Assembly: GCA_033220425.1 (NCBI GenBank)
Contig: CM065651.1
Location: 930,001 to 994,000 of the forward strand
Direction: 5' to 3'
Length of the DNA stretch: 64,000 nt
DNA from: Lepraria neglecta
Lineage: Eukaryota > Ascomycota > Lecanoromycetes > Lecanorales > Stereocaulaceae
The notes below the pieces were generated by a model. That model was not told the DNA's origin. It did no database searches and saw only the letters and a program-made list of their open reading frames with translations. Within the stretch, counting starts at the first letter, position 1, and each line of letters begins with the position of its first letter. This document shows, piece by piece, positions 1 to 64,000 of this stretch. Made by a program: the position numbers and the translations under genes.

Positions 1-3000
1 TTGTTATTATATACTAGCTATACTATTAGAAGCAGCGAAATCTAGTTATCTTACTTCTAGTTTATATAATACCTTAAGTATACTTCTATTATTTAATTGG
101 CACGCTCTATTTATCTATTAGTCTATAGATAATATACTATTAATATCCGAAGTTTCGTTCTAATTACTACTATTAGCGTTCTCTAGTAGTTAGATATAAA
201 TAATTTATCTCTATCGGATATTATTGATTTAGATATACTATAATCCCTTATTAGCTTATTAAGTAGTACGAAAGCTAGCTAATCTACTTTATAGATTTCT
301 TTGAATAGTATTATAATCGTATACTTAGTAAGTTTATCTATAATGACTATAATCGAGTTAAAGATATCCTATATAGCTAGATCTTTCGAAGGTAGTAGTT
401 TAACTATAAAGTCTATTATAATATCATCCTATAGTAATTCTAGTATAGAAGTAAACTATATTTATCCGTACTTGGCGTATCGTACCGCCTTATTCTACTA
501 GCACTTAATATATTCTTTAATATATTATTTAATACACGCTCGAAGCTTCGGCGCCGCGTATCCTCGTCCTAGGAGTTCTATCGTCTTAGATACTCTAGGG
601 TAACCTTATAAAGGGTTATCGTAGTAATCCCTAATTACTTCTTTAACGTATATATTAGGTAAGTAGGTTTTATCCTAGTATTTAAGTAATACTAAATCCT
701 ACTAATCCTTTTGTAGGTTTGTTGCGAATATATCGTTATCGTAGGCCTTTACGATCCTATTAGTTATATTAGGTCCTAATATATAAAGGGTCGCTGCTAA
801 TACCTAGTATAGTACTAGCGATCCGTCCGCTTCTTTCTTTAGAATTAGTTATTCTATAATATTCTTTTCTTCTATATAGTCTAATCGCCTACTAAGGGTA
901 TCTACTCGACTATTATCCTTTCCTAGGGTATAGATTATCTTAAACTTATATTGACCTAATAGTTCTAACTATCGAACCTATCTTCTATTTAACTCCTTTA
1001 TTATTATAAAGTTAAGGAGATTCTTATAATCCGTAAAGATAGTTAGATCTAAGTAGCTTTCCGCGTATACTCGCCAGTTCTATAATATATATACTACGGT
1101 AAGTAACTCTTTATTATATATATTATAGTTCTATTCTACTACTAATATCTTCCTTGAATAATAGGTAACTAGATACTATTTTTAGTCCTTTATTTAATAT
1201 AGGTATACTCTAATTATAAGATCTAAGGTATCTATTTCGATACGGGCCGGTACGTTGGCCTAAAAGGTATAGAGTACTAGTAGATCTATATATACTTTCT
1301 TTAGTATATCGAATGATTTCTATTAGTCTCTTCCCTATATAAATCTAATATCCTTTCTTATAATATCCGTTAATAGTAGTACTTTCTTCGAGTAGCCTTC
1401 GATGAATTTCCTATTAAAATTGGCAAATCCTAAGAAACTTTATACTACTTTGACGTCCTATAGTATAGGCTATTCAGCGATAGCCTTGATCTTTTCTAGG
1501 CTTATACTAATACCTTTTATACTAACTATAAATCCTAGAAATTCTACTAATTCCTTATAGAATTCGTACTTTTCTAGTTTAAGAAGAAGTTTCGCTTATA
1601 ATAGGTATCCGAGGATATCCTATATATACTCTATATATTCTTTCTTATTCTTAGAATAAATTAGTATATCGTCGAGGTACGCTATTGCTATTCGATCTAA
1701 GTATACTCGTATAACGTTATTAATAAGTACTTGGCAGGTTACTAGTACGTTGGTGAGTCTAAACGGTATTACTAGATACTTATAGTAGCTATATCTTGTT
1801 CGGAAGGTAGTTTTCTATTCCTCGCCTTCTTTTATTCGAATTAGATTATATATACCTCTAAGATCTAGTTTAGTAAATATCTTTACTTTCCTAAGCCGAT
1901 CCTATAGCTCTCCTATATTTGGCAATAGATATCTATTCTTAATAGTAATGTCGTTTAACTTTCGATAGTCGATATATAGTCTTAAGCTTCCGTTCCTCTT
2001 TAGTGTAAAGAGGATTAGATAATCTACTAGTAATTTGGATTCCTGAATAAATCCCTTTTTGAGGTTCTCGTCAATATACCCGCGAAGTACTTTAAGTTCC
2101 TTTTCTAATAATACGTAAATAGGTCTAAATATCGGCTATTTACTAGGTTCGAGTTCGATCTTATAATCCTATAGCTAGTACCTAGGTAATACTTCTATAT
2201 TCGTCTCTTCCTCGAATAAGTATATCTACTTACTATATTCTTAAGGGATAGAGGGTATATTAGTTCCTCCTATAACTCTTACTTTATTATCCCGCTAACC
2301 TTTACTAGTAACTATAGAGTTAGACTACCTTTTAGTATTGTCCTTATACGAAGCTAAGGTAATATATACCTCGACCGGTCTTCGGTTCGACTTCTTATCT
2401 ACTATTAAACGCTGCTAATATATAGGTATAATTCTAGTAATATTGCCGGATTAATCTATCTTGAGTACTCCTCGAGCCTAATCGATTATTAGGTTATACT
2501 TCTTTAACTAAGGTATTCCTAAAATTATATAATAGATAGCTATCCTAATAATATTAAAGGTAATCTCCTTATAGTAGCGCTGAATTATAATAGGTAACGA
2601 AAGTATCTCTTTATTTACCTTTTCTATTGATAGTATTAACCTATTAGCCATCTAGAGGTTATACTACTACGACTTCTTTCGAGTTAGTATTCTAGTCGTC
2701 TATACTAGATCTCGTGAGATGAAGTTTCTAGTAGCTCTAGAGTCTATTATCGTAACGGTCCGCTATCCGTTAACAATTACTAGTATCTTTATATATATAT
2801 CGTATTACGCGGAACACAGATATTATTTAGGGGTTAATATATTGATCTCCTTATAGCTACCCCTACTATAAGGGATTACTCTTTTCCCGCTTATAGGAGT
2901 AGGAACCCTACCTTTAACTTCGACTATATATACTTCTCGTAGTTATTATATAGATAGGCGTACTATTCTATTAAATAGTATTCTCTAGTATTTAGATTAT

Positions 3001-5040
3001 TATTTAATTTATAAATAACTCTCTTTAACTATTCTTTATTATATCCTAGGAAGTATTAGTATATTCTTTTCGTCGTGAGGTACTATAGATATCCGTTTTC
3101 CTTATATTCGTAGTAATAGCTATATCCGTAGGGTAGTATTCTTACTAGCCCCTTAGCTATATTCCTCGGCGTACTATACTATACGTAGTAAAGCGATATA
3201 TATTCTTCCTATAGTATACTCTTATAACCTTAGTAATTCCGATCTATCCGATAGTCTAGCTATATATATTCCTTAGAGCTTTCTTCTTCTTCCTTAGATA
3301 TAGTAGTTTTAGGTATTATCCTTCTTGGTAGTCGTATTTCTTCCTACTTAGCTTCTAATATACTAAGGGCTTCTTCCTACTCTAGATCTATTTTACTTTC
3401 TTTCTAATTCTACTTAGATTTTTCTTCTTAAGCCTTACTACTATCTTTAGTATTTAGGTCGTTCCTATATTATTCCCTAATATATATATTAAACTTCCTT
3501 ATAAAGTCGTTATCGCTGTTTTTAGATTCTTTATTAAGTTCTTCTTATATTATCCTATTATACTAGGAACTAATATCTTCTTTAACTTTATCCTATACTA
3601 GTAGAATCTCTTTAGACGTACCGTCTATATTGTCCTAGGTATATACTTTCTCTAGTATATTTAGCTACGGTTAATATACTATATTTTTTAACTTATAGTC
3701 TCTAGTAAAGTAGCCCGGTTTACTATAGCTATAATACTTTAGTATTTTCTTATTACCCCCTTACTACTTTTTATCCCTAGCTAGCCTAATAAAGGCCTAT
3801 TTACCTTTCTTCTCCGTGAAGTCTAGTTCTATTAGTACTAGTCTATAAGGGTCGCGTTCTTTGTATCCTAGGTAATAGCTCTTCGATTTAGCAAAAAAGC
3901 TCGAGCGTCCTATTCCGCCGACTCCTCTGTTATACCTTTTCTCTATAGTCCTTTTAAATAGCTTATCGTTAATTTCGATTACTTCCTTAATTAGTTTATT
4001 AAGGGTATCTAAGATAATCCCTAACCTTATAAGTTCGTCCTTAATATTATCCTTTAGACCTCTTCGGTATATAGTTATTAATATATTATCGTCCTAGTTA
4101 GTCTTCGCTATATACTATTGAAACTAAGTCGAATACTCTAATATAGACTTCTTCTAAGTTAAGTACTAGATAGTTTGTATTACTATATTGATTTTATTGG
4201 ACGGTCTAAATATACGGCGGATTTCGAGTCTAAATATAGCTATATTCTCTATCTACTACTTGATTTCCGTATTATCGTCGTCTTCTAGTTCTTCTATATA
4301 CTTCTTTAGGAACGAGTCAACCTATTTCTAGGCTCTTCTACGTAAGTAAGTAATAGCGAAGGTTAGATATCGCTGAGTAGGTATATAGTCTCCCTAGAAA
4401 GCCAGGTATAGACCAACCTAAGATAGCTATCCCTCGAGCTTATCTCTTTCTCTATAGTATAAGTTAGGCTAGGCTATCTTGATATATCTACTAGTTCCTT
4501 CGTTAACAGTCGAGCGTCTCTATTATTATTATCCGCTCCCTCCTAAGGAGCTTAGGGTATTAGCCCTGGGGTCTCTTGGTATAGTACTTATCCTTAAGGG
4601 TGCTCAAAGTGTTATAAACCACGTTGTGTACGGTAGTCGTAGTGTAGATTGATTCTTACTAGGATAGGGGTACAATAGAGCAAGAGTATAAAGTAGGCTT
4701 CAAGTGATACTAAGCGGGTCTGGTATATGATTAGATAATATATATTTAGTGCCTAGCCTAAGAGATCTATCGTATATAGTAGATACTAGATGAAAATAGA
4801 AGTAAGTTAAGCACGATGCTCCAAGTGGTAAGTAGTACTCCGTATATATAGATATATAAAAGTTCGCCAAGCCCTTCTTGAGCGCACTAATCGCACGGCG
4901 CTCATGATACTCATCGCTTAGCATGCCAAGCCTCAGGGTCTTGTCCGAGTCGTATACTGATTCGTCCGACTCAGTGCCAAGCCCGTTCGACAACGTTCGG
5001 CAACCATGCGTTCAAGACAGCACGGTTGTGGCTTGTAATA
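1..5040 (-). mobile_element. Ty3/gypsy chromovirus fossil, cut by window edge
   Basis: LTR retrotransposon read on the minus strand. From high to low coordinates it shows an LTR (4610-5040), a gag region with a zinc-knuckle remnant near 3.7 kb, an aspartic protease region near 2.7 kb, reverse transcriptase at about 1.5-2.1 kb (its YLDD site lies near 1.67 kb), RNase H near 1.0-1.3 kb, and integrase below about 0.75 kb. The second LTR lies beyond the left edge. The order of parts and the sequence match the plus-strand element at 49257-56583, so both belong to one family, although their LTRs have diverged. It is heavily RIP-mutated with dozens of breaks, clearly an old dead copy. The family call is firm; the clade is an inference from the sister copy, which keeps a chromodomain. 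Confidence 0.88.
4610..5040 (-). repeat. LTR of the left chromovirus
   Basis: On the plus strand it begins TGTTATAA and ends TTGTAATA, that is TG...CA ends with a RIP change at one end. The DNA just inside the element (a CTTTGAG... start on the minus strand) is the same as just inside the 5' LTR at 49762, which fixes the inner border. The outer border at 5040 is set by the TGTTAC-like end. The part from about 4870 to 5040 still has many CpA and TpG, unlike the rest of the element. Confidence 0.72.
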
Positions 5041-5360
5041 CCGGATTGCTCATTCGCATATGGCGATATGGCGATATGTTGCCTATTCGTTCCGGGGGTA
5101 TTCCAATGGCTTCCGGGGGCGAAAAGTGTCCTAGAACCATCCAAACTATATAAAGCTTCAAAGATCATTTCTGCATCCTAGAGCTATCTAAATAGCTAGC
5201 TCTTATATATACCAAAATCGTTACTATTATACAAGTTATAGATAAGCTTATAATTCAATACTATAGATAGATTACTTTCTAATTTCGCTTATAAAATAAG
5301 CGAGATATATCCGTTTTACGATAATCTTCTATGAAGATTACGGGCACTCACTTGTAAATA
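5041..5360. other. Spacer with partial copy of the monomer repeat end
   Basis: There is no gene here. 5041-5170 keeps moderate GC and a short run of near-identical ATATGGCG units. 5270-5354 on the minus strand matches the first 85 bases of the repeat found at 15603 and 19867, including its short hairpin (GTAATCTTC and GAAGATTAC arms). After that the match fades, so this is a truncated or diverged copy lying against the hAT fossil. Confidence 0.5.
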
Positions 5361-7330
5361 ATATATTAAAATACCTAAAAGATAAATATTAGTATAATCT
5401 AGTTACTGGCGGAGTGGCGAAGAAACGTTAATTAGATAGCTCTACTATTAATATAGCTTTTCGGTATAGAGCCGAAGCTAATATTACTATAGAATAGCAA
5501 AGAAGAGAAGACCTTCTAGCTACTAGGCTTAATTAGGCGACTCTAGAGTATCTCTATATATAGTAGATTATTAAATATAACCTTCCTTTTAACCAGGTAA
5601 CTCTTAAGCCTTTCTAAGCCTTTCTAGAATATATTAGTCTACTAGCTAATAAGATACTTCCTAGCGCGGGTATAACTATAAAGAAATACGCCTTCGAGCT
5701 CTTCGCTGAAGAGAAGCGCTACCTATACTATATTATACTTTCTATAGTATTAGATATATATATTACCTACGATATATAGACGTCTCCTAATTATCTCGGG
5801 ATTTTTATAATAGTTACCTATTTTATAGCGGAAAGCCTTAAAAGATAAGAGATTATACTCGCTATAAAAGAGATTTAAGGAGAATACTCTAGAGAGAATC
5901 AAGCTACTATCCTTCTATAAATTCTTAGAGACTATAGGGTTATTAGATAACTAGGCTATTTCGTTATAGATAACGCCTATTTAAATAATACCTTAACAAG
6001 AATTATTTCGGAGGCTCTTTCAAAGAATTACGGTATTAACTATAATCCTTATTAATATCGCTTGCGCTATTTAGGCTATATTATTAATCTCTTAGTACAA
6101 ACCTTCTTATTTAGTAAAGTAGTAGATAACTACAAATACCCGAAGGAGACTTATATATCTCCTTTAGATAAGTAGCTTAAGTAATAGTAATAACTTAGTC
6201 CTCTCGGCAAGCTATATAATATTAATATATATATTATAGAAAGTACTTAGCGTATCTAGTACTTCAAAGTAATTAGTAGTAGTATTATACCTTACCGAGA
6301 TAATAGAATACGCTAGAATTCTTAGTACGAGATATTAGACTAGGCTATTTAGAAGATAAAGCTTATAATCCTTTAGCTTATAAGTAAGGAAGAGGTACTA
6401 TTAAAAGATTAACTCTCTATAGATAACTAGAAGATACTACTATAAATTCGAGACTTTCTATAGTACTTTTATAAGGTAACTAAAGAGTTAGAAGGTCGAT
6501 AAGTAATACTAGATAATATACTTCTATTAATAGACTATATACTGGAGTACTTTAAGGAAGCTTCTACTATATTTACTAATTATAATATATTTAGATAATT
6601 AGTCCAAGCTGGCTATACGAAGATATTGAAATACTAGAACCGAATAGAGAGATCTCCCGTTTATATAGCTATAATCATCCTGAATCCCTGCGTTAAATAG
6701 ACGTATTTCAATAAATAGAATACTAAATAGCGACTAACTATAAAGGATAACCTCAGGGCTTTTTAGGAGACTATCTATCGCTTATCTATAGGATTGCTAG
6801 TATATCCTTCCGTAGCCCCGGAGCTAGTTAGCGCTCTTAAAAAGTAGAAGGTAAATATAGAAGGAGGTACTTAGACTACTAGAGACGAATTAGAATAATA
6901 TTTGAGTAAGCTACTACTAATAGGCAGCGATAATATATTAGTAATCGAATAGTAGCTACTTTTAGAACAGCGCCAGCGACTTCTACTACTATCTAAGATA
7001 GTAATCGATATCTACTCGATCCCTCCTATATCCGTCGAGCCTAAGAGAGTCTTCTCTAGTACTAAATATATAATTATCGACTAAAGATATAGCCTGAAGA
7101 TCGAGGCTATTAAGCTATTGGAGTGCCTAAAGTCTTAGTTCTATATCGAGATCTTTACTTAAGAAGATCTATATAGTATTATCGTAATATAGGAAAGAGG
7201 TAGAGACTATATACGCGATAGCGATAGTAAGCCCTAAGCTTATAGAGAGATAGACTATACCTAGTATAGTATACCTGAGGGCAGTTAGCATATCTGAGAC
7301 TGACGCTAAGCTACTATTCGCTAGCGTAGT
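5360..7330 (+). mobile_element. hAT-superfamily DNA transposon, RIP-dead
   Basis: Plus-strand transposase remnant. The middle reads as a hAT DDE region (TSPNYLGIF near 5.78 kb; VIDNAYLNNTLTRI near 5.97 kb). The C-terminal dimerisation domain is clear at 7010-7145, with the family's S-x-E-x-x-R-V-F-S core (here SVEPKRVFSS), a degraded ISDxR motif and ECLKSW, whose final Trp codon is now TAG. Stops occur along its length, nearly all at former TGG or CAG/CAA codons as expected from RIP. Neither terminal inverted repeats nor an 8-bp target duplication could be placed, so the borders are approximate. The family call rests on the dimerisation motif and is firm. Confidence 0.85.
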
Positions 7331-8194
7331 ATATATATATTAACTCGGAAAAGTGTTGTAATCGCATATTGGAAGCTTTAGGGGTCGAGCTCGGTTCTGC
7401 GCTATATTACAATTTTTCTCAGGGCGACGATATACTATTCTGAATTGATCTATATACAAGCCTAATACACGCCGGTGTTTTTTAGGATGCTTATGGACCC
7501 CCTAGGGTGTTTCTATATACTTATTTTATAGTGTCGTTATCGCTAACCTAGTCGGCGGTGTTGGCAAATACACCGCATTTTTGACTCTAACTACTCAGCT
7601 CCTTTCCGATGCCCCTGCACTTAAACTGTCTAGACTATTAGTCGATTACTGGTTTTAAACAGTTGGACCGTCTGACTTTCAAACTGGACTGCGGACTGCT
7701 TGCTAAGTAGTCCGCAGTCCAGTTTACCTTTCAAACTGGACGGTTTGGACCATTAACAGCCTTGGGTTTTCAGGCTATAGTGCTAACGATCACAATATCC
7801 ACAATTTCCCCCGGTCCTTTGAAATACACACGGTGGAGTCCTTGTCAGACTTATCATCCCGATCACTCAAAGTCGTAGTCTTCGCGAAAATCCATCGTAG
7901 GGCTACCCTATCCCATATGCTTTAATCTACCCGTTGGGGTTAGCGCGTCTAAAGACGCCCCGTCAACGTTTTGAGGGTTCCACAAATGTGGCCCATGTTT
8001 CAAAAAAACAGCATCCACTCTTCGCCAAACATGGAGAAAAACTACGCTCGTGCATTGGGTTTGTGAAACTATCTACGCTGATCTTACAGGACCTTCCTCC
8101 TGGTTTCTGCGGATTTCGTTCTTAGAAATAATCGTCATGTATGCATGGGAGTTCATCCACCTCATTCGTCTCACCCAACAGCTCCCAATACCGC
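7330..8194. other. Intergenic DNA at the edge of the gene island
   Basis: Composition changes here from RIPed to ordinary. No convincing gene is seen; open frames are short and lack family features. It holds the hairpin at 7681-7725 and the 3' flank of the RdRP gene. Confidence 0.6.
7681..7725. repeat. Perfect inverted repeat (17-bp arms, 11-nt loop)
   Basis: AAACTGGACTGCGGACT at 7681-7697 is exactly complementary to 7709-7725, with an 11-nt loop. Further copies of TTTCAAACTGGAC lie at 7677 and 7730, so the hairpin sits in a small cluster of related short repeats. It might be the core of a small MITE or a structured terminator. No function is assigned. Confidence 0.75.
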
Positions 8195-11100
8195 TCAGAG
8201 CGGAAATTGCAACCCCAAGCTCTTTTGGAGCCTCTCCACTTCCCCCAAGCAAACAGCAGCGGCAATATACCGAAAACTCTCCAGCTTTCTCCTCGCTCTC
8301 TCCCGCGTATTCCCCGCTTCCTCCACCGCAACGGCCAAGCATGCAATGGACCTTTCTAGCGCCTCGTCCTTTCCGCCCTCCTCTTGTGAACCCTTGACTA
8401 TGCAATCGACAGTGAAGGCGACGTCACGCTCAAAAGTCTCTTTCATATCCATCGACATCTCGCGGAGGCGATGGTTTCGGACACCCCCGCTCTTGCCGAG
8501 CAGGGTGCCGACGAAGACTTCGAGCTCGCTGATAAGATGCGCGGGGTTAGTGCTGTATTGGTAGATGGTGTTGAGAAGTTGCGTTTCGTAGCTAGCACGT
8601 GGTTAGCCTGCCCTTCGGCTGAAAAGGAACGAGGTAGGGGAGAAGGCGAGGAAGTACTTACGCCTCTTTGATCTCGTGCGCCCATTCACGATAATGGTCC
8701 CACTGTATGAGGCGCGTCTGGCTCTGAACGTAAGCCCATAGCCGGTGGATCAGCGTCTGGTCGAAACTATCGGTGGCTTCTAACTCTCGGGCTCGTCTCT
8801 GTAGTTTAGCAAGGAAGTTCTTTTCATCGATGGCGCGATAGAGTTTGCCCAGAACCTTTTCACTTTCGTAGTAGCGGTAGCTTTTGGTATCTGGGTCGAG
8901 AGCGCTTACAGGTTCTTCGTCTTCTTCAGCAAGACTGCGCGGCGACTTCTCTTCGAGGACCCAGGTGCCTTTCTCGACGGTCACTCGGGGACTAGGAGCC
9001 ATAAAGTCAGGTCGGCATAGATCGTACTTTGGACATTTTTTCATGTCGACCTGTAGACATCGTTAAAGATTGCTCTATTGAAGCAAGAATGCTACACACT
9101 GGGATTCCGGTCTTGGAAAAATCCACTGCAGTCGAATGCATTGCAGCCAAGGTGATACAATCTGGGTGCCGGGTTCCTCCATCGCTGCGATCTGCCAGTT
9201 GCGTATGAATAGTAGCAATCCTCCCCAGCTGATCGTTCTCCATGAAGTCGATGAAGAAATCAGTCATGTCCTTTCTCGTGACCAGCCTGCCTATGTCCTT
9301 TGGGGCTACTCTCGGATAATCTGCCGGTTCGACAACACGTGGAGGTAGCAGACGGGGATCATAAATCACACTGTAGGTGTCCCCATCAAGGTCACCACCG
9401 CTCAATTGACTTGGGAAATCTCGCTGGCCCTGTTGACTGAACACGATGCAGTTGTGCAGAGCATTGAGTGGAGATTCACCGGGAACGTCGACTGCGTTGG
9501 CGACTTGTATGTCTCCTGGATGCAATGCCGGCGCCCGAGTGATTGTGACTTTGCTGATGATAACCTCTTTATCAGTGCGGCAGTAGATTTCACCCTCAGC
9601 AAGAGTGTCCGTCTCGTCCATGATGCCGTAAAGCGTTACACCTTGCTCCACGAAGATGCGAGAACGGTGCTTCAGCTCCCGAAGTTGTGACAGTACGGCC
9701 AGCTCGACTATTCCTCGAAGGAAAGGGTCCTCCAGGAATTCAAATCCTATGTAGTAGAGCTTCCGAATGAGCCAAGGCACTCGGGCTGATTTGCCAACGA
9801 GTTCGCGCTCCAAAAAGCTTGCGGCGTTGACCGCAGAAAGTGTGGTGCGACGGAGCCGCTCCACGGCAGCGTTCTGCAGCTCCATAAACACGCTAGGGTC
9901 AACTCCCAGGTCTTCCATGATTTTGATGTATTGGCGATTGAGATACATTGGAAGTGGTCGTGAGGCCGACCCACAGATTTCGATATCCGACGCGTTCGAG
10001 CCCGTAAACTTGATCATCGATCGGCGAAGCAACAAGGCCTGGCCTTCGAGCCTCGTGTCGAGAGAGATCATTCCCTTCGCTCCTGCACAACAGAAGGTCA
10101 GTATCGAGTCCTCCATCACTGTCTCTCAAGAGGAAAGGATTGGGCCGCTTCCTCGGAGGCGAGAGACGGGTCATGCTCGATCATAAAAGGTTTCATGGCT
10201 GGTTTGAAGGTACGGATGCAGTCACGTACCTGCGAATCTGATCTGATATAACGTCGGCTTCGACTTTCTCGCAGGAGCATATTCTCTCCAGAGCATGGCC
10301 AGAGTCTCCGCCGAGATTGTTCCTACGCCATCGGAAAAGACCCTTCGATTTCTCTCGACGTCCGGGATCTCGTCGACAGTCGCTAGAGATATTCTCACGG
10401 CTCCGTCGGTGTTAGAAAAAGCCTGGCCGATTCTCGCAGCACATTTTGCCGGAGATCGAATCGCAGAGAAATTACCGAGGTTGGTAATAACGGCTGTTGC
10501 ATTCAGCAGCACGCCGTTGTGCTCAAAAGGAGCCATGAACCAGCAAGTCTGGTCCCGTAATGACGAATGCGAAAAGCCAAGGAACACGAAGCGACGACCT
10601 GCTATGGAAATGACTCCGTCAAGTATGTTTTTGAACCTCGAATGGAAAATCTCCTCGAGGGACACAAAACGGTCGAAGGTCATTCGCTCTCCGTCTTCAT
10701 CCGAGAAGGTGACACGGATGAAATGGTCTGCATGTTCGGAATACGCCCGTAACACTCGATTTTTCGTCTCCGGTTCCGGTCCTTCGAGGTAGACGCCGGC
10801 CGGCGTTACCAATGCCTTGTGAACAAGACCGATGTGTGGGTGTTGCTTCGTAACGCTAAAGTTGTGAGACAGCTCTCGTGTGCTGGCCTTCTCGTTTTCT
10901 CTGAGGAGCTTTCCTATACGTTCTATGGCAAACACTTTGCCGTCGACGTCGGGGCCCGCAAATGGGAGTTGTCTAGACAGTTTTCGAAGAGCCTCAGCAG
11001 CTGTGAAGCCGCCCGAATGATGGAAAACCTGCAAGATATGGGGTAGTAGCTCGAGCACCCGAGCAGGAGTCAGATAACCATTCTGAGCAAGTCTCTGCAC

Positions 11101-12084
11101 CTGAAACTTGAGACCGAAAGTGAACGAGTTATATCGATTGCACAGGGCCGAAATGAGCAGATCCATTTCTGTCGCATACAATGACCTAGGCGCAACGACA
11201 GAAGTAGGCCACGGGATACTTGGCGGCATCTCCCAGCGTTTTCGAAGTAGCAGGCCAATGGAACGGATTTTGCTAGGGTCCGAAATCAATGCTCGGTACA
11301 CAAAACAACTGCTTATGATACGCTCATGAGGTCCACCAAGGCTTGCCACTCTTCTCCTTTTAGGTTTGGCTTGCGCTTTCGGATATAATCCTAGAGCATC
11401 AAAACAAGATTCAATGGAGTCCGGATCGCTTGTAGACTGCTGATAGACTCTCGGAGCTTCAGACAGAGTAATGGTAAGTGAAGGGTCTTGGAAGCTTCCG
11501 GTTGTAATGGACTGGACGCTTGAATAGGGAACATCGAGTCGGTACGTCACGGGGGCAGTACTGTCAGAACGAGCCATTAACGCCAGGTTCTTCTTCCCGA
11601 ACATGATGGAACCCATTCTTCGGTCTATAACCTGAGAGACGAAGACTAGGTCGGATGTTTGGTAGTCCCAGAAACCACATCGAACCCAGGTATACTTGAA
11701 TTCACGGTCAACCTGCTCCGCGGAACCACCGGCTGATGCCTTGGTACGGGCCTGATTCCCTTTGTCCTTTGCCTCTTTGCGTAAGATCTGCAGTAACATC
11801 TTATCGGGCTTGAATTTGCTCGGGGAGCAGAAAAGATCTCTGTCCATGTATTTCAGTGCCTGTGCCCTTATACGTATGTTACCTTTCTGGGAGGCTGATT
11901 CGTAGATGTCGAGGAAGCGCTGGGCTTTCTCGGCATCTAGCACCGTCAGTATAGCACATCCTCGCGATTTCAGCTTCTGACAAGAGAAATCGTCAATGCT
12001 GAAGGGTCGGAACTGCTCGTGAAAAAATATCTCCAGATTTCTGTTACTGGCCTGGTCTGGTATGTTTCGCACAAAGATGTCCAT
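8195..12084 (-). CDS. RNA-dependent RNA polymerase (RNA-silencing type), 4 exons
   Basis: Cellular RdRP of the QDE-1/SAD-1 family, which copies single-stranded RNA into dsRNA for Dicer in quelling or meiotic silencing. Exons are 12084-10230, 10082-9100, 9050-8662 and 8591-8195, with introns of 147, 49 and 70 nt (donors GTACGT, GTGTGT, GTAAGT; acceptors CAG, CAG, TAG; a GCTAAC branch site in the last). Spliced length is 3624 nt, 1207 residues, with no internal stop. Residues 1-75 look like an RRM (IFVRNIP start, GCAILTV strand). The polymerase core has FSDGVGTIS at about 583-591, GAKGM across the exon 1/2 join, and the catalytic DLDGD at 849-853; DFSKTGIPVDMKK spans the exon 2/3 join. The first ATG of the frame (12084) is chosen; an upstream in-frame GTG is not needed. 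It lies on unRIPed DNA between dead transposons. Whether it is a QDE-1, SAD-1 or RRP-3 type cannot be settled by eye. Confidence 0.95.
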
Positions 12085-13015
12085 GATAGACACCGTTCTA
12101 ACTCTGCGTGCCCGACTCACTGTGCTTTTGATGGGGAGTCTCCCTTAACTTCTTTTAGAATGCAGCCGTGAACAAATTAAGCTAGGTGGGGCAGTGCGGG
12201 GCAAACCGGGAGATTTAAATACGGCTTGACCCTCATTGGCTAGTGTCAGCTCATCCTAAGTGTTCGTTAACCCCAGGAGAATTCTCCTGGGACAAACCCC
12301 CTAGGAGAGCCCGAATTAGGAGGTAGCGGCCCCATACACCGTGCTAAGTCAAGAGAGGTGCCAGAATTGGAACAGTGATGACTCCCAGGAGGCTCTGGCT
12401 GGGATAGCGTGGGATCGAAGGAATCCTACGCTTAAAACCTAGCTTGGGAGATTGAGCCCAGGTGCAGATGCTTCGGAGGACGAATAAGCAACGTATCGAC
12501 TGTTAAATGTATTGAAGGCTCCGACCGTCTTCAACAGTCTTTACCAGACTCTTCTATCTAACAGATTCGTATTGCTTATTGGACACGCTGAAGTGCTTGG
12601 ACTGGTGGCTTTTTCTTATCAGTGCTGTGGTCTGAGATCAGGCCCTACTCAAGTGATACCTGTAATAACGAGAAAAGAGGCTTCTGTTTTGTGAACTAGG
12701 ATAGCAGGCATTACTCTATCAGTACCAAGGTAAGGTATACGATATATTTACGTAGACAATACTTTACGACGATTTAGAAACCGAGATCCTAGTACTCGCG
12801 AATGCTATCTTTATATCTCTAGATGATTTGGTTATGTGAAAAGCTTACGGTGGAGATAATCTATATACAATCTAGAACGCATTTCCTAACTCCCAGTAGC
12901 GCTCTAAAGGTCGTATAAATATATATGTCTTCTCTAGATGTTATGGTATCCACGGCCGCAATATCTAAGGTTTTATATCCCTCTCAATTTCGGTAAGCGC
13001 TATCCCTTCCAAACC
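12085..13015. other. RdRP upstream region and intergenic DNA
   Basis: There is no gene. It contains a TATA-like ATTTAAAT about 130 bp upstream of the RdRP start, the 20-bp palindrome at 12272-12291, and several AGGAG/CTCCT repeats up to about 12.4 kb. From about 12.7 kb to the CorA-like gene the sequence is AT-richer and partly RIP-like. Confidence 0.5.
12272..12291. promoter_or_regulatory. Perfect 20-bp palindrome upstream of the RdRP gene
   Basis: CCCAGGAGAATTCTCCTGGG is self-complementary over its whole length and lies about 190 bp upstream of the RdRP ATG. Half-site-like copies (CCTAGGAGAG, CCCAGGAGGC) follow within 100 bp. It could be a dimeric transcription-factor site. The regulatory role is inference only. 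Confidence 0.35.
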
Positions 13016-14821
13016 CTATGATCGCTTCTTGAAGTCATTCATAATAATATTGCCGGTAAAAGCTTGCTCTTCGTCATCACTAGACCCAGAAATGCTCCTT
13101 TGTAGTCCATCAACACGGTCTGACCGACGCCAAAGACGAGCGAAATTCAACCAAATGAGCCAAAGGACCACGACGGCAATCGTCAAAGGCAATGCAACAG
13201 CGGCATAAATCCATGCATAAGGTCCAGCAACGCTGGAAAGATGATCGGCGTTCCAATCAAATAACGGCATCGCGAATAGTGTCTAACGTAAGAAAGGTAA
13301 GCCGTGAGCTTATGTCGAAAACGTGTAACAGATTCTGGGGCAATGGTAAAGGAGATTAGAGACCAACATATTGATCAATACGAAAAAGGTCCAACATACC
13401 GACACGAATGTTGCTGGTAAAAAGAGCATCGTCAGAAGCGCAATGCTCTTCACAATAGAGCTATCACGTTTTGTCTCCGCGGCGATGCTGGCCGAGAGTC
13501 TGGCAATTTGAAGATTAAGCCTGCTGTCTCGCTGTACAGCGGCATTGTAAATCTATCTCTCATGTCAAAATTCTTCCAAAAGGTTTGGGTGATTGTATGG
13601 CTTACAACCGTTAGCTGAATCTGTACATTTTTCTCGAACGCCTCGTATCGCTGAATCTGGCATTCCCAATTGTTTGCAAGATCATTTGCTTGTCTTCTTA
13701 GCTTTTCGCTCTTCCGAAGGGCATCAGCCTGGTGTGCTGGTGATGCATTGTATATGCCCTTGCTCGCGGTGGCCGGGGCTCCATCATGATTCTCAGACAC
13801 TATCTCGTCAAATCTCTTGATGAACGCAATAAGCTTTGGAATTCGAATGAACATATTCCTCGCCCTCTCAATCTTCGACGCGACTCTAGAGGAGAAAATG
13901 CTGAATTCCCGTGCCATTCCATGAAGATCCTGTTCGTACAAATTCAACGCATTCTTGGTCCTTGTGGGACCGATCAAGGTTCCATGTCCTGTCAAGCTCT
14001 CGAGCCTTTCCATTTCCATACGTAGAGAATCATACTCTTTATGTGATGTCTCCCATACAAGATACGCAGCAATCAACGGTAGAAAGCCTGGATGATCTGC
14101 GAAATCGGCTTCGTCTTCAAGCATTTCGATCATCCGTGCCGTGGTGCTCGTATCACGACCGCCTTGAATTATTGCACTTGTTGTATTCGTCCTAAAGTCG
14201 TATGTCAAGGTCATCGCATGGCTACCTACCCGATATGCGAATGTCTTGGAAGTGAACGCTTTGCAAGAAGTCAGACGAGCTTTGTCTTCCGGAATTTCAG
14301 CCGGAACGTACATAGCGAGACGTCTCTATTGGGAGCAATAACCTCGTCCCAAGAATACCGAGCCCCTTCAGATACCAAACAAGCAGCATAAGCATTAGAA
14401 AACCCGCAGCCTTCAAGGATCACACGAAAGGTGTCTTCCGAACAAGGGAGATGGTCGAAGTGTTTTGAATGCTTTGTTCGTCCTACCAGTCTTGTCTTTG
14501 TTAGATCCGTCGTGAGTGATACTTGGTATAGACGGTTACATCAGTCTCAGATGAGCACCTTCCCTTGCTGCATCATCTGAAGTCAAAACATGGGTCTGTA
14601 ACAGATATGAGCACGCAGAAACCTTCCTGTGTGTGAGATATACATGCCTTCGTTAGCCATTCTACAACATTGCTTGGATCCAAAATGCCTGGATCATGGC
14701 TATTAAGGCCATTGCCTGTGCATTTTGACCCGACCTCGAAATATCTAAGACCACCTTGGGCTTCGCCTTCTTTTGGGTGAAAATGGAGTTTCTCAATACA
14801 ATTTAGACGTGGCTGAAACAT
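13016..14821 (-). CDS. Fungal CorA-like membrane protein, multi-exon
   Basis: CorA-like (Mg2+ transporter superfamily) protein of the type common in Pezizomycotina. Supported exons are 14258-13606, 13531-13400 and 13282-13016 (stop TAG). Introns are 13605-13532 (74 nt, GTAAGC...CAG) and 13399-13283 (117 nt, GTATGT...TAG). A fourth intron, 14311-14259 (53 nt, GTACGT, CTGAC branch, AAG end), joins in frame to an exon running up to about 14537. A further N-terminal exon probably lies within 14573-14821 (ATG at 14821; RYFEV and VVEWL segments), but its splice sites are unresolved. Features are the cytosolic MTLTYDFRTNTTS segment, a helical arm, then two membrane spans: KSIALLTMLFLPATFVSTLF and WIYAAVALPLTIAVVVLWLI. 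The loop has AMPLF where bacterial CorA has GMN, as in other fungal members, so ion transport is not assured. It is unRIPed and looks intact. Confidence 0.75.
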
Positions 14822-15602
14822 CTTCAGATGTATACGCTGTCAGTATAGTGGATACTATCACATCCTTTCCAACGCACCCTGAGTGGACGAAGAAGGTCGC
14901 AAAATACCGCCTTTTCAATGTAACAAGGCTATGTTCATGAATCAAGACTATCGAGGCACAGCCCCGTAGTACGGAGATTGACACCAAAAGTCTTGAATTG
15001 CGCTAGTACTGAGTGCCACAGCGCCAAGCAGACCTCAGACGTCAGCCCTACCGAAAATTTCGCCGCATCTGCTGCTAAATATCGATATTACCGCGCCAAT
15101 TGGGTCAGGAATAGGGCCAATGGGCTCAGGGGGATACGTATCAGATATATAGATAGATAGGGAATTCCGTAGACTGTAGATATCACTGTACCAATGGCTC
15201 CTCGCCGCCGCAGTACAGCAGCTGGGCCTAAATCTCAGCCAATTACTCCACCAAGAAGAAATCCTCGCAGGCACGGTCTAGTCGCGTAGCTGAATGAGTC
15301 GATTACGCTATTAATCGTTAAAAGCCTACGCCGCGTACGTTATTGGCCTCCTATAGCAGCTCTCCCTGCTCTAGAAGAGACCCTAAGCCTTAATATACTC
15401 GCTAAAGATGGCCGTTCAGTCAATTGTTCGATAGCGTAGTGACTCTAAATACTCGCCCTAGCCGAATACGGTATAGAGGAGAAGATAGCAGCTGTATAGG
15501 CTGGACTATATAATATAACGTTAGTTAAAAGGCTGCGGAAGAAGGCTAGAGAACGTAGATTCGACCCTATAGCCTTATCGATTTTAAAAGAAGAAAATAT
15601 AG

Positions 15603-16334
15603 TAGACAAGTGAGTACCTGTAATCTTCACAGAAGATTACCGTAAAAACGGCTATATCTCGCTTATTTTATACTCGATTTAGAAAATTTAAGCCTAATTA
15701 GAAAGCCCTCTTTTTATAGTATATTTTACATATATAAAGCTAAACCCTAACCCTAATATATCGAAAGTTATTAAGGGTTAAATATTTGAGTGCTCCGGAG
15801 GCACTTCGGGGGTGACTGCGGTGGTAGCTTCAGGGAACTCCGCAGGCAAAAACATGTTTTTGAAGCTTTCCTTAGCCAAATTTCAACTAAATTTCAAAAA
15901 TCGAACGGCGTCGGAAAGCGCATGCTTGGTTCCAAAACTCATGAAATTATCTCGGTATCATATAACGTATGTGGCGCTGCGAAGAAGTTGCGGTGCGCAT
16001 TCAACTTTTGATGTTCCAGGGTCCGGGGGCGCCAAGCTCAATGCTTATGGCGAAAACGCTTCTTTTGGTTATAACTTTTGCGTAAGTAGACTTATTTTGA
16101 AAATTTTGACGGTATTAGAAAGCGTATACTTGGTTCCAAAACTTATGAAATCATCTCGATATCATATGACGTATGTGGCGCGGGGAAGTAGTGCGAAGAA
16201 GTTGCGATACGAATTCAACTTTTGGTAGTTGAAGGCGCTAGCCGAGAGAGGAAGTGCAGAATATAGGGCCAATCTGATTGGCTACAAGTGCGGAATTGCT
16301 CCGAAAGTCCTCATAATCTATTATTAGAAGAAAG
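15603..16334 (+). mobile_element. Monomer-built repeat, copy 1 (732 bp), inserted in Tc1
   Basis: A 732-bp insertion flanked by a 6-bp duplication ATATAG (15597-15602 and 16335-16340) that interrupts the Tc1 transposase frame. It begins near ACAAGTGAGT, has a hairpin at 15620-15640 (9-bp arms GTAATCTTC and GAAGATTAC), and contains two tandem monomers of about 240 bp, each carrying AAAGCGCATRCTTGGTTCC and a GAAGAAGTTGCG block. It ends ATTAGAAGAAAG. No inverted terminal repeats and no coding frame of a known family are seen. The second copy (19867-38253) has three monomers. The class is unknown; a SINE-like or otherwise TIR-less element is possible. Confidence 0.75.
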
Positions 16335-16997
16335 ATATAGGGCGTTCTAGTAGACCGTATATTTTAACGCCAGTAAAAGAGGCTTAAATCCTAGTAGCTA
16401 GTATATTCTTTTCCTTATCTTAAGGTATCTTTACTAATAAATTTAGTAAAGAAAGACTATAATAGTAGAGAGAAGCTATCCGTAGTACTAGGATTTAAAA
16501 ATAGAGTCTCTTCTTCCTTAGTACTTCGAATTCTATATAGATATAGCTTTAGAAACGTTAAAACTATAAAGAAACTAGGCTTTATATCTACTATAATAGA
16601 AGCCCGCTATTAATTCGCTTTATACTTCTAGTACTAGATAATAGAAGATTAGAAAAAAGTAATCTAGACTAATAAAACGTCTATTTACTTAGGATAATAC
16701 TATAGTAAAGTTAGAATATAGAGAACTTCGCGGGAAAAATATAATCTAATATATACGCGACGGCGATAGGGAGGCTTTATAGAGTTTATATTTTAGAGCT
16801 ATTTTATATACGATAGAAAAGGGCTATTCTATATCTAGAAGGATAAGACTATAGCAGAAAAGAAAGAATCTAAGGCGTATATAGATACTATAAATAAGAT
16901 TTTAGAGCTAAAGCTTAAAGCTAAATAGGAACTTAAGACGGTAATAAAAAGAATAGAACTAAAGAATATAGATAGTACTAAGCCTACTTAGAAATAG

Positions 16998-17140
16998 TAT
17001 TGCAATCCGTTGCTTGATTGCTTTCTATGCGATTCTAGAAGCCTATTACTAGCCGTTCTTTGTCTGTTTTGGCCATATATAGGGCCCTAGGGGCCCCTAT
17101 TAGCTAGACATCCTTCCTAGCCTATTACCACATTACAATA
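16998..17140 (+). repeat. TRIM left terminal repeat
   Basis: 143 bp, the same length as 17974-18116, including the GGGCCCTAGGGGCCC block. The left border is fixed by the AATAG duplication. Confidence 0.88.
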
Positions 17141-17222
17141 GGTTATGAGCCCGGATAGCGCCTATTTCGCTGTACCTTTATAGGGAAGGTTCCCTCGTAG
17201 CACGGTGTCTACGTTATATACG

Positions 17223-17370
17223 TTCAGCCCTCGGATTTACTTACCAATCGACTTATAGATATGAAGTTAGAACTTAGTAGAGGCATTATAGAGGAATTCA
17301 GCCCTTAGATTTGCTTGCCAATTAACTTATAGATATAGAGTCAGAACTCAGTAAAGGTATCATGGAGGAA
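17223..17370 (+). repeat. Two 74-bp tandem repeats inside the TRIM
   Basis: Units starting TTCAGCCC at 17223 and 17297 are followed by a third start at 17371, giving a constant 74-bp spacing. Confidence 0.8.
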
Positions 17371-17378
17371 TTCGGCCC

Positions 17379-17757
17379 CCAATCAGTTATTTCTGGGAGC
17401 GTTTCGGTCTGAATACAAGCCCTATACGGCTTTATAGGCACGGCTCCTCAATTAGTTATTTCTGGAAGCATTTCGATCTAGATACAAGCCCTATACGGCT
17501 TTATAGGCACGGCTCCTCAATTAGTTATTTCTGGGAGCGTTTCGGTCTAAATACAAGCCCTATACGGCTTTATAGGCACGGCTCCTCAATTAGTTATTTC
17601 TGGGAGCATTTCGGTCTAGATACAAGCCCTATACGGCTTTGTAGGCACGGCTCCTCAATCAGTTATTTCTAGGAGCATTTCGGTCTGAATACAAGCCCTA
17701 TACGGTTTTATAGGCACGGCTCCTCAATTAGTTATATCTAGGAGCATTTCAGTCTGG
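17379..17757 (+). repeat. 69-bp minisatellite inside the TRIM (5-6 units)
   Basis: CGGCTCCTCA recurs at 17441, 17510, 17579, 17648 and 17717, exactly 69 bp apart. Each unit carries CAGTTATTTCTGGGAGC and TACAAGCCCTATACGG with few changes. More diverged partial units follow to about 17.85 kb. Confidence 0.92.
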
Positions 17758-17973
17758 ATACAGGGGAGATAAATTCTCAGGCCTACGACGACTACTCAAG
17801 CCCTATACAGGCACAGCTCCTTAGTCAGTTGCTACTAAGAGTATTTCGATCCGGATACAGGGGAGACATATGGATTCTCAGGACTATCAACGACCTCTCG
17901 GACACCGACAAATGTTTTGGGTCCAGGATTGAGGGGAGCGCTAGCAGGGATATATTTCTAGCATCGAGGGGAG

Positions 17974-18116
17974 TGTTACAATCCGTTGCTTGATTGCTTT
18001 CTATGCGATTCTAGAAGCCTGTTACTAGCCGTTCTTTGTCTGTTTTGGGCATATATAGGGCCCTAGGGGCCCCCATTAGCTAGACATCCTTTCTAGCCTA
18101 TTGCTACATTGTAATA
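17974..18116 (+). repeat. TRIM right terminal repeat
   Basis: 143 bp, starting TGTTACAATCCG after the purine tract and ending TTGTAATA next to the AATAG duplication. Confidence 0.88.
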
Positions 18117-18859
18117 AATAGGACTAAAAGTATAGTAAAATCGTCCGAAATGCAAAGAAGGGAGGTATCGATTAGTATCGCTATTAAATAGTTATTCTGC
18201 TAAAATTACTTATCCTATTTATAAAAATATATAGCCCTAAGGCTCTTATCTAAGAGGATAAAGCTCCTTCGTATACGTCTAAGTACTAAGATTAGATATT
18301 CCTAGATACTAATATCCTCCGCCTTATATAGTGCGGTAATTCCCCGGATCTAAATACTATAGAACCGTATTAGTAGTGGATAAAGAGGCGTATAACTCGT
18401 AAAGGCTGCCCGCGGACTAGGGCGATTCTTACTAAGGTCTAGACGCGCTATTAGGAAAAAGAACTCCGCTAGAAGCGTATCTAATCGTGGATTAAACGCC
18501 TCCTATATTATATTGCTAAAGTTATAGAATTATACGATGGGAACGAGTATAGGGAAGGGAGGGAGGAAGGCGAATAGTCTAATATACGTCTATATATCCC
18601 TGCGAAGCGTTAGCAGCGGTATAAGGGTCGGAAGTAAGGCTATAGTCCTAATAGCAGTTATAATAGGAGCCTGAATACTAGTATTAGTATCTAAATAGAT
18701 AGTTGCTATTGGTTAAAGAAGTTAGAGTTATTAGAGTTACTATAAAGCTTGCAAAAAAAATTATATATTGTATTTATAATATAATAAACTAAGGGTACTA
18801 AGTGCGGAGTGGATAGAAACGACTTAACTAGTATACTACTAATTCAAGACTTTTGGTAT

Positions 18860-19729
18860 TATCCTCCGTAAGGTATATTGTAAACGTATAAATAATACTA
18901 TTTGAAATTAGTAGGTAACTTTCGGAAACCCCGCTAGAGTATAGACGATCCAATGCAAGTGTAGTGATATCTTTGGTCCGGAGTAGTAAATATTAAACAA
19001 GCTCACAAGCTCCTAAACCTCGAGGTTGATTGTGAGGTTGATTTAGGCCGTTTCAACTCGATAGTAGCCAATTGGGGAATCGTATAGGTAACTGGCAGGA
19101 TTGATTTAAAGTTCGATAGGCATCTTATATACGAATAGTAAGCCTGCCCTACTTTCTACTCGCCGGACTATACCTTAAAGCTACGTCTATAATATCCACA
19201 CATGTTCTTTACGTATATAACTATGACTTATACCTACGTCTACGTCGTATAGCCATATATATACCTTATACTTTATATTATAATGATCTCCTACCGCTCC
19301 TATCGCGATCGGACTATAGATTATATCTACTTGCTAATTAGCCTTGCAAGTACGTCGTGATGATAATAACGAATTATTCTGTTACGCTATGCTCGCGATA
19401 TTATACTATACTTTAATCTCTTAGTTAGGAGTAGAGGTATAGTATAGGAAGCCTACGAGCTGAACTAGCTAGGAAGTACTTTTTTCCTTTCTATTTTCTA
19501 TTGCCCTAATTAGTATATATTCTATTTCTATCTATAGAGACGATAGTCTAGTATAGAAGAATCGGAATTTGACGAAGCTATTGATACTATTTATTATAAA
19601 AGGTAAATACGAATTATCTATATTAGTACCGATATATCTAGACTATACTTCGCCTATAATCTTTAGTATTCTTTCTATAATTTTTCTCTTACGGTATATA
19701 ATTTACCTTAGGTCTTACTTGAGTTATCC
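18860..19729. other. Flank and probable upstream part of the monooxygenase pseudogene
   Basis: The first 250 bp keep CpA/TpG. Beyond about 19.1 kb the DNA is RIPed. The N-terminal FAD-binding part of the monooxygenase should lie here by order, but I could not read it with confidence. Confidence 0.4.
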
Positions 19730-19866
19730 GAGATTTTCTAGCTAATATCCTATATAAGATTTATAAGAAGAATCCTAGAGTTTCTAGAACTTGGTATAAA
19801 AATATATATCCGGGGTTAGAGATATAACCGCTCTTTACATTCTGCTATAATAATATTTATATAGAT
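19730..19866 (+). pseudogene. Flavin monooxygenase (Baeyer-Villiger type), fragment 1
   Basis: Contains KNPRVSRTWYKNIYPG at about 19768-19815, matching the EKNPxVGGTWYENxYPG block just after the FAD-binding fold of flavin-dependent Baeyer-Villiger monooxygenases. The frame then decays, probably into an intron, and is cut at 19866 by the monomer repeat (6-bp ATAGAT-type duplication at 19861 and 38254). The gene continues at 38254. RIP changes are dense. Confidence 0.7.
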
Positions 19867-19971
19867 ATACAAGTAAGTGCCCGTAATCTTCACAGAAGAT
19901 TACCGTAAAAACGGCTATATCTCGCTTATTTTATACTCGATATAGGAAATTTAAGCGGAATTAGAAAGCTA

Positions 19972-20071
19972 CGTCGGCAAAATCGAACGTGGCCCGAACG
20001 TGGCCCCAGACGCCCGGCGGGCGCCCGGGGCCACACGGGCGCCTCACCCAGAAACCGGTCCGACGTGCGTC
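19972..20071 (+). repeat. Terminus E1 of the 17.4-kb element
   Basis: 100 bp, about 72% GC, about 96% identical to the reverse complement of 38895-38994. It keeps many CpA and TpG while the DNA just inside is saturated by RIP. Confidence 0.9.
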
Positions 20072-20163
20072 TCTAGATTATAATTACTAGTACGAATTAG
20101 CTTCGAGCCTTAGAGGTGTTATTTGCTATAGACTACTATCTTACCAATTTTGCGATGTTCTAT

Positions 20164-20276
20164 AGTTCGATTACGTTCGATAGCAGTTAGTATTAAGACG
20201 AATTTACGTGGTTCGACTACGGTTCGATAATGTTCGAAAACTATAGTTCGACTACGGTTCGATAACGTTCGAAAAC
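20164..20276. repeat. TTCGA motif cluster, left end of element 1
   Basis: At least eight TTCGA cores in 113 bp, several as GTTCGATAACGTTCGA-like pairs. The same pairs recur at every gene border in this element. Confidence 0.85.
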
Positions 20277-20339
20277 CATCACTAAAACAACTGATACGCT
20301 ATTTTATAGATTGATACGAATGAATAAATACTATAATAA

Positions 20340-22690
20340 AGTCTATCTGCTAGTCGCGCAAATGATTCCAAAAGTCTATAGAACCCTCTCCTCGCTACCT
20401 TTCTATCCTATACCCTATTATCGTCGTCTTCTAGCCTTATAAATACCCGGTTCCTAGCTTTCTAAGTTCTCTTGAGGAACTTCGCGTACTTATTATTATT
20501 CGTTAGAGGCTACTCTAACTCAGCGTCCTCTACTACCCTATACTATATTATATAATATAGGTCGAACTCTTGCCCGCGGAATTCGTTCTATCCTATAGTA
20601 TATATATATATAACTCTTGCCTATATAACTCCTAATATACTACTACGTAGTTTATACTGCGCTAGGAGCTTCCCTTATCGATATCGCTAGGGCGGGGAGA
20701 GTCGGAAGAGAGGGGTATAGTATAGGCGCTAGTCGTAGCTTTCTAGGCTAAGGGTTGATATAGTAAGGATATATCTAAATCTAGTGTTATAGTCTCTTCG
20801 TCGGACTCTAGAAGATTGTTAACTCTATTATCCTATAGACTAGAAGTATCTATTATAGCCTCTGCGTCTTCCGATCCTAGTTTACTAGTAAGTACCTTCT
20901 TATTTAGATAATAAGTAGTTAACTTCTATCTCTTACTACTTATTAATATCTATAATTTCTTAATATAGTCGTATATATCTAAGTATTTATAATTAGCTTA
21001 GTCCTATATAAGTACTATCCTAGCGGTTTATCTTCGACCTTTAGACCCTTAAAGTTAATAGTTCGCTTTTATCTACCCTCCTATTCCCTAATTATATTAA
21101 AGACTAAAGTAGTAATAAAATATACTATAGCTGGACGAAGAGGAGTAAAGAGATTATATATAACGGATAAAGATCTAAGGCTAAGATATCTATCGCAAAA
21201 GAAGACCTTAATAATCGTATATAAGATTATATTAGTAAGGAACTTCCTGCGTCCTCAGGTTTTAGGATCCTAGATAGTAATACGGGTTATTAGTTAATAA
21301 AGTAGGTGACTAGGTTATTAATATACCTTTCTATCGTAATAGTTCTTTAATAGGAACGTATTATATAAAAGAAGTTAAGCGACTAGTACCTACGGTTGTA
21401 TCGCTCGATAGAACTTGTATTCGGATGCTATAATAATCCTGACCTTTGATATAGTATAGCTTCGAAATGACCCGACACAATTAAGTAACTAGTAGTCTTG
21501 TTATACTCGATTACAAAGATAGATAAGGAGAGATAGGGTAGAATCTATATATCCTTCGTACTTCGAAGTCTTTAGGTTATATATTAATATCTCTCTATAT
21601 AGTTATACTACTTTAGATCAAGACTTTATAATAGGTCTATACCTCGGCTATTATACTATTAGCCTAGCTGGGATTCTTTTCGGGCTAAATAGTCGAGTAT
21701 CAACCCCTACTACCCGTCAAGATTATAGCCTATATATAGTAGGTTGCTTTCTATATAACTTTATAATACCTAGCTAAGGAGTATCTATATTGGCGTCGAA
21801 GGAGGCTACCCTATAGTAGGCTAGATAGCTCTTCCTATACTTAATGGTCTTCGGCGCTATTACCGATATTTATAGTATATAGACGCTAACGACGATATCC
21901 GTTTAAGGTAGAAGATATAGCGGACCTTAAGATTGACGAGACTCTTCCGCTTAGGGAACTAGGTAGACGAAGGCTTAAGGAGTAATAGGGGTTCACTATC
22001 GTCCGATACTATACTTTATTAGTTATACTATCCGCGGTATTATAATAGACTTACTCTTAAGCGAATTCGTTTGGGTTAGAGTATATCTACTTCTATTTCC
22101 TCTTCCTCCGCTTCTCTAGAGTATTTACCTCCCTCGCCTACCGAATATTTATCGTTATATTCCTCGTCGTACGTCTCTCGGCGATATTTAGTATAGCGTT
22201 TAGAGAGGGATAGCTCATTATCTAATAGGTCGTCGAGGTTAGATAGTAACTGCGTGCTAGCTCTAGTCGCCCTGAATAACTAGATGGATTTATTGTTGCC
22301 GTTAACCAGCCTATAGGGTTTAGATATCTACAGATAATATTAATAATCATCCTATTAGAGATATAAACTAGTAGTGATATATATATAGTTCTATACCCTC
22401 TGTAGTAGATTCGTAGGCCTAGACTAAAACCTGGATATTATAACCCCAGTAGCTATAGCTCCTCGATATATCGTGAGATAGTTAATAGTAGTATATATAT
22501 ATAATGTACGCGAGAGAATATAATCGAGATTAAAGGGAATAAATAGAGTAGTAATCGGCTAAATACTATAACTTATAGATATAAAGAAAGACGCAGGAAA
22601 GCTAGATAGACGGTTTAATTTAAGGGGCGCAGCCGCTAGTTAATTCAAGGGCAGGCTTCTGTTGATTTCGGGATATAGACGCGTTGTTTT
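20340..22690 (+). pseudogene. RIPed coding-like DNA, unrecognised, plus strand
   Basis: One plus-strand reading stays open over long stretches if RIP-type stops are ignored, most clearly from 21.1 to 22.5 kb (for example ELGRRRLKEQQGF near 21.96 kb). I do not recognise the family. It lies between motif clusters at 20.16 and 22.70 kb, which suggests a separate gene of the large transposon. Confidence 0.4.
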
Positions 22691-22701
22691 AGTAATTTCC
22701 C

Positions 22702-22730
22702 TGTTCGAAGATCGTTCGACTCCGTTCGAT
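22702..22730. repeat. TTCGA motif cluster between genes of element 1
   Basis: Three TTCGA cores (CTGTTCGAAG, CGTTCGACTC, CGTTCGATTA) separate the two plus-strand coding-like blocks. Confidence 0.75.
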
Positions 22731-22739
22731 TAGGTAGGT

Positions 22740-23900
22740 TATACTTAACTTCGCTAGTACGGTTTAAAGCGTATACTTTTCGCGTTTTCGCTACGATCCT
22801 ATTAGAATATCGTTAGGACCTGCAAAACTTGATACTATACTACTTTAATCCTTATTATCGCGTTTATAACTCTAGAAACTTCTTCTAAATAAGCTATATA
22901 GAGCTCTAAATTCTCGGCGAGATAGAAATAAAAGGATTCCCGTACGCTATAAGGCGGCAGGCGTAGTAAGACTCACTGAGATAGATGACCTACTATAGTC
23001 CTTATTAGACTAGTGCCCCTAATCCGAAAGATAAATACCCGAATAAACGGTGGATAGAGAGGCGGCAATAGTATCTTAGTTAATCGCTTCTCCTTCTTTA
23101 TTATTAGCTACCTAGTAGCTCTTTATAATCCGATCTTTATTAACGCCTATAGCTACTAATCGACCGCTATAAGACCCACGCCGGGTAGTATCTCGATACG
23201 AATATAGCTACTATTATCGACGATAAATTGGAGGCTAACCTATATAAAGAGATTCTACGCGGAGTCGGAGATTCTGTTATCCTTAGTAATATAGTCGTAG
23301 AGTATTAGATTAACGCTACGGATACTACCTAGTAGGTTAAATATCTAGTATACTAACTCGAAATTGCAAAAGCGGAGGAGCAAACGTAGTAAACTAGATT
23401 ACTTGCAGCCAACGGTAACCCCTACTATATTCATTCGGAAGCTACTACTCGGGAGTCAACTCTAGGCGCGTAGGCGTCCTAGAGTCTTTATAGTTTTCTT
23501 AGGATAATATTATAGCCTTCGCCCTGGAATGATAATCTAATAGAAATAATCGACCTGGCTATCGGTAGCCGGCCTATTCCTTAAAGTACTAGGGGGCTTC
23601 CTTGCCGAGGGTATTATATAATTAGGATAGTTAAGTAACAAAGGTTATCTCGAAAGGAATTTTCCTTAGGTGATAGCGGAAGACAGGCACTAATATTATA
23701 ATATAGTAGCTGGTATAGTAATCTTTTAAAGGCCTAGTAAGCGTTAAGTAGGGAGCTTAGATCTCTTCCCGATATCTCTTATGTCTTAAGGAAGGTTATC
23801 TTTAGAGTTCCTATTAATTCTAATCTTATATTATCTATAGTATCTATTTCTAAGGCCTTACAACTCTCTTATTAAGATTTTATAGATACTTTTATAACTT
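22740..23900 (+). pseudogene. RIPed coding-like DNA, unrecognised, plus strand
   Basis: Plus-strand reading with long open stretches (for example DTNIATIIDDKLEANLYKEI near 23.2 kb). No domain is recognised. It follows the motif cluster at 22.7 kb. It may be an accessory gene of the transposon or a continuation of the previous block. Confidence 0.35.
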
Positions 23901-23999
23901 AGTATATAGATAGAATCCTAATTATTAATCTTAATAAAGGCGGGTTCAAGGTAGTATATAAGAATGTATATTCGAGATAGTCTTAATACCTCTTTCGTT

Positions 24000-25130
24000 T
24001 CCGTAGGTATTAACTACCTATAGCTTCTTATAACTCGTCTCTATAAGCTATAGTAGTATTATACGGATTCCGTCGCTTCTTAGCCAGGGTTTACTATATC
24101 GCTACTACCTCTTTCTCTATACTATCCTATCTGCTTTCTCTTTCTTGGATTTATTTCCTACTATTATCTAGCTTATCGGTACTATCTTCGGGACTATAGC
24201 GTATCGAGTAGACGTCAAAAGTTAACCGTGTATATCCGCTTGAATATATTTCTACTAATATACCCCTCTATAACCGTTTATTTGTAATCTCAAGCGCCTT
24301 CCCCCTAACCGGCTTATAGAGAATCCTCTCTATAGCCTTATCAAATTAGATATCCTCTACTAATATACTAATAAACCGGTCGAATTAAATATTATCGATC
24401 TCGATATTCGAAGGACCTCGATTTAAAGGCAGTACTAAATCCTGCGGCCGGTATATCGTTATTATATTATGGCCTTTTCTTTGAACGTAGACTATAATAT
24501 TACTAAAAATAGGTGGCGATAGAGTACTTTATTGCCGCTTGGCTTGCTCCCTATTTACTACTACTATTAGTAGCTCCTCCTTTATAGTCTTTTGCCTCTT
24601 CCTATTATTATTATACTTTTGAGCCTAATAAGTCAGATACTCTTCCCTCTACACACAGTCTATACCCTTGAAAACCTCCGGAAATTGCTTATATACAATA
24701 TCAAATACGGGTTATAGACTCTACTTAGTAGCGATATTATTGATCTTGTCGCGTATAGTACCGTATCTTCTAACCTCCGTATCCAGGGCGGTATATATAT
24801 CTCTATAGAGTTTCTGGTCGATGTCGAGACCTGTATATATATACCGAACCGACTAGGACTTGATATTAAGCTCTCGTAATATCGCTTCTCTCGAGGGCTC
24901 CGAGGACTATATAGCGTTCGTTCGACTTAGCTATACCTTTTATTAGCCTAAAGGTTAGCCTAATAGGGTTATAGTTTTCTAACTTACGGTACTAGTATCT
25001 AGATTATTTATTATCCAAGATAGAACTTTAATAGGGACGGAGGATATTGATACGAGATCGTATTTATTAGTAGGGCGGGATTATTAGTTTAAAACGCTAA
25101 AAATATCTAAGGGGCCGAATACTAACGAGC
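24000..25130 (-). pseudogene. RIPed coding-like DNA, unrecognised, minus strand
   Basis: The minus-strand reading is open for long stretches (for example LTFDVYSIRYSPEDSTDKL near 24.2 kb). It lies downstream of the transposase and is separated from it by the motif cluster at 25.15 kb. No family is recognised. Confidence 0.38.
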
Positions 25131-25149
25131 GCTAAGTATATTTGAAATC

Positions 25150-25176
25150 ATTCGAAAACGCTCGATAACGCTCGAT
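25150..25176. repeat. TTCGA/CTCGA motif cluster between minus-strand genes
   Basis: TTCGAAAACGCTCGATAACG with a further CTCGA follows; it separates the transposase 3' end from the next minus-strand block. Confidence 0.8.
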
Positions 25177-25199
25177 TTTGGTTAAAAGATTTCGCGTGC

Positions 25200-28100
25200 G
25201 TCTCTACTATCTAGTTACCTTTTTATCTTTAGAACGCTTAGCTACTCGTTTAGCCGCCTAAGACTCTACCTTTAAGAACCCTATATCGTATAATGTGTTA
25301 AATTGATCGAAGTCGATATAGTTGTTAATATAGTAGGTTGGCCCGTCTGTCAACCCTCGAGGGATAATATATACTATACGAATAATACTCGGAAGACTAT
25401 AGAATCGTCGGCTTGTATAACTATAACCGTTTATAGCGTCCGGTAAACGATACTCCTCTATCTCTACTATACTATATATAGGATCTATACGCCTACCAGA
25501 TCTGAATTTTAGAGTTTGGATTATAGCTCCGGTATACGAGGGATGCCTACCCTTAGTATTTTGTCGACCAAGATCTATTACTATTAAGATTATAAGTAAC
25601 TTGCCGACTAGCCTCCTATCCTATAGATATAGTATATAATTCCGACTCTTACTTCCTATCTCGTATTCCTATACCTAAATATAATCCTGTCGCTATTCGC
25701 CCTAAGCCTACCAGTTCGGGGTGCAGCGAGTATAGTCTTCTATAACGCGATTAGGATTAATAGGGTCGCCTATTTTTTTCTATAAAGTAATAGAGCCGTA
25801 TACTTTTATAGGGCAAGAAGCCGCCTATAATAGATCTTTATTTCTGTCTATATTAGTATCCCTATTAGTAGTAGTAAACGTCTAATCCGAGCGTTCTTAC
25901 TTAATAAAATTGATTAACGTAGTATAAAGATTCGGGATTCCGTATTAATAGGCTACGGTCGATACGTATATCTAATAGTTGATACTCAATCGAAGGCTCT
26001 GTATACGTTGTTCCTAGGCCTCGTCTAGCGGCTATTATAGCTCTCTAAGATCCTTTACGCCTGCGGCTAGGTTGCGGATACTTCTTACGGAGTATTCTAA
26101 CTCTAAAAGACCCCTGCCCGCCTTATATCGTTTAATATCTAGTATTATCGTAAGGTTTAAATATCGAATATTGGCTAGGATAATCTGCTTCTCGAATCCC
26201 TTTCGCTTATTTGTCCGCCTAAAGTAGTCCTTTATAAGATTAATATAATTAGCTTTACTAATACCTATTAAGTACCTAGAAGTATATCCAAATTTACGGA
26301 TATAATTCGTATAGTATATTATAGAATACTACTTGGGAAAGTCGAAATTCTTATTAGGCCTAAACCTACGGAAGGCCTCTTTACTCTTGTCTCATTGAGT
26401 AAGGTAATATTCTATATACTTTAGAGACTTGCCCGTGTAGGAATTATATTGAGCCAGAGTCATAAAGTTTATAATCCCACGCGTAGTATACAGGACGTTG
26501 CTATTCTTGGCTACTAGAAGCGGTGTAATTACCGTAACTAGTTAGCGGAGTACCATTTTATGTTCGCTCCCTGTCTACTACTTAACGTCGCTATAGCTAG
26601 CGAAATGTTTTAGGCCCGCAAACGGGGGTATACGGCGGAATAACTGGTCTAGTTAGACTATTGCGGGCGTCTCAAGGATGTCTCTTACGCTCCTACTTCC
26701 GGGCCTCTTTCGACTAGGTTTCACAGCGGCCCTAATAGCCTTATCTATCTATCTAAGAAGATAATCACGACCGGCGACGCCTTTGAGCAGTTGGTATAGA
26801 ATATCGACTATTATATATTAGTGGATATTAATATAGGGAAGCTGCTAGGCGAAATTGTCGAAGGTATAAATACGTTCGGGATAGTCCTCCGGTATCCATT
26901 CCGGTATAAGCTGTAATCGACGTTGCTACTACATCTAATAGTAATCTCGTAACTTCCATCCTTGTTTTTTCCCTAACCGTCTAAATTCTTCTCGTAATAT
27001 ATAGTAAATAGGGTATTGCTATAAAGACCTGACCTCGGTAATAAGGACTTGTTTCTTATAATTAGCTATAATTCTAGCGAGTATTGGATATCCTTAGCGG
27101 ACTTTCTTATCGGTATATATAATAGGTATCCCACGGCGGCTATACCGTCTAATAGCTAAGATAAAACGAATATTAGATATATAAACGCTGGTATATAGAT
27201 ATACTATATACTTACGCTCCGTAATAATATCTATTATTGTATAATATACCTCTACCTTAATATAGAGACCTATCTCCTTCGGGATTAGTATTAAAGCGAT
27301 TAGGATATTACTAGGCCGGCTTCTTTATCTTCGCGTTTCATTATTAAGGTTACTAATAGTTAAGTAAATAGGCTATACTAATAAATCGCCGGAGAGATTA
27401 GTAAGTTAGATTTTATCGCTGGCTAGGAGAACCGGGATTACTATAGTATTTTCAGGGAGCTGCTCTTGTATGAACTACTACTAGTCTATAGTATATATCT
27501 CGGTATAGAGGCGAGAGTCCTCGTCCTTAGAGCTATCCTAGCCTAGCTAGTTTATAATAAACCTTCGGACTAGTATATATAATAGATTTCCTATAAAAGG
27601 ACGGTAACTAAGAAGAAACTCGATTACCTTAGTAATATCTTAATAGTATATAGAATATCCTCTTACTGCGACCTATTCGATATTTGAGTTAATAGTAATT
27701 ACCTATTCTATCTATTCGTTATTTAAAATACTATCTTGAATTTTAGATAGAAGCTCCCTCTAAGACTCGCTATTCTAAAAGGTAGCGTACTACTATAGAG
27801 GATAAAGTCGGTTATCCCCGAAGAAACCGTTAACTCCGCCTTTAGTATATTTAATTTTAGCTAACTATTCTATAAACGCGAAGTTAGTCTTATCGCGAAA
27901 CGGTGAGAAGTTCGAATACCGAGCGCTACAAGTATCTTCAGCCTGCGAGTAGTATATTAGAGGCTTACCGGCCCTACTACCCGTAATATCGTAAGAAGTC
28001 TTCTCTTTAATACCTACGGCTACCGGAAGGATATCTGCCTTAATATAATTCGACCCGCTAGAGGCGTTAAGCCTAGGATTTTTATATCCTAGCGTATTAT

Positions 28101-28420
28101 TGGCCTCTATAGGATCTTCCGGTCCTCTATCCGTCCTAATCTTATATTATATACTCTATTCTCTAGCGCCTACCGCTATATTTAGACTTAACTCTATCTT
28201 ATCTATTATTCTCTATAGCTATCTTTTAACCTCTTCGATAGTCTCGGCGGCTATATAGATTCTCCTCCGAGGCGGTTCTCTAGGTATTATATCTTTACCG
28301 TGCCGCTTTCGGTATCTATTTATATAGTTCGAGAAGCTATAATATATCTTAGTAATAACGCCGCAGGCCTTATAGACCTATAGAGCTATCCTAGGTCTAT
28401 AAGGTAAGATAAAATATATA
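25200..28420 (-). pseudogene. Plavaka-type transposase, RIP-dead
   Basis: On the minus strand, from the N-terminus: a C2H2-like finger remnant near 28.35 kb (ACGVITK...RKRH); the core PVLLASDKIWLTNLSGD with LTISNLNNETRR near 27.35-27.43 kb; the INIHQYIIVDILYQLLKG block near 26.8 kb; FDFPKWYSIIYYTNYIRKFG with an RRTNKRKG segment near 26.2-26.35 kb; and the C-terminal DYTRCTPNWQAQGEQR near 25.7 kb and YINNYIDFDQFNTLYD near 25.3 kb. This order is diagnostic of the Plavaka group of EnSpm/CACTA transposases in fungi. Stops are spread through it, mainly former Trp and Gln codons. It is head to head with the helicase at 28.7 kb. Confidence 0.88.
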
Positions 28421-28502
28421 AAGGGAATTAATTAAGTAGTAAAGAGTTACTATATACTACTTAAAGGCGTAGAAGATTCCTTAATATTAGAAGGGGTTAG
28501 AA

Positions 28503-28533
28503 AACGCTCGATAGTGTTCGAAAGCGTTCGAAA
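28503..28533. repeat. TTCGA motif cluster between transposase and helicase
   Basis: ACGCTCGATAGTGTTCGAAA followed by GCGTTCGAAA, in the divergent intergenic space of element 1. Confidence 0.85.
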
Positions 28534-28699
28534 TTTTCATCTACGCCAAGCCTAATCGGGCGTCGTCGGGGTTAAACTCCGTAGTAGTCTAATACCGAAA
28601 TAGTCTTTAAATTAATAACCTAACTTATTAATATAGCCTCGCGACTTGCAGAAATATTAATTATTATAGCTCTAATAATAATAACGCTTCTAAGCTATC

Positions 28700-31600
28700 T
28701 AAAAAAGCTTATAGTAGAAAAGCTAATTATTTAATACTATAGATAAACGTTCTAGAGTAAAGGAATATAAATTAGGTCGAAGTTCGAGGATTATATATAT
28801 AGGGATTAGAATATATTCACTTATAGTATAGCGATTATATATACCTATAGGGTCTTTTAGCGTAGCGTACCTAGTTAAATTCGCGTCATTTTATTCCTTT
28901 ATCCTTAAATCTATAACTATTTCATCCTATCTATTCTACTTTATTCTACTTTATTCTATCTTACCTTTATAACCGTAATTATACCTTTTAATCCTCGATT
29001 TAACTACGCTAATATATTAGCTAGTAATCTTATAAATAAAGAAATAATAACTCCCTTTAACCTTAGCTTAGATAACTATAAGATAATAAAAGATATTATA
29101 GTAGACTACTTAATCGCGAATAATCTCCTAAGTATTAATCTAAAAGATAAGGGGTTATTAAAACTACTTAATAGTCTAAAACTAGTAATCGTTATAGATA
29201 TCGAGAGTAAACTCGGCGCTACTATATTTATAGAGGTCCCGCCCGCCTATATTTTATTCTAGCTATATATCCTAGCAAAGAAGGTAAAGTAAGGTAAGAA
29301 GTATAAGATAACTCCCGGTAAGCGTAGCGTCGATAAAAGCTTAGAGACCTTAGAGATAAAGAGATAACGAACCTTAGAGGCCTCTAATATAAAGACCGAA
29401 GGGTCTACGAGCGGCGCGTTTAGTTACTAAGACTCGAAAGCTAATATCCTATCAAGGCTACCCCTACTACCTTTAGACCCTCGACTTATTAATAATATAC
29501 TCCTTTACTATAAACGGGAAGATAATAGTAGTATTAAAATATTTAATACTATATAGGATATTCTTCTAGATAATATTACTTATAGCGTGAAGCTACTCTT
29601 TTAGTATACGAAACTCGAAGTATATAGATAACTATTAACGAGTAGTATTATCTTTAAAGAGCTAGACGATATACTAATAGGCTAGTTATATCGAAATAAT
29701 TGTAAGTAACTAGTAGTAGTAAACAATAATCAATTATATTTCTATACGTGTCTTTTATTATAGTTAAGGGATCGGAGCTATAAGTATCTAGAATTTGTAG
29801 TTAAATCGAATCCTACTTCTAGTAAGCTGCCCGCTAAATATAATACTATTATATTATAGCTAACGCTCGAGCTACTAGGTTCGAATCCTCTACTATATCT
29901 ATTTAGCGCGCCTAACGGAAGGTAACCCCTACCTCTACCAAGACTAGATAACTATTAAATAAAACCGTATACAAGTATCGGAGCGAATACCGATAGTAGG
30001 GCCTCTTAGAAGGTATCCGCTAGATAAGGTATATACTAATAGAGTAATAGGCCGTGTCTTTAGCGATAAACTACTACTGGTACTATAGTCGATTTCCTAG
30101 TCGAAAGCAAAATCTCCTCTCCCTCCGAAGATCGGTCCCCCTTTATCGTATACTCTATTATCTAAGTATCTCAAGGAAATCGAAGACGATACTTTAATTA
30201 TATAGGGGATATCTTCGCTCTTACTAGAGGAGTACTAGCTAGGTAATAAAAGGTAGTCTATTAATATCTTAGATAAAGGAGACGAAGATAAAGGTAAAGA
30301 TATAGATAAGGAGGAAGGGTAGTAAGATAAATAGTAATATAAGAAGAGGGGAGAGGATTATAAAGATAATAATAAGGAGGAGGAGGATCTAAATACTTTA
30401 ATTAATAATAATAACGATAAGGACGACGAAAAGGGAGCTATATTATTAAGCCTATAAGCTCTTCCTTACTCCTCTAGCTTCTAAAGAGCTACTAATATAG
30501 AGACTCTAGGAAGTAAGATATCGTCTATTCTACCCTTTGCGAGTATATAAATAAAGAATCTCTTAAGGGTATATATATATTATATCTAATACCTTATAAG
30601 ATCTTAAAACCTAAGGAGCGCAAAAACCTGAAGGCAGATAAATCGAAGATGGTCACGCCGAGCTTCACTTTTCCGGGTATATTAATTGATCCGTATTACT
30701 TTCAGTTTCTAATAGTATATATATTACTATAGTTATATAATAGTACGGGGGACGGGGGTATCCTCGCAGATAAGATAGGGTTCGGTAAGGTTAGTAATCA
30801 CGTCTTCGTTTAATAATGTTTAAAACCGTTTAACAGATCTAACTTTTAGTACTAGACTCTAATAATCTACCTATTAATTATAACCTAGCGGTGGATTAAT
30901 TAAAATAGAGTTAATATTAGGGACGTACGCAAAAGTAAAAACCCCTAATATCTATAACACGGTATTAATGGCCTATACCCAAGTCAAGTATAGTAGCTAA
31001 TCCAATATAGCTATATCAAGGGGAGTATTATAATCAAATTTGATATATAGTATAGCCCAAATATAATCTTCGCACCGGCTACTCTACTACTAACGTAGAA
31101 AATAGAGTTCTCTAAATAGTACGATCCGAAAGCCGACGAGCGGGTGGATCTTGGTCTAGTCGTCGGCTATAGGTCGGCTAGAGATAATAGTCTTATCTAG
31201 TAATACTTCTAGGAAGGTCCTAGAGGTAAGAAGATCCGATATAAAGGGAACGTCTTTAAGATAGACTACAAACTAGAAGAGCGTCTATCTTAGGAGTCGC
31301 AGAGATAGATTATTCTAATAATAGTTAGGAGCTACGATATAAACGTTAAGTAGAAATTCAAGATCAACTAACTATACCGGGAAATACCTAAAGGTAAAAG
31401 GAGAGAGATAATAAGGTACTAGATAGTATAGAGGCTATCTATAGGAAGAACCTTCGATAACGAATTTACTACTACTAAAACCCAGGGTAGCGGGATAATA
31501 GGTCTACTGCGTAATATTAAACAGGAATCCTATAACTTTCATTATACGTTTATAGCGATATTAGGGACGCTATAGAATAAATTACCCTCGGATATAAGCG

Positions 31601-32800
31601 GTATTATAAGTGTATTACGATACCTATATAGGTATACTTAGGCTGCGTATAAGACTCTTAGATTTAGTATACTAGATAACTTTAAGGAGATTATTAACGT
31701 ATATAATAATATAGCTAAGAGGAACCTAACGATATCTAGCGCTATAGCCCTATTTGCGGAGAAGAGGAATAAACTAATCGTTTTCCTTCGGGATATTATA
31801 ATTATACGCACGGAGACGTCGAGATGGCTAAATAATGAACCGATGTTATATTTACTATTACACGATACTAAGCACGTATAATTCCAATTTCTAACTCAGC
31901 TCTAACTAGATCTTAATCTAGTAGATACCGAGGTTAAGAGGAAACTTAATCAATAGGTCTATAACTAAGGTATCTAATTAACTACTAAGTATAATATAAT
32001 ATTCTTTACCTTATCAGCGAAGATATATATAATTATAGATATACCGGGCCTCGCCAAGCTTCTTACAAACCCCGGATTCAATAATAATCTAATATAGGCG
32101 TCCTTTAAGAAAAAATACTTGAAAACTTATATAGAGATCAAGGCGGATAATCTATACTATAAGAATATTTCTATACTTGAGAAATATAATCCTAAATAGG
32201 ATAAGATTTGGAAGACTATCGAGAATCTTGGCTATATATAGTTTAAGTACGCTAGCGATATAGAGCGGAAACGAGTACCTAAGAAGCTCGTTATTATGTC
32301 TAATCTACTCTTAGTAGCCTATATAACGGTAAAGGTAAGCTCTACCCCTATCGTACCCTTTAATATATAAATCCTGCTAGTACTTCGTCTTAAAGGCTTC
32401 GCTAACTACGGAGTAGTAGCTTTAGGATAAGCTCGAGGAGATAGGCTCGAACCTAATTATAAAGTTCGTATATATAGGGTATAGCGTTAATAAGCGCCAG
32501 GATATTATCAAGGGATTTCAAGAGGACCCCGGCTTCGAAGACCTAAACTCAGATATCCTAGTACTTCTATATAGATTATTTAATAAGGGATATACTATAA
32601 CCCGAGCGAAGAAAATAATTCTAATAGATATAACCTAGCTAGATAATATTGAAGACTAGGTGGTCAAGCGAATCTATCGTATCGGGTCGTTGAACGCGAT
32701 GTATATATCTATATAGTATACAAATGTTCCGATTAATATAATTATATTTAGTATACAGGAGAAGCGAAGATAGGGGCGGGAGGGGACGGTTAGAAGTTAG
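28700..32800 (+). pseudogene. SNF2-type helicase, RIP-dead
   Basis: Long plus-strand reading. A poorly conserved N-terminal region runs to about 30.6 kb and includes an acidic, purine-rich part at 30.28-30.45 kb. The ATPase domain begins with Walker A GGILADKIGFGK (30753-30788; the family has GGILADEMGLGKT). ALFAEKRNKLIVFLRD lies near 31.75 kb. The C-terminal helicase half has DIPGLAKLL near 32.04 kb, NKRQDIIKGFQEDPGFED near 32.49 kb, and motif VI KRIYRIGS at 32665-32688 (family QRIHRIGQ). It is assigned to the SNF2 superfamily; its role in the transposon is unknown. Stops are numerous and of RIP type. Confidence 0.82.
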
Positions 32801-34914
32801 GGGGATTAAGATATACTAGTTCGAAAGCTTACTACGGTAAAGGAGTAGAAACGAAAAGACGAAGAGGACTAGAGCTATACTTAGGCAATACGATATATAA
32901 TATATATAGGCCTCTAATAGGTACTAGGCCTATTATAATAACGGCTATAGTCTTCGAGAGTAGTTCTTCTTTCTCAAATAAACGAATTAAGTATATTTCT
33001 ACTACTATTACATCGAGCTATAGGTAGCTATATATATATTCAATAACGTAAAACCGTTCGGAAGCCTCCCTACTTAAGCCTGATATTCTATAGCTTTATA
33101 ACGTTAGAAAGCTACTAAAAATCAGTTAAATTATATTAGTATAGTGTTTCTTCTTTACCGAGGTACTAGTACTAATACTAACTATCGAACTTACCTTGCG
33201 TAGAGCGCTCCGTAGATTTAGTAACAAACTACCCTTTACGCACTAACTCTTATTTAGCTATATATAATGATTCTTTAGGAGGGGATTAATATATTCGAGG
33301 ATGCTTTTAGCCCTAGTCTTATACGCCCTCTCCTACTTCTTCCGGGGGTACCTATAGGGTTATCGAATATCTATAGTCTAAAGGTTTTAATACTACTAAA
33401 GAAGAAGACCTTTAGAATAGTAAGAATAGGTCCTATAGAGAACGATATAAGTATCTTAAGAACCTTAAGTACCTGATAATCTGCCTGGAAGAGATGGAAT
33501 GATTATTCAAGGGTTATTTAAAGAAGATTATACCTGAAAAGAAGACTCGGCTTTACGAAGTATCTATAGACTATACTATTAGATACACGGTTGAACTTAC
33601 TTATAAATTATACTCTAGATAAGTTTCTAGCACGATTCAGCTATCTATTACGTGGTAATCACAAGTAGTTAGTCGTATAGGTGTCTCAGTCTGATCCTAT
33701 AAGCAATACCTATATTGCCCTTATTTTATTACGAGATACCGATATATACTAAGGAGTCAGCTGTAGGAGAAGCGGCTGTGGAGTTCCTAGGGTCCTTAGA
33801 CTAAACTACCTATAAACTTGCTATAAACGAGAACCTTTACTAACCCCCACCTAGTAGCGGCTATAATATCGGCCCTAGCTCCTTGAACGCGCAGGGCAAC
33901 CACGAAGCTTTAACTCGCTACTTTCCAGCCGTTAACACCGATAACTATAGTTATTTAGATAGCTCTCAGTCTAACACTAGTGGTAATTTGCCCTCTACTC
34001 ACGCTAGTAACGCTATAGCTTGTACTACTAAAGCTTACCGCGCTCGTGCTAAAGCTCTCGTACTATTATTAATTCCGAAATTAATACGACCCTAGCTAGT
34101 AACGCGGCTATAGTAGATAACCTTCCTACTTCCTCTATTAAATTGCGAGTACCCTAAATCTTTAATTAGCCTTAAGAGAACATGGCCCTTAATATAAGTC
34201 TCCTCCCTATTTATCCTTATATCGCTCTTTTACTAACTATAGTATATATATAGCGCGCAGAATCCTTACTATAGGCCTCCTCTAACCTCTTCTACGCTAG
34301 TTCGGTAAAAGAACTTACTCTTTCGGAAGTAATAGTAACTAAGACTACTACTAAAAGATTCATTTGTCCCTTCCCTATAGCTATACTACCAACCTATAAT
34401 AACTTACAAGCTACTACGGAGTGCGGTAGTTTATAATATATCTAGACTACTTTAGGTCTTATAGGAAGAGATCCCGGATACTACTTCCCTAGATACCTTA
34501 TAAAAGAAGGTATAAATATATTTATCTTAGAGGAAGTACCGCTAAGGGGATATATTATAATCCTAGCGATCGACCTAATCCTTTAAAACTAGTATTATAT
34601 ACTTCTATAATATTGGGGAGCGTTCGAAAACCTGCTACTAGAGCCTAATATACCGAGATTCAACTACCGTTCGAAAGCGTTCGATAATACCTAAATTAGG
34701 CTAGTATCAAAAGCTGTGCTTAGCGCTATATATAGCCGAACGCTGTTAGGGGAGAGGCACGTGATTTGCTTAGCTAAGTACCTAGATTATTAGTAGTACT
34801 TTCTAGCTAGAAAATTCAATAAGAAATAACACTACCGAAATTAGTATAAACGTCTCTATATAGTATTTAGTCTTTAACGCGTCTTAAAGTAAATAATCAC
34901 TTGGTCTACCTTAT
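32800..34914 (+). other. Element 1 DNA 3' of the helicase, with a low-RIP patch
   Basis: 32.8-33.6 kb is coding-like in the plus strand but unrecognised. 33.64-34.08 kb keeps CpA/TpG and has a 70-codon open stretch with a Ser/Asn/Thr-rich composition and no known domain. The motif cluster at 34.62 kb closes the block. Confidence 0.4.
34621..34686. repeat. TTCGA motif cluster before the second helicase copy
   Basis: CGTTCGAAAACC at 34621 and CGTTCGAAAGCGTTCGATAA at 34669, with further half-sites between. Confidence 0.8.
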
Positions 34915-34959
34915 CTAACATCTATAACGATCCTATAAGGTCCTCTACCGCCGACTTAA

Positions 34960-36700
34960 TACCCGTTCCTATCTTACCTTTATAACCGTAATTATACCTT
35001 TTAATCCTTAATTTAACTACGCTAATATATTAGCTAGTAATCTTATAAATAAAGAAATAATATCCCTTTAACCTTAGCTTAGATAACTATAAGATAATAA
35101 AAGATATTATAGTAGACTACTTAAGAGGATCCATCTTGGGAGTCGCAGAGGTAGATTATCGTAATAACCGTTAGTAGCTACTCTATATACGTCGAGCAAA
35201 GATTTAAGGTCACCGAAATATATTAGGGAATATCTATAGGCAAGAAGAGAGAGGTATAGATATTCCGGCTAATATCAAGGCTATCTATAGGAAGAACCTT
35301 TAATAACGAATTTATTACTACTAAAACCTATAGTAGCGGGATAATAGGTTTACTACGTAGGATAAAAAAACAAGCCTACAAGTTTCAATATACATTCGTA
35401 GCTATATCCGGGACCCTGTAGAATAAATTACCGTCGGATATAAGTAGTATAATAAGTATATTATAATACCTATATAAGGATACTTAGTCTAAATATAGGA
35501 CTCTTATATTCGGCTTGCTAAAGAATTTCAACGATATTATTAAGGTATATAATAATATAGCCAAGGGAAGCTCGACTATAAGTAATACTATTCCCTAGTT
35601 TAAGGAGAAGAGAGATAAACTAATTATTTTCCTTCCGTATATTATAATTATATATATAGAGACTTCTAGATAGATAAACAACGAACCGATATTATATTTA
35701 CCCTTATACTATACTAAGCACGTATAATTCTAGTTTCTAATTTAGCTCTAACTAGATCTTATATTAGTAGATACCGAGAGTAAGAGGAAACTTAAATAAT
35801 AGGTCTAGGACTAAGGTATTAAATCTACTAATAAGTATAACGATATATTTTTCATCTTATCAGCGAAGATACGCATAATTATAGATATACCGGGCCTAGC
35901 TAAGCTTCTTACAACCCCTAATATCGATATTGATCTAACGTGAGACGTTCAAGAAAAAATACTTAGAAACACGTATAAGGATTAAGGTAGATAACCTATA
36001 CTATAAAAATATTTCTATACTTAGTAAATATAATCCTGAATAGGATAGGATTTGGGAGACTATATAGAATCTTAACTATATATAGTTCAAACGCGCTGGC
36101 AATAAGGAGCGTATACAAGTATCTAAGAAGCTTGTAATTATATTAAACCTACCCTTAGTAGCCTATATAAAGGTAAAGGTAAGCTTTACCCCCATCGTAC
36201 CCTTTAAAGTATAAATCCTACTAGTACTTCGTCTTAAAGGCTTCGCTAACTACTAAGTAGTAGCTTTAGGATAATCTCGAGGAGGTAGGCTCGAATCTAA
36301 TCGTGAAATTCGTATATATTGGGTATACCATCGATAAGCGCCAGGATATTATTTATAGATTTCAAGAAAATCCCGGTTTCGAAGAGCTATATTTAGATAT
36401 CCTGGTACTTCTATCTTATCTATTTAGTAAGGAATATACTATAACCCGAGCAAAGGAAACTAATTCTAATAGATATAAGCTAGCTGGATAATATTAAAGA
36501 CTAGGCTATAAAGCGAATCTATCGTATCCGTTCCTTAGACGAGACGTATATATCTATATAGTATACGGATATTAGAATTAATATAATTATATTTAGTATA
36601 TAGGAGAAGCGAAGATAGAGATAGAAGGGGATAGTTAGATACTACGAAGAGTAGAATATACTAGTTCGAAAGCTATATTTAGCCAAGAAGTTAGCACGAG
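34960..36700 (+). pseudogene. Second, partial SNF2 helicase copy in element 1
   Basis: 34.97-35.12 kb repeats DNA from 28.96-29.11 kb (the 5' part of the first copy) and then jumps at about 35.12 kb to DNA matching 31.28 kb onward, so the region with Walker A is deleted. The C-terminal half is well kept, including YTIDKRQDIIYRFQENPGFE at about 36.33-36.39 kb and a degraded motif VI near 36.5 kb. It is an internally deleted duplicate, also RIPed. The two copies differ widely. Confidence 0.8.
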
Positions 36701-36829
36701 TAGAGAAAGAATCTGCGTACTTATTATAAGACTAGATAGAAAAGAAGGAGATAGTTACTACTTAGTAGACGACTAATATTAGATCCTAAGGCTAAACGTT
36801 AGTTACTTATTTAATACCGTTTGACAACG

Positions 36830-37100
36830 GTTAATAAAAAGAGTGCGTAACTGAGGCTAAGTGTCTATTTATTCGATATAGTTCGATAACGTTCGATAAA
36901 TAGAGTGCGCAACTGAGGCTAAGCGTCTATTTATTCGATATAGTTCGATAACGTTTAATAAATAGAGTGCGCAACTGAGGCTAAGCGTCTATTTATTCGA
37001 TATAGTTCGATAACGTTCGATAAATAGAGTGCGCAGCTAAGGCTAAGCGTCTATTTACTTATTCGATACCGTTCGACAACGTTCGATAGATAGAATGCGC
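36830..37100 (+). repeat. 62-bp tandem array with TTCGA motifs, right end of element 1
   Basis: TAGAGTGCGC recurs at 36901, 36963 and 37025 (62 bp apart), with flanking units at about 36839 and 37091. Each unit holds a GTTCGATAACGTTCGATA pair and CAACTGAGGCTAAG. The units keep CpA/TpG. They could be subterminal transposase-binding sites. Confidence 0.9.
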
Positions 37101-37227
37101 AACATTCGATTTAATATTGAATCTTCATCTATAATACTTACTACGTAATCTAGATGAACTACGTATTAACTCTCTAGTAAATATCGTTGTATTATATACT
37201 CGTAACATCTATTATAAGAATAATTCA

Positions 37228-37337
37228 GTCTAGTTAAGGGCATTTTGCGCCCCGGGCCACCTTCGGGCGTATTTGGAGCTTGGGGCCTGTCGCGCTTTGG
37301 CCCGGCGCTGCTGGGGCCGGGTTCGAATTTGCCGACG
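37228..37337 (-). repeat. Terminus E2 of the 17.4-kb element
   Basis: GC-rich end whose reverse complement starts CGTCGGCAAATTCGAACCC and matches the left end of the mini-element at 38423 over about 48 bp. It shares only the first 16 or so bases with E1, so the element has unlike ends. Confidence 0.85.
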
Positions 37338-38253
37338 TATATATTATAGTATATTATATATATATAAAGCTAAGCCTTAATCCTAATAGGGCAAAAGTTA
37401 TTAAGGATTTAGTATATTAGTACTTCGGGGGCGGCTGCGGGGGTAGCTTTAGGGAACTCCGCAGGCAAAAACATGTTTTTTGAGCTTTCCTTAGCCAAAT
37501 ATTTACCGAATTTCAAAATTCGAACGGCATTAGAAAGCGCATACTTGGTTCCAAAACTCATGAAATCATCTCGATATCGTATAACGTATGTGGCGCGGGG
37601 CATTGCTGCGAAGAAGTTGCGGTGCGTATTCAACTTTTGATATTCTAGGATCCGGGGGCGCCAAGCTCAATGCTTGGTATCTGCCACCGAGCTTGTGCCG
37701 CAAAAACATGGCGAAAACGCTTCTTTTGCTCACAACTTTTGCGTAAGTAGACCGACTTTAAAAATTTTGACGGTATTAGAAAGCGTATATTTGGTTTCAA
37801 AACTTATGAAATCATCTTGATATTATATAATATATATAGTGCGGGGTATTACTGCGAAGAAGTTGCGGTACGCCTTCAACTTTTGATATTCTAGGGTCCG
37901 GGGGACGCCAAGCTTAATACTTGGCATTTACTACCGAGCTACTACCTGTAAAACATAGCGAAAACGCTTCTTTTACTTATAACTATTGCGTAAATAGACC
38001 GATTTTGAAAAATTTGACGGCGTTAGAAAGCGTATACTTAGTTCCAAAACTTATAAAACCATCTTGATATTATATAATATATATAGCGCGGGGAAGTACT
38101 ACGAAGAAGTTGCGATACGTATTTCGATTTTGATATTCTTACTTGGCGCGCTAACCGAAGAAGGCAGTTAGTAGGGGAAGTATAGAGCTAATCTAGTTGG
38201 CTATAAGTGCGGAATTGCTCCGAATATCGCGATAATCTATTATTAGAAGAAAG

Positions 38254-38422
38254 ATAGATACGCCTATAATATACTAGTATATAATTATACTTTTTCTTTC
38301 GAGCTAAAGTATAATTAGTCTACTATCTACGCTAGTAATTTAGAGATTAGCGACTACTTTAATGATTTCTCTAAGAGGTACTCTCTATAAAAAATATTAA
38401 AGCGCGTCACGAAGTCTCTAAG
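38254..38422 (+). pseudogene. Flavin monooxygenase pseudogene, fragment 2
   Basis: Continues fragment 1. YNYTFSFELKYN at about 38279 matches the HxYxFSFEPNPxWS block of Baeyer-Villiger monooxygenases, followed by YASNLEISDYFNDFSKRYSL and IKARHEVS, which in the family read SxEIxxYF and IKLRHEV. It is cut inside the HEVSKACW segment by the 572-bp mini-element, with an AG duplication; the frame continues at 38997. One Trp codon has become a stop. Confidence 0.85.
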
Positions 38423-38994
38423 CGTCGACAAAATCAAACCCGACCCCAGCACCCCCGGGCCAAAGCGCGAGCTACTTCGGGGGCCCAAGGCGCCCCGGGC
38501 GCCCCTCGGGCCAAGTCACGTGTTTTCAGCCCTATATGATTTTTTTTGATGTTTAATAATCGACCGGAGCACTCGGGAACCCCCCTCTAGAGCAGCCCTG
38601 GGGGTTAACCCCAACGCGGTGCTGGAATCGATCGATTCGGGCGATTTCCTCGCGGGGGTAATGTGCGCAGATGTTGCGACCGCGTTGCGACAGCGTTGCA
38701 ATAGCGGTGCGTGACAGTAGTACGCGATAGCAGTACGCGACAGCGGTACGAGGGTGTAGCAGTGTACGCCCCGTGGGGGTTTGCCAAGGGTAGCTGCAAG
38801 ACTAGTTAGGGGGTTTCCGACGCTATCTTTTACTAATTAAAAGTTGGCCCGGGGCCTGCACGGGGCGCCCTTAGCCGTGATTGGCGTGGCCCCGGACGCA
38901 CGTCGGACCGGTTTCTGGGTAAGGCGCCCGAGCGGCCCCGGGCGCCCGCCGGGCGTCTGGGGCCACGTTCGGGCCACGTTCGATTTTGCCGACG
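38423..38994. mobile_element. 572-bp non-autonomous relative of the 17.4-kb element
   Basis: The left end is E2-type (CGTCGACAAAATC) and the right end E1-type (ending GATTTTGCCGACG), the reverse of the large element, with AG duplicated at 38421-38422 and 38995-38996. Removing it and one AG restores an open monooxygenase frame (HEVSKACW), which proves the borders. The 360-bp interior has no gene. It contains degenerate GCGACAGC/GTACGCGA repeats (38.68-38.75 kb) and a GGGGTTAACCCC palindrome near 38.60 kb. It is little RIPed, unlike its host. It is a deletion derivative that a related transposase must have moved. Confidence 0.88.
38895..38994 (-). repeat. Terminus E1 of the mini-element
   Basis: Reverse complement about 96% identical to 19972-20071 over 100 bp. 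Confidence 0.9.
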
Positions 38995-40400
38995 AGGCTT
39001 GCTAGAGCGAAGAAGAGGGTAAATAGAGTATTATAATTAAAGAGCTGGTCTCTAGTTAAACCTTCGAGGACTTATATAATATCCTTATCTAAGCTACGAG
39101 ATATCTAAATAATTAGAGATGGCCGGATATATAGGAACTCGATAGATTCAAGAGAATAATACTCTATATAGCCAAGTAGAATAATACCGTTGATTTAAAA
39201 GGAAAGTAGATTAGTCTAATAGAGAATAGGTAAGACTATATATATTATCTCTATATATATTCTAATATCTATATTAATTAGCCTATCTAGAGTCTAAACT
39301 TTATCTATAATCTAGCCTATTATTAAAATACTAACGGCGTTTATCCGCTCGCTAACTTGGATCTTATCTACTATAGATACTTTATAAAGAGTATACTCTT
39401 AGGAAGATATTAAGGCTTTCGCTAAAGATCCTAAGAAGCTAATAGTTTATTATAAGGCCAACGAGATAATAATAAATAGTATATTCGGTAAGTAATTACT
39501 TTGTACCGTTAAATAGAGACCTTATAACGTAATATACTAATATCTTAGATATCTATCTATAAGATTCGAGGTTGTAAAAGCGGTTGAAGGCTCGCTATAT
39601 AAATGAAATAAAGTAGATACTATAGAATAATAATCTTGCGGAGATCTTTATATCGAAATATAGTATCGGTTATATAAGACTTATACCTTATCTAGGTTAT
39701 TTAGAAGTAAATACCTCTACTCGTTTAATTAGTATATTACTACTTACTAAAAATAATAGATAATACGCAAAGACAATATAACCGCTATATAAAGCGGAGT
39801 AATAGAGCTTATATAAATAGGCTATATATATAAGAGTGGAGACGAGTATCCTCTCGATATACTTATTTGTACTACCGGTTTTAATACTTCTTATCGACCT
39901 CGCTTCCCTATTATCGGACCCGGTAGTATTAACCTCCAATACGACTAGGTAAACGAACTTAAATCCTATCTGGGAATTGCGACGGCAGGCTTCCCGAACT
40001 ATTATATAACACTTAGACCTTATTCCCCTATTGGAGCTGGCTCCGTAATACCTACGATTAGTAAGTCTTTATACCGCTTAAGAACCAAGAGATAGAGTAG
40101 CAGCCTACTAAATAGTATATCCCCGATCCTTATAGGAACCCAAGTCGACTATATCCTCCAATTCCTCGACTGCTACTAAACCGAACCTATCTACTCCTTC
40201 TACCCCTTCCCTAACGCCGTCTCCGACTTCGTAGCCTATATAACCTACTTTATATCCCGTACCGTCTGGTTCTAAAACTACCGTTCCCCCTTTAAATCAT
40301 TCGCTACTAACAATATACCTAGCCTCTAGCTAGGCAGTACTCTATACTATATAGAAGCGCTTAAAGAGCTACGAGCCGAGGACTAGTATAAGGTATGCTC
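38995..40400 (+). pseudogene. Flavin monooxygenase pseudogene, fragment 3 (C-terminal)
   Basis: The reading continues with SEEEGK near 39.01 kb. Next come ATRYLNN-RWPDI at about 39095-39132 (family ASGYLNxWKWPDIPG) and DLKGK-ISLIENR near 39.19 kb, the degraded NADPH site (family DLKGKxVGLIGNG). The C-terminal blocks are AGFPNYYITLRPYSPIGAGS near 39.99-40.05 kb, DYILQFLDCY near 40.15 kb, SRTVW near 40.26 kb, and SLQLGSTLYYIEAL near 40.33 kb (family PGSxLHYxExL). More than a dozen stops and several drifts occur, mostly of RIP type. This was a host gene, probably in secondary metabolism or ketone oxidation, killed by insertions and RIP. The identification is firm as a family; the substrate is unknown. 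Confidence 0.88.
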
Positions 40401-42690
40401 CTCGTTAGCGGGCCGTTCTCGCTCCGTGAGATAGGCTCCTCGCTGGCGGACCGTTGCTGCGCTCTAGGAACTGCGTCCCGCTAGCGCTACGATATTAGAG
40501 TATAGCTTAGCTTCTCGCTATTACTACGCTACTATATATAAAGGTATTCAAAGACGTGAAGTAGTTATATTACTAGTATAGTATAGATAGTTCTATATTA
40601 GAACTAATTACTAAGGACCCTTAGGAAAGAAGTAGATAGACTACTCCTTAAGCTTCTCTCTACGGGTAATATATAGCCGCTATTAGGCAGCTAGCGTACT
40701 ACTAAGAGCCTAGCTCCTAATGTCTACTAAGTCGATCGAATATTATCCTGACCTACTCCGACGCTCTACGTACTAGGAGATATCGGAATAACTTTACTAA
40801 TAAGATAGACCCTTCTAATATAATAGTTAGTATTATAATTATCTCCCTTCTTAAGTACTAGCCCTCTAGTATAAAGCTATAGCGGCGCGCCTTCGCGGCG
40901 CGTATAGAGTAGAGAGGCTAGATAGTTATTAGGTAGAGCTTATTAAAAACCTTCTAAAATCTAATAGGAAAAAGGAGGGGAAAGAGTCCCTACTTTATAT
41001 AGCTTTAAGATAATATAAGTATATCTACTATCAAAATAACGAAATTATAAGGTAAATTCGTTTCGAAGTAAATATTATATAATATTAGCTAACCGCTATC
41101 GCTATAACGAAATTATAAGGTAAATTTATTTTAAAGTAAATCTTATATAATACTAGCTAATCGCTATCGCTATATTAAAACCCTATAGATTCCCCTTTTA
41201 CTTTCTTCTTTTATAACTCCTACTACTTATAGTATATACCCTATAATCTAATATTCCTTTAGTAGGTATAGATTCTAATTAATAATAGATTACCTCGTTA
41301 TAACGACTCTCGATTCCTAAGTAAGTAGAGCTATTATAGAGTCGTCGTAAAATAATATTAATAGTTTAATAGTTAATAATAGTAATATTAGTAGTAGCCG
41401 TAGTAGAAGTAAATATAATTTAATACGCAAGAGCCCCGTTATTAGGGTACCGCTAATGTTTATAGTAGCGGACCTTCTATATAGACTATACCTTCGGGTA
41501 TAAATATAGTACTACTATAGATTAGTATCTCCTTATACTTAGTATAAGAGGGTATAATATAGAGTAAACCGTTATATTATAGTATAGATATTATTTAATA
41601 TTCTATCTACGTTCCGCTAATATTAAAGATACTACTAGAGTTTAGGGTAGAGGTTCGGGTACTCGCTATCGAGTTAGCTAGTAGTATAGCGGCGGCGGGC
41701 GTGTCACGCCCGTTAGTCTAGTATATTAGGGACCTACTTCGGTAGGTTATCTAGTAGTATAAGGACTATAGTATAACCCCCGCTATATCGGGTAATTAGT
41801 TAGCTTAGCAGGTAGCTGACCTAGAGGGGAGGGTACGAGTATTAGTAAGATATCTAAATCTACAAGTTAACTCCGCTAACTCGCTATAGAAGATAAGTTA
41901 TATTCTATTCTTTCCTTCTCTATCCTTCTATTATACCGCTATCCTTAACTCCGCTTATACGCCTTATACCCTATATATATACTAACTAATTTTTTCTAGG
42001 ATAAATTAGAAGGGCTATATATTATAAATATAGAGGTAAGTATAGTAGAAGAGGAGAGTAATAAGGAAGAAGAGGAGGAAGGGGAGGAAGAGAAGGAAGA
42101 GGGGTTTAGAGAAAGTAGAGAGGATAATAAAGAGGAGGTAGAGAAAGAAGAGGAGATAGAGGAAGTAAAGGAGATAGAGGAAGAAGAGAAGGTAGAGGAA
42201 GAGGAGGTAAGCTCTAGTATACCGTATACTATCGCTATATACTAAGTTATATAGCTACCTATAAGCTAATCTCGGAGTAATATTATTCGGGGTACTATAT
42301 TAGAGGAGTAGGGGGAGAGGAGGATAGAGGAGAGGAGGGTAGTAAGGAGGGAGAAGAGAAGAGAGAGGAGGAGAGCTATAAAAGTAGTAAAGAGAGTAAG
42401 CGGTATTACTCTACTACTACTCCTTATACTAACTTTCTTACTTTTTCCTTTTAGTATTCTAGTATTTAGTATTAGGTACTTACTATTTAAAAGAATCAAG
42501 ATAACTTTCTCCTACGCTTCCTTCTATATCCTATATACTCCTTATATTCGCCTATACCTTAATAGCTCCCTACTAATACTCCTTAATTATTTTATAATAG
42601 TACTATAACCGCTCCACCCGTTCCTTTACTAATAGTATCTCCCCCTTTAGGGAACTATCCCTAGCTTCCTAATAAATTTCGGGGTTATAA
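40400..42690. other. RIPed DNA, mostly unrecognised
   Basis: There is no readable gene. 40.40-40.50 kb has two GCTCCTCG(T/C)-AGCGG direct repeats. 41036-41172 is a 68-bp tandem pair (GAAATTATAAGG at 41041 and 41109). 41697-41713 is a short GC hairpin (CGGGCGTG and CACGCCCG). 42.03-42.39 kb is purine-rich on the plus strand (GGAGGAAG-type runs), which looks like coding DNA for an acidic stretch or a simple repeat. Confidence 0.4.
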
Positions 42691-42870
42691 CTATATCCTG
42701 CAAAAACCAAGATATTATCTAAATATACTATATATATTATATCAATTAGGCCTATAAAGGCCTAATTAATATATACTTAGAAAGTAGTAGGGGTATTTAC
42801 TAACCTAAATAGTGTAATAAGATATTTAAAGTAACTATAATACGTGCGGAACGCTGTCTTTGTCACGGCT
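42690..42870 (-). mobile_element. Fragment of a Ty3/gypsy reverse transcriptase
   Basis: The minus-strand reading shows the conserved RT core up to the YLD-type catalytic site near 42.71 kb. The rest of the element is not recognisable on either side. Old and broken. Confidence 0.6.
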
Positions 42871-43199
42871 TGGCCTTTGCTTACTATTGGTACCGATACG
42901 CGTAGTATAGAGTATGGTTATCGAACGTTCGATTATTGCTTATCGCTCATGGCTAGCGGCTTGGCGCGTCTCCAAGACGCGTAGGCTTTATATATCTATC
43001 TTCTCTCCTTAGATATATTCTTCTAGTTATACTTCACCCCTATTAACTCGCTCTAGGTAGGCCCCTAATATTAGAATATATCTTATCCTTATCCCGCCCT
43101 CGTACGCTTGTCAGCGAGGTTAAATAAACGGTAGGGCTCGTAAGCCGGTTAGCAAGCATAAATAAACGACGCGGAAGGTCCCTGAGTCTATACTACAGG

Positions 43200-44720
43200 A
43201 GTAGTTACTAAGGCTATACTACTAGAGAGCTCTACGGAGTATAAGAACGATATACTAGTCTACCTATAGCCAATACGAGTTGCCGTATTGAAGAAGAAAA
43301 AAACACCCCTATACCAAAACAACCGACTATATACGCTATGGCACGAGTCTAACCAGGCGAATCCTTACCCTAGGATACGGAGTAATAGCGCGACGATATC
43401 CTACAATAAGCGCAAGCACATCGACATATATCAATTATCCCTTAAGATATATCTGCCGGTACTAAAGATGCTAAGACTCTATAGGATATTAGTAATATAC
43501 CGCAATTGTAGTACTAGGCCAAGTATTAGCCGGTTTAGCTACTATAATCCCTCGAAGAACTCCGTTAGGAGCGTGACGCCGCCCTCTTCTATATTAAAGA
43601 ATAGAGTAATATAGTCGATAAGGTCGATCGAGCCAACGACGCTACTATATCGGCCTAATACTAGAAGAAAGTAGCTTAAGAGAAGGTCCGAACGCTATAA
43701 TCGCAGAATATAGATCTAGAAGATCGGAATACTCGTTAGGAGGAACGTATTACTAAATTATAAGCGGATAGATCTCTCTAGCGCTAGGAGACTCCAAGTT
43801 TAATAGTTAGCGGTTCAAAGACTCGTATACCAAAGGTACCCGATCTACTACTATATTACAAGATAGATAGCGACCTTACTATCGAGGACTAGATCTAGCG
43901 AATTCGCGACAAGCTTATAATTAACGAGGATTACTTTAAGGATAACGCTACCTAAGTAATCTATATCATCTCTTATATAGGAGACACTATAGTAAAGTAT
44001 ATCCAAGCCTATCGAACGAACGATCCCGAGCACTTCACGAATCTAGAAGAAGTCTTTAGTACGTTAAGCGATATTATAGGGAATCCGAATAAGAAGGACG
44101 ATATATACTATAGTTTCAAGACGCTAAGATAGAAGGCTACCGATACCTTTGCTACCTTCTTCTCCTAGTTCCGTATATATACTAACTACCTAAAGCTAGA
44201 CAAGGAGACTATAATCGATGAGTTAAAGGATAAAGTCAATCTCCGCCTATAAGATACGATTGTAGCTACCCCTTATAACTTCCGCACCTTAAAGGAGCTT
44301 AGTAACTTATATTAGCGGGTAGATAATTAACAGCGCTATATAAGCGAGAAGCGTGAGCGAATAGTATCGGCTTTAACACGCTCGTTAACTCGGACTCCGC
44401 CAGCTACGAATCGACGTACCTTACCTATATACGTTCCCCCTACGAAACGACAATCTATTGAACCTACTATCGTTATCGTACCTCGCTATCCTATATTACC
44501 TCGTAAAGACGGACCTCTAACCAAGCTACAAGACTCTAAGCGATACTATATTTGTGACAAGGAAGGGTATTTTACTATAGACTACCCTGAGAAGAGAAAG
44601 GAGACCGTTTAAAGGATATAGGACGAAGTAGGCGAAGCCGATAAAGGAGAGGAGGAAAAGGTACCTAGCGATATTAGCGAGATAGAAGACTACTCGGAGT
44701 TAGAAAACTAGAAGTTCTCA
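43200..44720 (+). mobile_element. LTR-retrotransposon gag region, fossil
   Basis: Plus-strand capsid-type gag reading from about 43.7 kb with a zinc-knuckle remnant near 44.55 kb and an acidic tail. The family is Ty3/gypsy by the gag layout. No pol follows in the expected frame and no LTR pair could be placed, so this is a partial copy with many breaks. Confidence 0.65.
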
Positions 44721-45660
44721 GGGAAGTCGCCCTTAAGGACCTGCTATTCTTATTATCGATAGATATCTATAATCTATATAGCAGAAGATTATTTATATAC
44801 CCTATTATATTGCTTACTTAAGGAAAAGAATACTAATCTAAAGCCCTTACTAATACTAGTACTACTATATATTCATTTATCGATGAAAAAGAAGCGTAAC
44901 TACTTTCTAAACATCGCGCTTTCCCAAAAGTTGCTAGGAAATCCCGAGTTGCCGAGCGCGCCGGTAGGGCTAATAGTTACGTTCAGCGGAATTAGCAACT
45001 CAATATTACTAATAGTATCAAATCAGCTCGATCTATAACTCAATACTGCCGATTTAACGATGTTAGGTTAGTTAGCAATTAGATATTGCTATTAGTATAA
45101 TATATAACCAATTAGCAATTAGATATTACTGCCAGTATAATATCTAACTAATTAGCAATTAGATGTTACTATTAGTATAATATCTAACCAATTAGCATGT
45201 CCATTATACGTTTAGCTAGCTATTAGCTCAATTAATAATATAACGCTACTAATATATAGCTACCAGTTTTCTTTTATTATGATTGATTACTTCTTATATA
45301 GTCTATATATTTCTACCAATTAGTAGCTATATATCTTCTATACAAGATATAAGTAGGTAGTCAAATCTAAATAAAGTCTTCTATATATATAATCCGTTTG
45401 AAATATAGCTACTATCAATAGCTCCTTTAGTATATAAAAGCTCGTTATTAGTAATATCAATATAAGTTTAACTCGCGCTTATACTAATCCTTCTTTAACT
45501 TCTTTATAGGTTATTTAACTATACTTTCCTCGATTCTATAATAATCTATTATCCGCTAATCCGACTATATCTTCTACTCCTTATAATTCAAGTAAATAAC
45601 CGAGATAGAGAGTTGCGACGCCTAGTTACCGAATTATTAGCGGTACCTAGCAAAACTCTA
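44720..45660. other. RIPed spacer, possible LTR-like segment
   Basis: No gene is readable. From 45061 there is a TGTTAG start, three 40-bp repeats and a TATATAAAAG box near 45.44 kb, which would suit a solo LTR, but no matching end was found. Low confidence. Confidence 0.3.
45071..45196 (+). repeat. Three 40-bp tandem repeats
   Basis: TTAGCAATTAGAT starts recur at 45072, 45112 and 45152, with a partial start at 45192; spacing is 40 bp. Confidence 0.88.
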
Positions 45661-45701
45661 GTAGATCAGGGGCGTATATATTTCGCCCTTTTTTGCCCTT
45701 G

Positions 45702-45804
45702 TCCGATTAGTATCCGACTTAGGTTTTATACTATCCGAGTAGTATCTAACTTAGGTTTTATACTATCCGAGTAGTATCCGACTCGGGTTTACCCTATCCG
45801 AGTT
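45702..45804. repeat. TCCGACTCGG-type motif cluster, left end of element 2
   Basis: Repeats of TATCCGACTTAGGTTTTATA and CTATCCGAGTAGTATC alternate four times; the core is TCCGAGT/ACTCGGA. Confidence 0.8.
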
Positions 45805-45899
45805 AGATGAATATTTAGCTAGACGTTTCTTAATATTTCTTCTCGTAGTTTATAGTCTTATCGCTATTATTTCAGTAAAGTATCGCTATAGATACTTAA

Positions 45900-48800
45900 T
45901 ATCCGACGAATTTGCTCCCTGTCTTCCCCGATAGACTTTATATACAATACCGCGAGCTTAATAACCTCCCTACTCTTTAGCTTACCGAAGTACCCGAATA
46001 TTAGTAATATACGAGGGCTATAGACTCGATACTGAAGTAAGTAAATATTATACGCGTAAGATACTATATAGCCTACTAATATAATATAGCTATAATTAAA
46101 TATACCGAAGAGAGGATTAATACTACTATAGTAATTAAAACTATAGGTTAGTTCTTTATATTAGAGGTTTTCCTTAAAACTAAAGCCTTAACTTTAGACG
46201 TAGCGAGGGCGGTTAGTAGCAGTATCTCTTCCGCTCTATCGACCTAGATATATTTATAGTATTATCTCTCTTCCTTTTAAGGGTTTTTACTTAGGTTTAT
46301 AGTATTACCTAAGAAGGATTTAGTAGGAATTTAGCGTAGATTCGTCGCGCTGCCTTAGAATTATTTATTAGGAATTTAGGGTAATATATCGTAGTATATT
46401 AGTTCTAGTCGATGAAACTATTAATATAGAATATCTCTTTTCTTCTAACTATTCCCGGTACTAGATAAGTACTTCGCTCGATATTTAGTAGTCTATAGAA
46501 GCGGCGAGCGCCTATTATTCGAGGATTAAGTATAAGCGATACCCGTATCTTTTCAACTTCGACTATTCTATAGTAGTCTTATACCTACCCTAGATATTAA
46601 TAATTAAAGACTTCTATAAGGGTAGCCTATATATAAGTAGATCGTTACTTAAAGTCTCTATTACTAAGATCCTTTACCTCTATAACGACTAAGATTTTAC
46701 CGACTAACTTTCCCTCCTATATAGTTTCCGGGTTTTAACTCTTATAGTCTTATTCTTAGATCTATATATAATCTCTACGCTAGGTAAAATACTATAAATG
46801 TTTATAAGGTCTATAGACTACTAAATCCTTATAGAGATATCCTAAATTAGAGGAGTCCTCTCCTATAGTCTTCCAATATACGAGGCCCGAATAGATATAG
46901 ATCGGGTAGCTCTTAACCTAGCTATAGTCTGCCTCCCTTCTATCGATATCTAGGTTCGAGGTTATACTACCTCTGCTTAGCGTTTTCGCTTAGTATACCT
47001 TAAGAAACGCAGCTAGGCTTTAGAGAAACCCAGCTATATTTAGCTATTCAGCTATATCTCTCGCCATTCGCTAGTAACGACTATCGTATTTATATAGGTA
47101 TCTTAATATATAGCGCTCTTCTATATCTACTCGCTATCCTAGTTAGTATAGATCTAGGAGGATCCTAGCCTTTATACTTTTCTTGTCTTCTTATTTTCTC
47201 CTCTAACTAAGTAATATAGGCTCCGTCTCTTAGAAATTTTTAATATCCTATATAATTATTAACTTGATATAGCGTTCGTTATATTCTATTAATTACTCCT
47301 AGTAATCCTTATACTTATTTATTCGGTTATAGTAATTCTTTAGTAATATTAGATATACCCTTTCCGAGGCTTAGGTACTATATCTATCCGGTAGACCGTA
47401 GTATCTAATTATATTAATATAATAACTAATACTATAGAATTTGGGAAAGTTAAAAGTTTACTCGCCCGTTTTCTTATTAACTAGCCTATATTTTCGAAAT
47501 ATCTCCTTAAGTAGATTAATCCTTTCTAATACTATATTTATATATTCTAGTATCGCTTTATTATAGAATCGGTATCTTATAAGTATAATAAAGTTAACGA
47601 TAGCTCGTCTCGTATATAGTATATCTAGGTTTTTTTCGGATAATAGAGGAGCGAAGACGAGTATTATAATCTATAATATCTCTTTACTCTCCTCTCCTAT
47701 CTATTAGCTTAGCTTACTAAACTCCCGAAATCGCCTTAGCTTAGTAAATTTAGGTATAGCTTGAAACCGAGCGTCGATTAAGGCTTATACCTTAAGCTTT
47801 ATTCGTCCCTCTCCGATATACTCCCTAAGCTAGTCTAGGAGGTAGTTTAATAGCCCTTTAACTATTAATTAGTATAATATATTAAACGTCTATAGTTAGT
47901 AGACGTTAACTACGAAGTGGCCGTCTATAAAGTTAGGCCGGTTATATACTATTATATCTAGTAATACCCTAGGCGTATTCTTATCGTACGTTTTTTATAT
48001 CTATAACTACTCTATAGTCTATTTAGATATTCGCTTTAGATATAGTTTTTTAGGATATAGTCGTTCCTATTTATTTAGCGGTACTAAATAGACCGGATAG
48101 TATTTACTACTCTTGATCGAGGTTATTAAAACTTGTTCCTCGTAGTCGCCTAGTATAGATACGAGTATTAGGTAGTATTATTATATTCGTTCGTCTATTA
48201 TATAATAAGAATCCCCTTTAGCGCTAGCTCCTTAAGTACTTTAAAAGAATATTATTAGTATATTAAGTAAGATCCGTATTTCGGCCGGCTTACCCTCGAC
48301 TATAAGCCCTATAGTATAGTAATATACCTCGGCTTTTATACTGTTATAGACTAATAGTACTAGTCTAAGCAATATTATCCCCGACCGAACCTATACCTAT
48401 TAAATACCTCGATCGAGGTTACTAATAGTAATATAGACTGGCTATACCTATTAATCTCTATATATTTATAACAAATGGGTCTTGTCTAACGATATTATAA
48501 CCGGTACTACTATTAAGCTATTAGGGAGCTTATCTTGTATCTCCTACTACTAGCGGGCTATATATATCTTACTAACGATTAGACCCCCGTCAAGGTTTCG
48601 CTAGCGTATTAGTATATAGTTAATACTTAAATTAAAAGGTTTATATCCGATAAGAGTTCGTATTATACCTATTATATCGAAGTAGAGTATATAATATATT
48701 CTAGTCGTCTCGTCCGGTTAAATCGATAGGATACTAAACGCTTGCCGAGACTATCTACTAGTAGTAGCAGAATACTTTATAGTATATAGCTTGGCTTTTA

Positions 48801-48940
48801 GTTATAGAGCGCTATTAAAGCTATAGAGTCCGTAGAAAGGTCGTAATCGAGTATCTTTAAAGAAATTATCTATTATACCGCTAGATAGTCAGGTATTATA
48901 TATCTATAAAGCTAGGGTATAATTAGCTTCTAAATAGAAA
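45900..48940 (-). pseudogene. Plavaka-type transposase of element 2, RIP-dead
   Basis: The minus-strand reading shows the Plavaka blocks in order. First is LPNSLIVVPVIISLDKTHL near 48.5 kb (family PVILASDKTxLTxxSGD). Next is WTFNILYWLIVKGLLNYLLDW near 47.85 kb (family HQLLKGxFKDHLxxW). FNFPKFYSISYYINIIRYYG is near 47.4 kb, followed by an NRINKYKDYQELIE segment near 47.3 kb. It has diverged well away from the transposase of element 1. Stops are RIP-type and numerous. The C-terminal part toward 45.9 kb is poorly readable. Confidence 0.78.
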
Positions 48941-48948
48941 GGGTACTA

Positions 48949-49013
48949 GTCCGGGTTCGACTCGGGTATCAACTCGGATATCGACTTAGATAGGGATATA
49001 GACAACGACTCGG
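48949..49013. repeat. ACTCGG motif cluster between genes of element 2
   Basis: GGTTCGACTCGGGTATCAAC followed by TCGGATATCGACTTAGATAG and ACGACTCGGC; the same core as at 45.70 and 62.0 kb. Confidence 0.75.
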
Positions 49014-49256
49014 CTAGGGTTACATCCTCTTCCTCTAAAGGCCTCCCGGTACCTCGCTCCTATAGGTAGTACTCTATAGAGCTAATAGTCAAGGTAGAGA
49101 TAGTATCTATAGTATTTAACGCCGTTATCGACTTCGATTAATTAAGTACTATATCTAGCTTATCTTGCTAGTACCAGATCTTATTAGTAGAGTCGGTAAG
49201 TTTAAGTAATCGCCCTAGAGTATCGTTATCTATTAAAATAGTTAGGTCCTCCTAGG

Positions 49257-49762
49257 TATTACGATCAGGAAATATAATCAGGGATACGCTTATAGAGCGT
49301 AGCGCCCGTCATGGTTCGAGTCGACGAGTCGGTATTCGACTCGGATAGACCCTGAAGGCTTGGCATGTTAAGCGATGAGCGCAGTGGTCGCAACGAGCGC
49401 AGATGCGATTAGTGCGATCAGTGCGATCAGGAAGGCTTGGTATATTAAGCGATGAGCGCAGTGGTCGCAATGAGCGTAGATGCGATTAGTGCGATCAGTG
49501 CGATCAAGAATGCTTGGCATGGATTTCGTATATCTATATATACGGAGCACTGCTTACCACTTGGAGCATCGTGCTTAACTTACTATTCAATTGTTTACTA
49601 TATACGATAGATCTCTTAGGCTAGGCACTAAATATATATTACCTAATTATATACCAGACCCGCTTAGCACTACTAAAGCCTGCTTTACCTCTTATTGGTT
49701 ACACCTCCATCCTTATTGAGAATCAATCTATATACGAAGACCGGTATATACGGTTCGTAATA
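49257..49762 (+). repeat. 5' LTR of the chromovirus
   Basis: 506 bp; inverted end hexamers TGTTAC/GTAACA, each with RIP-type change here. The first 300 bp keep CpA/TpG and hold a 77-bp tandem pair; the rest is RIPed. Confidence 0.92.
49357..49510 (+). repeat. 77-bp tandem pair inside the LTR
   Basis: GGCTTGGCATGTTAAGCGAT at 49357 and its near copy at 49434, each ending with GTGCGATCAGTGCGATCA. The 3' LTR has the same pair. Confidence 0.88.
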
Positions 49763-52700
49763 CTTTGAGTACCCTCAAGGATAAGTGCTGTACTAAGAGA
49801 CCCTAGGGTACCTACCCTAAGCTCCTTAGGAGGAGGAAGCGGATAGAGACGCCCTACTATTGACGAAGGACTTAGTAGGTATATCAAGATAGCCTAGCCT
49901 AACTTGTACTATAGAGAAAGAGACAAGCTCGAGGGATAGCTATCCTAGGTATTACTTTACTTAAAGTTTCAAGGAGACCTTATACCTATATAACGATATC
50001 CTACCTTCGCTATTACTTACTTACGTAGAAGAGCCTAAAAGTAGATTGATTCATTCCTAAAGAAGTATATAGAAGATAACGACGAAGACGGCGAAATAAA
50101 ACTATAGATAGAGAGTATAGCTATATTTAGACTCGAAATCCGCCGTATATTCGGTCCGTTGAATAAAGTCAATATAGCGATATAAACTATCTAGTATATA
50201 ACCTAGAAGAAATCTATATTAGAGTATTCGACTTAATTTCAATAATACGTAGTAAAGACTAACTAGGACGATAACGTATTGATAACTATATACCGGAGAG
50301 GTCTTAAGGATAATATCAAAGACGAGCTTATAAGATTAGGGATTATTATCAATACCCTAGATAAATTAATCAAGGAAGTAATTAAAATTAACGATAAGCT
50401 ATTCGAAAGGACTATAGAGAAGAGGTATAACGGAGGAGTCGGCGGAATAGGACGCTCGAGCTTTTTTGCTAAATCGAAGAGCTATTACCTAGAATATAAA
50501 GAATATAACCCTTACGGACTAGTACTAATAGAACTAGATTTCACGGAGAGAAAAGGTAAGTAAGCCTTTAGAGGGCCTACAAGGGGCAAGAAGCAGCAAG
50601 GGGGTAGAAAGAAAATACTTACGTATTATAGCTATAGTAAATCGGGCCACTTCGCCAGAGACTGCAAGTCGAAAAATATAGTATATCGATAGTAGCTAAA
50701 CGTACTAGAAAAGGTACGAGACTAGGATAGTAATTCTAGCAGAATCTTACTAATATAGAACGAAGTCTACGGTTAGTAACTAGACAGAGAATCTAACTTA
50801 GGAGACGAGGAGTTCTCCGACGATAGCTTTACGGATGAAGCTAATACTCGGATAGAGAAGCTATATATTAGGGATAGTAGTAATACTTAGGGAAAGTAAC
50901 CTAAGAAGGATTAGAATAAGGAAGAATTAGAATAGGAGGTTACAATCAAAAGGAAAGAACTACCAGTAATACCCGAATCTAGATCTACTATATCTAAGGA
51001 GAGAAAGGAATACTTAGAGGAAGAAAGGCTAAAAGAATTCTAGAACGATTTTAGTATCTTAGACTTCAGGAGTAACTACTATTACCCTGAATATAAGGAA
51101 GTCTACTAGAGATAGTATATAGAGAATAGTTATAACTATTATAGAATTAACTATAGAAAGGAACTAGGAGTTCTGATAAAATCATCCTATAGTAATTACT
51201 AGTACTATAAGTATAAGGATGATAGGTATCCTTAGTATTTAGTAAGAAAATAATAACTAAGTTACTTTCCGCGTAAGAAGGATAAAGAAGAGGCTTACTA
51301 TTAAAACTAAATAAGATATTAGAGTCTAGAAGTAAACTAATACTACCTATAGTAATAGTACGTATATTTACACGACGACTATAAGAAATATAAGTTCGAG
51401 AAATAACTTGCAGGATTCCTCCCTATATAGGGAAAAGAGTAATCCCTTATAGTAGGGGTAGCTATAAGGAGATTAATATATTAACCTCTAAATAACATCT
51501 GTGTTCCGTATAATACGATATATATATAAAGATACCGGTAATTGTTAATAGATAGCGGACCGTTGCGATAATAGACTCTAGAGCTACTAGAAACTTTATC
51601 TTACGAGACTTGGTATAAATAACTAGAATACCAACTCGAAAGAAGTCGTAGTAGTATAACCTTTAGATAGCCGATAGGTTAATACTATTAATAGGAAAGG
51701 TAGACGAAGAGATACTTTCGTTACCTATTATAATTTAGCGCTACTATAAGGAGATTACCTTTAACGTTATTAGGATAGCTACTTATTATATAATTTAAGA
51801 ATATCTTAGTTAAAGAAGTATAACCTAATAATTAATTAGGCTCGAGGAGTACTCAAGATAGATTAATCCGATAATATTACTAGGATTATACCTACGTATT
51901 AGCAGCGTTTAATAGTAGATAAGAAGTCGAACTAAAGACCGGTCGAGGTATATATTGCCTTAGCTTCGTATAAGGACGGTACTAAGAGGTAGTCCGACTC
52001 TATAGTTACTAGTAAAGGTTAGCGGGATAATAAAGTGAGAGTTAGGGGAGGAACTAATATACTCTCTATCCCTCGGGAATATAGTAAGTAGGCGTACTTA
52101 TTCGAGGAAGAGACGAATATAGAAGTATTACCTAGATACTAGCTATAGGATTATGAGATTGAACTCGAACCTAGTAAATAGCCGATATTTGGACCTATTT
52201 ACGTATTATTAGAAAAGGAACTTAAAGTACTTCGCGGGTATATTAATAAGAACCTTAAAAAGGGATTTATTCGGGAATCTAAATTACTAGTAGGTTATTC
52301 TATCCTCTTTGTACTAAAGAAGGACGGAAGCTTAAGACTATATATCGACTATCGAAAGTTAAACGACATTATAATCAAAAATAGATACCCTTTACCTAAT
52401 ATTAGCGAGCTATAGGATCGGCTCGGGAAAGCAAAGATATTTACTAAACTGGATCTTAGAGGCGTATATAATCTAATTCGGATAAAAGAGGGCGAGGAAT
52501 AGAAAACTACCTTCCGAACGAGATATAGCTACTACGAGTATCTAGTAATACCGTTTGGATTTACTAACGTACTAGTAACCTGCTAAGCACTTATTAATAA
52601 CGTTATACGAGTATACTTAGATCGAATAGCGATAGCGTACCTCGACGATATACTAATTTACTCTAAAAACAAGGAAGAATATATTTTATATATATAGGAC

Positions 52701-54427
52701 GTCCTCGGATACCTATCGTAAGCGAAACTTCTCCTTAAACTAGAAAAGTGCGAATTTTATCGATAGTCGGTGGAATTTCTAGGATTTATAGTTAGTATAG
52801 AAGGTATTAGTATAAGCCTAGAAAATATCAAAGCTATAGCGGAATAGCCTATACTATAGGACGTTAAAGTAGTATAAAGCTTCTTAGGATTCGCTAACTT
52901 TAATAGGAAGTTTATCGAGGGCTACTCTAAGAAAGTACTATCTCTAACGGATATTATAAAAAAGGATATTAGATTTATATAGGGAAGAGACTAATAGAAA
53001 TCATTCGATATACTAAAGAAAGTATATATAGATCTACTAGTACTCTATACCTTTTAGGCCAACGTACCGGCCCGTATCGAAATAGATACCTTAGATCTTA
53101 TAATTAGAGTATACCTATATTAAATAAAAGACTAAAAGTAGTATCTAGTTACCTACTATTCAAGGAAGATATTAGTAGTAGAATAGAACTATAATATATA
53201 CAATAAGGAACTACTTGCTATAGTTTATATACTTTAGAACTAGCGAGTATACGCAGAGAGCTACTTGGATTTAACTATCTTTATAGATTATAAGAATCTT
53301 CTTAACTTTATAATAATAAAGGAGCTAAATAGAAGATAAGTTCGATAGTTAGAACTATTAGGTCAATATAAATTCAAGATAACCTATATCCTAGGAAAGG
53401 ATAATAGTCGAGCGGATACCCTTAGTAGGCAATCGGACTATATAGAAGAAAAGAACGTTATAGAATAACTAATCCTAAAGAGAGAGGCGGACGGATCGCT
53501 TGTACTATACTAGGTATTAGCGACGACCCTTCGTATATTAGGACCTAATATAACTAATAGAATTGTAAAGGCCTATAATAACGATATATTCGCAATAAAC
53601 CTACGAAAAGATTAGTAGGATTTAGTATTGCTTAAATACTAGGATAAGACCTACTTGCCTAATATATATATTGAGGAAGTAATTAGGGATTACTACGATA
53701 ACCCTTTATAAGGTTACCTAGGAGTAGCCAAGACTATAGAACTCCTAGGACGAGGATACGCAGCGCCGAGACTTCGGACGCGCGTTAAACAATATATTAA
53801 AAAATATATCTAGTACTAGTAGAATAAGGCGGCATGATACGCCAAGTACGGATAAATATAGTTTACTCCCGTACTAGAATCACTATAGGATGATATTATA
53901 ATAGACTTTATAGTTAAACTACTACCTTTAAAAGATTCGGCTATATAGGATATCTTCGACTCAATTATAGTTATTATAGATAAACTTATAAAGTATATAA
54001 TTATAATACCTTTCAAGGAGATATATAAGGTAGATTAGTTAGCCTTTATACTACTCGATAAGTTAATAAGGGATTATAGTATACTAAAGTCGATAATATC
54101 CGATAGAGATAAGTTATTTACTTCTAACTACTAGAAAACGCTTATAGTAGTAGTTAGAACTAAACTTCGGATATTAATAGTATATTACCTATAGACTAAT
54201 AGATAAATAGAACGTATAAACTAGATAATAGAAGTATATTTAAGATATTATATAAACTAGAAGTAGGATAACTAGGTTTTACTACTTCTAATAGTATAAC
54301 TAGTATATAATAATAAGCGGTTAGATATAACCGGACTAACCCTATTCTTTACTAACTATAGAAAGAATATAAATATATTTCTATAACTAAGGGAGGGACC
54401 TAATATAGAAAGAGCCTTAGTTAAGGT

Positions 54428-55014
54428 TATAGCCCGGAAAGATATAGGATATCCCATAGGATATCCCAAGGGTTGGGTATGGGATTCCGGTATGGGATGG
54501 GATTAGAAGATCCTAAATCCCATATCTTTTAGGAGATATGGGATGGGATCTCAATAGGATATCCTACGGGATGGGATATTAGTGGGATTATCTAATAGTA
54601 CGGGATATTTTCGGGATATCCCAGTGGCGGATAAGATAAGATCTATACTTGGAATTTCTAGTCATTATTCTAGTTATTAAAACTTCAAATATTTTTTTGA
54701 ATATTCTATAATATAGGATATTCTAGTAGGAAATATAGAATTATAGAATATTCAAAAAAATATTTGAAGTTTTGATGACTAGAATAATGACTAGAAATTC
54801 CAAGTATAGGTCTTATCTTATCCGCTACTAGGATATCCCGAAAATATCCCGTACTATTAGATAATCCCACTAATATCCTATACCGTGGGATATCCCATTG
54901 AGATCCCATACCTCCCACTAATAGTATGGGATTTTAGACCTTGATACTATACCATACCCCGGGATGGGTAAGAGAGCCAATATCCCATACCATCCTATAT
55001 CTTTCCGGGCCATA
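54428..55014. mobile_element. 587-bp foldback MITE with 8-bp target duplication
   Basis: An almost perfect palindrome: arms of about 285 bp starting TATRGCCCGGAAAGATATAG meet near 54721. GTTAAGGT is duplicated at 54420-54427 and 55015-55022. Many GGGATATCCC and TATGGGAT units make up the arms. The 8-bp duplication fits hAT-type transposition, although the ends are not classical hAT ends. It keeps CpA/TpG while the surrounding chromovirus does not. It has no coding capacity. Confidence 0.92.
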
Positions 55015-56077
55015 GTTAAGGTAGGAGAGCTAAAGAATTTATATAAGGATATATAAAGGTCTATTAAGAGCTCTAATAAGAAGTTAAAGGAATAGATCGA
55101 TAAGAAAGGAAAGAATATTCCTTAGCTAAAAGAGGGGGATAAAGTATACCTCCTAATAAAAAATATAAAGACGATAAGACTAAGTAAGAAACTAGATTAT
55201 ATTAAGGTTAGACTATTCTTGATTAAACGATTAAAAGGACTAGTTAACTATAAACTCCAACTACTACCTAACGCCAAAGTATATCCGGTATTTCATATCT
55301 TACTCTTGGAGCCAGCGGACTCTAATATACCTCTCTAAGAAATATTTTACTATAATATTAAGGAAGAAATAGAGTTCGAGGTTAAGAGGGTTCTAAATTA
55401 GGTTAATTAGAAATATCTAGTTAAATAGAAAGGGTACGACAATACCGAAAACACCTAGGAACCCTTTAAGAACCTCCGGAACTACTAGGACCTTCTATAG
55501 GAGTTCCGGGAATAATCGGGAAGGAGGACTAATCGGTTCCGGCTAGGAAGCCAAATTGTTCGGACGAGACGTTGAATATCTAATTATTAGGAATGCTTGG
55601 GATAGACCGCTAGTCTTCTTCTAACTCCTTAATATTCTATATCTCTCGGTCTATAATCTTCCGCTTTTTATTTTCAAGATGTTTATACTACGTCTAAAGG
55701 CGCGTTAGTATAGTCTAAAGATGTATAGATTCCTCTATTGATTTTCTTATATAATCTTTAAGCTCTTCGCGCGTGTTTTTTAACTATAACTACGCTTCCT
55801 TTCGTTCTATCTTAATATAATATATTTTAAGGGGCGATACTATAAGGTCGTATTTCCTACCGCTGCCTATATAGTTAGAATACCTATCGGACCCTGTACC
55901 TATCAGGTACTATTTGCCGCTGGTAATATATCGGGAGTACGGCCGTATAATAACTTCGTTTAGCTTACTAGCCAATACCGTTCGGCGGACGGTCGGTTTA
56001 TCTAAACGTTTAGTATATCGGGATGGTATAAAGGATAGATAGTTTCTCAGGACGAGAAATCTGGGAGAGGGAGCTAA

Positions 56078-56583
56078 TATTACGATCAGGAAACATGATC
56101 AGGGATGCGCTTATAGAGCGTAGCGCCCGTTATGGTTCGAGTCGACAAGTTGGTATCCGACTCGAACAGACCCTGAAGGCTTGGTATATTAAGCGATGAG
56201 CGCAGTGGTCGTAACGAGCGCAGATGCGATCAGTGCGATCAGTGCGATCAGGAAGGCTTGGCATATTAAGCGATAAGCGCAGTGGTCGCAATGAGCGCAG
56301 ATGCGATCAGTGCGATTAGTGCGATCAAGAATACTTGGCATGGATTTCGTATGTCTATATATGCGGAGTACTACTTACTATTTAGAGTATCGTGCTTAAC
56401 TTACTATTCAATTGTTTACTATATACGATAGATCTCTTAGGCTAGGCACTAAATATATATTACCTGATTATATACCAGACCCGCTTAGCACTACTAAAGC
56501 CTGCTTTACCTCTTATTAGTTATACCTCCATCCTTATTGAGAATCAATCTATATACGAAGACCGGTACGTACGGTTCGTAACA
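56078..56583 (+). repeat. 3' LTR of the chromovirus
   Basis: 506 bp, preceded by a purine-rich tract (CTGGGAGAGGGAG). It differs from the 5' LTR mainly at CpA/TpG sites. Confidence 0.92.
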
Positions 56584-56589
56584 CTAGAG

Positions 56590-59500
56590 GACTTATCTAC
56601 CTTCGCCCTCACGGGGACTATCGCTAATTATATCGACCTCGTCTCTTTAGCGTTTATAAATAGGGCCCTCGACTTTATCTTCGTCGAGGTATACCTATCT
56701 TCTACGCGTCCAATTGGGGTCCCGGCCCTTATAGCGTAGTAGATACCTAGTTAGGCCGCTTCCGCTGCTATACTGCTTCTAGTAACGTTTATACTATCTA
56801 TCTATCTAGCTTAGATATAATATAGAGGTGTTATTATCGAGATCAACGCGTCTAGATAGATATTAGTAAATATATTTACTACTAGATTCTTCAAGCTAAC
56901 CCGCTATAGGTTAGGATAAATCTATCCTTACGTCGCCTTATATAGCCTATTTTTAACTATTACTATTAATTAAATTATAATATATATATAGTAGAGTATC
57001 GTCCTGTAGAAGGCGTTAATTAATAGATGGTTTAAGGGGATTTTCTTTCTATACGATATATTTAATAAACGCCCCGGTTACTTATCTTATTAGGAAATAT
57101 AATTAGTTATAAACCTTATAGTATATACCTCTATTACTAAAATATATATCTAAGTCGAACTTAGATTATTTTTATAATAGAGTACTTGATTAAGACTTAT
57201 ATTTCGAAGAACGGAAGAAGAAATCTAATTAATCTTTACAAGTAGATAATAAGTTTTAATACTCTATCTTTACTAGATATTAGGTATTAAGTATAAAGCT
57301 AGATATAGTACGTTTAAAATCAGCTATTCGCTTTCTACGTACTATATATATAAGTTCCGCTTTTAATTAATATCTTTATCTATTATATTAAAGCTCGCTA
57401 CCTTTAATCTTTTAATAGCTAAACTTATCTACTTATAACTACTCCGACGTACTATTCTATAGAGAAGGGTCTATATCGCCTAATTATATTAAGTATTAAA
57501 CTATTTCGTAACGTATTTACCTTACTAGTATTATATTTACTAACTACCGACCAATCGCTACTATAAATAAAAACCCGGTATAGACCCTACTAGTTATATT
57601 ACCCGCTTTATCCCTCTAACTTAGCGAAGAATCCTTAACTTCTCCCTATTTTATTCGTCCTATTATTATTCTTCTTATTATAGATATATTATAATTATCT
57701 ATAATATTATCTAATATAGTCGGTCCTTCTCTAATCGACCCTTAGGTCGATATAACGCTAGAGCCTACGCTAACCGAGGCCAATTTCTATACGCTTATTA
57801 GTAGGCTAAAGTCTAGTAATCCGCCTAGAATCCTATAGAACCTCCCCAATATCTATAGAGGCTTATAGTATAGTAATAGCTTGTTTAATACCCTCCGTCA
57901 AGTACTTAAAGACTACCTATAGGGTACCGCTATTTAGGGCGAAAATCTTTAAGGTTCTAGCTAGGACTTTACTAAGGTCTTTAACTCCGTTACTACTAAC
58001 TTTATTCTACCCGACTATATACTACCTTTTAGAGACGAAGTAATATATATACTCGTAAGACTACTTAATAAAGTACCTAGAGTAGCTAACCGATATACTA
58101 GTAAACGACCTTTAGAGGAGTCTTATAACTCGTTTAGTTCAAAAAAGCCTAGATATAATAATACCTATACTAAGTAACCCGATTATACTAGACTATTCTT
58201 TATACTAGCTCTAGCTCTAGATAATACCTACCCGTCTTATATTATCTTTAGAATTAGTTATACGCGCGATAATAAATTCTATCTTGTCTAACTATAGTAT
58301 ATTATATATAATACTTCGCTTACTAATACTAACTAGCTCTAGGACCAACTTAGTTACAATACTCTAATCTAGTTCCTAGAAACTAAGAAATTCTAGACCG
58401 CCGAAGATAATACCCGGGGGAGTACCCTTATCTATATATCTAATAGGATTATAGAGGTAACTATAAACGAAGATCTACAAAATACTATCCGCGATATATA
58501 TTCATATGGTTACCGGCGCTACGAGCTTTATATCGTGCGAGGGGTACTCCGTTAGTTATACTACGTTAATTAATATTTAGGATATTAACTAATAGATATA
58601 ATAGTATCTATTAAGGGTAATACGGCCTATCTAAATTAACCTTACCGAGGTAGTTTTACCCTCTCCTATCGCTTAAAATATTCTTCTCTTACGGTAGGAC
58701 CTAAAGGGAAAACCCCTAATATATAGGATCCTCTAGGTAAAGACCCTGCTACCTCTTCTACTAAACCCTCTACCCTAAAGCCTTTCGTTAATCCTTCCCT
58801 TCTTACTAATAAGTATACTAGTCTATCTACCGGGAATCTAAAGGAGCCTATAGATATTAGCTCTAGCTTAAATAGTAGTAGTAGTATAAATAATAAGGAA
58901 GAGAATAATAGAAAGGAAAGGGATTTAATAGATAAGGACGAGTAGAAGGCGTTATAGATCAATAAGGCCTATATAGGTAGGACTCTAGGGTTATATAATA
59001 TCAAGATAGGTAGGGTAGTAGTAGCTAGAGTAGCTACGAAAGATATAGAGGCGTTAGAATAGGAGGATCGCGATAGGATATAAGTACTTCAGCCTCTACC
59101 TTATTATTTACTCGCTACTAAATACTACTCTAGTATTAATATAACTAAAGTAGAGGATTATCCGTAATAGTCTTAGAAAATATAGTAGTATATAGAGTTA
59201 TTATTCTAACTATAGAAGGGAAACTAGTCTATTAAGAATATACGAACCCTCTATAGGTTATTATCTATTATAGCCCCTAATAGCAAGATAAAAAAGATTA
59301 TACTATATATTTATTAACTCTACTGCGCTACTTAGATACGCCGGCGTACTTACTAGCAGGGGGGGTATTAATAGGGACGATCCCGGCTTTGGCAAGGTTT
59401 GTATCTATTCCTAGCTTTTAATAAAACCTGCTATTAACTTAGATAATACTAATATCCGACTCGAACTAGACTCTAACGATTTTTATTATATATATCCTTA

Positions 59501-61480
59501 AGTATTAACTCTCCTTATAATAGCGCGAGGTTTTTAAAATATATAAGTAGGATTATAAAAATCTCGAATAGTTTAAAGTATTAATCTATTATACTAAGTA
59601 TCTCCTACCTTCGAAATTAAAGGTATAGAGTAGTAATAATATATATCCCTCCGCTAATAAATAGGATATTAGTTATCTATATATCGAGAAAAGCGCTGCC
59701 TATTTAACTAGCGTACCGAAGTAAGGTATTATTCTTATTATTGTACTAGCGAAAGTAATAGGTAACTAGTTATAAGAGTAGACGAAGATAATTAATACTT
59801 AATATCTAATATTGAAGCTATAGTACTTCTATACCTATATAGGCAAAATATATAATAATATTAACGCTACCCTATTTATATTAGAAAATACTAAACTACT
59901 TTAATATAAAAAGGATAGAAAACCTAAACCTAGATAGGAGCGTATTCTACTCCTTATAACTAAGGGCTTATATAATAGGTATATTAAGGAAGTACTATAG
60001 GACTCTAAGTCTCTATTCGTCTATAACTTCTATATTAGCTAGATCTTTATTAACGAATTCTATAAGATAAGGATAGTAAAGGGTAAATATCCTAAGATAG
60101 TCCTTAGTATTAAGGATGAGATTAGTACCTAAGTCCTAGTAAAAATACTAGAGGATAATAAGAACGAGTAGAATACTATAGATAATCGGTATATAAAAAT
60201 ATACCGATTATCTTTACCCTAGGTATAGGGTTTCTCCGCTATACCGTAGATATACGACCTAACTAACTACTTAGCTATAATCTATATAATCGAGTAGCCT
60301 TGGTAGTACGCCGTTAAAGAGTATTAATATATAACTTATAACGAAGTCGAGGTTATTAGGAAACTAACCGCTAGCTACTAAAAGCGAAAGAATCTAGTTA
60401 ATAAGAGCGAGAATAATAAGAATATTATAGATATAAAGGCTATCTTAAACTCTATCGAAATTAAGTAGATACCTATAACTATAGATATTAATAGGACTAC
60501 CGAGCTTATTAAGCTACCTCCGTATAAGGCTCGTTATATTATATACTTACTTAATCTAGAGTAAAAGGTAGCTCTTCGCGCCGAGGATTAGAGGATCTAA
60601 GATATAGTAAAAGCCGAATATACTAGAGAATATATAATTACTCGCAAGGCTAGCAAGGAGATACCTATACTAGCGATTAATAACTACTTTAAACGCGCCT
60701 ATAAGCTACGCGCTACTACTATTATCCCAAGCCTTCTAGAATTCTCTCGGCGTAACTACCTTACTCTTACTTAGGATAAGCTTAAAGGGGGGCCTTTATA
60801 TAACGGCGGAAAGGGTTATATAGATTTTATAGAGTTGGCTAGCCTGATATAGAATTAGGCCAAGATGCCGCTAGATAGTATTTATACTAAATATATCGAT
60901 AAACTTACTAGTAATATACCGAAGTTAGTAAAAATCAAAGAGTTAATCGGCTTACTAGGGGAAGATATCTACGAGCGACTAGAGAAACTGGTTATATTTA
61001 CCAGTTCTCCTATTATCGTATATATTCTAGCGGTAGTAAGTCTATATCTCTTCTGCTATTCTACCTTAACCTTATACTAACCTTACTCTAGTAGTTTAAA
61101 AAGTATTTTCCTAGTAAATAGCTATAGTATAGCTCGACCGTACCTTCCGAGAAGCGAGATAAGTTATATATATAGCTATTCTAAGAAGAGGATAATAAGC
61201 GCTTCCTTATCTCTACAAAACGTATCCTTAGAACTAGTATTACCCTAACCCGTATATTTAGAAGTATAAATATAGATATAGACTAGATATAATTCTATAA
61301 TATTTAGTATAATAGGTAGATAGTTCGATTATCTTAGCGAAATTCAAAGACGTATAACTACTACTTTATTACGGACGATGAATATAGAGTAGATTAGAAG
61401 GTATTATTTAAATAGAGTAGAGATAATATAACGAGGTAATAGGCGTATAAATAAGCTAGATATTTCTAGCTAAGTAATAG
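56590..61480 (+). pseudogene. SNF2-type helicase of element 2, RIP-dead
   Basis: Very long plus-strand reading. The N-terminal 900 or so codons (to 59.3 kb) have no recognised domain but include an acidic, Asn/Ser-rich part near 58.86-58.94 kb. A Walker A region follows at about 59367-59400 (GINRDDPGFGKV; the family has GILADExGxGKT). VGLIARGFQ-like and FEIKG segments follow near 59.5-59.6 kb, and the helicase reading continues to about 61.4 kb with a 71-codon open stretch at 60865. An AT-hairpin lies at 60181-60212. Motif VI was not found with confidence. It is assigned to the SNF2 family by its Walker A and by position relative to element 1. Confidence 0.65.
60181..60212. repeat. Perfect 14-bp-arm hairpin
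   Basis: GATAATCGGTATAT, a four-A loop, then the exact complement. It lies within the helicase fossil and may be chance in AT-rich DNA. Confidence 0.7.
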
Positions 61481-62009
61481 CGCGCTTTTGCGGGTTTCTT
61501 TTCTTCTACTTAGTAGTACTTTAACTTCGTATAAAATAGATATAAGACTATAATTACCCTTCTATAGTAATATTAAATCTAATCTATACTAGTTCGGGAA
61601 GACTTAAAAGTACTTAGACTACTAGCTATTCCCCTTTGATTTCTTCTATCTTTAGTATATATTTCGTACTATAGTCTTCCTTGAATATCCGCTACCAAAA
61701 TCTAGATATACTATATATTTATATACTAAATACAAGCTGTAGGTAAAAGGGAATATAATTTATAGCCCTAATTTGCTAGATTATAATCGTATTTGATATA
61801 AACTATATATACTACTATACTCCTTTATAACGTATTATCTTAAGTTATAATCTTCCTTATAATACCCTTCTATTAATATAGACTCTTTTAACTAAGACTA
61901 TTATTAAATAAAGGGAGAAACCTACTCGAAAGTCAAGTAGTTATATCTATACTTAATATAGATACTATATAGAGAATAGTCTACGTGTCGAATAATATTA
62001 AGTATTAGA

Positions 62010-62085
62010 TAGTATTCGAGTTGGATAACTCTCAATATCCGAGTCGAATAGCGCTTAATATACTTGGTATTCGAGTCGGATATCG
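62010..62085. repeat. ACTCGGAT-type motif cluster before the second helicase copy
   Basis: ATTCGAGTTGGATAACTC, ATATCCGAGTCGAATAGCGC and GTATTCGAGTCGGATATCGC follow each other; the core is shared with 45.70 and 48.95 kb. Confidence 0.82.
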
Positions 62086-62269
62086 CTTATTATACGCTAA
62101 TTACTATAGGCTTAGTACGGAATTATTCTTTATATATTATATATCGACCTTTTAATCCTTTCCTATACTCCTTTCTCTTACTACTAATATATTAATTAAT
62201 ACTCTATATCTTATATATATACCCGCTATAGAATACTAGTACGAGCCCGTAGCCGTCGCCGCCGGTATT

Positions 62270-64000
62270 TCCCCCTCCTCTCTAGTCTCTTTACCTTCTA
62301 CTAAATTCTACGAAAATACTAACCCCAGGAATTAGACGGTCTCGGTTATTTCGCGTAGCCTTATAGTCGAATAGGCCTACTATAAGGAGATTCGAGTAGT
62401 ATTAAAGAAAGAGATAGAAAGGAGATATATCGTTAGTATATCCCTAGGGATACTAGAGAACTAGGCTAAACTTAGTAAGGCCTTATAGTAGTTAGAAATA
62501 GTATTTCCCTCCGTTTTTATACCTATAATCCCCTAACCCTAGCTAGAGAGTTATAAATTAGGTATAGCTAGAAAGATTAATAATACCTATAATTACTATC
62601 GCAATTATAGAAGGCGTACCGTACCGTCTCTCTCTACGGATAGTACTCTATATATAGCGCGTCCGCTTACCTTTAGTAAAATAGGATTCTATATCTAGTT
62701 AATAGAGATAACGGCGAATATACTTTTCTTTACCTCCGATATTATTAAGGAGAAAAAACCTCTAGCTAGTATTATATTAGACGAGATCGAATTTAGAATA
62801 TTTAAAGAGGTCTTACACGAGGATAGTATCTATAATAGCTTAACCGATCGAATTCTTTATTATATTAGTAAAAATGATATTAAAGTTAATTACACCCGTA
62901 AATTCAAGGCGGCTACCTTATAGATATATAATATAGGCGAGAATCCTATCTCGTTTCATATTAAGACGCGTCTATAAGGTATATATCTTATACTTTACTT
63001 CGATCGCGCTCCTACTAACTATACTCTAGTAAAACGATAGGCCCGCGTGAAATATTAAATAATAGATATACCTTATGTCCGTTTCCGCGGTATATTAGTA
63101 AATCTAGTTAATTATAGTACGCTGATACTACTAAATTATATACTCTAGTATTCTTCTTCGTTCTAACTTAGCGAAGGGCCTCTACTTCTTCGTATTTTAT
63201 TCTTCCTATTATTACTATCTCTATTATACCTCTATATAACCTTACCGGGCTAGATATTCTTCTCTTATAGTATAACCTAAGAATATAACCTATAATATAT
63301 AGAATCCTCTATATAAAGACTCTACTACCTCTCTCGCTAAATCCCCCGCCCTAAAGCCTTATAAATTCTCCCCTTTAATTAAGTAAGCCTACTAGTATTT
63401 CCTACCCGGCCTCTAAACGATCCTATACTTATCTATTCCGATATAAATAATAGTAGCTATACTAGTAATTAGGAAGAGAAGGAGTAAGAGGAGGAAGGGG
63501 ATACTATAGAAGAGGACGAGAAGAAGGTATTAAAGGTTAGTAAGGCCTATAATAGTAGGGTTCCGAAGTTATATAATATCGAGATAGGTAGGGTAGTAGT
63601 AGCTAGAGTAGCTACGAAAGATCTAGAGGTATTAGAATAGGAGGATCGCGATAGGATATAAGTACTTCAATCTCTACTTTACTATTTACTTACTACTAAA
63701 TACTACCCTAGTATTAATATAACTAAGGTAGAGGACTATCCGCAATAGTCTTAGAAAATATAGTAGTATATAGAGTTATTATTTTAGCTATAGAAGGGAA
63801 ACTAGTCTATATAGAATATACGAAACCTCCGTAGATTATTATCTATTATAGCCTCTAACGGCAAAATGAAGAAGATCGTACCGTTTATTTATTAGCTATA
63901 CTATACGGCTTAGATAAGATAGTAGGCTTTCTAATAGGGGGAGCCATCTATAGACGAGATTCTAGTTTAGAGATATCTAAACTAAATAATTACTTCTATT
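62270..64000 (+). pseudogene. Second helicase copy of element 2, cut by the window edge
   Basis: The plus-strand reading repeats the N-terminal helicase region. 63.54-63.86 kb matches 58.95-59.29 kb closely (IGRVVVARVATKDLEVLEQE and neighbours). The first kilobase (62.28-63.2 kb) is a different version of the N-terminus with long open stretches such as TFSKIGFYIQLIEITANIL near 62.67 kb. The Walker A region would come just beyond the edge. It is RIPed with many stops. Confidence 0.7.

Follow-up and report, generated by a model that had tools for sequence, protein, structure and literature searches.

A RIP-broken Plavaka-type transposon with SNF2-like genes between its ends in Lepraria neglecta

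What interrupts a host repeat in this 64,000-nucleotide stretch of Lepraria neglecta DNA (hereafter the window, meaning the whole stretch that was analysed), and do the SNF2-like genes inside the interruption belong to it? Evaluating the window together with the 42-Mb assembly of the same genome (contigs numbered C2, C3 etc.), we consider it very likely that the block is a Plavaka-superfamily cut-and-paste transposon, now dead through RIP, with a Plavaka transposase, a DUF6532 gene, an SNF2 gene and a truncated SNF2 gene, and with putative helper roles among these genes.

Borders, ends and short copies

A sequence-only reading had proposed a 17.4-kb transposon with defined borders here, and the inverted ends, the TA duplication and a paralogous empty site confirm it:

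19972..37337, no strand: whole transposon, 17,366 bp, based on its ends, 2-bp duplication, empty site and a second copy with both ends
19970..19971, no strand: target site duplication TA, left
37338..37339, no strand: target site duplication TA, right
19972..19996, plus strand: left terminal inverted repeat, 25 bp
37313..37337, minus strand: right terminal inverted repeat, 25 bp
20154..20279, plus strand: left subterminal repeats of GTTCGATAACGTTCGA type, repeat family D6
36786..37103, plus strand: right subterminal array, 62-bp unit holding the GTTCGATAACGTTCGA motif, repeat families D2, D4 and D6
15597..16046, plus strand: host-repeat copy without the element, the paralogous empty site

The element starts with CGTCGGCAAA from 19972 and ends with TTTGCCGACG up to 37337, with TA beyond each, and its two terminal inverted repeats are identical at 21 of 25 bases, while the tandem part of the right array (36834-37103) has a 62-bp period and 4.3 copies. 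Aligned with the host repeat, the left flank matches 15597-15706 at 91.9% and the right flank 15714-16046 at 83.4%, and because the flanks joined without the element align as one piece across 15597-16046 (84.6%), we take the empty site to be real. The flanks had been said to join exactly as in the uninterrupted repeat; the site stands, but the exactness does not, as the host-repeat copies differ by RIP-like changes, small indels and a few bases right at the junction.

Searching the genome with the ends, we obtained 39 matches for the left end (first 101 bp), some being fragments of a single end, and 35 for the right end (last 122 bp), most covering the last 48 bp only. Pairing these by script gave 20 short copies framing less than 1.3 kb, a count that would rise from 20 to 21 with a C4 copy in which C4:3055998-3056045 was paired by the script with a distant left end, its partner by reading being C4:3055449 (597 bp). 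The six short copies that we read have their first 100 and last 48 bp in common with the long element at 87-98%, and one short copy lies within the window:

38423..38994, minus strand: 572 bp, a short copy that shares the ends and has CT as its duplication

A 2-bp target duplication was present in seven of the eight copies read at both ends (TA, TA, TA, TT, TC, CC and CT), with L005 as the sole exception (flanks TA/AG). The TA reported on both sides of the window element is correct, but TA as such is no preferred target, because TT, TC, CC and CT duplications also occur.

A Plavaka variant and its long sibling copies

Two domains on the minus strand could be named despite RIP:

26773..27762, minus strand: Plavaka transposase domain, RIP-broken, PF18759 E 5.4e-29
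21039..21491, minus strand: DUF6532 domain, RIP-broken, E 1.4e-5 in the window copy

The first bears out the minus-strand Plavaka transposase of the sequence-only reading, and the second identifies one of the further coding-like blocks it had seen. Sibling copies match PF18759 more strongly (C2, E 7.5e-43; C6:1.70 Mb, E 9.6e-35). By eye, some copies, L016 among them, show stretches resembling the first and the second D region of a DDE transposase; the Cys and His positions expected to form C(2)C and H(3-4)H motifs look altered, as RIP would do; row L038 was left out of this comparison for want of a recognisable Plavaka alignment, probably being in the wrong frame. Downstream of Plavaka and in the same frame, a DUF6830 match reached only E 0.16. 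The Plavaka protein of C5 had no match in the PDB, and the 13 IMG/VR stretches that fit a pattern from the Plavaka read-through included no relative.

The published PlavakaA and PlavakaB are Agaricomycotina transposons with ends TGT..ACA and CATCA..TGATG and target duplications of 2 bp and of 2 or 3 bp, respectively, and some PlavakaB carry extra TET/JBP genes (PMC12730594, in excerpt). Our element is a Plavaka variant with ends that differ from both (CGTCGG..CCGACG), and because its termini fit neither published type only its transposase and the length of its duplication place it in Plavaka, the 2 bp seen in seven of eight copies lying within the 2 or 3 bp of the superfamily. It has neither the CAC..GTG termini nor the 3-bp duplication of EnSpm/CACTA, and the TA duplication that marks ESTA occurs in three of the seven copies with a matching duplication. 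Set beside PlavakaA and PlavakaB as excerpted in PMC12730594, it is alike in its Plavaka transposase domain, 2-bp target duplication and extra genes, and unlike in its ends (CGTCGGCAAA..TTTGCCGACG), its strongly RIPed ascomycete host and its cargo of SNF2 and DUF6532 with no TET/JBP found. No TET/JBP dioxygenase emerged from six-frame Pfam scans, either in the window copy (E 0.05) or in the sibling copies (E 0.1; C2, 18.2 kb covered; C6, 17.5 kb covered), though RIP may hide one.

Of the long siblings, C2:5947752-5972110 has both ends, a TA duplication, Plavaka, SNF2, truncated SNF2 and DUF6532 (E 1.9e-9), supplying, in the same genome, the one full copy besides the window element that the earlier reading had called for, with both genes between the ends and a 2-bp duplication. 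It is about 92-94% identical to the window copy over about 17 kb (85.7% in a 460-bp left-end piece), and the SNF2-bearing copy at C6:1.69 Mb is similarly close (about 92-94% over about 15 kb), with the right end present and no left end found by the left-end genome search. The fourth SNF2-bearing copy, at C8:2.07 Mb, has a 55-bp left-end match, and its alignment ends short of the right end. All long copies that we read are RIP-broken, with none intact among them. Of 13 genome matches to DUF6532, 10 are close to Plavaka; for the random placement set against this proximity, the size of contig C7 was assumed and contig C11 excluded. A second Plavaka family may exist in this genome, around C2:158-171 kb and C8:171-183 kb. 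An AWS match in the C2 frames was set aside (14 residues, positioned inside a nested insert).

SNF2 paralogues: standing genes or captured cargo

The plus strand holds the SNF2-like sequences:

28956..32935, plus strand: SNF2-like helicase gene, RIP-broken, start uncertain
near 30754 and near 31558, plus strand: SNF2 motif I and motif III, respectively, both by eye
32393-32935, plus strand: SNF2 C-lobe with motif VI
34969..35124, plus strand: 156-bp block adjoining the truncated paralogue, 98.7% identical to 28956-29113 near the SNF2 gene start
35123..36711, plus strand: second SNF2 paralogue, truncated and lacking motif I, with about 79% identity to 31277-32865

The plus-strand SNF2 helicase of the sequence-only reading is established by the sibling copies, but not by the window copy alone, whose RIP-broken gene gave no SNF2 match by Pfam in six frames; its plural helicases reduce to one full SNF2-like gene and a truncated paralogue that is not a complete helicase. 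We class the gene as SNF2 by a Helicase_C lobe with SNF2 motif VI. In the C2 copy Helicase_C scored E 5.9e-5 (23.7 bits against a Pfam cut-off of 23.5; 27.3 bits in the genome-wide search) and SNF2-rel_dom E 0.0082, below cut-off, while Helicase_C in the C6 copy reached only E 0.048. Against the PDB, window 32393-32935 matched Rad54 (E 2e-4), as did the sibling copies (E 6.6e-6 and 1.5e-5; RAD5, 0.002), and four intact host SNF2 genes matched as well (E 7.7e-6 to 8e-4). The genome-wide PF00176 search, with 42 matches at E 0.01, included none of the four SNF2-bearing copies. For the N-lobe, a host SNF2 N-lobe matched at E 0.016, the window N-lobe had no match in the PDB, a four-copy N-lobe profile found there no SNF2 structure, only an unrelated enzyme (E 0.38), and by eye we recognised no DEAH-like motif II in the read-through of the four copies. 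AlphaFold models had a mean pLDDT of 38.0 (SNF2 C-lobe) and 38.4 (DUF6532) and were not used.

Full-length SNF2 matches occurred at four places among the best candidates, which are those that the genome search scores, and all four lay in units with a Plavaka match, upholding the view that the helicase sits between element ends and is not an independent insertion. The truncated paralogue was also present in 4/4 copies; within copies the paralogues are 74.8-78.7% identical to each other versus 89.6-94.0% between copies, and the truncated SNF2 is older than the element copies. Transversion differences between the paralogues fall on codon positions 1, 2 and 3 in numbers of 25, 24 and 48 (p 0.0036), which indicates that coding constraint acted on both paralogues before RIP.

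These observations bear on the strongest alternative, in which the element captured the SNF2 pair from its host as cargo that plays no part in transposition, much as other large elements carry host genes along. Several findings fit: SNF2 is a large host family here (those 42 PF00176 matches genome-wide), the second SNF2 is truncated, and a profile search showed no convincing SNF2 near three other Plavaka matches: C5:3.42 Mb (30 kb searched, best E 0.21), C9:64 kb (30 kb searched) and C3:228 kb (10 kb searched). Against capture, the presence of both paralogues in all four copies, the identity gap and the third-position bias together indicate that the element retained them as genes, and the four intact host SNF2 genes that match element SNF2 (E 7.7e-6 to 8e-4) do so at only 25-41% identity, so that a capture would not be recent. 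We hold captured cargo to be a less likely, but serious, account.

Far less probable, and already disfavoured, is the nesting of two unrelated repeats, with an SNF2 repeat inserted in a Plavaka element. Sibling copies do hold extra DNA (C2, inserts of 6.5 kb and 0.6 kb; C6:1.69 Mb, inserts of 2 kb and 3.4 kb, with a DDE_1/Tc5 transposase match among the C6 frames), and a 71-codon SNF2 fragment at C3:3983352 belongs to none of the four units; yet SNF2, truncated SNF2 and Plavaka run collinear and unbroken over 12.6 kb between the window and C2 copies, both paralogues recur in every SNF2-bearing copy, and none of the full-length matches among the best candidates falls elsewhere.

Under the preferred reading, a Plavaka-superfamily transposon with its own SNF2 genes, a DDE transposase would have bound the inverted ends and subterminal GTTCGATAACGTTCGA repeats, excised the element and reinserted it with a 2-bp stagger, and the same transposase may have mobilised the short copies (about 0.6 kb) that share these ends. 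The SNF2 protein could have remodelled silenced chromatin on the element, allowing its genes to be transcribed or its ends to be reached, and the truncated SNF2 and DUF6532 probably served, at a guess, as accessory DNA-binding or regulatory proteins.

Known relatives and meaning

A similar layout is that of X3X3R8 of P. nodorum, a 26-kb RIPed multicopy repeat called an endogenous gene cluster, with tandem SNF2/Rad5-like helicases (10-20% diverged, the second incomplete) and a reversed block (PMC3017866, in excerpt). Compared by layout alone, our element shares the tandem SNF2 pair with an incomplete second member and the reversed block, but the ubiquitin-conjugating enzyme of X3X3R8 was not found in it (no Pfam match in the scans of the window, C2 and C6 copies; RIP may hide one), and the excerpted X3X3R8 text mentions neither termini nor a Plavaka transposase (PMC3017866). 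A duplicated and RIPed endogenous gene cluster of this kind has that similar layout in its favour (PMC3017866, in excerpt), but for the window element it is ruled out by the empty site, and the inverted ends, 2-bp duplications, internal transposase and short copies with the same ends leave it scarcely credible. Chondrus has large multi-gene En/Spm (CACTA) elements of 16-20 kb, similar in size range, several ORFs and a related transposase superfamily, whereas ours is without CAC..GTG ends and 3-bp duplications (PMC6431247, in excerpt). The giant Plavaka repeats of Amoebidium (up to 50 kb, in tandem clusters with tyrosine recombinases) are likewise long, with many genes and a Plavaka transposase, there flanking the genes, and SNF2 is not mentioned for them in the excerpted text (PMC11244446).

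The sequence-only reading had called a very large Plavaka with SNF2 cargo not well described, in keeping with which we found no description of an SNF2-bearing Plavaka, and no co-mention of Plavaka or Kyakuja with SNF2, in the open-licence literature (main texts without supplements). TET/JBP genes and fungal transposons were the subject of a 2014 PNAS paper that reportedly named Plavaka. CACTA elements have subterminal repeats, as this element does. We raise, as a tentative and rather doubtful extension, a distinct ascomycete Plavaka lineage, marked by ends of its own and by a regular complement of transposase, DUF6532, SNF2 and truncated SNF2 that would open silenced chromatin, a counterpart of TET/JBP, with X3X3R8 as a possible member. 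Transposon-borne chromatin genes offer a route to test how elements escape silencing; TET/JBP is a known fungal case, and a constrained SNF2 pair in Plavaka would be another, independent one. For RIPed helicase repeats filed as host gene clusters, a concrete and testable re-reading is offered, and DUF6532, an uncharacterised domain, gains a first tentative setting as a transposon accessory gene.

Beyond the subterminal arrays, GTTCGATAACGTTCGA-like motifs also occur internally in the element, at 25138, 28484 and 34658, and the window contains a large inverted repeat.

Borders, copies and target duplications

The sequence-only reading had proposed a Plavaka-type transposon at 19972-37337 (17,366 bp), and its borders were upheld: the ends form an inverted repeat in which 21 of 25 bases agree, TA borders the element on either side, and a paralogous empty site lies in the window. 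The left flank aligns with 15597-15706 and the right flank with 15714-16046, and because the two flanks, once joined, give a single continuous alignment across 15597-16046 (84.6%), we consider the empty site real; the exact joining originally claimed did not hold, with a few bases differing at the junction. The block has a GC content of 0.358 and RIP indices of 1.52 (TpA/ApT) and 0.30 ((CpA+TpG)/(ApC+GpT)), compared with indices of 0.71 and 1.19 for the island at 8001-14000, which bears genes. RIP has broken the long copies read.

Searching the assembly (42.0 Mb, 11 contigs, here C1, C2 and so on), in which the window occupies C6:930001-994000, revealed at least 39 matches to the left end (101 bp) and at least 35 to the right end (122 bp), a few of them being two pieces of one end. 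The copy at C2:5947752-5972110 aligns with the window element at 92-93% (85.7% in its 460-bp left-end piece), possesses both ends and a TA duplication, and carries additional DNA of 6.5 kb and 0.6 kb, while that at C6:1690477-1711022 (~93%) retains the right end only and carries an additional 2 kb and 3.4 kb. A fourth copy with SNF2 genes, at C8:2.067-2.084 Mb, aligns until window position 36563 and has a 55-bp left-end match at C8:2084178-2084232. At two further right ends, C8:3000352 and C4:373456, the DNA retrieved includes 0.7 kb and 0.1 kb of the element, respectively. An end pair at C1:3633975-3641116 spans 7.1 kb, a size between the short and long copies.

Pairing ends by script gave 24 pairs, 20 of them under 1.3 kb, and overlooked one more short pair. 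The six short copies read (572-633 bp) resemble the long element in their first 100 bp (97-98%) and last 48 bp (87.5-93.8%), with a middle of their own sequence. Five lack a RIP signature (GC ~0.65-0.67), which is likely due to the length limit that RIP has; the short copy in the window, 38423-38994, has a partial signature. Duplications of 2 bp were found in 7 of the 8 copies with both ends read (L numbers denote short copies):

Target duplications
Window element: TA
C2 copy: TA
L007: TA
L002: TT
L003: TC
L004: CC
L008: CT
L005: unequal flanks, TA and AG

Since duplications also include TT, TC, CC and CT, the insertion target is not restricted to TA.

Transposase, DUF6532 and the SNF2 gene pair

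Domain matches in the element
26773-27762, minus: Plavaka transposase (PF18759), E 5.4e-29
21039-21491, minus: DUF6532, E 1.4e-5

Profile searches recovered the Plavaka transposase proposed by the sequence-only reading, and PF18759 also matches the sibling copies (E 7.5e-43 in C2, 9.6e-35 in C6), as DUF6532 does in C2 (E 1.9e-9). Genome-wide, 10 of 13 DUF6532 matches, not counting that of the window element, have a Plavaka match no more than 15 kb away, against an average of 0.51 and a maximum of 4 in 5000 random placements, the matches being copies of a few families and not independent events. A second Plavaka domain occurs in the window at 47848-48726 (minus, E 4.1e-19), and two minus frames scanned across 40000-54900 held no DUF6532 or SNF2 match.

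Pfam found no SNF2 domain on the plus strand of the window copy, and the helicase placed there from sequence alone is instead established by siblings, structures and host genes. A PDB search with 32393-32935 returned the Snf2/Rad54 family helicase 1z5z (E 2e-4), which we take to be a Sulfolobus structure. The less damaged C2 copy matched Helicase_C (E 5.9e-5; 23.7 bits, cut-off 23.5) and, below cut-off, SNF2-rel_dom (E 0.0082), and the C6 copy matched Helicase_C at E 0.048 only. A four-copy profile found Rad54 (E 6.6e-6) and RAD5 (E 0.002) among structures, and the C-lobe also matches intact host SNF2 genes, e.g., C1:5742301 (E 7.7e-6), an open frame of 1325 codons whose N-lobe is the PF00176 match at C1:5740402. 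The element's N-lobe profile found no SNF2 structure; by eye, motifs I and III are discernible and no DEAH-type motif II was recognised in the read-through.

The gene is paired, with 31277-32865 repeated at 35123-36710 and both versions present in all four SNF2-bearing copies. Identity is 89.6-94.0% among copies within one paralogue versus 74.8-78.7% between paralogues, and therefore the duplication predates the spread of the copies. Transversion differences fixed between the paralogues number 25 at first, 24 at second and 48 at third codon positions (p 0.0036, with reading frames set by hand), and this third-position bias implies that, before RIP, both were coding sequences under constraint. 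The second paralogue starts downstream of motif I, preceded by a 156-bp block (34969-35124) that is 98.7% identical to 28956-29113 near the first gene's start, versus ~79% in the remainder of the paralogues; in the C2, C6 and C8 copies, too, matches to the block lie at the second of these two positions.

All 13 tblastn matches to the SNF2 middle fell within the four units, each with a PF18759 match, as did 13 of 14 matches to a longer query, the remaining one being a weak match to a host SNF2 (E 0.016). Outside them, a C-lobe fragment at C3:3983352-3983564 (71 codons, 66% identical, E 7e-26) lies 7.6 kb from a left-end match on the other strand (C3:3975604-3975702), and an SNF2 piece at C8:3000913 sits inside the right-end remnant on that contig. 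Profile searches near three other Plavaka matches (30 kb on C5, 30 kb on C9, 10 kb on C3) found no convincing SNF2 (best E 0.21, at C5). Three weak SNF2 matches (E 0.13-0.36) lie 3.4-4.1 kb from same-strand DUF6532 matches (C2:158195, C8:171920, C10:36307 and neighbours), the first two of which are 10-12 kb from Plavaka matches on the other strand, which hints that another Plavaka family may carry this set of genes.

Proposed mechanism and related elements

The element combines discrete ends, 2-bp duplications, multiple insertion sites, an empty site and a transposase domain, and its transposase, judging by the DDE superfamily, would cut and paste it at the inverted ends. Subterminal repeats serve as binding sites in CACTA elements; by analogy, the GTTCGATAACGTTCGA repeats near both ends, with similar motifs also inside, may be additional transposase binding sites. 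Short copies would be mobilised in trans. SNF2 proteins move nucleosomes, and the most likely function of the SNF2 gene, kept in the element, was opening the silenced chromatin of the element itself, a role we propose with about even confidence and one comparable to that suggested for TET/JBP in other fungal transposons (available text of PMC12730594). That the SNF2 pair was passive cargo seems to us less likely.

Neither end type in the available text of PMC12730594, PlavakaA (TGT..ACA) or PlavakaB (CATCA..TGATG), fits the element, which is a Plavaka by transposase and duplication length, outside both described end types. X3X3R8, a RIPed multicopy repeat of P. nodorum, is similar in layout only: as far as the available text of PMC3017866 describes it, its 26 kb hold a helicase repeat, an incomplete second helicase repeat 10-20% diverged and then a reversed block, and it is interpreted as a cluster of endogenous genes that includes a ubiquitin-conjugating enzyme; we found no such enzyme in the element. 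What is new, relative to the papers searched, is a Plavaka with new ends and an SNF2 gene pair.

Other features of the window

A large inverted repeat (4-2909 and 3646-4896 versus 54313-51412 and 50713-49489, 83-90% identical) consists of two oppositely oriented copies of another RIPed repeat. Tandem arrays of a 77-bp unit at 49354-49520 and 56175-56341, ~6.8 kb apart, lie within a 508-bp direct repeat, and a 69-bp unit forms 5.7 copies at 17373-17762. In the unRIPed island, two neighbouring minus-strand open frames (9007-12120; 370 and 632 aa) resemble, by eye, an RNA-dependent RNA polymerase.
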